Shown here one piece after another: positions 1 to 49,708 of a stretch of DNA of 49,708 nucleotides. The translations under genes and the position numbers were made by a program. The stretch is from contig CAMDGQ010000028.1 in assembly GCA_945897955.1 (NCBI GenBank), positions 1 through 49,708 on the forward strand. The letters are read 5' to 3'. Under the pieces are notes generated by a model. That model ran no database searches. It worked only from the letters and a program-made list of their open reading frames with translations, and had not been told where the DNA came from. Within the stretch, counting starts at the first letter, position 1. Each line of letters begins with the position of its first letter. Source of the stretch: Tepidiphilus sp. J10 (GTDB lineage Bacteria; Pseudomonadota; Gammaproteobacteria; Burkholderiales; Thiobacillaceae).

Positions 1-298
1 GGCCGCCTCCCTGGCAGTCGGCGGCGACTGCCAGCATGCCAATGCTGACGCGAGTTCCAGCCCGTTCAAGCTGCACGCAGGCGACGATCTCCGTGCCGGC
101 CATGCCCAGCAACAGCACGCAGCCTTCGGCGGCAACAAACTGCCGCACCCGATCCGGGTCGATCCGGTCGCCGGCGACCAGATGCGCTTCATGCGTCCAG
201 CCGGCGATGCCGGTTCGCGGGCGGAACGCCTGATTGACGAGCCGGGCGATGGCCTCGGCATCGTCCGGCCTGGCGCTGCGGAAGGTATCGATTTCCAT
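1..298 (-). CDS. GNAT family N-acetyltransferase, C-terminus cut by window edge
   Basis: The reverse strand from an ATG at 298 reads an open frame of 99 codons that runs off the left edge. It begins MEIDTFRSARPDDAEAIARL, the usual first strand and helix of a Gcn5-related acetyltransferase. Close to the cut it reads IGMLAVAADCQGGG, the acetyl-CoA pyrophosphate-binding motif A (R/Q-x-x-G-x-G/A type). The family moves an acetyl group from acetyl-CoA to an amine; the substrate cannot be told. The catalytic C-terminal half lies outside the window. It is on the same strand as the two small genes that follow at 323-1121 and may be the last gene of that group. Confidence 0.75.
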   Translation of the reverse strand, partial: MEIDTFRSARPDDAEAIARLVNQAFRPRTGIAGWTHEAHLVAGDRIDPDRVRQFVAAEGCVLLLGMAGTEIVACVQLERAGTRVSIGMLAVAADCQGGG

Positions 299-322
299 GC
301 TTTCAACTGGTGGCGGACGGGT

Positions 323-604
323 TTACAAAACACCGCGTTCGATTTCATGCAAATAGATGAATTCCGGCGCATGTACACCCGCCTTGCGCCGGATTTCGAC
401 CAGTTCCGGCGATTCGAAAAATCGTCGCGCAGCATCCAGCGACGACCACTCGGAGAAATGGACGATGCGGTTGGCCTGATTGTCGAAATGCAATAACCGG
501 TAGCTGATTTCGCCCGCCTGTTTGCGCATGGCCGAGGCCTGGTCGAACACCGCTTTCCAGGCCGGATACGACTCGACCTGATGCATGATCAATACGTGTG
601 GCAT
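323..604 (-). CDS. Small ABM-like (dimeric alpha-beta barrel) protein
   Basis: A 93-residue protein beginning MPHVLIMHQVESYPAWKAVF. The pattern of a first strand, a W-K helix, a central FDNQANRIVHFSEWSSLDAARRFF stretch and a late strand matches the antibiotic-biosynthesis-monooxygenase/ferredoxin-like dimeric barrel families. Such small proteins are often cyclases, monooxygenases or stress proteins; no catalytic set is clear, so no reaction is assigned. An AGGAAA ribosome site lies just upstream of the ATG on the reverse strand. It is 24 bases upstream of the GNAT gene and 31 bases downstream of the thioesterase, all on the minus strand, so the three may be cotranscribed. Confidence 0.7.
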   Translation of the reverse strand: MPHVLIMHQVESYPAWKAVFDQASAMRKQAGEISYRLLHFDNQANRIVHFSEWSSLDAARRFFESPELVEIRRKAGVHAPEFIYLHEIERGVL

Positions 605-635
605 GCCATTTCCTCTTGATCAACGAGCCTTAAAT

Positions 636-1121
636 TCAACGATCGCGTGCCTGATCGCCGCGCAGGGTCATCACGGTACTGACGATCATCGCGGCCTGTT
701 TGCCGTCTTCACGCAGGATATCGCAGACGTAATGGGTGAGGGTCTTGCCCATCTGCACCGGCCGCACCACGGCCCGCAGGGTGGATTTCCACACCGGCCG
801 GAAGAAGCTGGCCTTCAGTTCGATGCTGGTAAACGAATCGCCGGGCGCCATCAGGGTGGAATGCGCGGTACCGATGGCGGCATCGGCCAGCTCGCACAGC
901 AGTCCGCCATGCACCGTGCCTTGCTGGTTGCCGTGAATGTCGGCATCCGCGTCGATCTCCAGGGTGGCATGACCCGCTGCCACCTCGACGACGCGTATCG
1001 CCAGCGTCTGCGAGATCGCCGTGGGATAGCGCATATGGGTGGTTTGGCTGGTGTTCAACGTGCCGTCTATCTGGCGCTGCAGATATTCCAGCACCGGTAG
1101 CGATTCTGCGGGGAAGTTCAT
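636..1121 (-). CDS. PaaI-type hotdog-fold thioesterase
   Basis: A 161-residue single-domain hotdog protein. The signature HGGLLCELADAAIG near residues 72-85 is the PaaI/thioesterase helix, where the HGG and the acidic residue a few positions on (E/D) help activate water for hydrolysis of acyl-CoA thioesters. The strand TSIELKASFFRPV follows, as expected. The length is usual for the family. The likely role is release of small acyl or aryl groups from CoA in the cytoplasm; the exact substrate cannot be read. It heads a minus-strand group with the ABM-like and GNAT genes and is divergent from the MocR regulator, with a repeat-rich control region between them. Confidence 0.8.
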   Translation of the reverse strand: MNFPAESLPVLEYLQRQIDGTLNTSQTTHMRYPTAISQTLAIRVVEVAAGHATLEIDADADIHGNQQGTVHGGLLCELADAAIGTAHSTLMAPGDSFTSIELKASFFRPVWKSTLRAVVRPVQMGKTLTHYVCDILREDGKQAAMIVSTVMTLRGDQARDR

Positions 1122-1188
1122 GGTGGCCTTTGCGCGAACTGATTCGAGGTTCGGACATGCTAAGGCGCAACGCCGCGTGATCGGCGTT

Positions 1189-1264
1189 CAGTCATATCGA
1201 CAATCAAGCAGTACAGTCATCCAATCAGATTGACTGTATTCAAGTATTTATCTCAAACTGTATT
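1189..1264. promoter_or_regulatory. Repeated half-sites in the thioesterase/MocR divergent region
   Basis: The gap holds four related short sites. CAGTCAT occurs at 1189-1195 and 1214-1220 (25 bases apart); ACTGTATT occurs at 1233-1240 and 1257-1264 (24 bases apart). The second and third form a perfect inverted pair, TACAGTCA at 1212-1219 and TGACTGTA at 1231-1238. Direct repeats about two helical turns apart are how MocR/GabR proteins are known to bind. I infer an operator for the adjacent regulator acting on both directions. Confidence 0.5.
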
Positions 1265-1316
1265 GATCTGGGCAAATGGCGGCTTCTACACTGGCCACAT
1301 CACACAGGAGCGCAGC

Positions 1317-2744
1317 TTGAACCTCTATCAGAATTTGGCGGAACGGCTGAAAGCCAGCATCCAGCAAGGCATCTACAGTCCGGGCGACAAAGTGCCCTCG
1401 GTGCGGCGCTTCGCTGCGCAACAGCAGGTCAGCCAATCCAGTGTCGTGTCGGCGTTCCGCTTGCTGGAATCGGAGGGCTGGCTGGAAGCCCGGCCGCAAT
1501 CGGGCTTTTTCGTCAACGTATCGGGCGTGGCCTCGTCGCCGAGTCAACCCAGTGGCGAGACTTCGGCGCCCTGTACGGTTCGGGTGTCCGATCTGGTAAT
1601 CCGGCTGTATCAGGCCACCCAGCGGGAAAACCTCGTTTCCCTCGGCGCAGCGGTACCGAAGCACGCGCTATTGCCGCTGAAGGATTTGCGCGAAGCCATG
1701 GCGCGCGCCCTGCGGCGTTCGCCCGATGCCGGCAGCCGCTACAGTTTTCCGCCGGGCGAAGTTGCACTCAGGGTGCAGATTGCGCGGCGTGGCGTAGAAG
1801 CGGGCTGTGCCTTTTCTCCGGACGACATCCAGGTCACCAGCGGCTGTCAGGAGGCGATCAATCTGGCGCTGCGCGCGGTCACCCAGGCGGGCGATATTGT
1901 CGCCATCGAATCCCCGGCGTTCTTCGGCACTTTGCAGGCCATCGAATCGCTGGGGCTGCAGGCGCTGGAAGTGCCGAGCGACGCCAACGGCCTCCGCCTG
2001 GAAGCCCTGTCGCTGGCCCTGGAGCGCTGGCCGATCAAGGCGGTCATGGCGGTGACCAATTTCAGCAACCCCACCGGCTCGCTGATGCCGGATGCACGCA
2101 AGCGCGAACTGGTGAAGCTGCTGCGGAAACACGAAATTCCGCTGATCGAAGACGACATCTACGGCGACCTCGCGCATGGTCGCGAGCGCCCGCGCGCCGC
2201 CAAGGCCTATGACCTGGACGGCTATGTGCTGTATTGCGGTTCGTTCTCCAAGACCCTTGCACCCGGCTACCGGATCGGCTGGCTGGCGCCCGGACGCTGG
2301 AAAGCGGCGGTGGAGCGTTTCAAATACGACAGCACTTTCGCCACCGCCACCCTGCCGCAACTTGCGCTGGCCGAATACCTGGCCTCCGGACGTTACGAAC
2401 GCCATCTGACGCGTCTGCGCAGCACCGCCAGATCGAACCTGCAACAGGCGCAAGCCCTGGTCGCCCGCACCTTTCCGCATGCCACGCAGATCAGTTCTCC
2501 GACTGGCGGCTATCTGCTCTGGCTGCAACTACCGGAAGACTGCGATGCCATGCGTTTGCAGCAGAGCGCGCTGGCGGCGGGCATCAGCATTTCACCGGGC
2601 TCGCTGTTTTCGCCGAATGGGAAATACGCGAACTGCATACGCCTGTCAGTCGCCCTGCCCTGGGATGCGCAGGTGGAAGACGCCATCAAGCGGCTGGGAA
2701 AACTGGCGATGGATCAGGTTGCGGCTGTTGCTTCGCGGCGGTAG
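1317..2744 (+). CDS. MocR-family PLP-dependent transcriptional regulator
   Basis: This is a GntR-type winged helix fused to a type-I aminotransferase fold. Residues 1-75 hold the DNA-binding domain (YSPGDKVPSVRRFAAQQQVS, then SVVSAFRLLESEGWLEARPQSGFFV). The rest is aminotransferase-like, with SNPTGSLMP, EDDIYGDL and the cofactor lysine in CGSFSKTLAPGYRIGW (about residue 312). MocR proteins sense an amine or vitamin B6 compound through PLP and switch a neighbouring gene; the effector here is unknown. The frame is open from a TTG at 1230, but the TTG at 1317 has AGGAG six bases upstream and gives the usual 475 residues, so I prefer it. The earlier part would overlap the operator region. Confidence 0.88.
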   Translation: MNLYQNLAERLKASIQQGIYSPGDKVPSVRRFAAQQQVSQSSVVSAFRLLESEGWLEARPQSGFFVNVSGVASSPSQPSGETSAPCTVRVSDLVIRLYQATQRENLVSLGAAVPKHALLPLKDLREAMARALRRSPDAGSRYSFPPGEVALRVQIARRGVEAGCAFSPDDIQVTSGCQEAINLALRAVTQAGDIVAIESPAFFGTLQAIESLGLQALEVPSDANGLRLEALSLALERWPIKAVMAVTNFSNPTGSLMPDARKRELVKLLRKHEIPLIEDDIYGDLAHGRERPRAAKAYDLDGYVLYCGSFSKTLAPGYRIGWLAPGRWKAAVERFKYDSTFATATLPQLALAEYLASGRYERHLTRLRSTARSNLQQAQALVARTFPHATQISSPTGGYLLWLQLPEDCDAMRLQQSALAAGISISPGSLFSPNGKYANCIRLSVALPWDAQVEDAIKRLGKLAMDQVAAVASRR

Positions 2745-3113
2745 TCGCCCCGCTGGTCGGACGAAGGGTGGATAACGCGAGACCGGCAGCACTGAAATCC
2801 ACAGGGGCCTTCTCACCACGAATTCCTTACACGGCCATTGCTGTCATCGACTGTTGCTGGAGTGGGCGACCGCTGTCGACCCGGAAAAGACGGTCGGCCG
2901 CAGACGCCTCGGCGGGTGGCTGTCTGGGGTTAAGCGGCCATTCGATTATTCGAGGCCGTTACTGGGTCATCGGCCATATGGGGAGTTCCACATAAGGCCG
3001 ATTAAAAGCCACTCAGGCCGCAAACCTGAAGGGCCGCAGTAAGGCGGGTTCAATCTGACGCTGGTTTTGGAAGCTGCCGCTGCAAATCGCCCGTAGTAGC
3101 AGGTTTTCTAAAT
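2745..3113. other. Intergenic stretch without a supported gene
   Basis: No frame in these 369 bases looks coding; the short open frames have mixed codon use and no homologue I recognise. The DNA contains short imperfect palindromes, for example GGCC-ATTCGATTATTCGA-GGCC near 2936-2957. It separates the regulator from a TA pair, and a second empty stretch follows that pair at 3789-3962. I read both as decayed or non-coding spacer around a mobile module. Confidence 0.5.
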
Positions 3114-3128
3114 TAATCATAATGATTA
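3114..3128. promoter_or_regulatory. Palindromic operator of the Phd/ParE pair
   Basis: TAATCAT-A-ATGATTA is a perfect 15-base palindrome (7-base arms, one central base) lying 38 bases upstream of the antitoxin start. Antitoxins of the Phd/YefM class repress their own operon by binding such palindromes. The site contains an in-frame ATG at 3122, which argues that this ATG is not the start codon. Confidence 0.6.
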
Positions 3129-3166
3129 CAATGAACACATCAGCCATCAACTATCAGGATATATCC

Positions 3167-3481
3167 ATGAAGACCGTAACCGCCCGTGAAGCGAAGACCC
3201 ACTTTGGTGAATTGCTCGACGCCATGCAGCGCGAGCCGGTGATTGTGACAAAGAACAACCGTCCGGTAGGCATCATGATCTCCATTGAAGATGCAGCGGA
3301 TACGCTCATCCCGGAGATGTTCATGGATAAGGAGCCAGGCTATGACGAGTGGTTCCAGGCCAAGGTAGGCGGCGCACTTGAAGCCTTCAAAAGCGGAAAC
3401 AGCCTAGCCTCTGGGCATGACGACGTGATGGCGCGGGTATGGAAGCGTCTCCAGTCCAGGACAAAGCCAGCATTGGCATAA
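3167..3481 (+). CDS. Phd/YefM-type antitoxin
   Basis: From the ATG at 3167 the protein starts MKTVTAREAKTHFGELLDAM and continues PVIVTKNNRPVGIMISIEDA, the typical Phd/YefM dimerisation and DNA-binding fold. The C-terminal 50 residues should wrap the toxin. It neutralises the ParE-like protein encoded 10 bases downstream and likely represses the operon through the palindrome at 3114-3128. An in-frame ATG exists at 3122, but 3167 has AGGA at a good distance and gives the standard 104-residue length. Identification of family is firm; the exact subfamily is not. Confidence 0.88.
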   Translation: MKTVTAREAKTHFGELLDAMQREPVIVTKNNRPVGIMISIEDAADTLIPEMFMDKEPGYDEWFQAKVGGALEAFKSGNSLASGHDDVMARVWKRLQSRTKPALA

Positions 3482-3491
3482 CGCAGTCCCT

Positions 3492-3788
3492 ATGTTCAAA
3501 ATCAACTGGACGGAAGAGGCCGAGCAAGACCTCGAAAACATTCTGTTGTATTACCTCGAAGAGGCAGGCCTGCGCGTCGCGGAAGCGGTTTACAACCGGA
3601 TCAGGGAGCAAGTTGGTCAGCTCGACACGTTTCCGGAAAGTACCCGGGTCGGACGTGTACCTGGCACGCGCGAATGCGTGATAAGCCGTTTGCCTTATAT
3701 CGCGGTCATCGATGTCGGCCACGACACGGTTACGGTGCTGAGCGTGGTGCATACCGCACGCAAATACCCGTCGGAAGATAACGGGTAG
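3492..3788 (+). CDS. RelE/ParE-type toxin
   Basis: A 98-residue protein beginning MFKINWTEEAEQDLENILLYY, the opening strand and helices of the RelE/ParE superfamily, with a late RVPGTRECVISRLPYIAVIDV and VLSVVHTARKYP. The conserved R-x-P/Y and V-L-x-V-x-H-x-x-R elements are those of ParE-like toxins, which poison gyrase, or RelE-like ones, which cut mRNA on the ribosome; sequence alone does not decide which. It follows the antitoxin by 10 bases in the usual antitoxin-first order. Confidence 0.87.
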   Translation: MFKINWTEEAEQDLENILLYYLEEAGLRVAEAVYNRIREQVGQLDTFPESTRVGRVPGTRECVISRLPYIAVIDVGHDTVTVLSVVHTARKYPSEDNG

Positions 3789-3962
3789 GCGATTGGGCCG
3801 GATCCTGAGTTAAGAAGTCATTCAAGTGACCGCGCAGCCGGGTAGATGAGGGGCGGCAGTTGGCCGACAGCAGTCTCTACAACCATCAGAACCGCAGCTG
3901 GAACTCCGAAGCTCGGTTTCTGCGCGGCCGTTGCGCCGATTCGGCCTGCGTTCAACACGCCG
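3789..3962. other. Non-coding spacer between convergent genes
   Basis: These 174 bases separate the ParE-like gene from the end of the minus-strand DUF2784 gene. No reading frame is convincing and I see no strong terminator hairpin with a T run. It resembles the empty stretch on the other side of the TA pair (2745-3113) in being gene-free. Confidence 0.4.
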
Positions 3963-4361
3963 TCAATCCGGCGATGTCTCGCCGTGTTTTGAGCTCAGTC
4001 GTCTTCGCGCCCAATCACGGTACGCCAGCCCGTACGCCACCAGATTGACAACGACCACGCAGCCGCCGAGCAGCCATTGGATCGGCGCAGTCAGGTTATC
4101 CGGGTACAGGACCGGCAGCAGATAGTGTTCGACGAAGCCGCCGTGGTAGCCGGTTTCGCCGGCGTGGGCGCGCAGTTGGTTTTCCAGCGGTGTGAGCGGG
4201 CAAATGTCACCACTGAACTCGATGTATGCGCCCCACAGCACGGCGGGCAGGTGGAGCCAGATCAGTTTCGGCCAGCGACGCAACAGGAATCCGCCGGTCA
4301 TGACAAAGACCACGAACAGCAGGTGAAGGACCACCAGGGCGTCGGCGAGAAATGCGTACAT
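3963..4361 (-). CDS. DUF2784 family membrane protein
   Basis: A 132-residue protein with three predicted membrane segments: FLADALVVLHLLFVVFVMTGGFLL, LIWLHLPAVLWGAYIEF and WLLGGCVVVVNLVAYGLAY. The conserved block GAYIEFSGDICPLTPLENQLR is the DUF2784 signature. Function is unknown for the family. The frame also allows a TTG one codon upstream; ATG at 4361 is preferred. It starts 13 bases after the stop of the CDF transporter gene on the same strand and may share its transcript. Confidence 0.82.
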   Translation of the reverse strand: MYAFLADALVVLHLLFVVFVMTGGFLLRRWPKLIWLHLPAVLWGAYIEFSGDICPLTPLENQLRAHAGETGYHGGFVEHYLLPVLYPDNLTAPIQWLLGGCVVVVNLVAYGLAYRDWARRRLSSKHGETSPD

Positions 4362-4374
4362 CAACCTGTTTACT

Positions 4375-5298
4375 TCAGCGCAAGCGCAGGATGCGCAGCG
4401 CGCCGGACAACACCAGCACGCCGATCAGCGCGCCGATGATCCAGTCCGGCCAGGGTGAGGCGGTCCAGCTCACCAGCAGGCCGGCGGCGATAACGCCGAG
4501 GTTGGCGAGGACGTCGTTGGCCGAGAAGATGTAGCTCGCCCGCATGTGCACGCCGGCGTGGCGATGGCGGTAGATGAGCAGCAGACAGGCGATGTTGGCG
4601 GCGAGCGCCAGGGTTGCGATGCCGACCATTGCGACTCCTGCCGGCGCTGCGCCGGTGAGCATGTGCCGCGCAGTTTCCGCCAGCGCGGCGAAGGCAAGCA
4701 GCATCTGCAAGCCGCCGGACAGCCGCGCCGCCGTGAGTTTGTGGCGTGCGGCGCGACCGACTGCATACAGCGCGACAGCGTAGACCGCTGCGTCGGCGAA
4801 CATGTCCATGGCATCGGCGATCAATCCGGCCGAATGCGCCCACCAGCCGGCGCCCAGTTCGATCACGAACAGGGTCGCGTTGATCGCCAGCAGCCAGATC
4901 AGCACGCGCTGTTCGCTGGCCGGATCGAGGTTGCCGTTCAGCAGCGGTGTCGCGGCGTCGAGTGGCCGCGATTCGACCAGTTCGGCACCGTAACCAAGTG
5001 GCAGCAGGCGTTCGAGGATCGCGCCGGCATCGCCGTCATGATCGAGCGTCTGCGCGCGGCCGGGCAGGTCGAAGGCGTAGGCGGCAACCGGCGCGTCGGC
5101 CAGACGCAGGCGGATCATCTGTTCTTCCGCTGCGCAGTCCATGCCGGGAATATGGAACAACGAACGGAACCGCGAACGGAACAACGATCGCACCAATGGC
5201 TGCTCGCCAAGCCGGGCTTGCGCGGCAGGAAGGTTGGCAAGGTCGGCGGGTTTCGCTCCGCACGCGCAAGCGCCGGAGCAGGGCGGTACAGCGGACAT
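4375..5298 (-). CDS. CDF-type cation efflux protein with N-terminal HMA-like domain
   Basis: A 307-residue two-part protein. Residues 1-20 are cysteine-rich (C7, C11, C13). Residues about 47-110 resemble a heavy-metal-associated domain, with FHIPGMDCAAEEQMIRLRL, where the second cysteine of the usual CxxC is replaced by E58. Residues 130-305 form the six-helix cation diffusion facilitator core. The metal-site acids are seen in GLIADAMDMFADA (D162, D165, D169) and SANDVLANLG (N261, D262). The usual cytoplasmic C-terminal domain is missing. The family exports Zn, Co, Cd or Fe in exchange for protons; the metal here is not evident. A short repeated DNA unit near 5154-5187 gives the RSLFRSRFRSLF linker. 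Confidence 0.82.
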   Translation of the reverse strand: MSAVPPCSGACACGAKPADLANLPAAQARLGEQPLVRSLFRSRFRSLFHIPGMDCAAEEQMIRLRLADAPVAAYAFDLPGRAQTLDHDGDAGAILERLLPLGYGAELVESRPLDAATPLLNGNLDPASEQRVLIWLLAINATLFVIELGAGWWAHSAGLIADAMDMFADAAVYAVALYAVGRAARHKLTAARLSGGLQMLLAFAALAETARHMLTGAAPAGVAMVGIATLALAANIACLLLIYRHRHAGVHMRASYIFSANDVLANLGVIAAGLLVSWTASPWPDWIIGALIGVLVLSGALRILRLR

Positions 5299-5380
5299 GG
5301 CGGAATCCTTACAGGAAACGTGGAAAGTCTAGCAGTCCTGGACGCAGCACCACGCCACGCCACACACCCCCCTCCTATCT

Positions 5381-5396
5381 TGTCGCCACCCCGACA
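5381..5396 (+). promoter_or_regulatory. NifA upstream activator site 1 of nifH
   Basis: TGT-N10-ACA (TGTCGCCACCCCGACA), the exact consensus of the NifA enhancer, 98 bases before the -24 element. It is nearly the same as the site at 17574-17589, which precedes the LRV gene. Confidence 0.75.
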
Positions 5397-5414
5397 ATGC
5401 CCGGGGATTTGTGT

Positions 5415-5430
5415 TGTACGACACGCGACA
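5415..5430 (+). promoter_or_regulatory. NifA upstream activator site 2 of nifH
   Basis: A second TGT-N10-ACA (TGTACGACACGCGACA), 19 bases downstream of the first site's start-to-end register and 63 bases before the -24 element. Two NifA sites in tandem usually give strong activation. Confidence 0.72.
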
Positions 5431-5463
5431 TGGATGTCTTTATATCTTCCACGCATTCATAAA

Positions 5464-5476
5464 TATCAATGACTTA
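5464..5476 (+). promoter_or_regulatory. IHF binding site in nifH promoter
   Basis: TATCAATGACTTA matches the IHF consensus WATCAANNNNTTR at all fixed positions. It lies between the NifA sites and the -24/-12 element, where IHF bends DNA to bring NifA to sigma-54 polymerase. The surrounding DNA is AT-rich, unlike the rest of the window. Confidence 0.7.
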
Positions 5477-5493
5477 ACCACATCAACAAGGTG

Positions 5494-5510
5494 TGGCACA
5501 GGCCTTGCGA
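5494..5510 (+). promoter_or_regulatory. Sigma-54 (-24/-12) promoter of nifH
   Basis: TGGCAC-AGGCC-TTGCGA fits the sigma-54 consensus TGGCAC-N5-TTGC, with the invariant GG and GC ten bases apart. The nifH start lies 63 bases downstream. With the two NifA sites and the IHF site this is a complete nitrogen-fixation promoter. Confidence 0.92.
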
Positions 5511-5513
5511 TAA

Positions 5514-6464
<951 letters not shown>

Positions 6465-6471
6465 AGACTGC

Positions 6472-6537
6472 CCCGGATTACGCCTTCGGCTGCATCCGGG
6501 CTACATGTAGCCTGGGTGCAGCGCAGCGAAATCCGGG
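6472..6537. repeat. REP-like inverted pair between nifH and nifD
   Basis: Two arms of about 31-33 bases, each built as CCCGGATT...CAGC...CCCGGGCTAC-like, face one another around CTACATGTAG. This is the widespread proteobacterial extragenic palindrome that carries a CCGGAT...ATCCGG stem. It begins eight bases after the nifH stop. I infer a role in mRNA 3'-end protection or partial termination, which would fit the excess of NifH over NifDK known in diazotrophs. Confidence 0.75.
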
Positions 6538-6600
6538 AATCGTACCAATCAACCTCAGCATGCCTTCCACAGATTGGTGGCGGCGTGAAAGGAGAATGAA

Positions 6601-8088
6601 ATGTCGAATCTGACTAAAGAGCAGGCCGAAGCCCTCATCGCCGAGGTGCTTGAGGTTTATCCCGAAAAAGCCAAGAAAGATCGCACCAAGCACCTGGCCG
6701 TCAACGACCAGAGCATCGAACAATCGAAGAAGTGCATCACCTCCAACCGCAAGTCGCTGCCCGGCGTGATGACCATTCGGGGCTGCGCCTATGCCGGTTC
6801 CAAGGGTGTGGTCTGGGGTCCGATCAAGGACATGATCCACATCTCGCACGGCCCGGTCGGCTGCGGCCAGTATTCCCGCGCCGGACGCCGCAACTACTAC
6901 GTCGGCATGACCGGCGTGAACACCTTCGGCACGATGAACTTCACCTCCGACTTCCAGGAGAAGGACATCGTTTTCGGCGGTGACAAGAAACTCGCCAAGC
7001 TGATCGGTGAAATCGAAGGCCTGTTCCCCCTCAACAAGGGCATCTCGGTGCAATCCGAATGCCCGATCGGCCTGATCGGCGACGACATCGAAGCCGTCTC
7101 CAAGAAAGCCGCTGTCGAATTCGACAAGCCGGTGGTGCCGGTACGCTGCGAAGGTTTCCGTGGCGTGTCGCAATCCCTCGGCCACCACATCGCCAACGAC
7201 GCGATCCGCGACTGGGTGTTCGGCCGCGATGGCAAGGACATCAAGCAGGAATTCGTGCCTGGTCCGTATGACGTGTCGATCATCGGCGATTACAACATCG
7301 GCGGCGATGCCTGGTCTTCCCGCATCCTGCTGGAAGAAATGGGTCTGCGCGTGGTCGCACAGTGGTCCGGCGACGGCACCCTGGCCGAGATCGAACTGAC
7401 CCCAAAGGTCAAGCTGAACCTGATCCACTGCTACCGTTCGATGAACTACATCGCCCGGCACATGGAAGAGAAGTACAACATTCCCTGGATCGAATACAAC
7501 TTCTTCGGCCCGACCAAGATCGCCGAGTCGCTGCGCGCCATCGCCAGCCACTTCGACGACAAGATCAAGGCCGGCGCGGAAGCGGTGATCGCCAAGTACC
7601 AGCCGATGGTCGATGCCATCGTCGCCAAGTACAAGACCCGCCTGGAAGGCAAGCGCGTGATGCTTTACGTCGGCGGCCTGCGCCCGCGTCACGTCATCGG
7701 TTCGTATGAAGACCTGGGTATGGAAGTGGTCGGCACCGGCTACGAATTCGGCCACAACGACGACTACGACCGCACCATCAAGGAGATGGGCAATGCGACG
7801 CTGCTGTACGACGACGTCACCGGCTTCGAATTCGAAGAGTTCGTCAAACGCGTCAAGCCCGACCTGATCGGCTCCGGCATCAAGGAAAAGTACATCTTCC
7901 AGAAGATGGGCGTTCCCTTCCGCCAGATGCACTCCTGGGACTACTCCGGCCCGTACCACGGCTACGACGGTTTCGCGATCTTCGCCCGCGACATGGACAT
8001 GACCATCAACAACCCTTGCTGGAAGAAGATGGAAGCGCCCTGGTTGAAGAAGCCGGAAGTGGCCGAGGAAATGGCGAAAGCCGCGTGA
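6601..8088 (+). CDS. nifD: Nitrogenase molybdenum-iron protein alpha chain NifD
   Basis: A 495-residue subunit of the catalytic MoFe protein. The P-cluster cysteines are C62 (GCAYAG), C88 (GPVGCGQ) and C154 (SECPIG). The FeMo-cofactor ligands are C277 (LIHCYRS) and H444 ([10 protein letters not shown]). Active-site residues V70, R96 and H195/H196 are all present at or within two positions of the Azotobacter numbering. Nothing suggests a V- or Fe-only enzyme: the length and the [14 protein letters not shown] block are those of the Mo type. GGAG lies upstream of the ATG. It needs NifK as partner and NafY/other factors for cofactor insertion. Confidence 0.99.
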
Positions 8089-8094
8089 GGTTGC

Positions 8095-8151
8095 AGGTGC
8101 GAATTTATTCGCACGACCCCAGCGGAAAACAGTGCGAATGAATTCGCACCT
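8095..8151. repeat. Double hairpin repeat between nifD and nifK
   Basis: Two copies of an 18-base palindrome, GTGCGAAT-NN-ATTCGCAC, at 8097-8114 and 8132-8149, lie in inverted relation (outer AGGTGCGAAT...ATTCGCACCT). Each can fold alone or with the other. This repeat differs in sequence from the one after nifH and begins seven bases after the nifD stop. Confidence 0.8.
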
Positions 8152-8234
8152 ACGCCGCCCCGCGAGGGGGGCGTAGAACCCAGATCAACCTATGCCCGTG
8201 TCCGCAGATTGGCGGCTCGGGCCAGGAGATGAAC

Positions 8235-9803
8235 ATGCAAGTCGTTGAAGACATCAAGCCGTCCTACCCGCTGTTCCGCGATGACTATTACAAGGACATG
8301 CTGCACAACAAGCAGCAGTTGTTCGAAGAGCGCATCGACGAAACCAAACTGGCGGAAACCTTCCAGTGGACCACCACGGTGGAATACCAGGAACTCAACT
8401 TCAAGCGCGAAGCGCTGACCATCAACCCGGCCAAGGCCTGCCAACCCCTCGGCGCCGTGCTGTGCGCGCTGGGCTTTGAAAAGACCCTGCCCTATGTGCA
8501 TGGTTCGCAAGGTTGCGTCGCCTACTTCCGCACCTACTTCAATCGCCACTTCAAGGAGCCGATCGCCTGCGTGTCCGACTCGATGACCGAAGACGCAGCG
8601 GTGTTCGGCGGCCAGAAGAACATGTTCGACGGCCTTGAAAATGCGCTGGCGCTGTACAAGCCGGAAATGATCGCGGTGTCCACCACCTGCATGGCGGAAG
8701 TCATCGGTGACGACCTCAACGCCTTCATCAACAACACCAAGCACGCCGGCCACATCGCGCAGGATTACCCGGTGCCCTACGCCCACACGCCGTCGTTCGT
8801 CGGCAGCCATGTCACCGGCTGGGACAACATGTTCGAAGGCATCGCCCGCTACTTCACGCTCAACTACATGGCGGACAAGAAAGTCGGCAGCAACGGCAAG
8901 ATCAACCTGGTGCCCGGCTTCGAAACCTACCTGGGCAACTTCCGCGTCATTCACCGCATGCTGGACGAAATGGGTGTCGAACATAACCTGCTGTCCGACC
9001 CGACCGAAGTGCTCGACACCCCGGCCGATGGCGAATTCCGCATGTATGCCGGCGGCACCAGCCAGGCCGAAATGAAGGATGCGCCGAACGCCATCACCAC
9101 CTTCCTGCTGCAGCCGATGCAACTGGAAAAGACCAAGAAACTGGTCGAAACCACCTGGACCCACGAAGTGCCCAAGCTGAACATTCCGATGGGCCTGGAG
9201 TGGACCGACGAGTGGCTGATGAAGGTGTCCGAAGTGACCGGCAAGCCGATTCCCGCCAGCCTGGCGAAAGAACGCGGCCGCCTGGTGGACATGATGACCG
9301 ACAGCCACACCTGGCTGCACGGCAAGAAGTTTGCGCTGTATGGCGATCCGGACTTCGTCATGGGCATGAGCAAGTTCCTGCTGGAACTGGGCGCCGAGCC
9401 GATCCATGTGCTGTGCAACAACGGCAGCAAGAAGTGGAACAAGGCGATGCAGAAGGTGCTGGCCGAGTCGCCCTACGGCGTCAACTGCAAGACCTACGCC
9501 GGCGCCGACCTGTGGCACATGCGCAGCCTGTGCTTCACCGAGAAGCCCGACTTCCTGATCGGCAACAGTTACGGCAAGTTCATCCAGCGCGACACCCTGC
9601 ACCTGGGCAAGGCGTTTGAAGTGCCGCTGATCCGCCTCGGCTTCCCGATCTTCGACCGTCACCACCTGCATCGCATGACCACCCTGGGTTACGAGGGCGC
9701 CATGTACATCCTCACCACCCTGGTGAACTCGGTTCTGGAGCGTCTGGACGAAGAGACCCGAGGCATGGGGACGACGGACTACAACTACGACCTGGTCCGC
9801 TGA
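8235..9803 (+). CDS. nifK: Nitrogenase molybdenum-iron protein beta chain NifK
   Basis: This is the beta subunit of the MoFe protein, pairing with NifD to hold the P cluster. Counting from the ATG at 8235, the P-cluster cysteines are about C69 (KACQPLGA), C94 (GSQGCVAYF) and C152 (STTCMAEV), and the serine ligand is in HTPSFVGSH. The N-terminal block SYPLFRDDYYKDML and FQWTTTVEYQELNF is characteristic. An in-frame ATG at 8229 touches the AGGAG at 8224-8228 with no spacer, so the ATG at 8235 (six-base spacer, 522 residues, close to the usual 523) is chosen. Confidence 0.99.
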   Translation: MQVVEDIKPSYPLFRDDYYKDMLHNKQQLFEERIDETKLAETFQWTTTVEYQELNFKREALTINPAKACQPLGAVLCALGFEKTLPYVHGSQGCVAYFRTYFNRHFKEPIACVSDSMTEDAAVFGGQKNMFDGLENALALYKPEMIAVSTTCMAEVIGDDLNAFINNTKHAGHIAQDYPVPYAHTPSFVGSHVTGWDNMFEGIARYFTLNYMADKKVGSNGKINLVPGFETYLGNFRVIHRMLDEMGVEHNLLSDPTEVLDTPADGEFRMYAGGTSQAEMKDAPNAITTFLLQPMQLEKTKKLVETTWTHEVPKLNIPMGLEWTDEWLMKVSEVTGKPIPASLAKERGRLVDMMTDSHTWLHGKKFALYGDPDFVMGMSKFLLELGAEPIHVLCNNGSKKWNKAMQKVLAESPYGVNCKTYAGADLWHMRSLCFTEKPDFLIGNSYGKFIQRDTLHLGKAFEVPLIRLGFPIFDRHHLHRMTTLGYEGAMYILTTLVNSVLERLDEETRGMGTTDYNYDLVR

Positions 9804-9811
9804 CGCGGACA

Positions 9812-9869
9812 GGGGCAAGGTTCAAGGAACAAGGCTCAAGCGCATCCCTTGCACCTTGCTCCTTGTCCC
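9812..9869. repeat. CAAGG-heptad inverted repeat between nifK and nifT
   Basis: The left arm 9812-9834 carries CAAGG three times at seven-base steps; the right arm 9847-9869 carries CCTTG three times in the same spacing. The 23-base arms differ at five positions and can form a long hairpin with a 12-base loop. It belongs to neither of the repeat types in the two preceding gaps. Confidence 0.72.
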
Positions 9870-9889
9870 TTGCACCTGGAGAAATAAAC

Positions 9890-10114
9890 ATGGCCAACAT
9901 CATGATTCGGCGCAGCGACAAGGGTGACTACGTGTTCTACCTGCCCAAGCGCGACCTCGAAGACACCATCGTTTCGATGGAGTTCGACACCCCGGAAAAG
10001 TGGGGCGGCGAGATCAAGCTGAACAACGGCGGCGCGTATTTCATCGAGCCCCAGACTGCCCCGGAACGTCTGCCTTATTCGGTGCGCGCCAAGCGCCTGG
10101 ATGCAGCGGAATAG
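9890..10114 (+). CDS. nifT: NifT/FixU family protein
   Basis: A 74-residue protein beginning MANIMIRRSDKGDYVFYLPK and containing WGGEIKLNNGGAYFIEP, the NifT/FixU signature. The family occurs almost only in nif operons after nifK. Its biochemical role is unknown; deletions in other species are nearly silent. The ATG at 9890 has GGAG eight bases upstream; a TTG further up in the same frame (9863) falls inside the hairpin repeat and is not used. It sits 86 bases after nifK. Confidence 0.93.
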   Translation: MANIMIRRSDKGDYVFYLPKRDLEDTIVSMEFDTPEKWGGEIKLNNGGAYFIEPQTAPERLPYSVRAKRLDAAE

Positions 10115-10154
10115 TTACTAGAAACCGACGGAACCACGCGAAAGGAAAACCATC

Positions 10155-10355
10155 ATGGCACTGCAAATCGTTGCTGACCTGTGCACCGCCTGCGCGGATT
10201 GCGAAGAAGACTGCCCGACCGCCTCCATCCGGAGAAAGAAAGGCGTCTACATCATCAACCCGGACACCTGTACCGAATGCGAGGGCGATTACGACAAGCC
10301 CAAGTGCATTCAACTGTGTCCGATCGACAACTGCATCATCCCGCTGGCGGCGTAA
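10155..10355 (+). CDS. 2[4Fe-4S] ferredoxin, nif-associated (FdxN/Alvin type)
   Basis: A 66-residue ferredoxin. The first motif is C10-x2-C13-x2-C16-x3-C20-P. The second is C39-x2-C42-x8-C51-x3-C55-P, with the eight-residue loop (EGDYDKPK) between the second and third cysteines that marks Chromatium-type and many nif-linked ferredoxins. A ninth cysteine, C60, is near the end. It probably passes low-potential electrons to NifH or serves cluster or cofactor assembly. The AAGGAAA site precedes the ATG. It lies 40 bases after nifT in the nif operon. Confidence 0.93.
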   Translation: MALQIVADLCTACADCEEDCPTASIRRKKGVYIINPDTCTECEGDYDKPKCIQLCPIDNCIIPLAA

Positions 10356-10376
10356 CCCTTAAACAACCCTGGCTAT

Positions 10377-10432
10377 GTAGGGTGCGCCATGCGCACCGAT
10401 GAACGTGAAACGGTGCGTATGACGCACCCTAC
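10377..10432. repeat. GTAGGGTGCG palindromic repeat between ferredoxin and nafY
   Basis: The arms GTAGGGTGCG (10377-10386) and CGCACCCTAC (10423-10432) are perfect inverted copies. Inside the left half is a small palindrome, GTGCGC-CAT-GCGCAC (10382-10396). A close relative of the whole element is at 43582-43634, so this is a dispersed genomic repeat and the fourth distinct type in the nif gaps. Confidence 0.8.
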
Positions 10433-10449
10433 TGATCGAGAGGCCCACC

Positions 10450-11163
10450 ATGACCACCATCACCAAAGCCGCCGCGTTTCGCATCACCCTCGCCGCCAAG
10501 GCGCTGGCCGAGGTGAATCTGTCGGCATTCACGATCAAGCTCGCGGAAAAGCTCGGGCTGCCGCTGACCGAGGAAAAGCTCGCTACCATCACAGTCGCCG
10601 ATCTCAAGCTGATTCTGGGCGGTGAAGAAACGGTCGAGCCCGATGTCGATACCGCCAGCATCAAACTCGCCGTGCGCTTCCTCTGGGGCGAGAACGGGGA
10701 AGCCGACGACAGCGTGCCGAAGCCGGAAACCTACGTCGACGGCGAAATGCCCGGCAGTCTGCGTGTCGCGGTCGCCTCCAACTCCGCCGACAACCTCGAC
10801 GGCCATTTCGGTTCCGCACCGCGCTTCCTGATCTATCAGGTCGGCAAGGACGCCATCAAATTGATCGACGTGCGCCCGACACTGCTCACCGACGATGCAG
10901 AGGACAAGAACGTCGCCCGTTCCGAACTGATCAACGACTGCCAGATCGTCTATGTGCAATCCATCGGCGGCCCTGCTGCGGCCAAGGTAGTGCGCGCCAA
11001 CGTACATCCAATCAAGTTCCCGCAACCCTTGCCCGCGCGCGAAGCGCTCGCACGTCTGCAAGGCACGCTGGAGTCGCCGCCGCCCTGGCTGGCCCGGATC
11101 ATGGGCGTGAAAGCCAAGTCGCTGGCGCAGTTTGAATACGACGAAGAAGCGGAAGAGGCCTGA
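10450..11163 (+). CDS. nafY: NafY-like FeMo-cofactor carrier (NifX/NifY/NafY family)
   Basis: A 237-residue two-domain protein. Residues 1-95 form a helical domain (TKAAAFRITLAAKALAEVNL, then LTEEKLATITVADLKLIL) as in the N-terminal domain of Azotobacter NafY, which binds apo-NifDK. Residues 103-235 are the NifX/NifB-like cofactor-binding core, with RVAVASNSADNLDGHFGSAP; H119 corresponds to the histidine known to bind FeMo-co in NafY. It would hold FeMo-co or stabilise apodinitrogenase before cofactor insertion. The length (NafY is about 232) favours NafY over the shorter, single-domain NifX. It is separated from the next gene by only five bases. Confidence 0.88.
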   Translation: MTTITKAAAFRITLAAKALAEVNLSAFTIKLAEKLGLPLTEEKLATITVADLKLILGGEETVEPDVDTASIKLAVRFLWGENGEADDSVPKPETYVDGEMPGSLRVAVASNSADNLDGHFGSAPRFLIYQVGKDAIKLIDVRPTLLTDDAEDKNVARSELINDCQIVYVQSIGGPAAAKVVRANVHPIKFPQPLPAREALARLQGTLESPPPWLARIMGVKAKSLAQFEYDEEAEEA

Positions 11164-11168
11164 ACACC

Positions 11169-11450
11169 ATGAGCGTTGTTGCCATCGATGCCGACACCCT
11201 CGCCGCAGTCGCCGCTCGCGCCGCCGAACTGGAACTCAGTGAAGCCAGCATCAGCCATCTGCGGCGGGAATGGCCCGGCGTCCACTTCACCTTCTGCGGC
11301 GAGGATGACGTCCCCGCCCGGCTCACCCCGTTTCTGGCGGGAGATGGATTCAACATTTACCTGGTCAACAACGCCGACCACTGCGTCGCCTTCACCAGCC
11401 AGATCGAAGCCGCAACGGGCATCGTACTGGCGACGGTTTCCGAAGACTGA
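11169..11450 (+). CDS. Small nif-operon protein, DUF6129-like
   Basis: A 93-residue protein beginning MSVVAIDADTLAAVAARAAELELSEA, followed by HLRREWPGVHFTFCGEDDVPARLTPF and GFNIYLVNNADHCVAFTSQIEAATGIVLATV. I recognise it as a small family found directly after nafY or nifX in nif operons (DUF6129, recalled rather than searched). Two cysteines (in FTFCGED and ADHCVAF) are present, with no signal or membrane segment. No function is known. It is the last gene before the modE operator and closes the nif operon. Confidence 0.75.
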   Translation: MSVVAIDADTLAAVAARAAELELSEASISHLRREWPGVHFTFCGEDDVPARLTPFLAGDGFNIYLVNNADHCVAFTSQIEAATGIVLATVSED

Positions 11451-11490
11451 GGTGCGGGCAATGCACTCGCATCCGCTTTTTTTTGCCCGG

Positions 11491-11515
11491 CGTTATGTCG
11501 TAAAGAGACATAACG
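11491..11515. promoter_or_regulatory. ModE-type operator upstream of modE
   Basis: CGTTATGTC (11491-11499) and GACATAACG (11507-11515) are perfect nine-base inverted arms with a seven-base spacer. The known ModE box is CGTTATAT-N(4-8)-ATATAACG, so this fits with one changed step per arm. It lies 28 bases upstream of the modE ATG. I infer repression of modE-modABC by molybdate-bound ModE. Confidence 0.7.
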
Positions 11516-11543
11516 CGGCATCGTGCAACCACAGGAACTGAGC

Positions 11544-13128
<1,585 letters not shown>

Positions 13129-13192
13129 TGTCTAATGACGAGAAAAGCAGGCAGACTGCCTCGCGCTTCGATTTGTGGAAAAGGAAAACCCC

Positions 13193-13399
13193 ATGAGCAC
13201 CGCTGAAATCATTGAACAGGCGCTGCATTTGAAAGCGTCTGAGCGCTATGTCCTGCTTGAGCTTTTGCATCAAAGCCTGGATAAACCCGACCCTGAAATC
13301 GACCGAGTTTGGCAGGAGGAGGCATTACGCCGATTGCAGGCTTATGACGAAGGTCGATTGGAGTGTGTTTCGATGCAGGAGGCGTTCCGGGATTTGTAA
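13193..13399 (+). CDS. Addiction-module antitoxin (RelB/StbD-like) inside mod operon
   Basis: A 68-residue protein, MSTAEIIEQALHLKASERYVLLELLHQSLD..., which matches the short 'addiction module protein' family (pattern of xLxxxER/LxxxLxxSL followed by W-x-x-E). It is encoded 64 bases after modA. The ATG at 13193 has AAAAGGAAA upstream; an earlier in-frame ATG at 13175 lacks one. Its TAA stop at 13397-13399 overlaps the A of the toxin ATG, so toxin translation is coupled to it. Likely function is binding and silencing the ParE-like toxin. Confidence 0.83.
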   Translation: MSTAEIIEQALHLKASERYVLLELLHQSLDKPDPEIDRVWQEEALRRLQAYDEGRLECVSMQEAFRDL

Positions 13400-13692
13400 T
13401 GGAACTGATCCTTGCCAAGCTTGCTCAAGCCGAAATGCTGGAAGCAAAACATTATTACGAGCGACAGCAACGCGGCCTTGGCTTGCAGTTTCTGAATGAG
13501 GCGAAGCGATCCGCCATACGAATTCTTGAGCAACCGCTCGCATGGCAGATCGAGATTGAACCGGTCAGACGATTCATCTTCAACCGATTCCCATACAAAA
13601 TGCTCTATGTCATTCGAGCCGAACGCATCGTTGTCTTGGCAGTAGCCCATCAACATCGCGATCCGGATTACTGGGTTGAACGTCTCGACTGA
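13399..13692 (+). CDS. RelE/ParE-type toxin inside mod operon
   Basis: A 97-residue protein, [20 protein letters not shown]..., ending [34 protein letters not shown]. The [16 protein letters not shown] core and [12 protein letters not shown] end are typical of ParE-like toxins that pair with the addiction-module antitoxin family. The start overlaps the antitoxin stop by one base (TAATG). The stop is only two bases before the modB ATG, and modB shows no clear ribosome site of its own, so modB translation may depend on ribosomes leaving this toxin gene. Confidence 0.86.
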
Positions 13693-13694
13693 CC

Positions 13695-14366
13695 ATGAAC
13701 CCCGCTGACCTCGCCGCCATCTGGCTGACGCTGAAACTGGCCGGTGTCACCACGGCATTGTTGCTGCTTATCGGCACACCCATCGCCTGGTGGCTGGCGC
13801 GCACACGTTCCTGGTGGAAAGGGCCGATTGGCGCGGTGGTGGCATTGCCGCTGGTGCTGCCGCCGACGGTGATCGGATTCTATCTGCTGGTGACGATGGG
13901 ACCGAACGGGCCGGTCGGACAGTTCACCCAGTCACTCGGGCTCGGTGTGTTGCCGTTCACTTTCGCCGGCCTGGTGGTTGCCTCGGTGTTTTACTCGATG
14001 CCCTTCGTCGTGCAGCCATTGCAGAACGCCTTCGAGGCGATCGGCGAGCGGCCGCTGGAAGCCGCCGCCACCTTGCGCGCTTCGCCGCTGGATACCTTCT
14101 TCTCAGTCGTGCTGCCGCTGGCGCGGCCGGGCTATCTGACCGCCAGCGTGCTCGGTTTCGCGCATACGGTCGGCGAGTTCGGCGTAGTGCTGATGATCGG
14201 CGGCAATATTGAAGGCGAAACACGGGTGATCTCGGTGCAGATCTACGACCACGTCGAGGCGATGGAATATGCCCAGGCACACTGGCTGGCCGCCGGCATG
14301 CTGGTGTTTGCGTTCATCGTGTTGCTGGCGCTGTACACGTTGAACCCAAGCGGGCGGCGCAAATGA
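13695..14366 (+). CDS. modB: Molybdate ABC transporter permease ModB
   Basis: A 223-residue inner-membrane permease with five or six membrane segments. The ABC coupling loop [32 protein letters not shown] (the EAA motif) is at about residues 115-146. [16 protein letters not shown] and [19 protein letters not shown] are highly conserved in ModB. It forms the membrane channel that receives molybdate from ModA. The start follows the ParE-like stop by two bases, and the stop overlaps the modC start by four (ATGA). Confidence 0.96.
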
Positions 14367-15457
14367 ACACCCCGATTTCACTGCTCCTCGCCCGCTTCAA
14401 ACTTGATCGCCCCGGCTTTTCACTCGATGTCGATCTTGACCTGCCGGCGCGCGGCGTCACCGCCCTGTTCGGCCATTCCGGCTCCGGCAAGACCACACTG
14501 CTGCGCTGTATCGCCGGGCTGGAACGCGCACCCGGCGGACGGCTCAGCCTGGACAGCGAGGTCTGGCAGGATGCGAACACCTTTCTGCCGACGCATCTCC
14601 GCCCCATCGGCTATGTCTTCCAGGAAGCCAGCCTGTTTCCGCACCTGAGCGCGCGCGGCAACCTGGAGTACGGCATGAAACGCAGCGCCAAAGCGCTGGA
14701 TCGCTCTGCGCTGGATCACATCGTCGATCTGCTCGGCATCGGCGCGTTGCTCGATCGACGTCCGGAGGCGCTTTCCGGCGGCGAACGGCAGCGCGTCGCC
14801 ATTGCCCGCGCGCTGGCGGTCAAGCCCAAGCTGCTGCTGATGGACGAGCCGCTGGCCGCGCTTGATCTGGCGCGCAAGCAGGAAATCCTGCCGTATCTGG
14901 AACGCCTGCATGAGGAACTGGAAATTCCCGTGCTTTACGTCAGCCACGCCCCCGACGAAGTCGCCCGACTGGCCGATTACATCGTGGTCATGCGGGAAGG
15001 CCGCGCCGTCGCCGCCGGGCCGCTGACCGAAACGCTGGCGCGGCTCGATCTGCCGATTCACCTCGGCGAGGATGCCGGTGTAGTACTCGATGCGATGGTC
15101 AGCGAACGCGATGCGCAATGGCATCTGGCGCGCGCCACGTTTGCCGACAACCCGGATGCCGGCGTCTGGGTACGCGATGGCGGTCACGCCCTTGGTCATC
15201 ATGTCCGTGTGCGCATCCTGGCGCGCGACGTCAGCCTGGCAGTCACCCGCCACACCGGCACCAGCATCCAGAACATCCTGCCCGGCGTGGTCGCCGAACT
15301 GGCCAACGACACCCATCCGGCGCTGGCGCTCGTGCGGGTTAATGTCGGCGGCGCATCGCTGGTCGCAAGACTGACCTGGCGCTCGGCGCACGATCTAGGC
15401 CTCACCCCCGGCCAGATCGTCTATGCCCAGATCAAGGCGGTGGCGCTGATCGGCTAG
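14363..15457 (+). CDS. modC: Molybdate ABC transporter ATPase ModC
   Basis: A 364-residue ATPase. Walker A is GHSGSGKTT (residues 37-45), the ABC signature [15 protein letters not shown], Walker [14 protein letters not shown], and the switch histidine is in [13 protein letters not shown]. The last 65 residues form a Mop/TOBE domain ([20 protein letters not shown]) that binds molybdate and can give feedback inhibition. It overlaps modB by four bases. The transcript probably ends soon after, since the next genes are on the other strand with the stops one base apart. Confidence 0.96.
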
Positions 15458-15859
15458 TTATTTCCGGCCCGTGTAATCGGTACGCGTCTGCTGCATCGAA
15501 CGCGGCGACTCCGCCGCCAGCAGGTGCTCCAGCCCTATCCGCACGCGTGCCTCGTCTTCCGCTGCCAACCGGCCCAGCACGCCGCGTACCAGGCGCTGAT
15601 CCAGGGTAAACAGTTTGAAACGTACCTTGGAAGGCGCCGGCAGGCCGGCCATGGCAAGGTCGAGAAGCGGGCAATCCAGCGGCCACGGCGCGTTGGCTTC
15701 GGAGGTGATCATCGCCATGACAGCATGTCCCGATGGCGCGTTGAACATTGCCGCGTTGGAAAGCACCAGTGCCGGTCGATTCTTTACCGCCATCCGGTCG
15801 GTGAACGGGAACGGCACCCGCACCACCTGCCAGGCCGCGAGCGCTTGTTCAGAGTGCAT
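15458..15859 (-). CDS. MazF/PemK-type endoribonuclease toxin
   Basis: From ATG at 15859 the protein has 133 residues and starts MHSEQALAAWQVVRVPFPFTDR, then NRPALVLSNAAMFN and HAVMAMITSEAN, the PemK/MazF fold. VPFPFTD-x-x-x-x-K-x-RPALV is the family signature; the conserved arginine and the S/T after VMAMIT are expected at the RNA-cleaving site. It likely cuts mRNA when the antitoxin is lost. The frame is open 35 codons further upstream, but that part lies inside the antitoxin gene. It overlaps the antitoxin by 11 bases. Convergent with modC. Confidence 0.85.
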   Translation of the reverse strand: MHSEQALAAWQVVRVPFPFTDRMAVKNRPALVLSNAAMFNAPSGHAVMAMITSEANAPWPLDCPLLDLAMAGLPAPSKVRFKLFTLDQRLVRGVLGRLAAEDEARVRIGLEHLLAAESPRSMQQTRTDYTGRK

Positions 15860-16079
15860 CGTAAGCCGCCTCATCAGCCGCGCCCGCCCATTCCGACAGC
15901 GTACCTTCCAGCGCGCGCAGGTATTCCAGGTCCAGCGCTTCCACCCGCCGCACGCGCACTTCACCGGCGCCGACTTCTTCCCAGACCAGCAGATCGCCCG
16001 GCTTGACGTTGAGCAGCGCGCGTATTTCCTGGGGAATCGTGGTCTGGCCTTTACTGGTCACTTTGGCGATGACACTCAT
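15849..16079 (-). CDS. AbrB/MazE-type antitoxin
   Basis: A 76-residue protein, MSVIAKVTSKGQTTIPQEIRALLNVKPGDLLVWEE, which is the SpoVT-AbrB swapped-hairpin DNA-binding domain at residues 1-45. The rest is an acidic tail that should bind the MazF-like toxin. The ATG at 16079 has GGAG eight bases upstream; a GTG precedes it by one codon. It should repress the pair through the inverted repeat at 16092-16115. AbrB-type antitoxins with PemK toxins are a standard pairing. Confidence 0.88.
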   Translation of the reverse strand: MSVIAKVTSKGQTTIPQEIRALLNVKPGDLLVWEEVGAGEVRVRRVEALDLEYLRALEGTLSEWAGAADEAAYDAL

Positions 16080-16091
16080 CACATTCTCTCC

Positions 16092-16115
16092 GTAAGGATT
16101 GCATTACATCCTTAC
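16092..16115. promoter_or_regulatory. Operator of the MazEF-like pair
   Basis: GTAAGGAT (16092-16099) and ATCCTTAC (16108-16115) are perfect inverted arms with an eight-base spacer, 13 bases upstream of the antitoxin start. A further GTAA-GAT-TTAC lies at 16117-16127. This is a likely autoregulatory site for the AbrB-type antitoxin. Confidence 0.62.
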
Positions 16116-16142
16116 CGTAAGATTTACTTTCGATTCTGTCAA
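16114..16142 (-). promoter_or_regulatory. Sigma-70 promoter of the MazEF-like pair
   Basis: On the minus strand a perfect -35 TTGACA (16142-16137) is followed after 17 bases by TACGGT (16119-16114), a partial -10. It overlaps the outer end of the inverted repeat, so antitoxin binding would block polymerase. Confidence 0.5.
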
Positions 16143-16231
16143 CCAACTGCATTGACGTACGCAACTCTGCATCGGCAGTTGGTATCAGTTCGCCGCCGAC
16201 GCGGATGCCGGCGGCGCAGATGATCATCGGG

Positions 16232-17323
16232 TCAAGCGGTCAGTTCACGCGAGGTGAGCTGGTACTTGAATCTGGCTGCGTCGAGGCTGTTCAGGCGCTT
16301 GCCGGCAACCTCGGCCTGCGGATACATCAGAAACGGCACCTCCGGCCCGCTCGCCGAAGGCAGCACCAGATCGTGCGCGAAGTTGTAGGCCAGCCAGTTC
16401 ATTTCCCAGGCCCCGAACAACAGCTTGCGGGCCTTGCTGACCGGCTCGTCGGCCAGACTCAGGTTGCCTGGCGGCTCCTCCAGCGCAACCTTGCGCACGT
16501 CGGCCGGGTCCACCGGCACCCAGCCGAATTCGTTCAGGAACACCTCGGCGCGGCAGTGCTGGCCCTTCGAGATGTCACCGCTCTTGCCGAGCGACTTGAA
16601 GCCGAGGCGCGATTCGGTCACGCGCACGCCGTAAACATCGCGCGCCGGCAGGCCGGCGGCGCGCGCGAGGCCGACGTAAAGCGCGTTGAGGTCGGCGCAT
16701 TTGCCGCTCAGGTCGCCGGTTTCCAGCATGAACTTGATATCGCCCAGGCCGCAGCCCTGCGTTTTTGGGTTGCGGAAGGTGTTTTCCACCACCCATTCAT
16801 AGATTGCCAGAGCCTTTTCCTGATCGCCGCGCGCAGAGCGGGTGATTTTCAGCGCAGTGTCCAGAACGATGCCATCGGTGGGCAGCAGTCTGGTGGGCTG
16901 GGTGTAAAGCTGGAGCGAGGCGGTATCCAGCGACGCGGCCTTGCCGGGCCGGCTCAGGTCGATGTTGCGGTCGCGCGCGGCGAAGCGGCTGACCACTTCC
17001 AGCGCGGCGGGCGACTTGCTGTCGGCGCCCCATTCCGCGAACAGCATTTCGGCGCCGTACTTGCCGTCTCGCATGACATGCATATCGGCGGCGTTGCCCT
17101 GCCAGAGATTGCCCATCGGCACGATCCAGTCGGTTTCCCGCACCGCCGGCAATGGCACCCAGGCGCGGGCGACGCCGTCGGCCGGTAGATCGACCTTGGT
17201 GGTGACTTCGAAAATGCGCCAGCCCTGCTCGCGCAGCGATGCCGCCTTCGAAGTCTGTGAATAGGGAATCAGCGCGGCGCCGAGCAACGCGCCACCGGCC
17301 TTCAGAAAATCTCGTCTTTGCAT
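16232..17323 (-). CDS. Tat-exported transglutaminase-like protein
   Basis: A 363-residue protein with a twin-arginine signal, MQRRDFLKAGGALLGAALIPYSQTSKA, then a transglutaminase-like core. The catalytic triad is visible as cysteine in SGKCADLNALYVGLARAAGLPARDVYGV, histidine in KGQHCRAEVFLNEFGWVPVD and aspartate in VPVDPADV. The family hydrolyses or cross-links peptides or amides in the periplasm; the substrate is unknown. An ATG four codons earlier (17335) contains the GGAGG that serves the ATG at 17323, so the latter is preferred. It is a lone minus-strand gene divergent from the NifA-controlled LRV operon. Confidence 0.85.
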   Translation of the reverse strand: MQRRDFLKAGGALLGAALIPYSQTSKAASLREQGWRIFEVTTKVDLPADGVARAWVPLPAVRETDWIVPMGNLWQGNAADMHVMRDGKYGAEMLFAEWGADSKSPAALEVVSRFAARDRNIDLSRPGKAASLDTASLQLYTQPTRLLPTDGIVLDTALKITRSARGDQEKALAIYEWVVENTFRNPKTQGCGLGDIKFMLETGDLSGKCADLNALYVGLARAAGLPARDVYGVRVTESRLGFKSLGKSGDISKGQHCRAEVFLNEFGWVPVDPADVRKVALEEPPGNLSLADEPVSKARKLLFGAWEMNWLAYNFAHDLVLPSASGPEVPFLMYPQAEVAGKRLNSLDAARFKYQLTSRELTA

Positions 17324-17507
17324 GGTTGCCTCCATCGTGAATAGGATTATTGAACGAACACATTCGTTTGCAGCTTGTACACCGCATTGTGGCGAGCTGG
17401 GCGACGAACCCGGCTTCGTAATCGGCCGGACGCGCGGTCAGAGCATAGCTTTCGCGACAGTCCACCGGCAAGGAGCCGCGCCGCTTGCCAGCCTGCATTC
17501 AGACCAA

Positions 17508-17549
17508 TCGGCTTGTGTCTGTCGGCTTGTGTCTGTCGGCTTGTGTCTG
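17508..17549. repeat. Three tandem 14-base repeats
   Basis: TCGGCTTGTGTCTG is present three times in exact tandem (17508-17521, 17522-17535, 17536-17549), ending 24 bases before the NifA site of the LRV operon. Each unit has TGTG/TGTC elements but no matching ACA at ten bases, so they are not themselves NifA sites. Possibly a binding array or simple slippage. Confidence 0.85.
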
Positions 17550-17573
17550 CCGGATCGTGCGCGGCACGAAAAT

Positions 17574-17589
17574 TGTCGCGTTCCCGACA
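17574..17589 (+). promoter_or_regulatory. NifA upstream activator site of the LRV operon
   Basis: TGTCGCGTTCCCGACA is a TGT-N10-ACA match that differs little from the first nifH site at 5381-5396 (TGTCGCCACCCCGACA). It is 71 bases before the -24 element, the normal enhancer distance. It lies in the 441-base gene-free stretch 17324-17764, which otherwise holds the tandem repeat and the sigma-54 promoter. Confidence 0.72.
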
Positions 17590-17660
17590 ATATCCGCCAG
17601 GCGCTTGTAGGACTCGTCGCGGCGTTCTCGGCAACACATGCCGGATCAAGGACTTAACGC

Positions 17661-17677
17661 TGGCATGGCGATTGCAA
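17661..17677 (+). promoter_or_regulatory. Sigma-54 promoter of the LRV operon
   Basis: TGGCAT-GGCGA-TTGCAA has the invariant GG and GC ten bases apart and matches the consensus at all but one position. Just before it, ATCAAGGACTTAAC (17645-17658) repeats 13 of 14 bases of the nifH promoter segment at 5465-5478, which covers the IHF site. The LRV start is 87 bases downstream. Confidence 0.8.
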
Positions 17678-17764
17678 AGCCTTGACTGGATCGCGCCGGG
17701 CGTGCAACTCGGCCGCACGGAACTGGAGCCATGCAAACCGTCACCCTCAAACCCGACAGCAACC

Positions 17765-18547
17765 ATGTCTGAGCAGAGCCGTCGCCCCGGCCTGCATCTG
17801 GTTGCCGCTGAAATCGCGCCTCCCGATTGCGGCCGCTGCCCGCACCGGGAAACCGTGCTGGAGGCGGGACGCTGTCAACCAGGCGACAGTTGCCTGATTG
17901 CGCACAGCGGACGCCAGATCGACCGATTTCTCAGCCGCAACCCGGAGTATGCCGAAGCCTGCCTGAATGACCTGTTCTGGGAACGCCGCGCCATTGCTGT
18001 GCGCTATGTAGCCCGGGAACGCGTTGCCGAGTTGGTGCATGACCCTGATGAAGTGGTACGGCGCGCAGTGGCCATTCGCTTGCCGATTGAAGAACTCGGC
18101 GCGCTTCGCCAGGACCCGGATCGCGAGGTGCGCATCACCGTCGCCGCGCGACTGCCGGTGGACCAACTCGAACGCATGATCGACGACACCGATTACCTTG
18201 TTCGCCAGCACGTCGCCGAACGTCTGCCGCATGGCCGCCTGCCGCGCATGGCCGATGACTCTGACCGCGAAGTGCGCAAGGCGGTCGCGCGCCGGCTACC
18301 GGCCTTCGCGCTGAAACGCATGGCGGGCGACCCGGAAGCCGAGGTGCGCCGAATCGTCGCTGCACGCCTGCTGCCCGAGGATGCCGCCGGCCTGCTGACC
18401 GATCCGGACTGGCTGGTGCGTCTGGAAGCCGTCCGCCATGCGCCGATGCAGGCCATCGCCGAACTGATCGACGATCCCGAACCGGATGTGCGCACGCTGG
18501 TGTACGCCCGCCTGGAAGAATTTCTGAAACAGGATGAATCCACATGA
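17765..18547 (+). CDS. 4Fe-4S cluster leucine-rich-repeat-variant (LRV) protein
   Basis: A 260-residue protein. Residues 22-43 hold C22-x2-C25-x11-C37-x5-C43, the N-terminal 4Fe-4S site known from the Azotobacter LRV protein, whose structure has a cluster domain joined to a right-handed superhelix. Residues 65-255 are about eight 24-residue repeats of the type DPDREVRITVAARLP, each with a conserved V-R and A-x-R-L. The Azotobacter homologue also sits in a nif region; its function is unknown. Here a NifA/sigma-54 promoter precedes it, so expression should follow nitrogen fixation. No strong ribosome site is seen before the ATG; a 13-codon frame from 17731 ends over it and may couple translation. 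Confidence 0.88.
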   Translation: MSEQSRRPGLHLVAAEIAPPDCGRCPHRETVLEAGRCQPGDSCLIAHSGRQIDRFLSRNPEYAEACLNDLFWERRAIAVRYVARERVAELVHDPDEVVRRAVAIRLPIEELGALRQDPDREVRITVAARLPVDQLERMIDDTDYLVRQHVAERLPHGRLPRMADDSDREVRKAVARRLPAFALKRMAGDPEAEVRRIVAARLLPEDAAGLLTDPDWLVRLEAVRHAPMQAIAELIDDPEPDVRTLVYARLEEFLKQDEST

Positions 18548-19509
18548 ACTGTTGCGTTCCCGACCCAGCCACCCTGCAAAGCCTGATCACCGAAATCGAG
18601 GCCTGCGCGCCACGCCCGCACCAGACCGGGCTGCTCGCGGCGGTGGAGCGTCTGCTGCCGGATTGCGCCTTTCGCTTCGCGCTGACGCGCGGTGGCTGGT
18701 ATCGGGCCGGCGGCCTGATCCGGGCCGATGGCGAGCGTATGGCCGTGACGCTGGCAGACTGGCTGGAACCGGAACTCGATGCTTGTGGCGGTGACCTTGG
18801 CGAGTTTCTCGACCGCCATGCCGACGAAGCGCTATTGGTTACCCGCCATACCGGGCGTACGCACTATCTGGTCGCACCCTATGGCCCGGACCCGGCGGAA
18901 TTTCTGCAACTGGAAGTCGAAGAATTGCAGGAAGTAGTCGACCGCAAGTTGTGGGATGCCGCCGCGCCGCCGAGCGACACCGAGGAATTGAGCGATCCGA
19001 TCAACCCGGCGCCGGCCTCGCCGCAGGTGGTGGGCGCGCCGTATTACCGTTTCCGGCGACTGACCGATATCAGACAGGTCATTGCGAGGCTGCAAGCGCC
19101 GATCGGCGGCATGCACCCGATGCTCCGCTTCATGCGCGAATGGCGCGCCAGCCGCGCCGACAGCGGCAATCATTTCAGCGATCACTGGATCGTTGCGCTG
19201 CGCGAACATCACGATCAGTACAACAACATCGTGCTCAGCGCCACGCCGGTATCCCGCCATGCCCGCCAACTCAAGACTTTTCAATGGAACGACACACTGA
19301 GTGGTCTTGAAGCGGGCCGCCAGTTGCAAGCCTTCGACCGCGCCGCCGGCTACAGCAGCGCCTGGTATTTCCATTTGGTCAGCGGCGGCCTGACCCCGCG
19401 CAACATCGCCTTCACCGCGTTGCACGATATCGAATCCGGTTTTGGCTACCTGGGCGATCTCGACACCGCGCTGCTGTATGGCTGGCTGCGCGAGCCGTAT
19501 TCAATCTGA
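18544..19509 (+). CDS. Unrecognised protein cotranscribed with the LRV gene
   Basis: A 321-residue soluble protein that I do not recognise. It starts four bases inside the LRV stop (ATGA), so it is translationally coupled to it and shares the NifA/sigma-54 promoter. Visible features are an N-terminal C3-C4 pair, an acidic middle (LQLEVEELQEVVDRKLWD), a proline/alanine linker at about 155-163, and a C-terminal half with HFSDHWIVALREHHDQYNNIVLSAT and a run of aromatic residues (SSAWYFHLVSGGLTPRN). Histidines in the HFSDHW...REHHDQY region could bind metal. No signal peptide or membrane segment. Context suggests a role in nitrogenase function together with the Fe-S LRV protein. Confidence 0.85.
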   Translation: MNCCVPDPATLQSLITEIEACAPRPHQTGLLAAVERLLPDCAFRFALTRGGWYRAGGLIRADGERMAVTLADWLEPELDACGGDLGEFLDRHADEALLVTRHTGRTHYLVAPYGPDPAEFLQLEVEELQEVVDRKLWDAAAPPSDTEELSDPINPAPASPQVVGAPYYRFRRLTDIRQVIARLQAPIGGMHPMLRFMREWRASRADSGNHFSDHWIVALREHHDQYNNIVLSATPVSRHARQLKTFQWNDTLSGLEAGRQLQAFDRAAGYSSAWYFHLVSGGLTPRNIAFTALHDIESGFGYLGDLDTALLYGWLREPYSI

Positions 19510-19523
19510 TTTGCCGACGCGGG

Positions 19524-20057
19524 TCAGAACAGAAGGAACTTGAAACCCATCAGGATCAACACGGTTCCGCCGAATATTTCCGCTTTGCTTTCCAGCCAGG
19601 TTCCGCTTTTTCTGCCGACATGGACGCCGGCCATGCTGAAAACGCAGGTAATGACACCGATGACCAGACAGGCGAGGTAGGGATTTGCATCGAGCAAAGT
19701 CAGACTGAACCCGGCGGCCATGGCATCAATGCTGGTGGCGATGGCCAGGATCAACATCACCTTGTTGGTAATGGTCTCGATGTCCTCTTCGATGCCTTCC
19801 TGTACGCCTTCATAAATCATCTTTGCACCAATCAGAACCAGCAAACCGAAAGCGATCCAGTGCGTATAGCTTTCGATCCAGCCCAGAGCGCCCTTGCCTC
19901 CCAGATAACCAATCAACGGCATCAAGGCCTGAAACACGCCGAAGAAGAGCCCCGCTTTCAATGCCAGGCCGGGCACATTCTTCTTCGCGCCCAGGCCGAT
20001 GGATACCGCAAACGCATCCATGCTGAGCGCGATGGCGAGGATGATCACTTCAATCAT
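19524..20057 (-). CDS. mntP: Manganese efflux pump MntP
   Basis: A 177-residue six-helix membrane protein. [26 protein letters not shown] and [21 protein letters not shown] are the two inverted repeat signatures with the conserved S-x-D-A-x-A aspartates (D14 and the later TSIDAMA) that define MntP (DUF204). It exports Mn2+ from the cytoplasm. No room exists for the yybP-ykoY riboswitch, which often controls mntP, since the upstream gene ends 18 bases before the start. It may be read through from the SSB-tailed gene. Confidence 0.93.
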
Positions 20058-20075
20058 GTCGAACCTGACAAGAAG

Positions 20076-20720
20076 CTAGAACGGCACGTCATCATCGGTG
20101 ATGTCGCCGAAGCCGCTGGCTGCGCCATTCGAGGATGGGGTGGCTTCGGTGGGCGGCGCGTCGTTGCGGACGACGGTTTCCCGCAGATTGCCGACCAGCT
20201 TGTCCAGCGCCTGGCCGGCGCGGCTGCCGGAAATGATTTCTCCGGGCGTGCTGCGGTCGCTCGGATCGAAGAACTGGGCGATCCGCATGCTGACGTAGGT
20301 CTTGCCCTCCCAAAGGCGCTCTTCGCGCTGAAGCAGGACGCCGATGGGTTTGTTCATCAGATCAGGGAATGACTGCACTTCAGCCGGCATCATCATGCTG
20401 GCGGCGACATTCCACTCATCAACGGTGGCGGACTCTGACTCGATGTTCTTGACGCTCAGGCAGGCCATCAGCGCCGAGAGCAGGCTGAAGGGATATTCGA
20501 TTTTTTCGCCGTTGGCGCGCGTCAGCCAAAGCGTGAGGTAACGGGCAACACGGCCGTCTTCGGCTTCAAAGTTGAATTCGATGCCTTTGGTGCCGGTCTT
20601 GGCGGTGCGTTCCTTGGCCAGCGTGAAGTGGCCGACATAGGCGCCGGAGGTTTCGATCTTGCCGCCGACATTGGTCTCGGGCTGGACTGCGAGCTGATCG
20701 TCGCGGGTATATGTGGTCAT
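20076..20720 (-). CDS. Protein with SSB-like acidic tail, phage ssDNA-binding type
   Basis: A 214-residue protein. The N-terminal 110 residues (SGAYVGHFTLAKERTAKTGTKGIEFNFEAEDGRVARYLTLWLTRANGE) look like a beta-rich OB-type domain. The last 50 residues are low-complexity and end ...GFGDITDDDVPF, which closely copies the DDDIPF tail by which bacterial SSB recruits partner proteins. Phage-encoded ssDNA-binding and recombination accessory proteins have this layout. There are no other phage genes near it. I infer a domesticated or moron-type ssDNA-binding protein; direct function is unproven. Confidence 0.6.
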   Translation of the reverse strand: MTTYTRDDQLAVQPETNVGGKIETSGAYVGHFTLAKERTAKTGTKGIEFNFEAEDGRVARYLTLWLTRANGEKIEYPFSLLSALMACLSVKNIESESATVDEWNVAASMMMPAEVQSFPDLMNKPIGVLLQREERLWEGKTYVSMRIAQFFDPSDRSTPGEIISGSRAGQALDKLVGNLRETVVRNDAPPTEATPSSNGAASGFGDITDDDVPF

Positions 20721-20748
20721 GGCGTTTGGCTCGTACCGGTTGGGGGCC

Positions 20749-20770
20749 GGCGGCGCGGGTTTGCGCCGCC
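20749..20770 (-). terminator. GC-rich hairpin after the DsrE-like gene
   Basis: GGCGGCGC (20749-20756) and GCGCCGCC (20763-20770) are perfect inverted arms with a six-base loop, just downstream of the minus-strand DsrE-like stop at 20780. There is no T run, so it is a weak or Rho-assisted terminator at best. Confidence 0.4.
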
Positions 20771-20779
20771 CATGTCCGT

Positions 20780-21205
20780 TCAGGGTCGCAGGTAAGCGTA
20801 TCCCTGTTGTTGCTTGCGCATGATTTCAACCACGCCGGCGGGGACGTAGCCGACGCTGGTCAGCATGTCGTCCCGCGTCAGCTTCTGGTTGCGCATGGAG
20901 TTTTCGCAGGCCACGACCTTGATGCCGGATTCGACCGCTTCGGCAACGCGATTGCCGACTTCCGATTCGGCCTTGAGCATGCCGATGCCGGGGCCAAAAG
21001 CCACGATTTCAAGCTCTACATTGGCTTTGCCGACATCCTTCTGGATGTTTTTCGCGTTATTCAGCGCCAGATTCCATTTGGCGCTGTCGTTATCGCTGAC
21101 CTGGATGACCAGCTTTTCCTTGTCTGCCGCCTGAACCGGCGCGGTTGCGGTAGCGAACATCACGAGACCGCTTAACAGAAGTGCGACGAAGCCATGTTTC
21201 ATCAT
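20780..21205 (-). CDS. Exported DsrE-family protein
   Basis: A 141-residue protein with a Sec signal (MMKHGFVALLLSGLVMFATATAPVQA). The rest is a DsrE/F-like fold: EKLVIQVSDNDSAKWNLALNNAKNIQKD, then VELEIVAFGPGIGMLKAES and IKVVACENSMRNQKLTRDD. A single conserved cysteine is in VVACENSMR, the position of the reactive cysteine in DsrE-like sulfur carriers. Periplasmic members occur in many sulfur-oxidising and betaproteobacteria; the role is not established. AGGAG lies six bases before the ATG at 21205. Confidence 0.8.
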   Translation of the reverse strand: MMKHGFVALLLSGLVMFATATAPVQAADKEKLVIQVSDNDSAKWNLALNNAKNIQKDVGKANVELEIVAFGPGIGMLKAESEVGNRVAEAVESGIKVVACENSMRNQKLTRDDMLTSVGYVPAGVVEIMRKQQQGYAYLRP

Positions 21206-21300
21206 GTTTTTCTCCTTGCTGGTTGGGGAAAGGCTGCGAAATGTAAATCCATTCGAGCCCGGGTGTGCGGATGCGACAGAAAATTTCCCGCCACGCGAGG

Positions 21301-21759
21301 TCAGCCGAAGAAGCGCGCCAGCACTCCCAGTACGCTGGTGATCAGGCCCAGCACGAGATTGGTCGCGACAATTTGCCGGATCGTGTTCTGCGCTGCTGCT
21401 GCGGCCGGAATGTCACCCGCCGCAAGGCTGGCGCGCAAGGCGGCATAGGGCTTGAAATAAAGGAAGGCGAACAGCATGGCCATGACCCAGCCTATGGCCA
21501 TCATGCTCAGCACGGTGTGCGAGCCGCGCCCGGCACCCAGTCCGGTCAAGCCGTGGCCGGTAACCAGAAGCAGTGCGATGCAGACCCAGACCAGCGGAAA
21601 GAAACGCGAGAACACGCGATTCCACAAGGCAAGCCGCACAGGCGGCTCCAGCGCCATTGCGCTCGGGCGCAATGCCAGGTGGGCGAAAAGCATGCCGCCA
21701 ACCCAGCCGATGGCGGCGAGCAGGTGCAGAACCAGGAACAGGGGGATCAGCCAGGACAT
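21301..21759 (-). CDS. CopD-like integral membrane protein
   Basis: A 152-residue protein with four membrane helices: SWLIPLFLVLHLLAAIGWVGGMLFAHL, FPLVWVCIALLLVTGHGLTGL, HTVLSMMAIGWVMAMLFAFLYF and IVATNLVLGLITSVLGVLARFF. The histidines LHLLAAIGWVGG, TGHG and HTVL are spaced like the heme or copper-binding set of the CopD/YetF-like (DUF2269/CopD) families. The ATG at 21759 with GGAGAAATAC upstream is preferred over a longer start at 21801. It is divergent from cysE. Confidence 0.7.
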   Translation of the reverse strand: MSWLIPLFLVLHLLAAIGWVGGMLFAHLALRPSAMALEPPVRLALWNRVFSRFFPLVWVCIALLLVTGHGLTGLGAGRGSHTVLSMMAIGWVMAMLFAFLYFKPYAALRASLAAGDIPAAAAAQNTIRQIVATNLVLGLITSVLGVLARFFG

Positions 21760-21913
21760 GTATTTCTCCAGAAAAATGGGGCGGCCCGAACCATGCAGCA
21801 AGCCGCCTTGATGAGCAACCGACTATCGTGGCCTGACCTGGCGATTGCGGAGTGGTTTCGCAGCGTCGCGGCTACGTTCGGCATGCGGCGGGCAGGAGCG
21901 GCGGGGCATGAAA

Positions 21914-21942
21914 TTGACCCGATTACTCGGGAATTGCATACT
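21914..21942 (+). promoter_or_regulatory. Sigma-70 promoter of cysE with palindromic spacer
   Basis: TTGACC (21914-21919), a 17-base spacer and CATACT (21937-21942) form a fair sigma-70 promoter 31 bases before cysE. The spacer holds CCCGA-TTAC-TCGGG (21918-21931), a perfect inverted repeat that could be an operator. Confidence 0.5.
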
Positions 21943-21972
21943 CGCGCCTCTTAATAATTCTCGAATATTCAA

Positions 21973-22722
21973 ATGTTCGCCAGATTGCGGGAAGACATCC
22001 GCGTTGTGTTCGACCGGGATCCGGCGGCGCGCACCTTTTTCGAGGTGCTGACCACCTATCCGGGCCTGCATGCAATCATCTGGCATCGGGTTTCGCATGA
22101 GTTATGGCGTGCAGGATTCAAATGGCTGGCGCGATTGTCCAGCCACCTGGCACGCTGGTTCACCGGCATCGAGATTCATCCGGGTGCAACCATCGGCCGG
22201 CGCGTATTCATAGATCATGGCATGGGCGTAGTCATCGGCGAGACCGCCGAGATCGGGGACGACTGCACCCTTTATCACGGCGTCACGCTGGGCGGCACTT
22301 CCTGGAACAAGGGCAAGCGGCATCCGACCCTGATGCCGGGCGTGATTGTCGGCGCCGGAGCAAAGATTCTCGGGCCGATCACGTTGGGCGCGGGCGCGAA
22401 GGTCGGCTCCAACGCCGTGGTGGTCAAAGATGTGCCGGAAGGCGCGACGGCAATCGGCATTCCAGCGCGCATTCTTGATGCGGAAGTGGACAAGGCGCGC
22501 GAGGCCGTGGCGAAAAAGCTGGGCTTTTCCGCCTACGCGGTGTCGAGCGACATGAACGATCCGATGGTCAAGGCGATTCACGGTCTGATCGACCATTCCG
22601 CCCATACCGATCAGCGCCTGGCCTGGGTCATGGCCGAACTGGAGCGGCTTGGCGGCGGCCAGGAAGTAGACAGGACGAGGGACAATTTCGACCCCGCCTC
22701 GTTGAACAAGATGGTTGATTGA
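21973..22722 (+). CDS. cysE: Serine O-acetyltransferase CysE
   Basis: A 249-residue enzyme that makes O-acetylserine from serine and acetyl-CoA, the first step of cysteine synthesis. The N-terminal helices ([37 protein letters not shown]) and the left-handed beta-helix ([44 protein letters not shown]) are complete. The catalytic histidines are in FIDHGMG and LYHGVTLGG. Placed just ahead of iscR-iscSUA, it can supply the cysteine that IscS uses as sulfur source. In some diazotrophs such a paralogue is called NifP. Confidence 0.95.
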
Positions 22723-22738
22723 CAATCTATCGAATTGA

Positions 22739-22763
22739 ATAGTTGACCAATTTAATCGGGATT
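22739..22763. promoter_or_regulatory. IscR type-1 binding site
   Basis: The 25 bases read ATAGTTGACC-AATTT-AATCGGGATT, matching the E. coli type-1 consensus (ATASYYGACT-RWWW-YAGTCRRSTAT) at most positions. It covers the -35 of the predicted isc promoter, so cluster-loaded IscR would repress its own operon. Confidence 0.7.
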
Positions 22764-22771
22764 AGTAGAGT
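22743..22771 (+). promoter_or_regulatory. isc operon promoter
   Basis: TTGACC (22743-22748), a 17-base spacer and TAGAGT (22766-22771) form a sigma-70 promoter 33 bases upstream of iscR, inside and next to the IscR box. Confidence 0.55.
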
Positions 22772-22804
22772 GTCGCCATCCATCCATCAACAACGAGGCA
22801 CATC

Positions 22805-23332
22805 ATGCGGCTGACCACCAAAGGACGTTTTGCGGTAACGGCAATGATCGATTTGGGCATGCGCCATCAACGCGGACCGGTCACGCTGGCCGGAATCAGC
22901 GAGCGGCAGCGGATTTCCCTGTCCTACCTGGAGCAGTTGTTCGGCCGTCTGCGCCGACAGGGTATTGTCGACAGCGTGCGCGGCCCCGGCGGCGGCTACA
23001 CCCTGGCGCAAAGCATGGTGGACATTTCCGTGGCCGACATCATTCGCGCCGTCGATGAGCCGATCGACGCGACGCAATGCGGCGGTCTGGGCAACTGCCA
23101 TGACGACCGCGAATGCATGACGCACGATCTGTGGATGAGCCTGAATTCGCGCATCTACGACTATCTGGATTCGGTAAGCCTGGACGAACTGGTCCGGCAG
23201 CAACTTGAAAAGCAGGCCGAAGGCGCCGTTTCCGGACATAGCCATGCCGGCCACAGAAATGAAACCCGACGCGTGGTCGGTTCAGCCGAACTGAAAATCG
23301 GCATGGCGCACAAAGCCGCCGCCACCAGTTGA
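22805..23332 (+). CDS. iscR: Fe-S cluster assembly regulator IscR
   Basis: A 175-residue Rrf2-family repressor. The winged helix starts [20 protein letters not shown] and includes [29 protein letters not shown]. The 2Fe-2S ligands C92, C98, C104 and H107 ([17 protein letters not shown]) are exactly as in E. coli. With a cluster it represses isc through type-1 sites; without, it acts on type-2 sites. The C-terminal tail is histidine-rich ([10 protein letters not shown]). It is the first gene of the isc operon, and its TGA overlaps a possible early iscS start. Confidence 0.97.
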
Positions 23333-23346
23333 TGGAGCAAACAAAG

Positions 23347-24558
23347 ATGGTCAAGACCCCCATTTATCTCGATTACTCCGCGACCACGCCGGTTGATCCG
23401 CGCGTTGCCGCGAAGATGATTCCGTACCTGACCGAGATGTTCGGCAATCCGGCTTCGCGCTCGCACGTTTTTGGCTGGGATGCCGACAAGGCGGTCGAAG
23501 AAGCGCGCGGCCATGTCGCGGCGCTGGTCAATGCCGATCCGAAGGAAATCGTCTGGACCTCGGGCGCGACCGAATCCAACAATCTCGCCATCAAGGGTGC
23601 GGCGCACTTCTACCACGGCAAGGGCAAGCACCTGATCACCGTGAAAACCGAGCACAAGGCTGTGCTGGATACCTGTCGCGAGCTGGAACGCGAAGGTTAT
23701 GAGGTGACCTACCTGGGCGTGCAGGCCGATGGCCTGATCGACATGGAAGAGCTCAAGGCAGCGATCCGCCCGGACACCATCCTGGTTTCAGTGATGTATG
23801 TGAACAACGAAATCGGCGTCATCCAGGACATCCCCGCCATCGGTGAACTGTGCCGCTCGAAAGGCATCCTGTTTCACGTCGACGCAGCGCAGGCCACCGG
23901 CAAGGTTGAAATCGACCTGAGCAAGCTGAAGGTCGATCTGATGTCGTTCTCGGCCCACAAGACCTATGGCCCGAAAGGCATCGGCGCGCTGTATGTGCGG
24001 CGCAAGCCGCGTGTGCGACTGGAAGCTCAGATGCACGGCGGCGGCCACGAGCGCGGCATGCGTTCCGGCACGCTGGCGACGCATCAGATCGTCGGCATGG
24101 GTGAAGCCTTCCGCATCGCCAGACTCGAAATGGGCGCCGAGACAGAACGCATCCGCGCCCTGCGCGACAAGCTCTATCGCGGCTTCCAGGACATGGAAGA
24201 AGTGCATCTGAACGGCGACTTCGAGCGCCGCATCGCCGGCAACCTCAACGTCAGTTTCAATTTCGTCGAGGGCGAGAGTCTGATCATGGCGATCAAGGAT
24301 CTAGCAGTTTCGAGCGGTTCGGCCTGCACCTCGGCCAGTCTGGAACCGTCCTATGTACTGAAGGCGCTGGGCCGCAACGACGAACTGGCGCACAGCTCGA
24401 TCCGCTTCACCATCGGCCGCTTCACCACCGAGGAAGAGATCGACTACACCATCAAGTTGCTGCACGAAAAGATCGGCAAGCTGCGCGAAATGTCGCCGCT
24501 CTGGGAAATGTACAAAGACGGAATCGACTTGAACACAGTGCAATGGGCTGCACACTAA
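23347..24558 (+). CDS. iscS: Cysteine desulfurase IscS
   Basis: A 403-residue PLP enzyme that takes sulfur from cysteine for Fe-S clusters and other sulfur compounds. H103 stacks on PLP (KTEHKAVLD), K205 binds it ([12 protein letters not shown]), and the persulfide cysteine is C327 in [13 protein letters not shown]. Length and motifs are those of IscS rather than NifS. An ATG at 23332 is also in frame and overlaps the iscR stop; the start at 23347 gives [20 protein letters not shown], aligned with E. coli IscS, and is preferred. Confidence 0.97.
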
Positions 24559-24568
24559 GGAGTTAGAA

Positions 24569-25000
24569 ATGGCATACAGCGAACAGGTTCTGGATCACTA
24601 CGAAAATCCGCGCAACGTCGGCGCCTTCGGCAAGGACGATATCGGCGTCGGCACCGGCATGGTCGGCGCTCCGGCTTGTGGCGACGTGATGAAGCTGCAA
24701 ATCCGGGTCAACGATCAGGGCATCATCGAGGATGCCAAATTCAAGACCTACGGCTGCGGCTCCGCAATCGCCTCATCCTCATTGGTCACCGAATGGGTCA
24801 AGGGCAAGACGCTGGACGAGGCGATGAACCTGAAGAACACCCAGATCGCCGAGGAACTGGCGCTGCCGCCGGTGAAGATTCACTGTTCAATCCTGGCCGA
24901 GGATGCGATCAAGGCGGCGGTGGCCGACTACAAGCAGAAGCACGGCAACAGCGCCGGCAGCTCGGAGTACACCGCCTGCAACCCGCCGGTCACGGCCTGA
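24569..25000 (+). CDS. iscU: Fe-S cluster scaffold IscU
   Basis: A 143-residue scaffold on which 2Fe-2S clusters form. Cluster ligands C37 (GAPACGDVM), C63 ([10 protein letters not shown]) and C106 ([11 protein letters not shown]) with D39 are all present. The LPPVK motif at 99-103 is the binding site for HscA. The protein is about 15 residues longer than E. coli IscU, with a C-terminal tail that has an extra cysteine ([13 protein letters not shown]). GGAGTTAGAA precedes the ATG; it is 10 bases after iscS. Confidence 0.97.
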
Positions 25001-25017
25001 ACTGCAAGGAGATCATC

Positions 25018-25353
25018 ATGACCGTAACGACTGGCGTCACCCTGTCCGAGCGCGCCGCCACGCACATCAAGAATTTTCTCGCCAAGCGCGGCAGCGGCGT
25101 CGGCCTCAAGTTGGGGGTGCGCACTTCCGGCTGCTCCGGCATGGCCTACAAGCTGGAATTCGCCGATGCCGCCGACCCGGAAGACATCCAGTTCGAATCG
25201 CACGGTGTCACCGTGTTCATCGACCCGAAAAGCCTGAGCTATCTCGAAGGCACCGAGCTTGATTTCGTCCGTGAAGGCTTGAACGAAGGTTTCAAGTTCA
25301 ACAACCCGAACGTGAAATCCGAGTGCGGCTGCGGCGAGTCGTTTAACGTCTGA
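25018..25353 (+). CDS. iscA: A-type Fe-S carrier IscA
   Basis: A 111-residue A-type carrier that takes clusters from IscU to target proteins. The three ligand cysteines are C39 ([14 protein letters not shown]) and C103/C105 ([11 protein letters not shown]). The frame is open far upstream, but that part overlaps iscU; the ATG at 25018 with AAGGAG upstream is clearly the start. It is 17 bases after iscU. Confidence 0.96.
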
Positions 25354-25400
25354 GTGCAGCGGACGGCGGCTTGCGCCCCGCCACTCGCGACCAGCCAGCC

Positions 25401-25928
25401 ATGCTCGACTTCTCCCGTAACCACTTCGAACTGTTCGCGTTGCCGATGCTGTTCGGCATAGATGCCGAGCAGCTCGATCAGGCCTATCGCAACATCCAAA
25501 CCGAGATTCATCCAGACAAATTTGCACATGCGGGCGAAGCCGAACAACGGCTTTCGATGCAGTGGAGCACGCGCGTCAACGAGGCCTATCAGACCCTGCG
25601 CAAACCGTTCGAGCGCGCCCGTTATCTGCTGCAACTGCATGGCATCGACGCAATGGATGCGAAGAACACGGTGATGCCGGCGGATTTCCTGATGCGGCAG
25701 ATGGAATGGCGCGAAGCCTTGCTGGAAGCGCGCGAAGGGCGCGACATCAAGGCTCTGCAAGGACTGGAAAAGGATCTGCAAGCGCATGCCCGCCAGTTGC
25801 AGGACCAACTCGCCAGCCTGCTTGATGCGCAACGCGATTACATCGAAGCCGGCAACGTACTGCGCAAGGTTCGTTTCATGGACAAGCTGCTCGACGAAAT
25901 CGACGCGACCTATGAGGCCATCGAGTAA
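25401..25928 (+). CDS. hscB: J-domain co-chaperone HscB
   Basis: A 175-residue J-protein. The HPD motif that stimulates HscA ATPase is at residues 37-39 ([15 protein letters not shown]), followed by a C-terminal three-helix domain ([19 protein letters not shown]) that holds IscU. The ATG at 25401 yields the usual length; a codon at 25371 would add ten unusual residues. It is 47 bases after iscA. Confidence 0.95.
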
Positions 25929-25990
25929 GTCCTGATACAGCATTACCCGTCGGTTTCATTTTCGTATTCAACTCGTTCACCGCTCACGCA

Positions 25991-27859
<1,869 letters not shown>

Positions 27860-27860
27860 C

Positions 27861-28667
27861 ATGAGCTTGTTCGAACCCGAATTCATCGCCTCCCTGCAGG
27901 CGCGGCTGGATTCGCACCCGATCTATGCAGCGGTGGAAAGTGTGGATGACCTGCGCGTATTCATGCAGCACCACGTTCATTCGGTTTGGGATTTCATGTC
28001 CCTGATCAAGTACCTGCAACACACCGTCGCGCCGGCCCGCTGGCCATGGACGCCGGGCGCCGACGCCACTGTGCAGCGGTTCATCAACGAACTGGTGCTG
28101 GAAGAAGAAACCGACGAAGCCGGCCCCGGCGCAGCGGGGGAATTCTCCAGCCACTTCGCGCTGTATCTCGGCGCCATGCGCGAAATCGGCGCCAACGCCG
28201 ACCGCCCTGCCCGCTTCGTCGAGATAGCCGGCCGCGAAGGCATCGCTGCCGCGCTGGCCAGCGGTCTCGCCCCGACGCCATCCGCCGACTTCAACCGCAC
28301 CACCTTCGCCTTTATCGACGCCGCCAAGCCGCATAACGTCGCTGCTGCGCTGGCGCTGGGACGCGAGCACATCATTCCGGCCATGTTCCGCGCCTTCCTC
28401 GACCGCATGGCGGTCACCGAAGCGCAGGCGCCGGTGTTTCACTACTACCTGAAGCGCCACATTCACCTGGATGAAGACTTTCATGCACCGCTGTCCTTGC
28501 GACTGCTGGACGGTCTGTGCGACGGCGATCCGGTGAAGGTTGCCGAAGCGCGTGCCGCCGCGATCCAAGCCGTCGAGGCACGCGTCGAATTCTGGGATGG
28601 CGTGCTTGCCGCGCTGCCCAGCCAGATCAACAAATCCATCCGACAGGAAACCCCATGCCTCAATTGA
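27861..28667 (+). CDS. DUF3050 heme-oxygenase-like protein inside isc operon
   Basis: A 268-residue alpha-helical protein of the DUF3050 family. It has FMQHHVHSVWDFMSLIKYLQ (residues 34-53), NELVLEEETDE (76-86), GEFSSHFALYLGAM (93-106) and HYYLKRHIHLDEDFHAP (194-210). Histidines and acids at helix-facing positions, including D204-x3-H208, look like the metal site of heme-oxygenase-like diiron proteins; I infer a metal-dependent oxidase or oxygenase. It starts one base after the hscA stop and its 3' end overlaps the fdx start by 13 bases, so it is a full member of the isc operon here. That position, between hscA and fdx, is not part of the standard operon. Confidence 0.8.
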   Translation: MSLFEPEFIASLQARLDSHPIYAAVESVDDLRVFMQHHVHSVWDFMSLIKYLQHTVAPARWPWTPGADATVQRFINELVLEEETDEAGPGAAGEFSSHFALYLGAMREIGANADRPARFVEIAGREGIAAALASGLAPTPSADFNRTTFAFIDAAKPHNVAAALALGREHIIPAMFRAFLDRMAVTEAQAPVFHYYLKRHIHLDEDFHAPLSLRLLDGLCDGDPVKVAEARAAAIQAVEARVEFWDGVLAALPSQINKSIRQETPCLN

Positions 28668-28993
28668 TCGTCCTGCCCCACGTCGAGTTGTGTCCCGATG
28701 GCGCAGTCATCGATGCACAGAAAGGCGTATCGATCTGCGACCTCCTGCTCGACAACGGTATCGAGATCGAACATTCCTGCGAGAAATCCTGTGCCTGCAC
28801 CACCTGCCACGTTGTCGTGCGCGAAGGCTTCGAGACCTTGTCCGAAGCGACCGAAACCGAGGACGATCTGCTCGACAAGGCCTGGGGCCTGGAACCGACT
28901 TCCCGGCTGTCCTGCCAGGCCTTGATGGGCAGGGATGATATCGTCATCGAAATTCCGAAATACACGATTAACATGGTCAAGGAAGGACATTGA
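28655..28993 (+). CDS. fdx: Isc-type 2Fe-2S ferredoxin
   Basis: A 112-residue adrenodoxin-like ferredoxin. Ligands are C42, C48, C51 (EHSCEKSCACTTCHVVV) and C87 (RLSCQALMG), with the extra C46 seen also in E. coli Fdx. It gives electrons for cluster assembly on IscU. Its start lies inside the end of the DUF3050 gene in another frame, with CAGGAAA upstream of the ATG, so the two are coupled. iscX follows after 15 bases. Confidence 0.97.
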   Translation: MPQLIVLPHVELCPDGAVIDAQKGVSICDLLLDNGIEIEHSCEKSCACTTCHVVVREGFETLSEATETEDDLLDKAWGLEPTSRLSCQALMGRDDIVIEIPKYTINMVKEGH

Positions 28994-29008
28994 CCGGAGG
29001 TTATGCAG

Positions 29009-29203
29009 ATGAAATGGACCGACACGCTCGATATCGCCATCGCACTGGTCGAGCATCATCCCGACGTTGACCCGCGCACGATTCGCTTCACCGACCTGCA
29101 TCGCTGGGTCATGGCATTGCCGGAGTTTGCCGATGACGCCAATCGCTCCGGCGAGAAAATTCTGGAAGCCATTCAGATGGCCTGGATCGAGGAAATGGAT
29201 TGA
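29009..29203 (+). CDS. iscX: IscX (YfhJ) Isc accessory protein
   Basis: A 64-residue acidic protein, MKWTDTLDIAIALVEHHPDVDPRTIRFTDLHRWV..., of the IscX family that binds IscS and may carry or regulate iron in cluster assembly. The ATG at 29003 is only two bases after GGAGG, so the ATG at 29009 (eight bases) is preferred and matches known IscX starts. It ends ...IEEMD, and its TGA overlaps the next start. Confidence 0.95.
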   Translation: MKWTDTLDIAIALVEHHPDVDPRTIRFTDLHRWVMALPEFADDANRSGEKILEAIQMAWIEEMD

Positions 29204-29757
29204 TCGCGCGGCGGCAATACCCCACCCTGCTGGCCGCAGCCATCCTGCTCTCGGCGATCCCCGCCTTTGCTGCGGGCGAAAAACTCGGCTTCAAGGGTGT
29301 CGAACTCGGCTCCAGCCTGACCCGCATCGCCAGCAATCCCAAATACGACTGCCGCATCGTCAGCACCCCGATCGCCGACATGGTGTGCAGCCTGCGTCCG
29401 AACGAAAAGGAAACCATCGCCGGGGCGCCGATCGACCTGCTGTTCTATTTCTATGACCAGAGCACGTTGACCGGCATCGTCGTCAGCCTGGCGGAAAAAC
29501 ACTTCCAGCCGGTGGTCAACGCGCTCAGCGAAAAATTCGGCAAGCCCAGCCTCAAGTCGGACAGCGTCAAGAGTCTGAAAGGCGATGTGTTCGAGGATCG
29601 CATCTATCGCTGGACCCGCCCGGAAGGCTCGTTGCAGGCGCAGCGCTACGCCGGTCGGCTCGACAAGTCCTCGATTCGTTTCACCGATGACGCCGCCGCC
29701 CATCGCATCGAACAACGCCGCGCGCTGCTGGCAAAGGATCCGCGCAAGGATCTGTAA
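29200..29757 (+). CDS. Exported protein of unknown function, coupled to iscX
   Basis: A 185-residue protein with a signal peptide (MIARRQYPTLLAAAILLSAIPAFA) starting from a TTG that overlaps the iscX stop (TTGATC over GATTGA). The mature part, GEKLGFKGVELGSSLTRIASNPKYDCRIV..., with two cysteines (KYDCRIV, DMVCSLR) that may form a disulfide, is similar to small periplasmic proteins without a known role. AGGAAA lies upstream inside iscX. Probably the last gene of the isc operon; a functional link to Fe-S assembly is not shown. Confidence 0.75.
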   Translation: MIARRQYPTLLAAAILLSAIPAFAAGEKLGFKGVELGSSLTRIASNPKYDCRIVSTPIADMVCSLRPNEKETIAGAPIDLLFYFYDQSTLTGIVVSLAEKHFQPVVNALSEKFGKPSLKSDSVKSLKGDVFEDRIYRWTRPEGSLQAQRYAGRLDKSSIRFTDDAAAHRIEQRRALLAKDPRKDL

Positions 29758-29802
29758 CCCGCACGCCAGCCCGCCACTTCGCGGTTTGGCGCCGCGCCGC
29801 GA

Positions 29803-30672
29803 TCAACCCAGGCGGCCGAAGGCGCGAATCGCGGTGGCGCGCGCCGTCTCGCGCATGCCGGCGAACATGTCCTCCAGAAACAACCTGACCTTGCGTGGCG
29901 CTTTCTCCGGCGAACCGGCGTTGAACGGCGGCTCCGGGTCGTATTCGAGGTAGAGCTGAACGGCCTGCGCATAGGCGTCGCCGCGCAGCAGCGCGACGAT
30001 GCGCAGCGCGAAGTCGATGCCGGCGGTGACGCCGCCGCCGGTGACCCGATTGCGATCAACGACGATGCGGCCGGCAGTAGGAAGCGCGCCCAGTTCGGCG
30101 AGCACATCGCGCGTTACCCAATGCGACGTGGCGCGGTAACCGTTCAGCAGCCCGGCTGCGCCCAGAATCAGCGAGCCGGTGCAGACGCTGGTGACGAAGC
30201 GCGCCGACTTGCCCTGTGCGGCAAGGAAGGCGAGCACCTCGGGGTCTTCCATCATGGTCAGCGTGCCCGGCACGCCGCCAGGCACGAACAGCACATCAAG
30301 ATCGTCCGGGCAGTCGGCGAAACGGGTGGTGGGCGTGACCGGAATCAGCGCGCGCTGGGCGGGGTTTTCATTTCCCACCGGATCGAGGTTCTTCCAGAGC
30401 AGATGGATATCGCGATTCATCAGCGCCTCGAACACCGCCAGCGGACCGGCCAGATCTAGCAGAAACATGCCCGGATAGAGCAGCATGCCGATCTTCAGCT
30501 TGGCGCCGCCGGTCAGATCGTCGTAGCGCTGCATCGCCTCCAGATGATGTTGCTCCGCCGATGCCTTGCTCGCCCCGGCCGGATCGGCCGGGGATTCCGC
30601 CCGCGCGGTCGGGTTGATCACGCTGGTCATGCCGAACAGCGAGGCGATTTTCACGAAATGGCGTCGGTCCAT
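29803..30672 (-). CDS. Exported DJ-1/PfpI family protein
   Basis: A 289-residue protein with an N-terminal export signal (MDRRHFVKIASLFGMTSVINPTARA, Tat-like with RR-x-F-x-K). The DJ-1/PfpI core starts at KIGMLLYPGMFLLDLAGPLAVFEAL, and the nucleophile cysteine is in RFVTSVCTGSLILGAAGLLNGYRATSHW, with the elbow typical of isonitrile-hydratase-like members. The substrate is unknown. GGAGGC precedes the ATG. It follows the STN-type receptor by 13 bases on the same strand and may belong to that operon. Confidence 0.85.
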   Translation of the reverse strand: MDRRHFVKIASLFGMTSVINPTARAESPADPAGASKASAEQHHLEAMQRYDDLTGGAKLKIGMLLYPGMFLLDLAGPLAVFEALMNRDIHLLWKNLDPVGNENPAQRALIPVTPTTRFADCPDDLDVLFVPGGVPGTLTMMEDPEVLAFLAAQGKSARFVTSVCTGSLILGAAGLLNGYRATSHWVTRDVLAELGALPTAGRIVVDRNRVTGGGVTAGIDFALRIVALLRGDAYAQAVQLYLEYDPEPPFNAGSPEKAPRKVRLFLEDMFAGMRETARATAIRAFGRLG

Positions 30673-30685
30673 GCCGCCTCCGCTT

Positions 30686-33136
30686 TCAGAACGAGAAGCT
30701 CGCGGTTGCCGTCAGCGTGCGCGGCGCGGCCGGCGTCACCTGGCCGCCGCCGAAGTAGGCGGATGGAATCAGATATTGCTTGTTCAGCAGGTTGTTGATG
30801 TTCAAGCCGAACCTTGCCTGCCCGGTCTGATAGGACACCTGAGCGTCCCAGACCGAGGCTGCCGGCGTGAAAAAGCTGTTCGCGGCATCGCCCGGCAGAC
30901 GCGCGTGTTGCGTCACGCCCAGGCCCAGACCGAGGCCGTTCAGGTCGCCGCCCCGGATGTCATAGCGGGTCGCCAGACGGAACGACTGTTCCGGCACCAT
31001 GAACAACTGCTGCCCAACCACATTGGCGATGGCGGCGTACTGTGTGCCGCTGTACTCGGCGGTCTGCGAGGTGAATGCGGCGATCCACTGCCAGGCTGGA
31101 TTCACCTGCCAGCGCAGGTCGATATCGATGCCCTTCGAGGACTGATCGGCCTGGTAATTGAGGAATGCCGCGCTCGCCGTGGCGACGTTCTTGCGGGATA
31201 GATCAAACAGCACCACGCTGGCGTTCAGGCCCGCGACATCCTTGACGCGAAACCCCGCCTCGATCTGCGTGACTTCTTCCGGCTTCGGCGTCACGCCGGC
31301 GGCATAGGCGGTCAGCGCGGGCGTGCGCACCGCCTCGCCATAGCCGACGAACAGCGAATGGCGCGGCGTCACCTCGTACACAACGCCCAGGCGCGGCGAG
31401 GCTTTCGAAGTCGCGTCGGTTGAGGCGACGCCAGCCTGGGTCTGGTGGAACTCGATGTCGTTCATGCGCAGCGAACCCAGCACATGCCAGTTGCCTGCGT
31501 CGATCTGATCCTGCACATAGGTCGTGGTGGCCTTGAAATTGCGCCGATAGGCGGAATCGAACAGCGAATTGCCGGCGGGCTCGATCCAGGCCGGATAGAT
31601 CGCGCTGGAAAGATCGACGCCGACCCCGCCCAGCAGCGCGCTGCCGCCGAGTGGCGAGATGCCCAGGCCGAATGGATCGGAAAAGCGGAGGAAAGCCTGT
31701 TCGCTCGACTTTTCGTGATCGATGCCCAGACTCAGCCGATGTTTCAGGCTGCCGGTTTCGAACTTGCCGCTCAGGCTGGGTGAAAACACCGTCGAGGTGA
31801 ATTCCTGCCCGAGCCGGTAGCCATAGATGTCCTGTGTCAACGAACCGAATGCCGGCAATGCAAAACCGGCCAGGAAAGCATCAATCACCGAGGCGTTGAA
31901 TGCGCCGTATTGATCCAGTTCCAGCCGGTTGCGCGCGACAGTCAGCGCGAAATCCCATTTGTCGTTCAGGCGCTGCGTCCACTGGGCATTGATGCCCCGG
32001 TTTTCATTGCTGGTCTCCGGCATGCCCTCCGCGCCAATGAATCGCTTGCGCGAAACACCGCCAATAACTGCCGGCGAGGCCGCGTTGGCGCGTGGCAGAC
32101 CGGGGTAATCCAGCGTCTTGTTCTCGCTCTGGCGCAGTCGGAGCACAACCCTGGTATCGGCATTCGGCGTGATCGACAGGCTGGGAAACAGCCCCGTGCG
32201 CTTGAAAAAGATGCGATCCACTTCGCTGTCGGTATCGGAATACTCGCCGATCAGGCGAAACGCCACGCTCGCGCCGAGCGGCTGATTGAAGTCGAAGCTG
32301 GCACCCTTGTGGTCATGGCTGCCCAGGCTGGCGCTCACCCGCCGGATCGGCGTATTCCTCGGTTCCGCCGTGGTCAGCACAATGGCGCCGCCCAGCGTCG
32401 AATAGTTCATGCCTTGAGAACCACCATAGAGACCACCCGAAGGCCCCTTGATGACGCTGATCTGTTCGACATTGGCCAGCGATTCCTGATTCTGGAACAC
32501 CCCCGGCACCGCGACGCCATCGACTATGGTGGCGGAGGAAAAGCCGCGAATCTTGAAGCCGGTCAGGTTGGAATCGCGCGCATCCACCGCATTCACGTTG
32601 CTCACATTGCGCAACGCATCGGACAGCGTCATCGCCCCCTGATCGTTGAACAGGGCTTTCGGCAGCACCACAACCGACTGCGGAACATGTTCCAGCGGCG
32701 TCTCCGTGCGCGTCGCCGCCACGACACTCGCCACGCTGTAGCCGGCCGGTTCCATGGTGGCCGTGATCTGCATCTCCGGCAGCGTTTGCGGCATGCGCGT
32801 CACCGATTCCACGGCGGGTTTGCCTGCAATCGGCGGCAGCGGCGCTACTGCCGCCGCATTGTCGGCAGTCATGGTCGCTTTCAGCCCGCTGCCGGCCAAC
32901 AGCCGTTCCAGCGCCGCGCGCGGCTCGTATTCGCCCTTCAGGCCGGCGCTGGCATTGCCGGCGAGACTGGCGCGGTCGAACAGGATTTGCAGTTCACCCT
33001 GCCGGGCCAGGCTATCAAGCGCATCGGCCAGGGGCCCGGCGGGCACGTCGAAGCTGGTGGAACGCGCCTGCGTCGAGGCCGAAACGGCGGCCAGGACGAG
33101 CAGAACAAGAGTGCTGATGGGTTTGCGCATGCGCAT
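30686..33136 (-). CDS. TonB-dependent siderophore-type receptor with STN domain
   Basis: An 816-residue outer-membrane receptor. Signal peptide MRMRKPISTLVLLVLAAVSASTQA is followed by an STN secretin/TonB signalling domain (FDVPAGPLADALDSLARQGELQILFDRASL, residues 27-100), then the plug (VPQSVVVLPKALFNDQGAMTLSDALRNVSNVN and GFSSATIVDGVAVPG) and a 22-strand barrel ending ASFSF. The STN domain passes a signal to the FecR protein encoded just upstream. It imports a ferric siderophore, most likely, with energy from TonB-ExbBD. The frame is open to 33208; the ATG at 33136 has GGAG at eight bases and starts the signal peptide. Confidence 0.93.
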   Translation of the reverse strand: MRMRKPISTLVLLVLAAVSASTQARSTSFDVPAGPLADALDSLARQGELQILFDRASLAGNASAGLKGEYEPRAALERLLAGSGLKATMTADNAAAVAPLPPIAGKPAVESVTRMPQTLPEMQITATMEPAGYSVASVVAATRTETPLEHVPQSVVVLPKALFNDQGAMTLSDALRNVSNVNAVDARDSNLTGFKIRGFSSATIVDGVAVPGVFQNQESLANVEQISVIKGPSGGLYGGSQGMNYSTLGGAIVLTTAEPRNTPIRRVSASLGSHDHKGASFDFNQPLGASVAFRLIGEYSDTDSEVDRIFFKRTGLFPSLSITPNADTRVVLRLRQSENKTLDYPGLPRANAASPAVIGGVSRKRFIGAEGMPETSNENRGINAQWTQRLNDKWDFALTVARNRLELDQYGAFNASVIDAFLAGFALPAFGSLTQDIYGYRLGQEFTSTVFSPSLSGKFETGSLKHRLSLGIDHEKSSEQAFLRFSDPFGLGISPLGGSALLGGVGVDLSSAIYPAWIEPAGNSLFDSAYRRNFKATTTYVQDQIDAGNWHVLGSLRMNDIEFHQTQAGVASTDATSKASPRLGVVYEVTPRHSLFVGYGEAVRTPALTAYAAGVTPKPEEVTQIEAGFRVKDVAGLNASVVLFDLSRKNVATASAAFLNYQADQSSKGIDIDLRWQVNPAWQWIAAFTSQTAEYSGTQYAAIANVVGQQLFMVPEQSFRLATRYDIRGGDLNGLGLGLGVTQHARLPGDAANSFFTPAASVWDAQVSYQTGQARFGLNINNLLNKQYLIPSAYFGGGQVTPAAPRTLTATASFSF

Positions 33137-33240
33137 CGGTTCTTCTCCAGGAAATTGAAATACCGGCCCTGTTCGGGCCACTCCCTGTACGACGAACGAG
33201 CGCCGCAAAAGTGGACATGCCGCCGGACGCGCGGCAGGTT

Positions 33241-34221
33241 TCAGCGCATGGTCAAGCGAACATGCCGCGCCGACAGCACTTCGGCGCGGATCGGAAACGC
33301 GGCCTGCAGGGTGGCGAGAAACAATTGCGGATCGCCAATGCCGAAGCGGCCGCTGACGCGAACTTGCGCCACGCTCGCATCGGCCAGTTCGAACTCGATC
33401 GCGTGGTAGCGCTGCAACTGCGCCAGGGCCTGCCGCAGCGGCAGATCGCGGAACACGATCTGGCCGGACTGCCAGGCTTCCACCGCCTCGATATCGGCGA
33501 CGCCTACCGGGCCGATGCGGCCGGCGGCATCGTAGCGCGCGCTTTCTCCGGCGCCGATTTCGACCTCCGGCACCAGCGCGGTGCTCACGCCGACACGGCC
33601 TTCGCTGACGCTGACAACGACTTCATTCACGCCGGCATGGACATTGAAGCGGGTGCCGATGTCGCGAATCAATCCACCGCCGGCCTCCACCTTGAACGGC
33701 CGCCGGTCGGCCGCGATGTTGAAGGCCGCCTCGCCGCGTTCGAGCAGCACAGCGCGCATGCCGCCGCCGATGCGGACCACGGCCCGGCTATCGGCGTTGA
33801 GCCGCAGCAGACTGCCATCGGCCAGCGTAATGGCGCGTTGTTCGCCGTGCGCGCTCAGAACCACCAGTTCGTCGCCGCGCCACCAATGCAGACCCGCCGC
33901 CGCTACCAGCATGGCGGCCACGCCTCCGGCGAGCACGCCCGACCAGACGCCGCGCCACGCGCGGCGCAGCGGCGGCCGGCGCGCGGCGACGTGTCGGGGT
34001 AATGCGAGCGGCTCCAGCGCCGACATGGCTTCCCAGGCAGTGCAGGCATCCTGATAAGCCGTGGCATGTTCGGCACGCTCGGCGAGCCAACGCTCCAGCG
34101 CGGCTGCATCGCTGGCCTGCCAGTCGCCCGAATGCCGCCGCGCGAGCCAGTGCGCGGCGGCCCGACGCGCGGCTGGATCGCCCGGCGCGGATGGATGGGG
34201 GTTGGGGTTCGGCTGTTCCAT
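33241..34221 (-). CDS. fecR: FecR-family anti-sigma/transmembrane sensor
   Basis: A 326-residue single-pass protein. The cytoplasmic DUF4880-type domain is AARRAAAHWLARRHSGDWQASDAAALERWLAERAEHATAYQDA (about 17-60). A membrane segment follows at about 92-112 (GVWSGVLAGGVAAMLVAAAGLHWW), then the periplasmic FecR domain (GEQRAITLADGSLLRLNADSRAVV and IRDIGTRFNVHAGVNEVVVSVSEG). The C-terminal STN-interacting part ends ARHVRLTMR. It receives the signal from the STN receptor and controls the FecI-type sigma factor. Confidence 0.92.
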   Translation of the reverse strand: MEQPNPNPHPSAPGDPAARRAAAHWLARRHSGDWQASDAAALERWLAERAEHATAYQDACTAWEAMSALEPLALPRHVAARRPPLRRAWRGVWSGVLAGGVAAMLVAAAGLHWWRGDELVVLSAHGEQRAITLADGSLLRLNADSRAVVRIGGGMRAVLLERGEAAFNIAADRRPFKVEAGGGLIRDIGTRFNVHAGVNEVVVSVSEGRVGVSTALVPEVEIGAGESARYDAAGRIGPVGVADIEAVEAWQSGQIVFRDLPLRQALAQLQRYHAIEFELADASVAQVRVSGRFGIGDPQLFLATLQAAFPIRAEVLSARHVRLTMR

Positions 34222-34293
34222 GTCGTTGAGGATACGACGACCGAGACCCCGCCGCGAGGACAGCCTCCGCGCCGGGCGCGCTGTTGCAGCGGG

Positions 34294-34803
34294 TCAGCGG
34301 TCCTGCATGCGGCGCAGCATGCAGTGTTCCAGCGCGCGGCCGATGTGGCGTTGCACGGTCTTGCTGGATACGCCCATGCGGCGCGCGATCTCGGCGTGCC
34401 CGAGACCTTCCAGACGATTCAGAACGAAGGCGTCGCGACAGGCTGGCGGCAGCTCTTCCAGCGCCGCCAGCATGGCGGCGGCTTCGCGGCCAAGCGCGCA
34501 GCAATTGGCCGGATCAGGACGCGGGTCGGCGATGGCGGCGGCATCCTGATCCTCGATTTCGACCCGATTGCGGCGTTGCAGGGCGCGCCAGCGATCGGTG
34601 ACCAGATTGGCGGCAATTCCGAACAGGTAGGCGCGCGGCTCGCGCATCAGCGCCGCCGCGTCGCGTTCGAGCAGGCGCAGAAAGCTGTCCTGCACCAGGT
34701 CCGCCGCATCCTGCGGCCCCACGCGCCCGCTGACGAAGTCGGTCAGATCGCGACCCACATCGCGAAACAGGCGGCCGAGCCCGTCGTTCCGGTCGTTCTT
34801 CAC
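34294..34803 (-). CDS. fecI: FecI-type ECF sigma factor
   Basis: A 169-residue ECF sigma factor. Region 2 is GRLFRDVGRDLTDFVSGRVGPQDAADLVQDSFLRLLERD with REPRAYLFGIAANLVTDRWRA; region 4 is LEELPPACRDAFVLNRLEGLGHAEIARRMGVSSKTVQRHIGRALEHC. This set matches FecI-like factors that drive receptor operons. A GTG at 34803 is the likely start, since the frame further upstream lies in the ferredoxin gene. With FecR and the STN receptor downstream it forms a cell-surface signalling system that reacts to the siderophore. Confidence 0.92.
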   Translation of the reverse strand: MKNDRNDGLGRLFRDVGRDLTDFVSGRVGPQDAADLVQDSFLRLLERDAAALMREPRAYLFGIAANLVTDRWRALQRRNRVEIEDQDAAAIADPRPDPANCCALGREAAAMLAALEELPPACRDAFVLNRLEGLGHAEIARRMGVSSKTVQRHIGRALEHCMLRRMQDR

Positions 34804-34820
34804 GGGCTGGGCCTGGCGGG

Positions 34821-35204
34821 CTAATTCAACGCGCACCGTACCGACCCTTGCGCTTCGCAACTGCACGCCAGCACATGCGTCCTGCGGTCCACCTCGGCCA
34901 CCGGATCGCGAATCCAGCGCACCCGGCCTTCGACCAGACGCACCTTGCAACCACCGCACTCGCCGGCCTGGCATTCGGCGTTGGGCAGGTGTTCCCACAA
35001 GGTATTCAGCAGGACGCCGGGTTCGGCCGGATAGGTTCCCTTGCCGATCAGGGCGATGGTCGGCATGGTGTCGATCATTTCCGCAGCCGGGGCCGCGCCG
35101 GCGCGCGCCTGCTTGATCAACGCGGCACAGCCCAGCAGGGTCAGTATCAGAGCTGCGACGGAAATACCGATTCCGAGAACGATCAGGATGGTAACCATGC
35201 TCAT
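34821..35204 (-). CDS. Membrane-anchored 2Fe-2S ferredoxin
   Basis: A 127-residue protein with one N-terminal membrane helix (MVTILIVLGIGISVAALILTLLGCAALI). A plant-type 2Fe-2S domain follows, with AECQAGECGGCKVRLVEG (C-x4-C-x2-C) and a late cysteine in HVLACSCEAQGS. It could pass electrons to reduce ferric iron or a siderophore taken up by the nearby receptors. It starts inside the end of the PepSY-like gene (four-base overlap) and ends 17 bases before fecI, so the group appears to be one operon. Confidence 0.82.
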   Translation of the reverse strand: MSMVTILIVLGIGISVAALILTLLGCAALIKQARAGAAPAAEMIDTMPTIALIGKGTYPAEPGVLLNTLWEHLPNAECQAGECGGCKVRLVEGRVRWIRDPVAEVDRRTHVLACSCEAQGSVRCALN

Positions 35205-35500
35205 GCCCCCTCTGTCGCGATCAGCGGCGATGCTTGCGCGGATTGCTGCTGCGCCTTCTGCATTTCGCGCCGCCACCACATTTCGCTTTCTCCGCCCGGA
35301 AGCTCCAGATAGGCCGTGATCGGCAGGCGTTCGGGAACCGATTCGCCGCCCAGCCAGAGCATCGGAACCTGAGTCTGCGTAACGATGCGCATCGCGATGA
35401 GAATGCCGCTGACCGCCATGATGACCATCGGAATGGCGAGGATGATGGCGACCCAGAGATGAATCCGGCGCGCCGTCCAGGGTTTGCATTTATTTGACAT
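35201..35500 (-). CDS. Small PepSY-associated-type membrane protein
   Basis: A 99-residue protein beginning MSNKCKPWTARRIHLWVAIILAIPMVIMAVSGILIA, the single membrane segment and R-x-x-H-L-W motif of PepSY-associated TM proteins. The remainder (VPERLPITAYLELPGGESEMWWRREMQ) is short. Longer PepSY relatives serve as ferric-siderophore reductases. GGAGACAACC precedes the ATG. Overlaps the ferredoxin gene by four bases and the preceding gene's end by 11. Confidence 0.75.
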   Translation of the reverse strand: MSNKCKPWTARRIHLWVAIILAIPMVIMAVSGILIAMRIVTQTQVPMLWLGGESVPERLPITAYLELPGGESEMWWRREMQKAQQQSAQASPLIATEGA

Positions 35501-35768
35501 GGTTGTCTCCGTTTTCAAGGATTAGAAACTTGGCCATCACTTCGATACCCAGGACGCGCCCCACATCCTGCACACCGTTCGAGGTCTCGTAGTTCTCGTC
35601 GCTCAGGGTGTCGCCCGGCATCGGGTTCAGGCGGTTGCTCTCCTGCGTGCTGGTGCCGTAGCACGCGCTGGTCTTCCTTTGATCGGTCACCCGCCAATTG
35701 GCGCCCGCGCTGAGGAAATCAAAGACATCGGTCAGACGCAGTTGCTCAATCTCTTTACGCGTAATCAT
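35490..35768 (-). CDS. Small protein of unknown function
   Basis: A 92-residue protein, MITRKEIEQLRLTDVFDFLSAGANWRVTD..., that I do not recognise. It has one cysteine, no signal peptide or membrane segment. Its ATG overlaps the stop of the receptor fragment (TGATG), so it may be translated by coupling. The sequence after residue 20 (rich in N, S, T) looks unlike its neighbours and may be remnant DNA from a damaged gene. Low certainty about whether the protein is functional. Confidence 0.5.
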   Translation of the reverse strand: MITRKEIEQLRLTDVFDFLSAGANWRVTDQRKTSACYGTSTQESNRLNPMPGDTLSDENYETSNGVQDVGRVLGIEVMAKFLILENGDNHVK

Positions 35769-36241
35769 CAGAAGCTCGCGGCCAGGCCCAGTTGCGCCGA
35801 GCGACCGGCCATCGGATAGCCGGGGCGGAACTGGTAGTCGCGGTCGAACAGGTTCTCCAGCGCGACGAACACCTCGCCTGCCTTGCCCAGCATCGGCACG
35901 GCGTAGCCGAATCGGGCGTTCACTACCGTGAAAGCGGACAAACGCTGGTTGTTGACCGCCGCCGCTGCGCGAGCGCGGTTCAGCGCCCAAACCTCGGACT
36001 GGTACTGGCCGTCAAGCGCGATGCTGAACGGCCCGATGCGACCATTCACGCCAAGGGTGAGCGCCTTCTCAGGGGCATAGGGCAAATTGTTGATGCTCGG
36101 ATCAAGCAGTGTGAAGCCGCTGAATACGCTCCAGTCCCGACCGAGTTGCTGCCGAACGGCCAGTTCTGCGCCACGCATGCGATAGGCGCCAAGATCAGCA
36201 ATGGCCGATACGCTCGGACCGAAAGTTACGGTGCGATACAT
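35768..36241 (-). pseudogene. C-terminal fragment of a TonB-dependent receptor with own start
   Basis: The 157 codons encode only the last strands of a TonB-dependent receptor barrel: MRGAELAVRQQLGRDWSVFSGFTLLDPSI, ...VFVALENLFDRDYQFRPGYPMAGRSAQLGLAASF, the family's typical NLFDRDY and final aromatic residue. A real receptor is about 700 residues, so plug and most of the barrel are missing. Yet the ATG at 36241 has a strong AAAGGAG site. I infer an in-frame internal deletion that joined the original start of a receptor gene to its end. It may still be expressed, but cannot transport. Confidence 0.78.
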
Positions 36242-36304
36242 GGAAACTCCTTTGATTGTCTGGCCAGCGCGCTAGGGCGCGCCTGGCGAAATCATGGCGA
36301 AGCG

Positions 36305-36330
36305 GGTCGGCGCGCAGGTACGCGCCAACC
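36305..36330 (-). terminator. Hairpin after the DUF2946 gene
   Basis: GGTCGGCGCG (36305-36314) and CGCGCCAACC (36321-36330) pair over ten positions with one G-T pair and a six-base loop, 17 bases past the DUF2946 stop. No T run is present, so termination would be partial. Confidence 0.4.
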
Positions 36331-36346
36331 GGCAGGATCGTGACAA

Positions 36347-36766
36347 TCAGGAGTGGACGGGAGGGCCGCGCGGGACGAGCGGCGTGAGCGCGGGGTGATC
36401 CGCCGGGTAGAACGTGAGGTGGAGTTGCGCTGGCGCTTCGAGCGTTGCGGAAGTGACGGTCAGAACTGCCGGCGGATGGCTGTTGGCGATGGCTGGTGCG
36501 CCACAGGCGGCGCACAGGTCGCAGCAAGGCAACTTGCCTTCATTCTGTTGCGGCGCCGGTTGATCCTGTACCAGTCCCGTGGCGGGATCGATCCGGACCA
36601 TGCCCTGGGCGGTGCAAATCTCGATCAGACCGTCGGCAGATTTTCCCGCCCGGACATGCCCGACCCCAGCCAGCGAATGCAACACAATCGCCAGCACACC
36701 CAGCCACAGCAGGACGGCGGAGAAGCATGAGCTTCGGCGCGGCGGGGCCGGGCGCAAAAGATTCAC
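36347..36766 (-). CDS. DUF2946 family protein, copy 1
   Basis: A 139-residue protein with a membrane segment or signal (SAVLLWLGVLAIVLHSLAGVGHV) and the cysteine motif LPCCDLCAACGAPA. It ends ADHPALTPLVPRGPPVHS. DUF2946 proteins commonly lie next to TonB-dependent receptors, often copper-linked ones; the role is unknown, and metal binding by the cysteines is an inference. It overlaps the thioredoxin-like gene by four bases. A close paralogue is at 43037-43444. Confidence 0.82.
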   Translation of the reverse strand: MNLLRPAPPRRSSCFSAVLLWLGVLAIVLHSLAGVGHVRAGKSADGLIEICTAQGMVRIDPATGLVQDQPAPQQNEGKLPCCDLCAACGAPAIANSHPPAVLTVTSATLEAPAQLHLTFYPADHPALTPLVPRGPPVHS

Positions 36767-37257
36767 GGCTGCTCGCCTCGCAGCCAGACGCGAATTTGGT
36801 CGGTTTTCAGCACGCCGCTGATGCCGATGCGGCGACAGTCGTCGTGGTAGAGATAAGTGCGCGGCAGTTCGCCGGCCCAGTTTCGATCCACCGCGTAACG
36901 CAGGCGCTCCGGCGCCTCATCGGCGAATGTCCAGCGCTCGCTGGCGTTGATGCCCAGGCGTTTGAGCAGGTCTTCCCCCGCCTCGGCCTGCTCCGCCGCG
37001 TCGGTCTGGACCAGCACCAGGCGGACATCGGGGCGCTGGCGGCGCAGCGCTTCCAGCGTCTTCAGGCCATCCTTGCAATGCGGGCATTCGAGCGACCAGA
37101 GGGCCAGCGCAAACGGCCCCTTGCCGCAATGGCGCGCGGTGATGGAGGCCATGCTGGCGGCGTCGAATTCACGCGCGCCGACGGCGGCGGCAGGCGCCAG
37201 CGGCAGCGCCGAGGCCAGCGCCAGAAAAGCGGCGGCGATGCGATTTCCGCCGCTCAC
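36763..37257 (-). CDS. Exported thioredoxin-like protein
   Basis: A 164-residue protein starting from a GTG that overlaps the stop of the propeller gene. The signal is GGNRIAAAFLALASALPLAPAAAVG; the thioredoxin fold follows with LALWSLECPHCKDGLKTLEAL (C58-P-H-C61, the DsbA-type active site dipeptide) and RTYLYHDDCRRIGISGVL. It likely oxidises or reduces periplasmic thiols, perhaps those of the neighbouring cysteine-rich DUF2946 and propeller proteins. Confidence 0.8.
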   Translation of the reverse strand: MSGGNRIAAAFLALASALPLAPAAAVGAREFDAASMASITARHCGKGPFALALWSLECPHCKDGLKTLEALRRQRPDVRLVLVQTDAAEQAEAGEDLLKRLGINASERWTFADEAPERLRYAVDRNWAGELPRTYLYHDDCRRIGISGVLKTDQIRVWLRGEQP

Positions 37258-38474
37258 CGGGTTGTCCCCGCAGCCATGTCGAACACACGCATGCCTTCGT
37301 TCTGAGTGTTCCAGAACACGGCCAGGCGGCCGTCGCGCGCCAGCACGCGCGGCTGGTCGGACGCGGCCGCCGTGCCGGCCAGCTCGCGCGCCGTCCAGTG
37401 CTTGCCGCCATCGGCGGAATACTCGCCATGCAGCAGGGTGCGTTCGCCGTCGAACTCCTTCCAGGCAACCAGCAAGGCGTTGCCTTGCGCGGCGATGTCG
37501 GCGTGCGCGGCGCGCGCGCCGCCCAGCTTGCGGCGGCCTTCGACGCGGTCGCTGGCGAGGCGGCCATAGAACACGCCGGGTGTTTCGCCCTGGGTGAACC
37601 AGACCGCGTGCATGTCTCCATTGCCATCGGTCGTCAGCGCCGGGCCATGGTGCGGACAAGCGTCGGTGCGCCAGTTGTCGAAAGTGGCGCGTTGCAACGG
37701 TTCGGCGCGGCCATCCGCATGCAGGCGGGCGAGCGCGTGATCGCGAATATTGGGCTCGAACACATGCCGCCAGAGCGCAATGACGTCGCCATCGGGTTGC
37801 GCCGAGACGGCGATTCGGCAGCATTCGCAGGTGTGGTCGGCGATCCGGTAATCGCCCTGGAAGGTCGCGCCCCGGTCGGCGGATACCGTGTAGTACACCG
37901 CCGCGCCGCGATAGTCGCGGCTGGCGGCCGTGGCGGCGAGCAGGTCGCGTTTGTCGATCCAGGCGACGAAGATCTTGCCGTCGCTGGCGATGCTCAAGGC
38001 GTCGAAGCGATGTGTGATTTCCTGCCGGTCGGCATGCACCGTGAGGGGGGCGTCGAAGCTTGCGCCGCCGTCGAGCGAACGCGCGAAGCGGATTTCGCCG
38101 CTGTAGGGCTTCGAAAGCGGCCGCGTCCAACTGACGTATATCTCGTTGTTCGGCCCGAAGGCGATCTTCGGGAGGCCTTCTCCGTCGGCGGCGATGGCTT
38201 CCGGAATGGCGTTGACCCGCGATGGCGGCGACCAGCTCTGGCCGGCGTCGGTCGATTTGCGCACGACGACATGGCCGCCGTCCTTGCCGGCTGCCCAGAC
38301 CTGGCCGGCGCGGTCGAATGCCGCCGAAGCGCCGAGTTCGACGCGCGCCTTTTTCATCGCCGCGCCGGCTTCGGCGGCGTTGGCCGTCGCGACCGGCAAC
38401 GACAGCGCGCAGGCCAGCGCGGCGAGCCGAAGCAGCCGCTTGCCAATGGGTTTCGTGTAGGTGTTGATGAACAT
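37254..38474 (-). CDS. Exported Asp-box beta-propeller (sialidase-like) protein
   Basis: A 406-residue protein with a signal peptide (to ANA, residue 33). It has four Asp boxes (S/T-x-D-x-G-x-x-W/F): RKSTDAGQSW, ARSLDGGASF, TVSADRGATF and EYSADGGKHW, the mark of a sialidase-type six-bladed propeller. The sialidase catalytic arginine triad is not evident. It carries unusual cysteine-histidine clusters, HTCECCRI (C216, C218, C219) and DACPHHGP (C273, H275, H276), that suggest metal binding. It starts 14 bases after the receptor gene, so I infer a role in metal capture or handling, not sugar cleavage. Confidence 0.8.
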   Translation of the reverse strand: MFINTYTKPIGKRLLRLAALACALSLPVATANAAEAGAAMKKARVELGASAAFDRAGQVWAAGKDGGHVVVRKSTDAGQSWSPPSRVNAIPEAIAADGEGLPKIAFGPNNEIYVSWTRPLSKPYSGEIRFARSLDGGASFDAPLTVHADRQEITHRFDALSIASDGKIFVAWIDKRDLLAATAASRDYRGAAVYYTVSADRGATFQGDYRIADHTCECCRIAVSAQPDGDVIALWRHVFEPNIRDHALARLHADGRAEPLQRATFDNWRTDACPHHGPALTTDGNGDMHAVWFTQGETPGVFYGRLASDRVEGRRKLGGARAAHADIAAQGNALLVAWKEFDGERTLLHGEYSADGGKHWTARELAGTAAASDQPRVLARDGRLAVFWNTQNEGMRVFDMAAGTTR

Positions 38475-38488
38475 CCCGGTCTCGCCGC

Positions 38489-40885
38489 TCAGTAGTCGTA
38501 CTTCAGATTGGCAAAATACGTCCGCTGCGGGTACGGGTTCGGGTTGACGAAGTAGTCGTAGTCGCCGAGATTGTTGATACCGAGCGAGCCGGTCCAGTTC
38601 TTCGCCACTTTGTAAACCGCCTTGACGTCGATCACGGTGTAGGAACTGACCGCGCCATAGACATCCGGATTGACGTCGTTGTAGAGCAGGCTGTTGTGCT
38701 GCTGGCCGCTGTAGCGCGCCGCCAGACTGAGCGACAGACGATTGGTCGGACGATAGACGCCAACCAGGGTCGCGCGCCAGTTCGGCACGCGCGGCTGGTC
38801 GAATCCGACCACGGCGGGATTGCGGTCGTTGCGGCGGATTTCCGAATCGACGTAGGTGATGCTGCCGTTGAGGTCGAAGCCTTGAATCCAGAGGTCACTG
38901 AGTTGCAGCACGGTCTCGAAACCGACGGTGAAAATCTTGTCGACGTTCTGGATGCTGGAAATATTCGGTGTCACCGTCGTGTCGGTTTGGGAAATCAGCG
39001 CGTCGCGCTTGTCTTCCCAGAACAGCGAGTTGCGCCAGAGGCCTTTCGCCAGTCCGAGTTCGGCCGAGAATTCACCGGACAGAACATGTTCGGGCTTCAG
39101 GTTGGGATCGTTGGTGCGCTGCGCGCCGGCGCCGAAATTGATCAACTGGAACAGTTCAGCCACGGTCGGGTAGCGGTAGGCCTTGCCGAGCGAGCCGCGC
39201 AGGCTCCAGTCCGGCGTTGCCTGCCAGGACAGCGACAGCTTGGGCGAGAAGTTGGTCTCCGAGCGATCGCCATAAACCACGTTGAGCGGCGTCGGCGCGA
39301 CGTTGGCCGTGTTGAAGTTGCTGCCTTCCGTGGCGCGCCAGCGTTCCAGCCGCCCACCTGCGACCAGCTTCCAGTCCGGCGCCAGACGCCAGGCATCCTG
39401 CAAGTACAGCCCCTGGGTTTCCGTCTTGCCGCGCGAGTTGCTGCCCAAGGTGCCGGCCGCACCCTCCAGCCAGTCGGTCGGCACGGCATAGGTGTCGGAA
39501 ACCAGTTTGTAGCGGTCGTAGTGATAGCCGAAGCTCCATTGATGCGTGCTGCTCAGATCGCCGCCCGGCCGCCAGTCGCCGCGCAGGTCAAGCGAGGTCC
39601 AGCCGGTGTCGTCACCCACGGTCAGCGTGCCGCGCGGCCGCACCGCGCCGGTGCCGGAATCGAGCAAGGAGCCGGTGTTGGTCGCCGAGCGCGAGAGTTC
39701 CTTGCCCTGGTCATACAGACTGGCGACGACCTCCCAGTCCCACTTGCCGTTGGTTGTGGTCTTCAGCGCGAGGCCGTGCATCCAGTGTTCGCTTTCGCTG
39801 TGGCCGGGACTGACGCCGGACAGCGTGTAATAGGTCGGATCGCCGACGAACTGGACGAATCGAGTGGCGCCGGCGGCGGTGGTGTTGAATACCGGATTGC
39901 CGGCGGCGTCGCGCAGGTAACTCTCGACGCGGGTGTCGGCATCGTTCTGCCAGAAACCCAGCGTATAGCTGGCGCGCATCTTCGGCGTAATGTCGTAAGC
40001 CAGCTTGATCTTGGCGTTGTCCTGCACGGTATGGTCGGCGCCGATGCCGCTGCCGATGATGCGTGGCCGGCCGCTGGTGTCGATGTCGCGAATCTCGCCG
40101 CTGACCGGGGTGAACGGCGTGCCGGCAGCCGGTTGCGCGGGCCGTGTCGCGGCGCCGAAGGTCTGCGGATGGCCGTGATTGTCGAGGTGATCCGCGCTCA
40201 GCCAGAGCGACCAGTCGCCGAAACGGTTGCCGAGCGATACGTTGCCGTGCTTGCCGTTGAAGTTGTCGTCGGTGCCGTACATCTTGAAGTTCTGGCCGAA
40301 TACATCGACGGAGGCATGCGCCTCGAATTTCTCCGGCATGCGGGTTTTCATTTTCACCACGCCACCCATCGAATTGCCGGGATAGAGCGCCGAGAACGGG
40401 CCGTAGATGATATCGACGCGATCGATTTCCTCGGCCGACACCATGCTCCAGCGCGGCGGCGTGCTGAAACTGTTGTTGAGCAGGTTGGACAACAACAGGT
40501 TGTCGGCATAGACCAGGGTCTGCGCGCTGGCGATCGAACTGTTGGCGCGCATCACCAGGATGGCATTGCGGTCGCCGATATAGCGCTGGCGGACATGGAT
40601 GCTGGGCAGGTATTGAATGGTTTCCGCCGAGGTCACGGCATTTACGCTCTCCCTGATCTGGCGGGCGGTCACGCTCTCCACCGTTGCCGGCAGATTGGCG
40701 GGAATGGCGGGCATTTCCGCCTTGATCGACATTTCATCCATTTGCTGCTCGCCGGCGGCCAAGACCGTCAGCGGCTGCGCGGCCAGCGCGGCGCAGGCCA
40801 GTGCGACGGCGAGTGGCTTGAGCGGGAAAAGCGGCGCCAGACGGCGAGTGTTGATTGAGCAGACGGGGGTGTGAATCGAGTTCAT
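38489..40885 (-). CDS. TonB-dependent receptor (no STN domain), metal-uptake type
   Basis: A 798-residue outer-membrane receptor. The signal peptide covers about residues 1-43 (to VLAA). The plug has SVNAVTSAETIQYLPSIHVRQRYIGDRNAILVMRAN and DIIYGPFSALYPGNSMGGVVKMKT; the barrel ends YFANLKYDY. It lacks the STN domain, so it does not signal to FecR. It sits in the order tonB-exbB-exbD-receptor-propeller-thioredoxin-like-DUF2946, which resembles copper or other metal uptake loci. The substrate cannot be read from sequence. Confidence 0.92.
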   Translation of the reverse strand: MNSIHTPVCSINTRRLAPLFPLKPLAVALACAALAAQPLTVLAAGEQQMDEMSIKAEMPAIPANLPATVESVTARQIRESVNAVTSAETIQYLPSIHVRQRYIGDRNAILVMRANSSIASAQTLVYADNLLLSNLLNNSFSTPPRWSMVSAEEIDRVDIIYGPFSALYPGNSMGGVVKMKTRMPEKFEAHASVDVFGQNFKMYGTDDNFNGKHGNVSLGNRFGDWSLWLSADHLDNHGHPQTFGAATRPAQPAAGTPFTPVSGEIRDIDTSGRPRIIGSGIGADHTVQDNAKIKLAYDITPKMRASYTLGFWQNDADTRVESYLRDAAGNPVFNTTAAGATRFVQFVGDPTYYTLSGVSPGHSESEHWMHGLALKTTTNGKWDWEVVASLYDQGKELSRSATNTGSLLDSGTGAVRPRGTLTVGDDTGWTSLDLRGDWRPGGDLSSTHQWSFGYHYDRYKLVSDTYAVPTDWLEGAAGTLGSNSRGKTETQGLYLQDAWRLAPDWKLVAGGRLERWRATEGSNFNTANVAPTPLNVVYGDRSETNFSPKLSLSWQATPDWSLRGSLGKAYRYPTVAELFQLINFGAGAQRTNDPNLKPEHVLSGEFSAELGLAKGLWRNSLFWEDKRDALISQTDTTVTPNISSIQNVDKIFTVGFETVLQLSDLWIQGFDLNGSITYVDSEIRRNDRNPAVVGFDQPRVPNWRATLVGVYRPTNRLSLSLAARYSGQQHNSLLYNDVNPDVYGAVSSYTVIDVKAVYKVAKNWTGSLGINNLGDYDYFVNPNPYPQRTYFANLKYDY

Positions 40886-40948
40886 GTAGTGTTCTTTCGG
40901 GAAATAGGGGGTAATCGTTTGCGCACGAAGTGGCCAATCAGCGGCCGT

Positions 40949-41374
40949 TCACCGGCTATCCGATGGATCGCTGACGAAGCCGATGCGCGCCATGCCGCTC
41001 TTCGCCGCCACGGCCATGACCTTGGCGACGTTGTCGTAATGCGTGAAGCGGTCGGCGCGGATATGCAATTCCGGCTGCGGCTGTTTGTGTGCCTCGGCGG
41101 CAAAGCGCGGCGCCAGTTGTTCTAGCGCGACGATCTCGCCGTTCCAGTACAGCGAGCCGTCGGCGCGGATGCCGAATTCGACATGGTCTGGCCGCGTCAG
41201 GTTGGGGCTGCTCGATGCCTTCGGCAGGTCGATCTTGACCGAGTGCGTCAGCAGCGGCGCGGTGATCAGGAAGACGACGACGAGGACGAGCATGACATCG
41301 ACCAGCGGCACGACGTTGATTTCGGCGACCGGCGCTTGCCGGTGCCGGGTTCCCAGGCTGCCGATGGACATCAC
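40949..41374 (-). CDS. exbD: ExbD-type biopolymer transport protein
   Basis: A 141-residue protein with one membrane helix, INVVPLVDVMLVLVVVFLITAPLLTHSVKIDLPKA. The conserved aspartate of ExbD/TolR is in PLVDVMLVL, which carries protons. The periplasmic part ends ARIGFVSDPSD. It overlaps exbB by four bases and serves to energise TonB. Confidence 0.93.
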   Translation of the reverse strand: MMSIGSLGTRHRQAPVAEINVVPLVDVMLVLVVVFLITAPLLTHSVKIDLPKASSSPNLTRPDHVEFGIRADGSLYWNGEIVALEQLAPRFAAEAHKQPQPELHIRADRFTHYDNVAKVMAVAAKSGMARIGFVSDPSDSR

Positions 41375-42111
41375 AGGCCTCCTTCGCGCTGTCCGACGAC
41401 GCGCAGGGTGCGCGTTTCGCCCGCCGAGCTGTTGGCCTTGGCGCCGACGGTGATCAGCGCGAACAGGTCATGCGCGAAGGCATCGAGCCGCGCCAGCAGA
41501 ATTCGGTTGCCGCGCGTGAATGCGTTGTAGGCGAGCACCGCCGGAATGGCGACGGCAAGGCCGAGCGCCGTCATGATCAGCGCCTCGCCTACCGGGCCGG
41601 CGACCTTGTCCAGCGTGCCCTGGCCGGACATTCCGATATTGACCAGCGCGTGGTAGATGCCCCAGACCGTGCCGAACAGGCCGATATAGGGCGAGGCGGA
41701 GCCGGCCGAGGCGAACACGGTGAGGCCGTATTCGACGCGCGCGGCTTCCTGATCGACACCGTTGCGCAGCACGCGGGTGAGGAATTCGCCCGCGCCGCCG
41801 GCCGCCGCCAGCTTGTGCAGGCCGTAATGCTCCGAGTCCGCGGTCGCTTCCAGCGCCTGCTGCGCCAGCCGGGCGAAGGGGTTGTCGGCCGGATGCGCTT
41901 GCAGTGTGGCCTTCACTTCCTGCAACGAATTGGCGCTCCAGAAGCGCTGAAGAAAAATCTCCGCGCGCCGTCGGTCAAGAAAATTGGCGATACCGCGGGT
42001 GACGATCAGATACCAGCTCGCCACCGAAAGCAGCAGCAGCGTGACCAGCAAGCCTTTGCCGAGCGCGTCGGACTGGCCGAGAAAATGTGCGAGGCCAAGA
42101 GAGTTTTCCAT
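41371..42111 (-). CDS. exbB: ExbB-type biopolymer transport protein (MotA/TolQ/ExbB)
   Basis: A 246-residue membrane protein with helices at about residues 17-36 (LLVTLLLLSVASWYLIVTRG), 125-150 and 165-190. SAGSASPYIGLFGTVWGIYHALVNIG and GPVGEALIMTALGLAVAIPAVLAYNAF are the TolQ/ExbB signatures with the conserved threonines. The frame is open to 42375, but that region is tonB; the ATG at 42111 is the start, two bases after tonB. Confidence 0.93.
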   Translation of the reverse strand: MENSLGLAHFLGQSDALGKGLLVTLLLLSVASWYLIVTRGIANFLDRRRAEIFLQRFWSANSLQEVKATLQAHPADNPFARLAQQALEATADSEHYGLHKLAAAGGAGEFLTRVLRNGVDQEAARVEYGLTVFASAGSASPYIGLFGTVWGIYHALVNIGMSGQGTLDKVAGPVGEALIMTALGLAVAIPAVLAYNAFTRGNRILLARLDAFAHDLFALITVGAKANSSAGETRTLRVVGQREGGL

Positions 42112-42113
42112 GT

Positions 42114-42929
42114 TTAACGTCCTTCGAGAGTGAAATTGAATGGTTGCAGCGCGACCGCGCGCACCGCCTGGCCGCCGCGCTGGGCGGGGTTGCAATGCCA
42201 TTGCCGCACCGCCGCCAGGGCTGCTTCGTCGAGCAGGCTGGACCCGGAACTGTTGGCGATCTGGGCGCGGGCGATGCTGCCGCGCTCGTCGAGTTCGACG
42301 CGCAGCACGACGCGCCCCTGCTCGCCCCTGCGGCGCGCCGCCAGCGGGTAGGACGGCGGTGAGCGATCCGGACAACTGACCGACAGATCGTCGCTCAGGC
42401 TGACCGGCCCGGCGGGTTTGGGCGGCGCGGCCGGCGCCGACGCTGCGAAGACCGGTGCCGGTGCGATGATGGTTGGGGCGGGCGGCGGTACGGCAGGTGG
42501 CGCTGGCGCTACCGGTTCAGAAGGCGCCAGGATCGGCGCCTCGGCGACCAGTTGTTGCGGCGGTGGCGGTTGCGGCGTGACCGGAAGCGGTTTTTCCAGC
42601 TTTACCGGCTTTGGTGCTTCGGGCTTCGGGGGAGGCGGGAGCGTTTCCGGTTTGGCCGGCGGCGAGATGAAATTGACGAACACCGTCGCGGCCTCCGCCG
42701 GCAGCGGCAACAGGCGATAGTTCCACATCGCGTACAGCGCGACGATGTGGATGCCGACCACGAAAACGAGGCCGAACACCTGCTCGGGGCGCAGCCGATG
42801 GCGGAAAGCAAACGCGGCAGGCGCATTTGGCGCGCTGGATGTTTCAGCCACGCGCGCCTTCCCGGCTCGCTCGCTCGACGGCCAGGCCGAGGCGGGCGCG
42901 CCCTCGGCATGGCTTGCGGTTTGCAACAT
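42114..42929 (-). CDS. tonB: TonB energy-transducing protein
   Basis: A 271-residue protein: a cytoplasmic lead, one membrane helix (RPEQVFGLVFVVGIHIVALYAMWNY), a long proline-rich periplasmic stretch (PPPPKPEAPKPVKLEKPLPV and more) and the C-terminal TonB domain (YPLAARRRGEQGRVVLRVELDERGSIARAQIANSSGSSLLDEAALAAVRQWHC). It contacts TonB boxes of the receptors. AGGAGTACCTC precedes the ATG. It is the first of tonB-exbB-exbD. Confidence 0.93.
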   Translation of the reverse strand: MLQTASHAEGAPASAWPSSERAGKARVAETSSAPNAPAAFAFRHRLRPEQVFGLVFVVGIHIVALYAMWNYRLLPLPAEAATVFVNFISPPAKPETLPPPPKPEAPKPVKLEKPLPVTPQPPPPQQLVAEAPILAPSEPVAPAPPAVPPPAPTIIAPAPVFAASAPAAPPKPAGPVSLSDDLSVSCPDRSPPSYPLAARRRGEQGRVVLRVELDERGSIARAQIANSSGSSLLDEAALAAVRQWHCNPAQRGGQAVRAVALQPFNFTLEGR

Positions 42930-43036
42930 GAGGTACTCCTGAACATCGCTAGGCCACCGCCGCCTGGGCGGGATGGCCAAATCAAGACGAAGCCGAGGCG
43001 CGCGCAAGCACGCGTGCCCCGGCTAAAACGTGCGAA

Positions 43037-43444
43037 TCAGGAGCGCGCGGGCGGGCCGCGCGGGACGAGCGGAGTGAGGGCGGGGTGATCCGCCGGGAAG
43101 AACGCGACGACCTGCGGCGCTTGCGCGTCAATCGAGGCAAAAACGGCGCTGAAGACAATGAACGGATGGCTGTTTGCGATGGCCGGCGCGCCGCAAGCGG
43201 CGCATAGATCGCAACAACGCATCTGGCTGTCGTCTTGCGGTGACGCCGGCTGTTGACCAACCACCATACCGGAGGTGGCATCGATCTTGATCATGCCCTG
43301 CGCGGTGCAAAACTCGATCAAACCGTCCGCCGACGTCCCGACCCGTGGATGCGCTATGCCCGCCAGCGAATGCAGCACGATCGCCAGCACGCCCAGCCAG
43401 AGCAGGGCGGTGGAAAAGCGCGATTTGCGGGACGAGGCGGACAT
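43037..43444 (-). CDS. DUF2946 family protein, copy 2
   Basis: A 135-residue paralogue of the protein at 36347-36766. Shared parts include ALLWLGVLAIVLHSLAG, the MRCCDLCAACGAPAIANSHP motif and the end ADHPALTPLVPRGPP-x-x-S; the DNA is also close to identical over the 3' 60 bases. Starts at 43444 or 43468 are possible; neither has a strong ribosome site. It lies 107 bases upstream of tonB on the same strand. The duplication brackets the whole tonB-receptor operon. Confidence 0.8.
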   Translation of the reverse strand: MSASSRKSRFSTALLWLGVLAIVLHSLAGIAHPRVGTSADGLIEFCTAQGMIKIDATSGMVVGQQPASPQDDSQMRCCDLCAACGAPAIANSHPFIVFSAVFASIDAQAPQVVAFFPADHPALTPLVPRGPPARS

Positions 43445-43581
43445 GCGAATGTGGCGGAAAAGAAACATTTGGCGGGCTGCGCAGATTATAGGAATAGTTT
43501 CAGCTTGCATATCCGAGAAACCCTGCCGTGGACACCCCTTTCTCGCCAAAGTCTCCGGCCCGGATTGAAATGAATTAGCGC

Positions 43582-43634
43582 GTAAGGTGCGCCATGCGCC
43601 CATTCGGCCAATCGGTGCGCCGTACGCACCCTAC
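43582..43634. repeat. GTAAGGTGCG palindromic repeat, relative of 10377-10432
   Basis: GTAAGGTGCGCCATGCGC...GGTGCGCCGTACGCACCCTAC has the same outer arms and inner GTGCGCCATGCGC element as the repeat between the nif ferredoxin and nafY. It lies between hflX and the second DUF2946 gene. Confidence 0.75.
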
Positions 43635-43655
43635 GGATTCTGTATCCGACGGCTG

Positions 43656-45026
43656 CTAGGTGGCCTGATGACCGAACTGCGCGCGCAGGCTTTCCAGGGT
43701 TCCCGGCTCGCCGCGCACGCTGAAGAAGGCGCCGGCATCGTCGGCACGCTCTGCCAGCACCTCGCAGCGCGCGAATATTTCACCGCGCAGTTGCTGCGCC
43801 GACCAGGGCAGAAACAGCTCGGTCTCGACCTGATCGCGCTGGAAAAACGCCACGATGGCCTGGTGCAATTTCGCGATGTCGTCCGGCCGGCGCGCACTCA
43901 TCACGATGCAATCCGGATAGCGGGCGCGCAGCGCGGCCTCGCATTCGGCCTGCGCTGCGGCGTCGCCGACGTGATCGATCTTGTTGAACACACGAATGCG
44001 CGGGACTTCGTGCGCATTGATTTCGTGCAGGACATGGTCGGTGGTTTCGAGCTGGCGTTGGTAGCCCGAATCGCTGGCGTCGATGACATGCAGCAGCAAC
44101 GATGCATCGAGCGCCTCTTCCAGCGTCGACTTGAACGACGCAACCAGGCCGTGCGGCAGGTTCTTGATGAAGCCGACCGTATCGCTGACCAGCACGCGCG
44201 GAATGCTCTCCGGGTACAAGCTGCGCACGGTGGTATCGAGCGTCGCGAACAGCTTGTCGGCGACCAGCACCTCGCTGCCGGTGAGCGCACGCATCAAGGT
44301 TGACTTGCCCGCGTTGGTGTAGCCGACCAGCGCCACGCTGGCCAGACTTTCGTTCGCCAATCGCCGCGCGCGCTGTGTCTTGCGCTCAAGCTCCAGCGCA
44401 AGGATCTCTTTCTGCAGTTCGGAGATGCGGTCGCGCAACTTGCGTTTATCCAGCTCAGTGTGCGATTCGCCAGCGCCGCGCCCGCCGGTGCCGCTGCGTT
44501 GCCGTCCCTGCGGCCCCGCCAGCTTCGCCGCCTCGCGCAGACGCGGCGCCATGTAGCCGATACGGGCGATTTCCACTTGCGCGCGCGCGGCGGGAGAACG
44601 CGCGTTACGGTGGAAGATTTCCAGAATAACCATGGTGCGGTCCATCACCTCGCAACCGACTTCCTTCTCCAGATTGCGTGCCTGTGACGGCGTGATTTCA
44701 TGGTCGACGAAGATCACGTCGATCGGCTCGGCCGAGACCGGCGTGTCAGCGTCGATCCCGGCTTCATCGAGCGCGTACTCGAATTCGTCGTCGGCGATGT
44801 TGTTGACGAAGCGGCGTATCTCCGCCCGCTTGCCGACGCCCAGATACGCTGCCCTGTCGAAGCTGGTACGTTTTTGCACGAAGGTGCGGGTGACCTTGAA
44901 CCCCAGCGTCTTCGCAAGCTCGCGCAACTCGGCCAGCGACGCCTCGAATTCCGCATCGCTCACCCCCGGCAGTTGCACCGCAGCCGCGATGGCGTACTGG
45001 GTTTTGTCCTGGACTTCTTTTTGCAT
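43656..45026 (-). CDS. hflX: GTPase HflX
   Basis: A 456-residue ribosome-associated GTPase that splits stalled ribosomes under stress. The N-terminal domain (ELAKTLGFKVTRTFVQKRTSFDRAAYLGVGKRAEIRRF) and the linker GPQGRQRSGTGGRGAGESHTELDKRKLRDRI are followed by the G domain: P-loop GYTNAGKST (about 235-243), DTVGFIKNLP, and NKIDHV. The ATG at 45026 starts MQKEVQDKTQYAIAAAVQLP; the frame is open 41 codons more upstream, which is part of a repeated sequence. It is about 30 residues longer than E. coli HflX. Confidence 0.95.
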   Translation of the reverse strand: MQKEVQDKTQYAIAAAVQLPGVSDAEFEASLAELRELAKTLGFKVTRTFVQKRTSFDRAAYLGVGKRAEIRRFVNNIADDEFEYALDEAGIDADTPVSAEPIDVIFVDHEITPSQARNLEKEVGCEVMDRTMVILEIFHRNARSPAARAQVEIARIGYMAPRLREAAKLAGPQGRQRSGTGGRGAGESHTELDKRKLRDRISELQKEILALELERKTQRARRLANESLASVALVGYTNAGKSTLMRALTGSEVLVADKLFATLDTTVRSLYPESIPRVLVSDTVGFIKNLPHGLVASFKSTLEEALDASLLLHVIDASDSGYQRQLETTDHVLHEINAHEVPRIRVFNKIDHVGDAAAQAECEAALRARYPDCIVMSARRPDDIAKLHQAIVAFFQRDQVETELFLPWSAQQLRGEIFARCEVLAERADDAGAFFSVRGEPGTLESLRAQFGHQAT

Positions 45027-45103
45027 ATAACTTCTGTTGAATGGGGGAGGGCGGATAGTACCTGCCAAGCGGGCGGTGCTGGCGTTGAGTAATAACAGGG
45101 TGA

Positions 45104-45156
45104 CTTCCGAGGCCTTCGCTTCAACGGGCCATTCAGATTTTCCAGCCAAAACCCAA
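45104..45156. repeat. Direct repeat copy A (duplicate of a gene end)
   Basis: These 53 bases match 45279-45331 at 51 positions. Copy B includes the last codons and stop of the helicase-associated-domain gene, so copy A is a detached duplicate of that gene's 3' end. The pair flanks the palindromic element at 45184-45266, in the 281-base gap between hflX and that gene. Confidence 0.85.
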
Positions 45157-45183
45157 CCTGATTAGCAAGCTGCCTCAGCAGTT

Positions 45184-45266
45184 GTAGGTTGGGCAAAACG
45201 AAGTGTGCCCAACAGCCCAACCTCCGGGCGTGCAATGTTGGGCACGCTGCGCTTTGCCCAACCTAC
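45184..45266. repeat. GTAGGTTGGGCAAA palindromic element
   Basis: GTAGGTTGGGCAAA (45184-45197) and TTTGCCCAACCTAC (45253-45266) are perfect 14-base inverted arms, with further GTGCCCAACA/TGTTGGGCAC pairing inside. This is a common extragenic palindrome in proteobacteria. It is bracketed by the 53-base direct repeats. Confidence 0.8.
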
Positions 45267-45278
45267 TCAGCTACTCAG

Positions 45279-45331
45279 CTTCCGACGCCTTCGCTTCAAC
45301 GGACCATTCAGATTTTCCAGCCAAAACCCAA
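45279..45331. repeat. Direct repeat copy B (overlaps gene end)
   Basis: The second copy of the 53-base repeat (see 45104-45156). Bases from 45308 on are the final codons (LGFGWKI and stop) of the minus-strand gene. Only two bases differ from copy A, at the eighth position and in the GGGCC/GGACC step. Confidence 0.85.
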
Positions 45332-47068
45332 AACATGCAGGGCGGCCCGGAATTTCTCGGCTTGGTCTGTTCGCACCGCCAGGTGGCGAGGGCCGGCGGG
45401 CAGACAGAGTTTGGCGGTTTCCTTGTGCTCGACAATCTGGCGGGCGATCTCCGGGCTGGCGCATTCCAGTAGTACGGCGCTGGCGACGGTTTTCAGCGCG
45501 CCGCCCTGCTGCGCAACCGTCTTGATGAACGCTTCGACGCTGTCCGGTAGCGGCTGATCTTCGCTGGCGATCAGAAAATTGTGCAGAAGCGCGATGTCAT
45601 GGCCTTGCTCCACCGCCGCGACAGCTCGGGAGTGGTTGAGCCGCCAGGCGGTCTCCGTTTCCCGGGTCGCCCAGGTGTCCAGCAGCAATGATTCCTCCAT
45701 GCTGGGCGGTCCATCAGCCACCTTGATGTGCAGGCTGGGCAGGATGGATAGTTTTAGCGAGCTGGGCGGTCGGCATGGCGTGTAGTCGTCACGCAGGCCG
45801 AGGCAATAAGCGCCGAGTTCGGTCAATCGAAAATAGGCCAGTCCGTCATACCGACTCAGAAAACGCAGGTCGTCGATACCCCACAGGCGGCGGAAATCCT
45901 TACGAGCGCCCTCCGGGTTGATGTAAGCAATGTCAATCATCCCGAGCGGCGCGGCATATTCGAACAAAACCGCGAGCAGGTAGCGCAGCTGCAGAATTTC
46001 CCAGTCATGGAAGCCCTGGTAGCCCAGCGCACCGTAGTGCGCGTCGCTGATATAAAGCCGCCAGGGGTCGTGGCAGACCGTGAAGTCCATGTCCTCCGCG
46101 CGCATGAACCGGCCGAGTTCATCGACCTTGATCCAAGCGCCTACCGGGCAGTGGCCCAAGGCTTGATCTATTGCCGCGCGACGCGGTGCGATTGCCGCCA
46201 TGACGCGGCCCTTGCTTTTTTGGCCCTTGATGACATCCACCCGGCTGAACTCGTCGAGCAGGGTGTTCTTCAGCCATGTGTTCCAGAGCCCGCGCAACAC
46301 TTCGGCAGGCTGCGCGCTTAGCGCTTTGAGTCCGCCTCGAGTCAGGGCCAGTTTTGCGCCCTCCTGCTGTGCGAGTCCTCCGGCCTGCAACAACATTGGC
46401 CAGGCGAAGGCTTTGATTGCGCCAATCTCTTGATCCCACGCGTTTTTCTTCGGCGCCTCGGCGTAGAAATCGCCATTGGGTAGCTGACTGGCCAGCAGCT
46501 GAGTCGTGGCCGCGCCTGGCATGCGAGATTTGTCGCTCACTTTGACTTTGCCCTGTTCGACCAGGCGCAAAACCCTGGGCAGGTCACCCAGCGCCTCGTT
46601 TTCCATCACCCGTACAACAAACGGTGATGCATCCGAGGCATCGGGCAGCGCTTCTTCTGTCTTCAGGCTGGCCGGCTTGGGTGCGCTGACGAAGGCCTTG
46701 AGCGGCTCGCGCAGATCGAGCGGCACGCAGCGAGCACCCTCTTCGTAAAACAAGAACAGGGAAAGCAACGTGGGACGATCGCGGCGATCCGTTTTGACGC
46801 TGAATGCCGCACTCCTGCCGTACTTGGCCAGAAATTTTTGGCCATCGAAATAACCGCCCATGCTGTAAAGCGCCTCGGCCACCGCAGCCTGCTCCAGTTC
46901 GTCCAGACGCCGCCATAAACTGGATAGACCCAAGCCCTGATATTGGTGCATGACCGCCATAACCAACTCATCCTTGCGGCCGACCAGAGCGGCATCCGGT
47001 AACAATTGGCTGAATTGCTTGAGTTGGTCAACGGTGAAATTGGCGAGAGCCTGGCGCAGTGTCAGCAT
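45308..47068 (-). CDS. Helicase-associated-domain (XPB/Ssl2 N-terminal-like) protein
   Basis: A 586-residue cytoplasmic protein. It begins MLTLRQALANFTVDQLKQFSQLLP and has winged-helix-like blocks (LRLVEQGKVKVSDKSRMPGAATTQLLASQL, then WPMLLQAGGLAQQEGAKLALTRGGLKAL). This resembles the 'helicase-associated domain' (PF13625-type) found at the N-terminus of XPB-like helicases and in stand-alone bacterial proteins. There are no Walker motifs, so it is not itself a helicase. A role in DNA repair or transcription is inferred only. Its stop lies in the direct repeat described above. Confidence 0.6.
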   Translation of the reverse strand: MLTLRQALANFTVDQLKQFSQLLPDAALVGRKDELVMAVMHQYQGLGLSSLWRRLDELEQAAVAEALYSMGGYFDGQKFLAKYGRSAAFSVKTDRRDRPTLLSLFLFYEEGARCVPLDLREPLKAFVSAPKPASLKTEEALPDASDASPFVVRVMENEALGDLPRVLRLVEQGKVKVSDKSRMPGAATTQLLASQLPNGDFYAEAPKKNAWDQEIGAIKAFAWPMLLQAGGLAQQEGAKLALTRGGLKALSAQPAEVLRGLWNTWLKNTLLDEFSRVDVIKGQKSKGRVMAAIAPRRAAIDQALGHCPVGAWIKVDELGRFMRAEDMDFTVCHDPWRLYISDAHYGALGYQGFHDWEILQLRYLLAVLFEYAAPLGMIDIAYINPEGARKDFRRLWGIDDLRFLSRYDGLAYFRLTELGAYCLGLRDDYTPCRPPSSLKLSILPSLHIKVADGPPSMEESLLLDTWATRETETAWRLNHSRAVAAVEQGHDIALLHNFLIASEDQPLPDSVEAFIKTVAQQGGALKTVASAVLLECASPEIARQIVEHKETAKLCLPAGPRHLAVRTDQAEKFRAALHVLGFGWKI

Positions 47069-47218
47069 GGCGGCGGGGTGTGGTGGAAAAGGGCGAAAGG
47101 ATGCCAGTCGAGGCGGCGCTCGTGAAGTGAGCGCGGAGTGCGCTGTAATGAATTTTTGGAACTAGACGTCCGTGTGGCCACTGAAAACTCGGCCTCGCCC
47201 CGCGAGAGGGGCCGTTTG

Positions 47219-48196
47219 TTAGTGCATGGCGGCCAAAGCGTCGGCTGCCATGCAGCATTTCTTGTATTTCCTGCCGCTGCCGCAATGGCAGGGGTCGTTG
47301 CGGCCCAGCTTCGGTGTGGCGCGGATCAAGGTCTCGACCGGGCCGGCCCAGGCTGACGGCGAAGACGGCAACGCGGGAGGGTTCGCCGCGCGAGCGGCCT
47401 CTCGCTCGTCTTTCTCGCGCCAACGCGCCTGGCGTTTCAGAATTTCATCCTCGTCATAAAACGACCAGGGTTCGCAACGGCGCAGCCAATCCGGTTGATC
47501 GCCAGAGCGGGCGTAAGCGAGCGCGATATCGTTCTGATCGAAGGTCACGTTCAAGCTGCCGTATCGGGCTTGTTCTTCCGCCAGCTGTTCGAGACGCGCG
47601 TGGTAACGCTCCCTGGGAAAATCCAGCAGCAGATTGCCGGTCAAATTACGGTAATCCGGGTCATCCTCCGGATCGGTAAGTTGCTCGACGACCCAGTCCA
47701 GCGCGGCCTCCAGTTCCGCCTCACCCGCCATCAGGCCGGTGTTGATGATCACGTCGGGCGCCTGCACCCGGGTATACCAGTCCAGCGTTCGATCCAGCGC
47801 GATCTCGCGTACCTGTTCGACCACGCTGGCGGGCTTGTTGGCGAACAGGTGCGCCCAGTCGCCCGCCACCCAGTCGATCAGGTTTTCGTCCCCGCGTCGA
47901 TCCGCCATCACCAGGACATGCGCCAGTAATTGACCCGCCGCCTCATCCGGCAATTTGCCGAGGATGTAAATGCCATGCAATTGCGCCCACCATTGCCCGT
48001 TATCCAGTTCATCCAATGCTTCTATTGCGTCGTAAAACGCCGCCAGCGCCGCCACCATGCCTTCACCGCGCGCCACGCAGGCATCGAACAGCGATCGCGG
48101 GGCGCGATCCGCGTGCGCGATGAGCAGATCCAGCAGTTCCTCGGCGGTGGCGTTGTTCAGGGTGTCGGGGGCAATAACGGGCAGTGTGTTTGGCAT
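47219..48196 (-). CDS. DUF1186/SEC-C motif protein
   Basis: A 325-residue protein. Residues about 15-210 are a helical-repeat DUF1186-like region ([44 protein letters not shown]). The end, [24 protein letters not shown], is a SEC-C zinc-binding motif (C-x-C-x8-C-C), as at the SecA C-terminus. The function of such proteins is unknown; SEC-C binds zinc and can contact ribosomes or SecB. It lies 150 bases upstream of the helicase-associated gene. Confidence 0.87.
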
Positions 48197-48250
48197 GGTC
48201 GGTATTCGGGAAATGGGAAAAGAGGGCGCGGCCCTCCGGTTTGTCCTTGT

Positions 48251-48550
48251 TCAGAAACCCCGCATCAGCAGATCAATGGCGGCAACGATGTCATTGCGTC
48301 GCCCGCTCAGGCTGGCGAGTGGATTTTTCAATATGTTGGCGGGAACCGCCGCCATGAATTGCGTGCTCATCACCAGGGATTCTTCCGCGATGTCGAAACA
48401 GGGATTGAGCGTGCGCGCCGGTTGCGGGGCGCTCGACAGGGGCAGCAAGGGCACCACCACCCGTGTGTTGAGATGCGACAGCAAGTCGGCCTGAATGTCG
48501 AGCAGGCAACCCGCGCCAGCAGGGTTTCGGTAAACGTCAAAGCGCGCCAT
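48251..48550 (-). CDS. ccdB: CcdB-type toxin
   Basis: A 99-residue toxin, MARFDVYRNPAGAGCLLDIQADLLSHLNTRVVVPL..., ending SGRRNDIVAAIDLLMRGF. The opening, VVVPLLP, and the R-x-x-I-x-x-A-I-x-x-L-x-x-G-F end match CcdB, which traps DNA gyrase (the E. coli end is NAINLMFWGI; the tryptophan is here R). Its start overlaps the CcdA stop by one base (TGATGG). The frame is open upstream, but that region is ccdA. Confidence 0.88.
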   Translation of the reverse strand: MARFDVYRNPAGAGCLLDIQADLLSHLNTRVVVPLLPLSSAPQPARTLNPCFDIAEESLVMSTQFMAAVPANILKNPLASLSGRRNDIVAAIDLLMRGF

Positions 48551-48798
48551 CAGAAGCCCCGATATTGCGCCAGCGGCAAACCTTGCTGCTCGACATAGGC
48601 ATTGGAACTCTCCAGCGCGGTCTGGTTTTCCTCCAGCCACAACGCCGCGCGACGTTCGGCAATGGCCCGAGCCAACCCCTGTTCCGCCGCGCGCGAGATG
48701 TTTACCTCCAACGCCCGCGCCTCGGCGAGCAATTGGGCGCTGATCGAAACATTGGTGGCGCGCCGCGCGCTGTCTGCTGTTTGGGGTGTATTTGCCAT
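48550..48798 (-). CDS. ccdA: CcdA-type antitoxin
   Basis: An 82-residue antitoxin. A ribbon-helix-helix N-terminal part (RATNVSISAQLLAEARALEVNISRAAEQGL) is followed by the CcdB-binding tail (RAALWLEENQTALESSNAYVEQQGLPLAQYRGF), which mirrors E. coli CcdA (ERWKAENQ...RFIEMNGSFAD). It binds and removes CcdB from gyrase and represses the pair. Confidence 0.9.
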   Translation of the reverse strand: MANTPQTADSARRATNVSISAQLLAEARALEVNISRAAEQGLARAIAERRAALWLEENQTALESSNAYVEQQGLPLAQYRGF

Positions 48799-48966
48799 GA
48801 GTTACTTTTGCATAATTGATGCGCGAAATGCTAGACATGAACCATGCGCAACTCAACGCATGTTTTTGCATGAGCTTCATGCTGAGGCTTGCGCTGGTGA
48901 GGCACAAGGGACGGAGTGCTGTGCCGGTTCCCGAAGTTCAGGTCGAACCCCACCGGGTGGGTTGCG

Positions 48967-49708
48967 CTATTCCCGATTCGACTTGTCGGTGAGGGGTTTT
49001 CTCGCTGCGGCATGGGTTTTTGCCGCTTTGACAAGCTGTCTCAGTTCTTGCGGGTCCGCGTCCAGATCGCCTGCCGGGTAGAGGTTGGGCAGGAGCGAGC
49101 CGAGTGCGTGCATCGGGAAACCGACTCGAACTTTGCCGCGCGGGGTATCCGAGACCAGGAATCCTTCAAGGACGAGCGCGTTAAGCACATCTCTCGCCGT
49201 CCTTTCCGGGAGGCCGCTCAGGCGACCCGCCTCCATCCGCTCAAACGCCCCGTTACTGAAGGCATGGATGAAGAGGTATGCGGATTCCGGCTTCAGGTCG
49301 AAGCGCACCTTTCGGAAAAAATGCTCAGCTCGAAACTTGAAGTTGTCGAGTGCAAACATTCTGCTCATGAATTTGGCCTGATCGACAGCAGTCTGCATGG
49401 CGAATTCGCAAAACTCCGCCAACCGCTGTTCGGACAAATTGCCGCGTCCATCGAGATCCCCCATGCGAGGCTGATCGGCTCCGGCCAGTTTCGCCTTGTA
49501 TTCCTCCATTGCTTTCGCAAAGCCTCGGGACATCGACCAGAGGCCCGCTGCATTGACGCCGCACGCACGCAACATGGCGTCGATAGCGATACGCGCGACA
49601 CGGCCGTTGCCATCCAGGAAGGGGTGTATCCATACAAGTCGATGATGAGCCGCGAAGGCCGCAAGAATGGCGTCCAACTTGCTGATTCCGCCCTTGCTCG
49701 ACGCGGCG
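48967..49708 (-). CDS. Fic-domain protein, N-terminus cut by window edge
   Basis: The open frame runs off the right edge; 247 codons are visible. Near the cut is the Fic motif HRLVWIHPFLDGNGRVARIAIDAML (H-P-F-x-D-G-N-G-R-x-x-R), whose histidine drives AMP transfer to a protein hydroxyl. The sequence then continues ADQPRMGDLDGRGNLSEQRLAEFCEF, and a winged helix (GRLSGLPERTARDVLNALVLEGFLVSD) lies at about the last 90 residues. The inhibitory helix that keeps many Fic proteins off would be upstream and is not visible. The target is unknown. It lies 168 bases from ccdA. Confidence 0.9.
   Translation of the reverse strand, partial: AASSKGGISKLDAILAAFAAHHRLVWIHPFLDGNGRVARIAIDAMLRACGVNAAGLWSMSRGFAKAMEEYKAKLAGADQPRMGDLDGRGNLSEQRLAEFCEFAMQTAVDQAKFMSRMFALDNFKFRAEHFFRKVRFDLKPESAYLFIHAFSNGAFERMEAGRLSGLPERTARDVLNALVLEGFLVSDTPRGKVRVGFPMHALGSLLPNLYPAGDLDADPQELRQLVKAAKTHAAARKPLTDKSNRE

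Follow-up and report, generated by a model that had tools for sequence, protein, structure and literature searches.

What does a 321-residue protein that cannot be placed in a family do behind a promoter of the kind found ahead of nitrogenase genes? The question is raised by two genes in the window, as we call the whole 49,708-nucleotide stretch of DNA analysed here: one for a 4Fe-4S leucine-rich repeat variant (LRV) protein, and a second, orf321, the start of which overlaps the end of the first. LRV proteins are already known, and so, as a kind of system, are NifA-regulated accessory operons of nif clusters. The original prediction was that the pair is under NifA/sigma-54 control, that the second protein is produced in nitrogen-fixing cells alone, and that the two proteins work together, perhaps to protect or mature nitrogenase. 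The span to which it referred begins with the first base of an upstream activator site (17574) and ends with the last base of the orf321 stop codon (19509). The features are as follows, the last three being context:

17574..17589, + strand: NifA upstream activator site (UAS) of the form TGT-N10-ACA, TGTCGCGTTCCCGACA
17661..17676, + strand: putative sigma-54 -24/-12 promoter, TGGCATGGCGATTGCA, paired with the UAS
17731..17772, + strand: leader ORF of 13 codons, its TGA overlapping the LRV start codon; also present in the five relatives closest to the window
17765..18547, + strand: LRV gene, 260 aa, 4Fe-4S leucine-rich repeat variant protein; matches PF01816, PF05484 and 1lrv_A
17828..17893, + strand: codons of the four cluster cysteines of LRV, Cys22, Cys25, Cys37 and Cys43
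18544..19509, + strand: orf321, 321 aa, member of an undescribed nif-linked family
18913..18936, + strand: EVEELQEV signature, orf321 residues 124-131, core of the nif-specific conserved patch
5574..9803, + strand: nifH, nifD and nifK (TIGR01287, TIGR01282 and TIGR01286, all over cut-off)
9863..11450, + strand: nifT, a 66-aa 4Fe-4S ferredoxin-like protein, a nifX/nifY-like gene that scores just below the nifX cut-off, and DUF6129
11523..15457, + strand: modE, modA, modB and modC, which separate the nifHDK block from LRV

Read from the sequence, the two genes make up a bicistron downstream of a NifA/sigma-54 promoter, and the genome that contains them has nifHDK and encodes both NifA (TIGR01817 over cut-off) and one RpoN (TIGR02395 over cut-off). 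The nifE of this genome is a partial gene on a different contig; across loci, the typical order is nifHDK-nifT-nifY-DUF6129-(modEABC)-LRV-orf321-nifE-nifN-nifX. LRV runs from the ATG at 17765 to the stop at 18547 and shares four bases, ATGA, with orf321; at its other end, the overlap between the leader ORF and the LRV start codon suggests possible translational coupling there. A scan of 17300-19700 found no sigma-70 promoter, and terminator-like matches were no more numerous than chance would give.

Neither element of the promoter is significant by itself. TGT-N10-ACA occurs 4 times in the window against 5.3 expected, and the -24/-12 pattern, allowing up to 2 mismatches, 10 times against 13.0. 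What stands out is the combination—a UAS followed, at the correct spacing, by a -24/-12 element. Simulating the window 300 times with a first-order Markov model gives an expectation of 0.01 such ordered pairs at 1 mismatch and 0.107 at up to 2 mismatches; 2 are observed, one ahead of nifH and one ahead of LRV, and these are the only two. (At 3 mismatches the ordered pair is unremarkable, with 0.71 expected per window.) Ahead of LRV the element differs from TGGCACG-N4-TTGCW at 1 of the 12 specified bases, and the UAS lies 71 bp from it. The nifH promoter is ordered and spaced in the same way, with the difference that it has two UASs and the LRV promoter one; the LRV site shares 13 of 16 bases with the first of these (at 5381) and 9 of 16 with the second (at 5415). 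The activator site, the -24/-12 element, the four-base overlap of the genes and the likeness of the site to the first one of nifH, all of them noted originally, are confirmed by these comparisons.

Is this promoter a peculiarity of one genome? We surveyed 81 loci: the LRV start could be used at 57 and was unclear at 5, and the other 19 had no LRV upstream of orf321. A -24/-12 element with no more than 2 mismatches lies within 400 bp of LRV at 43 of the 57, accompanied by a UAS at 42, with a spacing of 71-76 bp in 32 of those 42. No such element was found ahead of LRV at the other 14. In 12 of these 14, L021 and L066 being the exceptions, genes of the nifY or DUF6129 type lie upstream in the sequence examined, and so LRV and orf321 may be read from nifH. 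The orf321 start was usable at 17 of the 19 loci that lack LRV; a full promoter stands directly 5' of orf321 at four of these 17 (L029, L042, L056 and L057) and is absent at 13. At L023, where about 145 kb of the same contig separate the pair from the closest nifE-like gene and about 450 kb separate it from nifD, the -24/-12 element shows no mismatch and has a UAS 63 bp upstream. Because orf321 has such a promoter at four loci where LRV is missing, and the pair keeps one far from the nif genes, the predicted nif control is attached to orf321, and not merely to LRV. The promoter is kept in relatives with and without LRV, which supports the NifA/sigma-54 control originally proposed, so far as sequence can.

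The protein itself, which the original reading could not place in a family, matched none in Pfam or NCBIfam, and its family is absent from both libraries; nor did we recognize a published description in the open-licence papers searched, which is weak evidence on this point. It has 70 relatives and is under purifying selection (dN 0.13 and dS 0.78 against L015; dN/dS about 0.05-0.17). By hydropathy it is soluble, with no transmembrane-like stretch, and no cysteine is common to more than 63% of 79 aligned rows. AlphaFold models it confidently (pLDDT 93.9), and the model found no clear structural match in the PDB. Three related members of the family from Zoogloeaceae weakly match VMAP-M0 (PF19916), a domain of MoxR-vWA systems, with a best E of 0.0011; we rejected this assignment, the best score being 19.9 bits against a cut-off of 25.9 and only 3 of 62 members matching, the remaining 59 giving no match at E 0.1.

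How closely is orf321 tied to nitrogen fixation? Among 369 genomes of the class, nifD is over cut-off in 31; G240, where it is divided between two contig ends, was counted manually as the 32nd. Clear copies of orf321 are present in 12 of the 369, and all 12 have nifD; there is none among the 337 genomes without it (Fisher p 2e-14, relatedness ignored). A thirteenth match, in G107, is weak and distant, a plasmid-type homologue, and was left out of the 12. A profile search of 398 genomes of the phylum returned only the window, G713, which has nifD, and distant forms in G107 and G446. In the wider collection, nif-type genes lie in the sequence around orf321 at 54 of 70 loci. Eleven of the other 16 have nifD over cut-off elsewhere in the genome, and one (L025) has nifH; the remaining four are MAGs, two of which (L050 and L067) have a nifE-like match only, with neither nifD nor nifH over cut-off. 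L075 has neither of these over cut-off and no nifE-like match, and L048, searched for nifD and not for nifH, has no nifD match. A few incomplete assemblies apart, then, the close orf321 family is confined to diazotrophs in the samples searched, as had been anticipated. Homologues common in non-diazotrophs, named beforehand as a result that would tell against the prediction, are not found for the close family; they are found for a distant branch on plasmids, to which we return below.

Within diazotroph genomes the gene is usually, though not always, close to other nif genes. A nifE-like gene starts no more than 600 bp downstream of orf321 at 21 of the 64 loci with enough sequence. In G136, by contrast, orf321 is about 565 kb from nifD. 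Three other loci (L039, L043 and L059) have no nif-type gene within their 8-kb flanks and looked at first sight like pairs far outside nif regions, a description we rejected: on the same contigs, L039 has a nifE-like gene 8 kb and nifD 20 kb away, L043 has a nifE-like gene 24 kb and nifD 17 kb away, and L059 has a nifE-like gene 13 kb away. Of the outlying pairs that could be placed, L023 alone is truly remote.

Our preferred reading, with a probability of roughly 0.5, is that orf321 is a facultative accessory factor of nitrogenase, acting in its maturation by a mechanism that we infer, and that LRV is its optional partner. Maturation is preferred because orf321 lies next to nifE or nifY in many clusters. 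The protein would work in the cytosol during maturation, binding NifEN, the apo-MoFe protein or a cofactor carrier. Residues conserved in the nif branch only include R54, G56, G57, R101, T106, H107, E126, E127, L128, Q129, R171 and R172, among others, and in the model most of them fall on predicted strands 44-59, 98-112, 120-135 and 167-175, where together they would make one surface. Binding might take place through the part of this patch formed by R54, R101, H107, E126-E127 and R171-R172 on neighbouring strands; factors of the NafY/NifY type bind in a comparable way. The LRV protein, an Fe-S solenoid, would often assist at this step without being essential to it. Should orf321 indeed help to assemble or protect nitrogenase, it would add a new candidate to the parts available for engineering nitrogen fixation; that Gallionellaceae, Thiobacillaceae, Chromatiaceae and one methanotroph carry it could then help to explain how nitrogenase function is sustained in those organisms.

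The repeats of the LRV protein match PF01816 in 7 stretches (E 7.7e-31, 104.8 bits, cut-off 21.6), its N-terminal Fe-S domain matches PF05484 (E 1.1e-10, 41.7 bits, cut-off 27), and the whole matches 1lrv_A at E 1.2e-74. The structure 1lrv is that of the Azotobacter vinelandii LRV protein, which the protein here resembles, as it does other PF01816/PF05484 proteins, in its repeats, its Fe-S domain and its four cysteines. Each of the 56 rows compared, one from the window and 55 from relatives with a match of sufficient length, has all four cysteines. By its sequence it is a clear member of the 4Fe-4S LRV proteins, with a predicted cluster. PF05484 is over cut-off in 23 of the 369 genomes of the class, and 22 of those 23 are among the 32 with nifD. 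To our knowledge the function of LRV proteins is still open, despite the crystal structure (1lrv) that has long existed.

In a second reading, orf321 would take part not in maturation but in the protection of nitrogenase against oxygen, redox or metal stress, with LRV as the redox-sensing Fe-S part. We consider this rather unlikely, and yet the main rival, since orf321 is patchy in its distribution: it was not found in 20 of the 32 nifD genomes. Many carriers, moreover, are Gallionellaceae or relatives of Thiobacillus, which are micro-oxic, and the invariant four-cysteine motif of LRV would suit such a role. The orf321 protein, however, matches no known redox or oxygen-binding family and has no well conserved cysteine, and the gene is also present, without LRV, in Marichromatium gracile, an anaerobic phototroph.

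A third reading, that of the original prediction, makes orf321 and LRV an obligate complex, functional only jointly. Much in the arrangement of the genes speaks for a close relationship: of the 62 loci where LRV is matched, 35 show the ATGA overlap again, LRV ends within 400 bp upstream of orf321 at 49 of the 64 loci with enough sequence, and the pair at L023 has stayed together, promoter included, at its great distance from nifD and nifE. LRV of the short type, too, occurs in 10 of the 12 nifD genomes with orf321 against 5 of the 20 without it (p 0.003), a split into short and long types made after the data had been seen. Against an obligate complex, 14 of the 15 genomes in which orf321 has no LRV beside it have no LRV_FeS gene at all, although some of these absences may be gaps, since several of the 15 are MAGs. 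Both genes occur in 10 of the 32 nifD genomes; another 2 carry orf321 without LRV, 12 carry LRV without orf321, and 8 lack both. Within this set orf321 and LRV of any type are not significantly associated (p 0.25). The four LRV-less loci with a promoter of their own ahead of orf321 point the same way, and on the nif plasmid of Methylococcus the LRV gene adjoins nifZ, near nifB, and not orf321. We regard obligate partnership as distinctly improbable. Weighing overlap, adjacency and the L023 pair against the LRV-less genomes, the p of 0.25 and the Methylococcus arrangement, we read LRV as a frequent but probably dispensable partner of orf321; the cooperation originally proposed is supported in part. 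A nif-regulated neighbour that is tightly coupled to LRV, and in some lineages does without it, offers a direct handle on both proteins.

Pseudomonas stutzeri A1501 offers two comparisons. Its gene table lists, in a row, nifY, PST1331, PST1332 (a leucine-rich repeat gene) and nifE, with PST1332 up 3.27-fold under nitrogen fixation and an RpoN site, but no NifA site, entered for it (PMC2820453). Going by that row, its LRV gene is followed directly by nifE and has no orf321 beside it, whereas LRV here is followed by orf321. The same organism has pnfA, reported as a diazotroph-specific, NifA-dependent accessory gene of mechanism not established (PMC2820453). Compared by description only, pnfA is like orf321 in its NifA/sigma-54-type control and reported restriction to diazotrophs, and unlike it in being divergent from nifH and in carrying a UspA-like segment (PMC2820453).

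The pair might also regulate nif expression or nitrogenase activity—in switch-off, for example—instead of building or shielding the enzyme. The possession of a NifA promoter, the occasional distance from nifD and nifE, as at L023, and the position of a relative at L060 beside PII-like and rnf-like genes (identified by eye) would all be compatible with this, but searches of Pfam and NCBIfam found no DNA-binding, receiver or enzyme domain, and we think regulation very unlikely.

There remain the distant homologues. With orf321 as query, tblastn matched 45 plasmid records, including the nif plasmid of Methylococcus sp. EFPC2; a search with the Burkholderia member brought up distant homologues on 160 of 72,556 records. 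We read eight other-branch plasmid regions, with the Methylococcus plasmid as a ninth row. The other-branch proteins in the eight are annotated as hypothetical; no constant neighbour is visible among them, and no nif gene is annotated in them, in gene tables that are incomplete. The tree groups these eight together, separate from the nif rows (support 100/99), and the Methylococcus row, from a plasmid that carries nifHDK, nifENX, nifB, nifA, nifL and rnf genes, falls within the nif branch. That orf321 is a mobile passenger which nif clusters have picked up from plasmids, and plays no part in nitrogen fixation, would agree with the 160 plasmid records and the eight regions free of annotated nif genes, but it is the least likely reading of all, given the separation of the branches, the low dN/dS, the retention of the nif promoter across long divergence and the lack of clear copies in the 337 genomes without nifD.

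On this phylogeny the nif branch would be a lineage of its own within a wider family that is otherwise plasmid-borne. The fuller claim, that orf321 represents a new accessory family with a fold unseen in the PDB, the nif lineage of a plasmid-borne family, serving nitrogenase assembly with LRV as an option, is tentative, and taken whole it is somewhat doubtful. The plasmid family, from Burkholderia, Bradyrhizobium, Cupriavidus, Rhodanobacter and Geobacter, is unnamed and homologous to orf321 over nearly its whole length; its proteins are longer (334-376 aa in the eight read, against 321 aa) and about 21-29% identical to orf321, and most of the nif-specific residues are not shared. Residues that the two do have in common are W73, Q122, E130, W200, W215, W274, W314 and Y319, and these, the tryptophans included, look structural.

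Immediately before the gene for the 4Fe-4S leucine-rich repeat variant (LRV) protein, which in the window is followed by orf321, the gene for the 321-aa protein, lies a short reading frame whose stop codon runs into the LRV start:

17731-17772, + strand: short leader ORF; its TGA stop overlaps the LRV start (ATGNNTGA)

The same overlap is found in the upstream regions of the five nearest relatives (L015, L016, L017, L055 and L058), where the leader ORF, as in the window, is 13-19 codons long when read by eye and is preceded by a GGAG- or GGAT-like sequence. Overall, a stop codon occupies the LRV-start position in 9 of 58 loci, four of which passed a scripted ribosome-site rule. Judged from sequence, it is possible that leader ORF and LRV are translationally coupled. 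Further upstream, directly 5' of the NifA activator site, about three copies of a GGCTTGTGTCTGTC-like unit occupy 17505-17550; terminator-like matches were no more frequent than expected by chance.

A gene of about 331 aa separates LRV from orf321 in seven loci (L004, L006, L008, L012, L068, L080 and L081), fragmented in L080; judged by eye only, it resembles anthranilate phosphoribosyltransferase/YbiB-like proteins. A search of 85 sequences, namely 84 loci plus the window, found an acetyltransferase-like gene (GNAT by eye; for example L023:6611-7075) in 27 relatives, in most of them 5' of the pair; the window has a transglutaminase gene 5' of LRV in its place. At L060:2378-10742, orf321 adjoins genes that by eye resemble ATP-grasp, alpha-E, PII and rnf genes.

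Homologues of orf321 also form a conserved protein family on plasmids from Burkholderia, Bradyrhizobium and other sources (H21-H80); the family is present on 160 plasmid records, 100 of them typed conjugative, and carries no annotation.

Other loci of the window are these:

3122-3788: Phd-like antitoxin and ParE-like toxin pair, slightly upstream of the nif block
10155-10355: gene for a 4Fe-4S ferredoxin-like protein of 66 aa, flanked by nifT and the nifX/nifY-like gene
11169-11450: DUF6129 protein gene, after the nifX/nifY-like gene
21973-28667: run of genes for hexapeptide-transferase, Rrf2, class-V aminotransferase, NifU_N and HSP70 proteins, followed by a DUF3050 gene

In Azoarcus BH72, a ferredoxin gene cotranscribed with nifHDK has been linked to nitrogenase switch-off, according to a title cited in PMC3916325. 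The DUF6129 gene is present in many relatives' nif clusters. The run from hexapeptide-transferase to HSP70 constitutes an isc-like locus, and the DUF3050 protein encoded after it has weak haem-oxygenase-like similarity.
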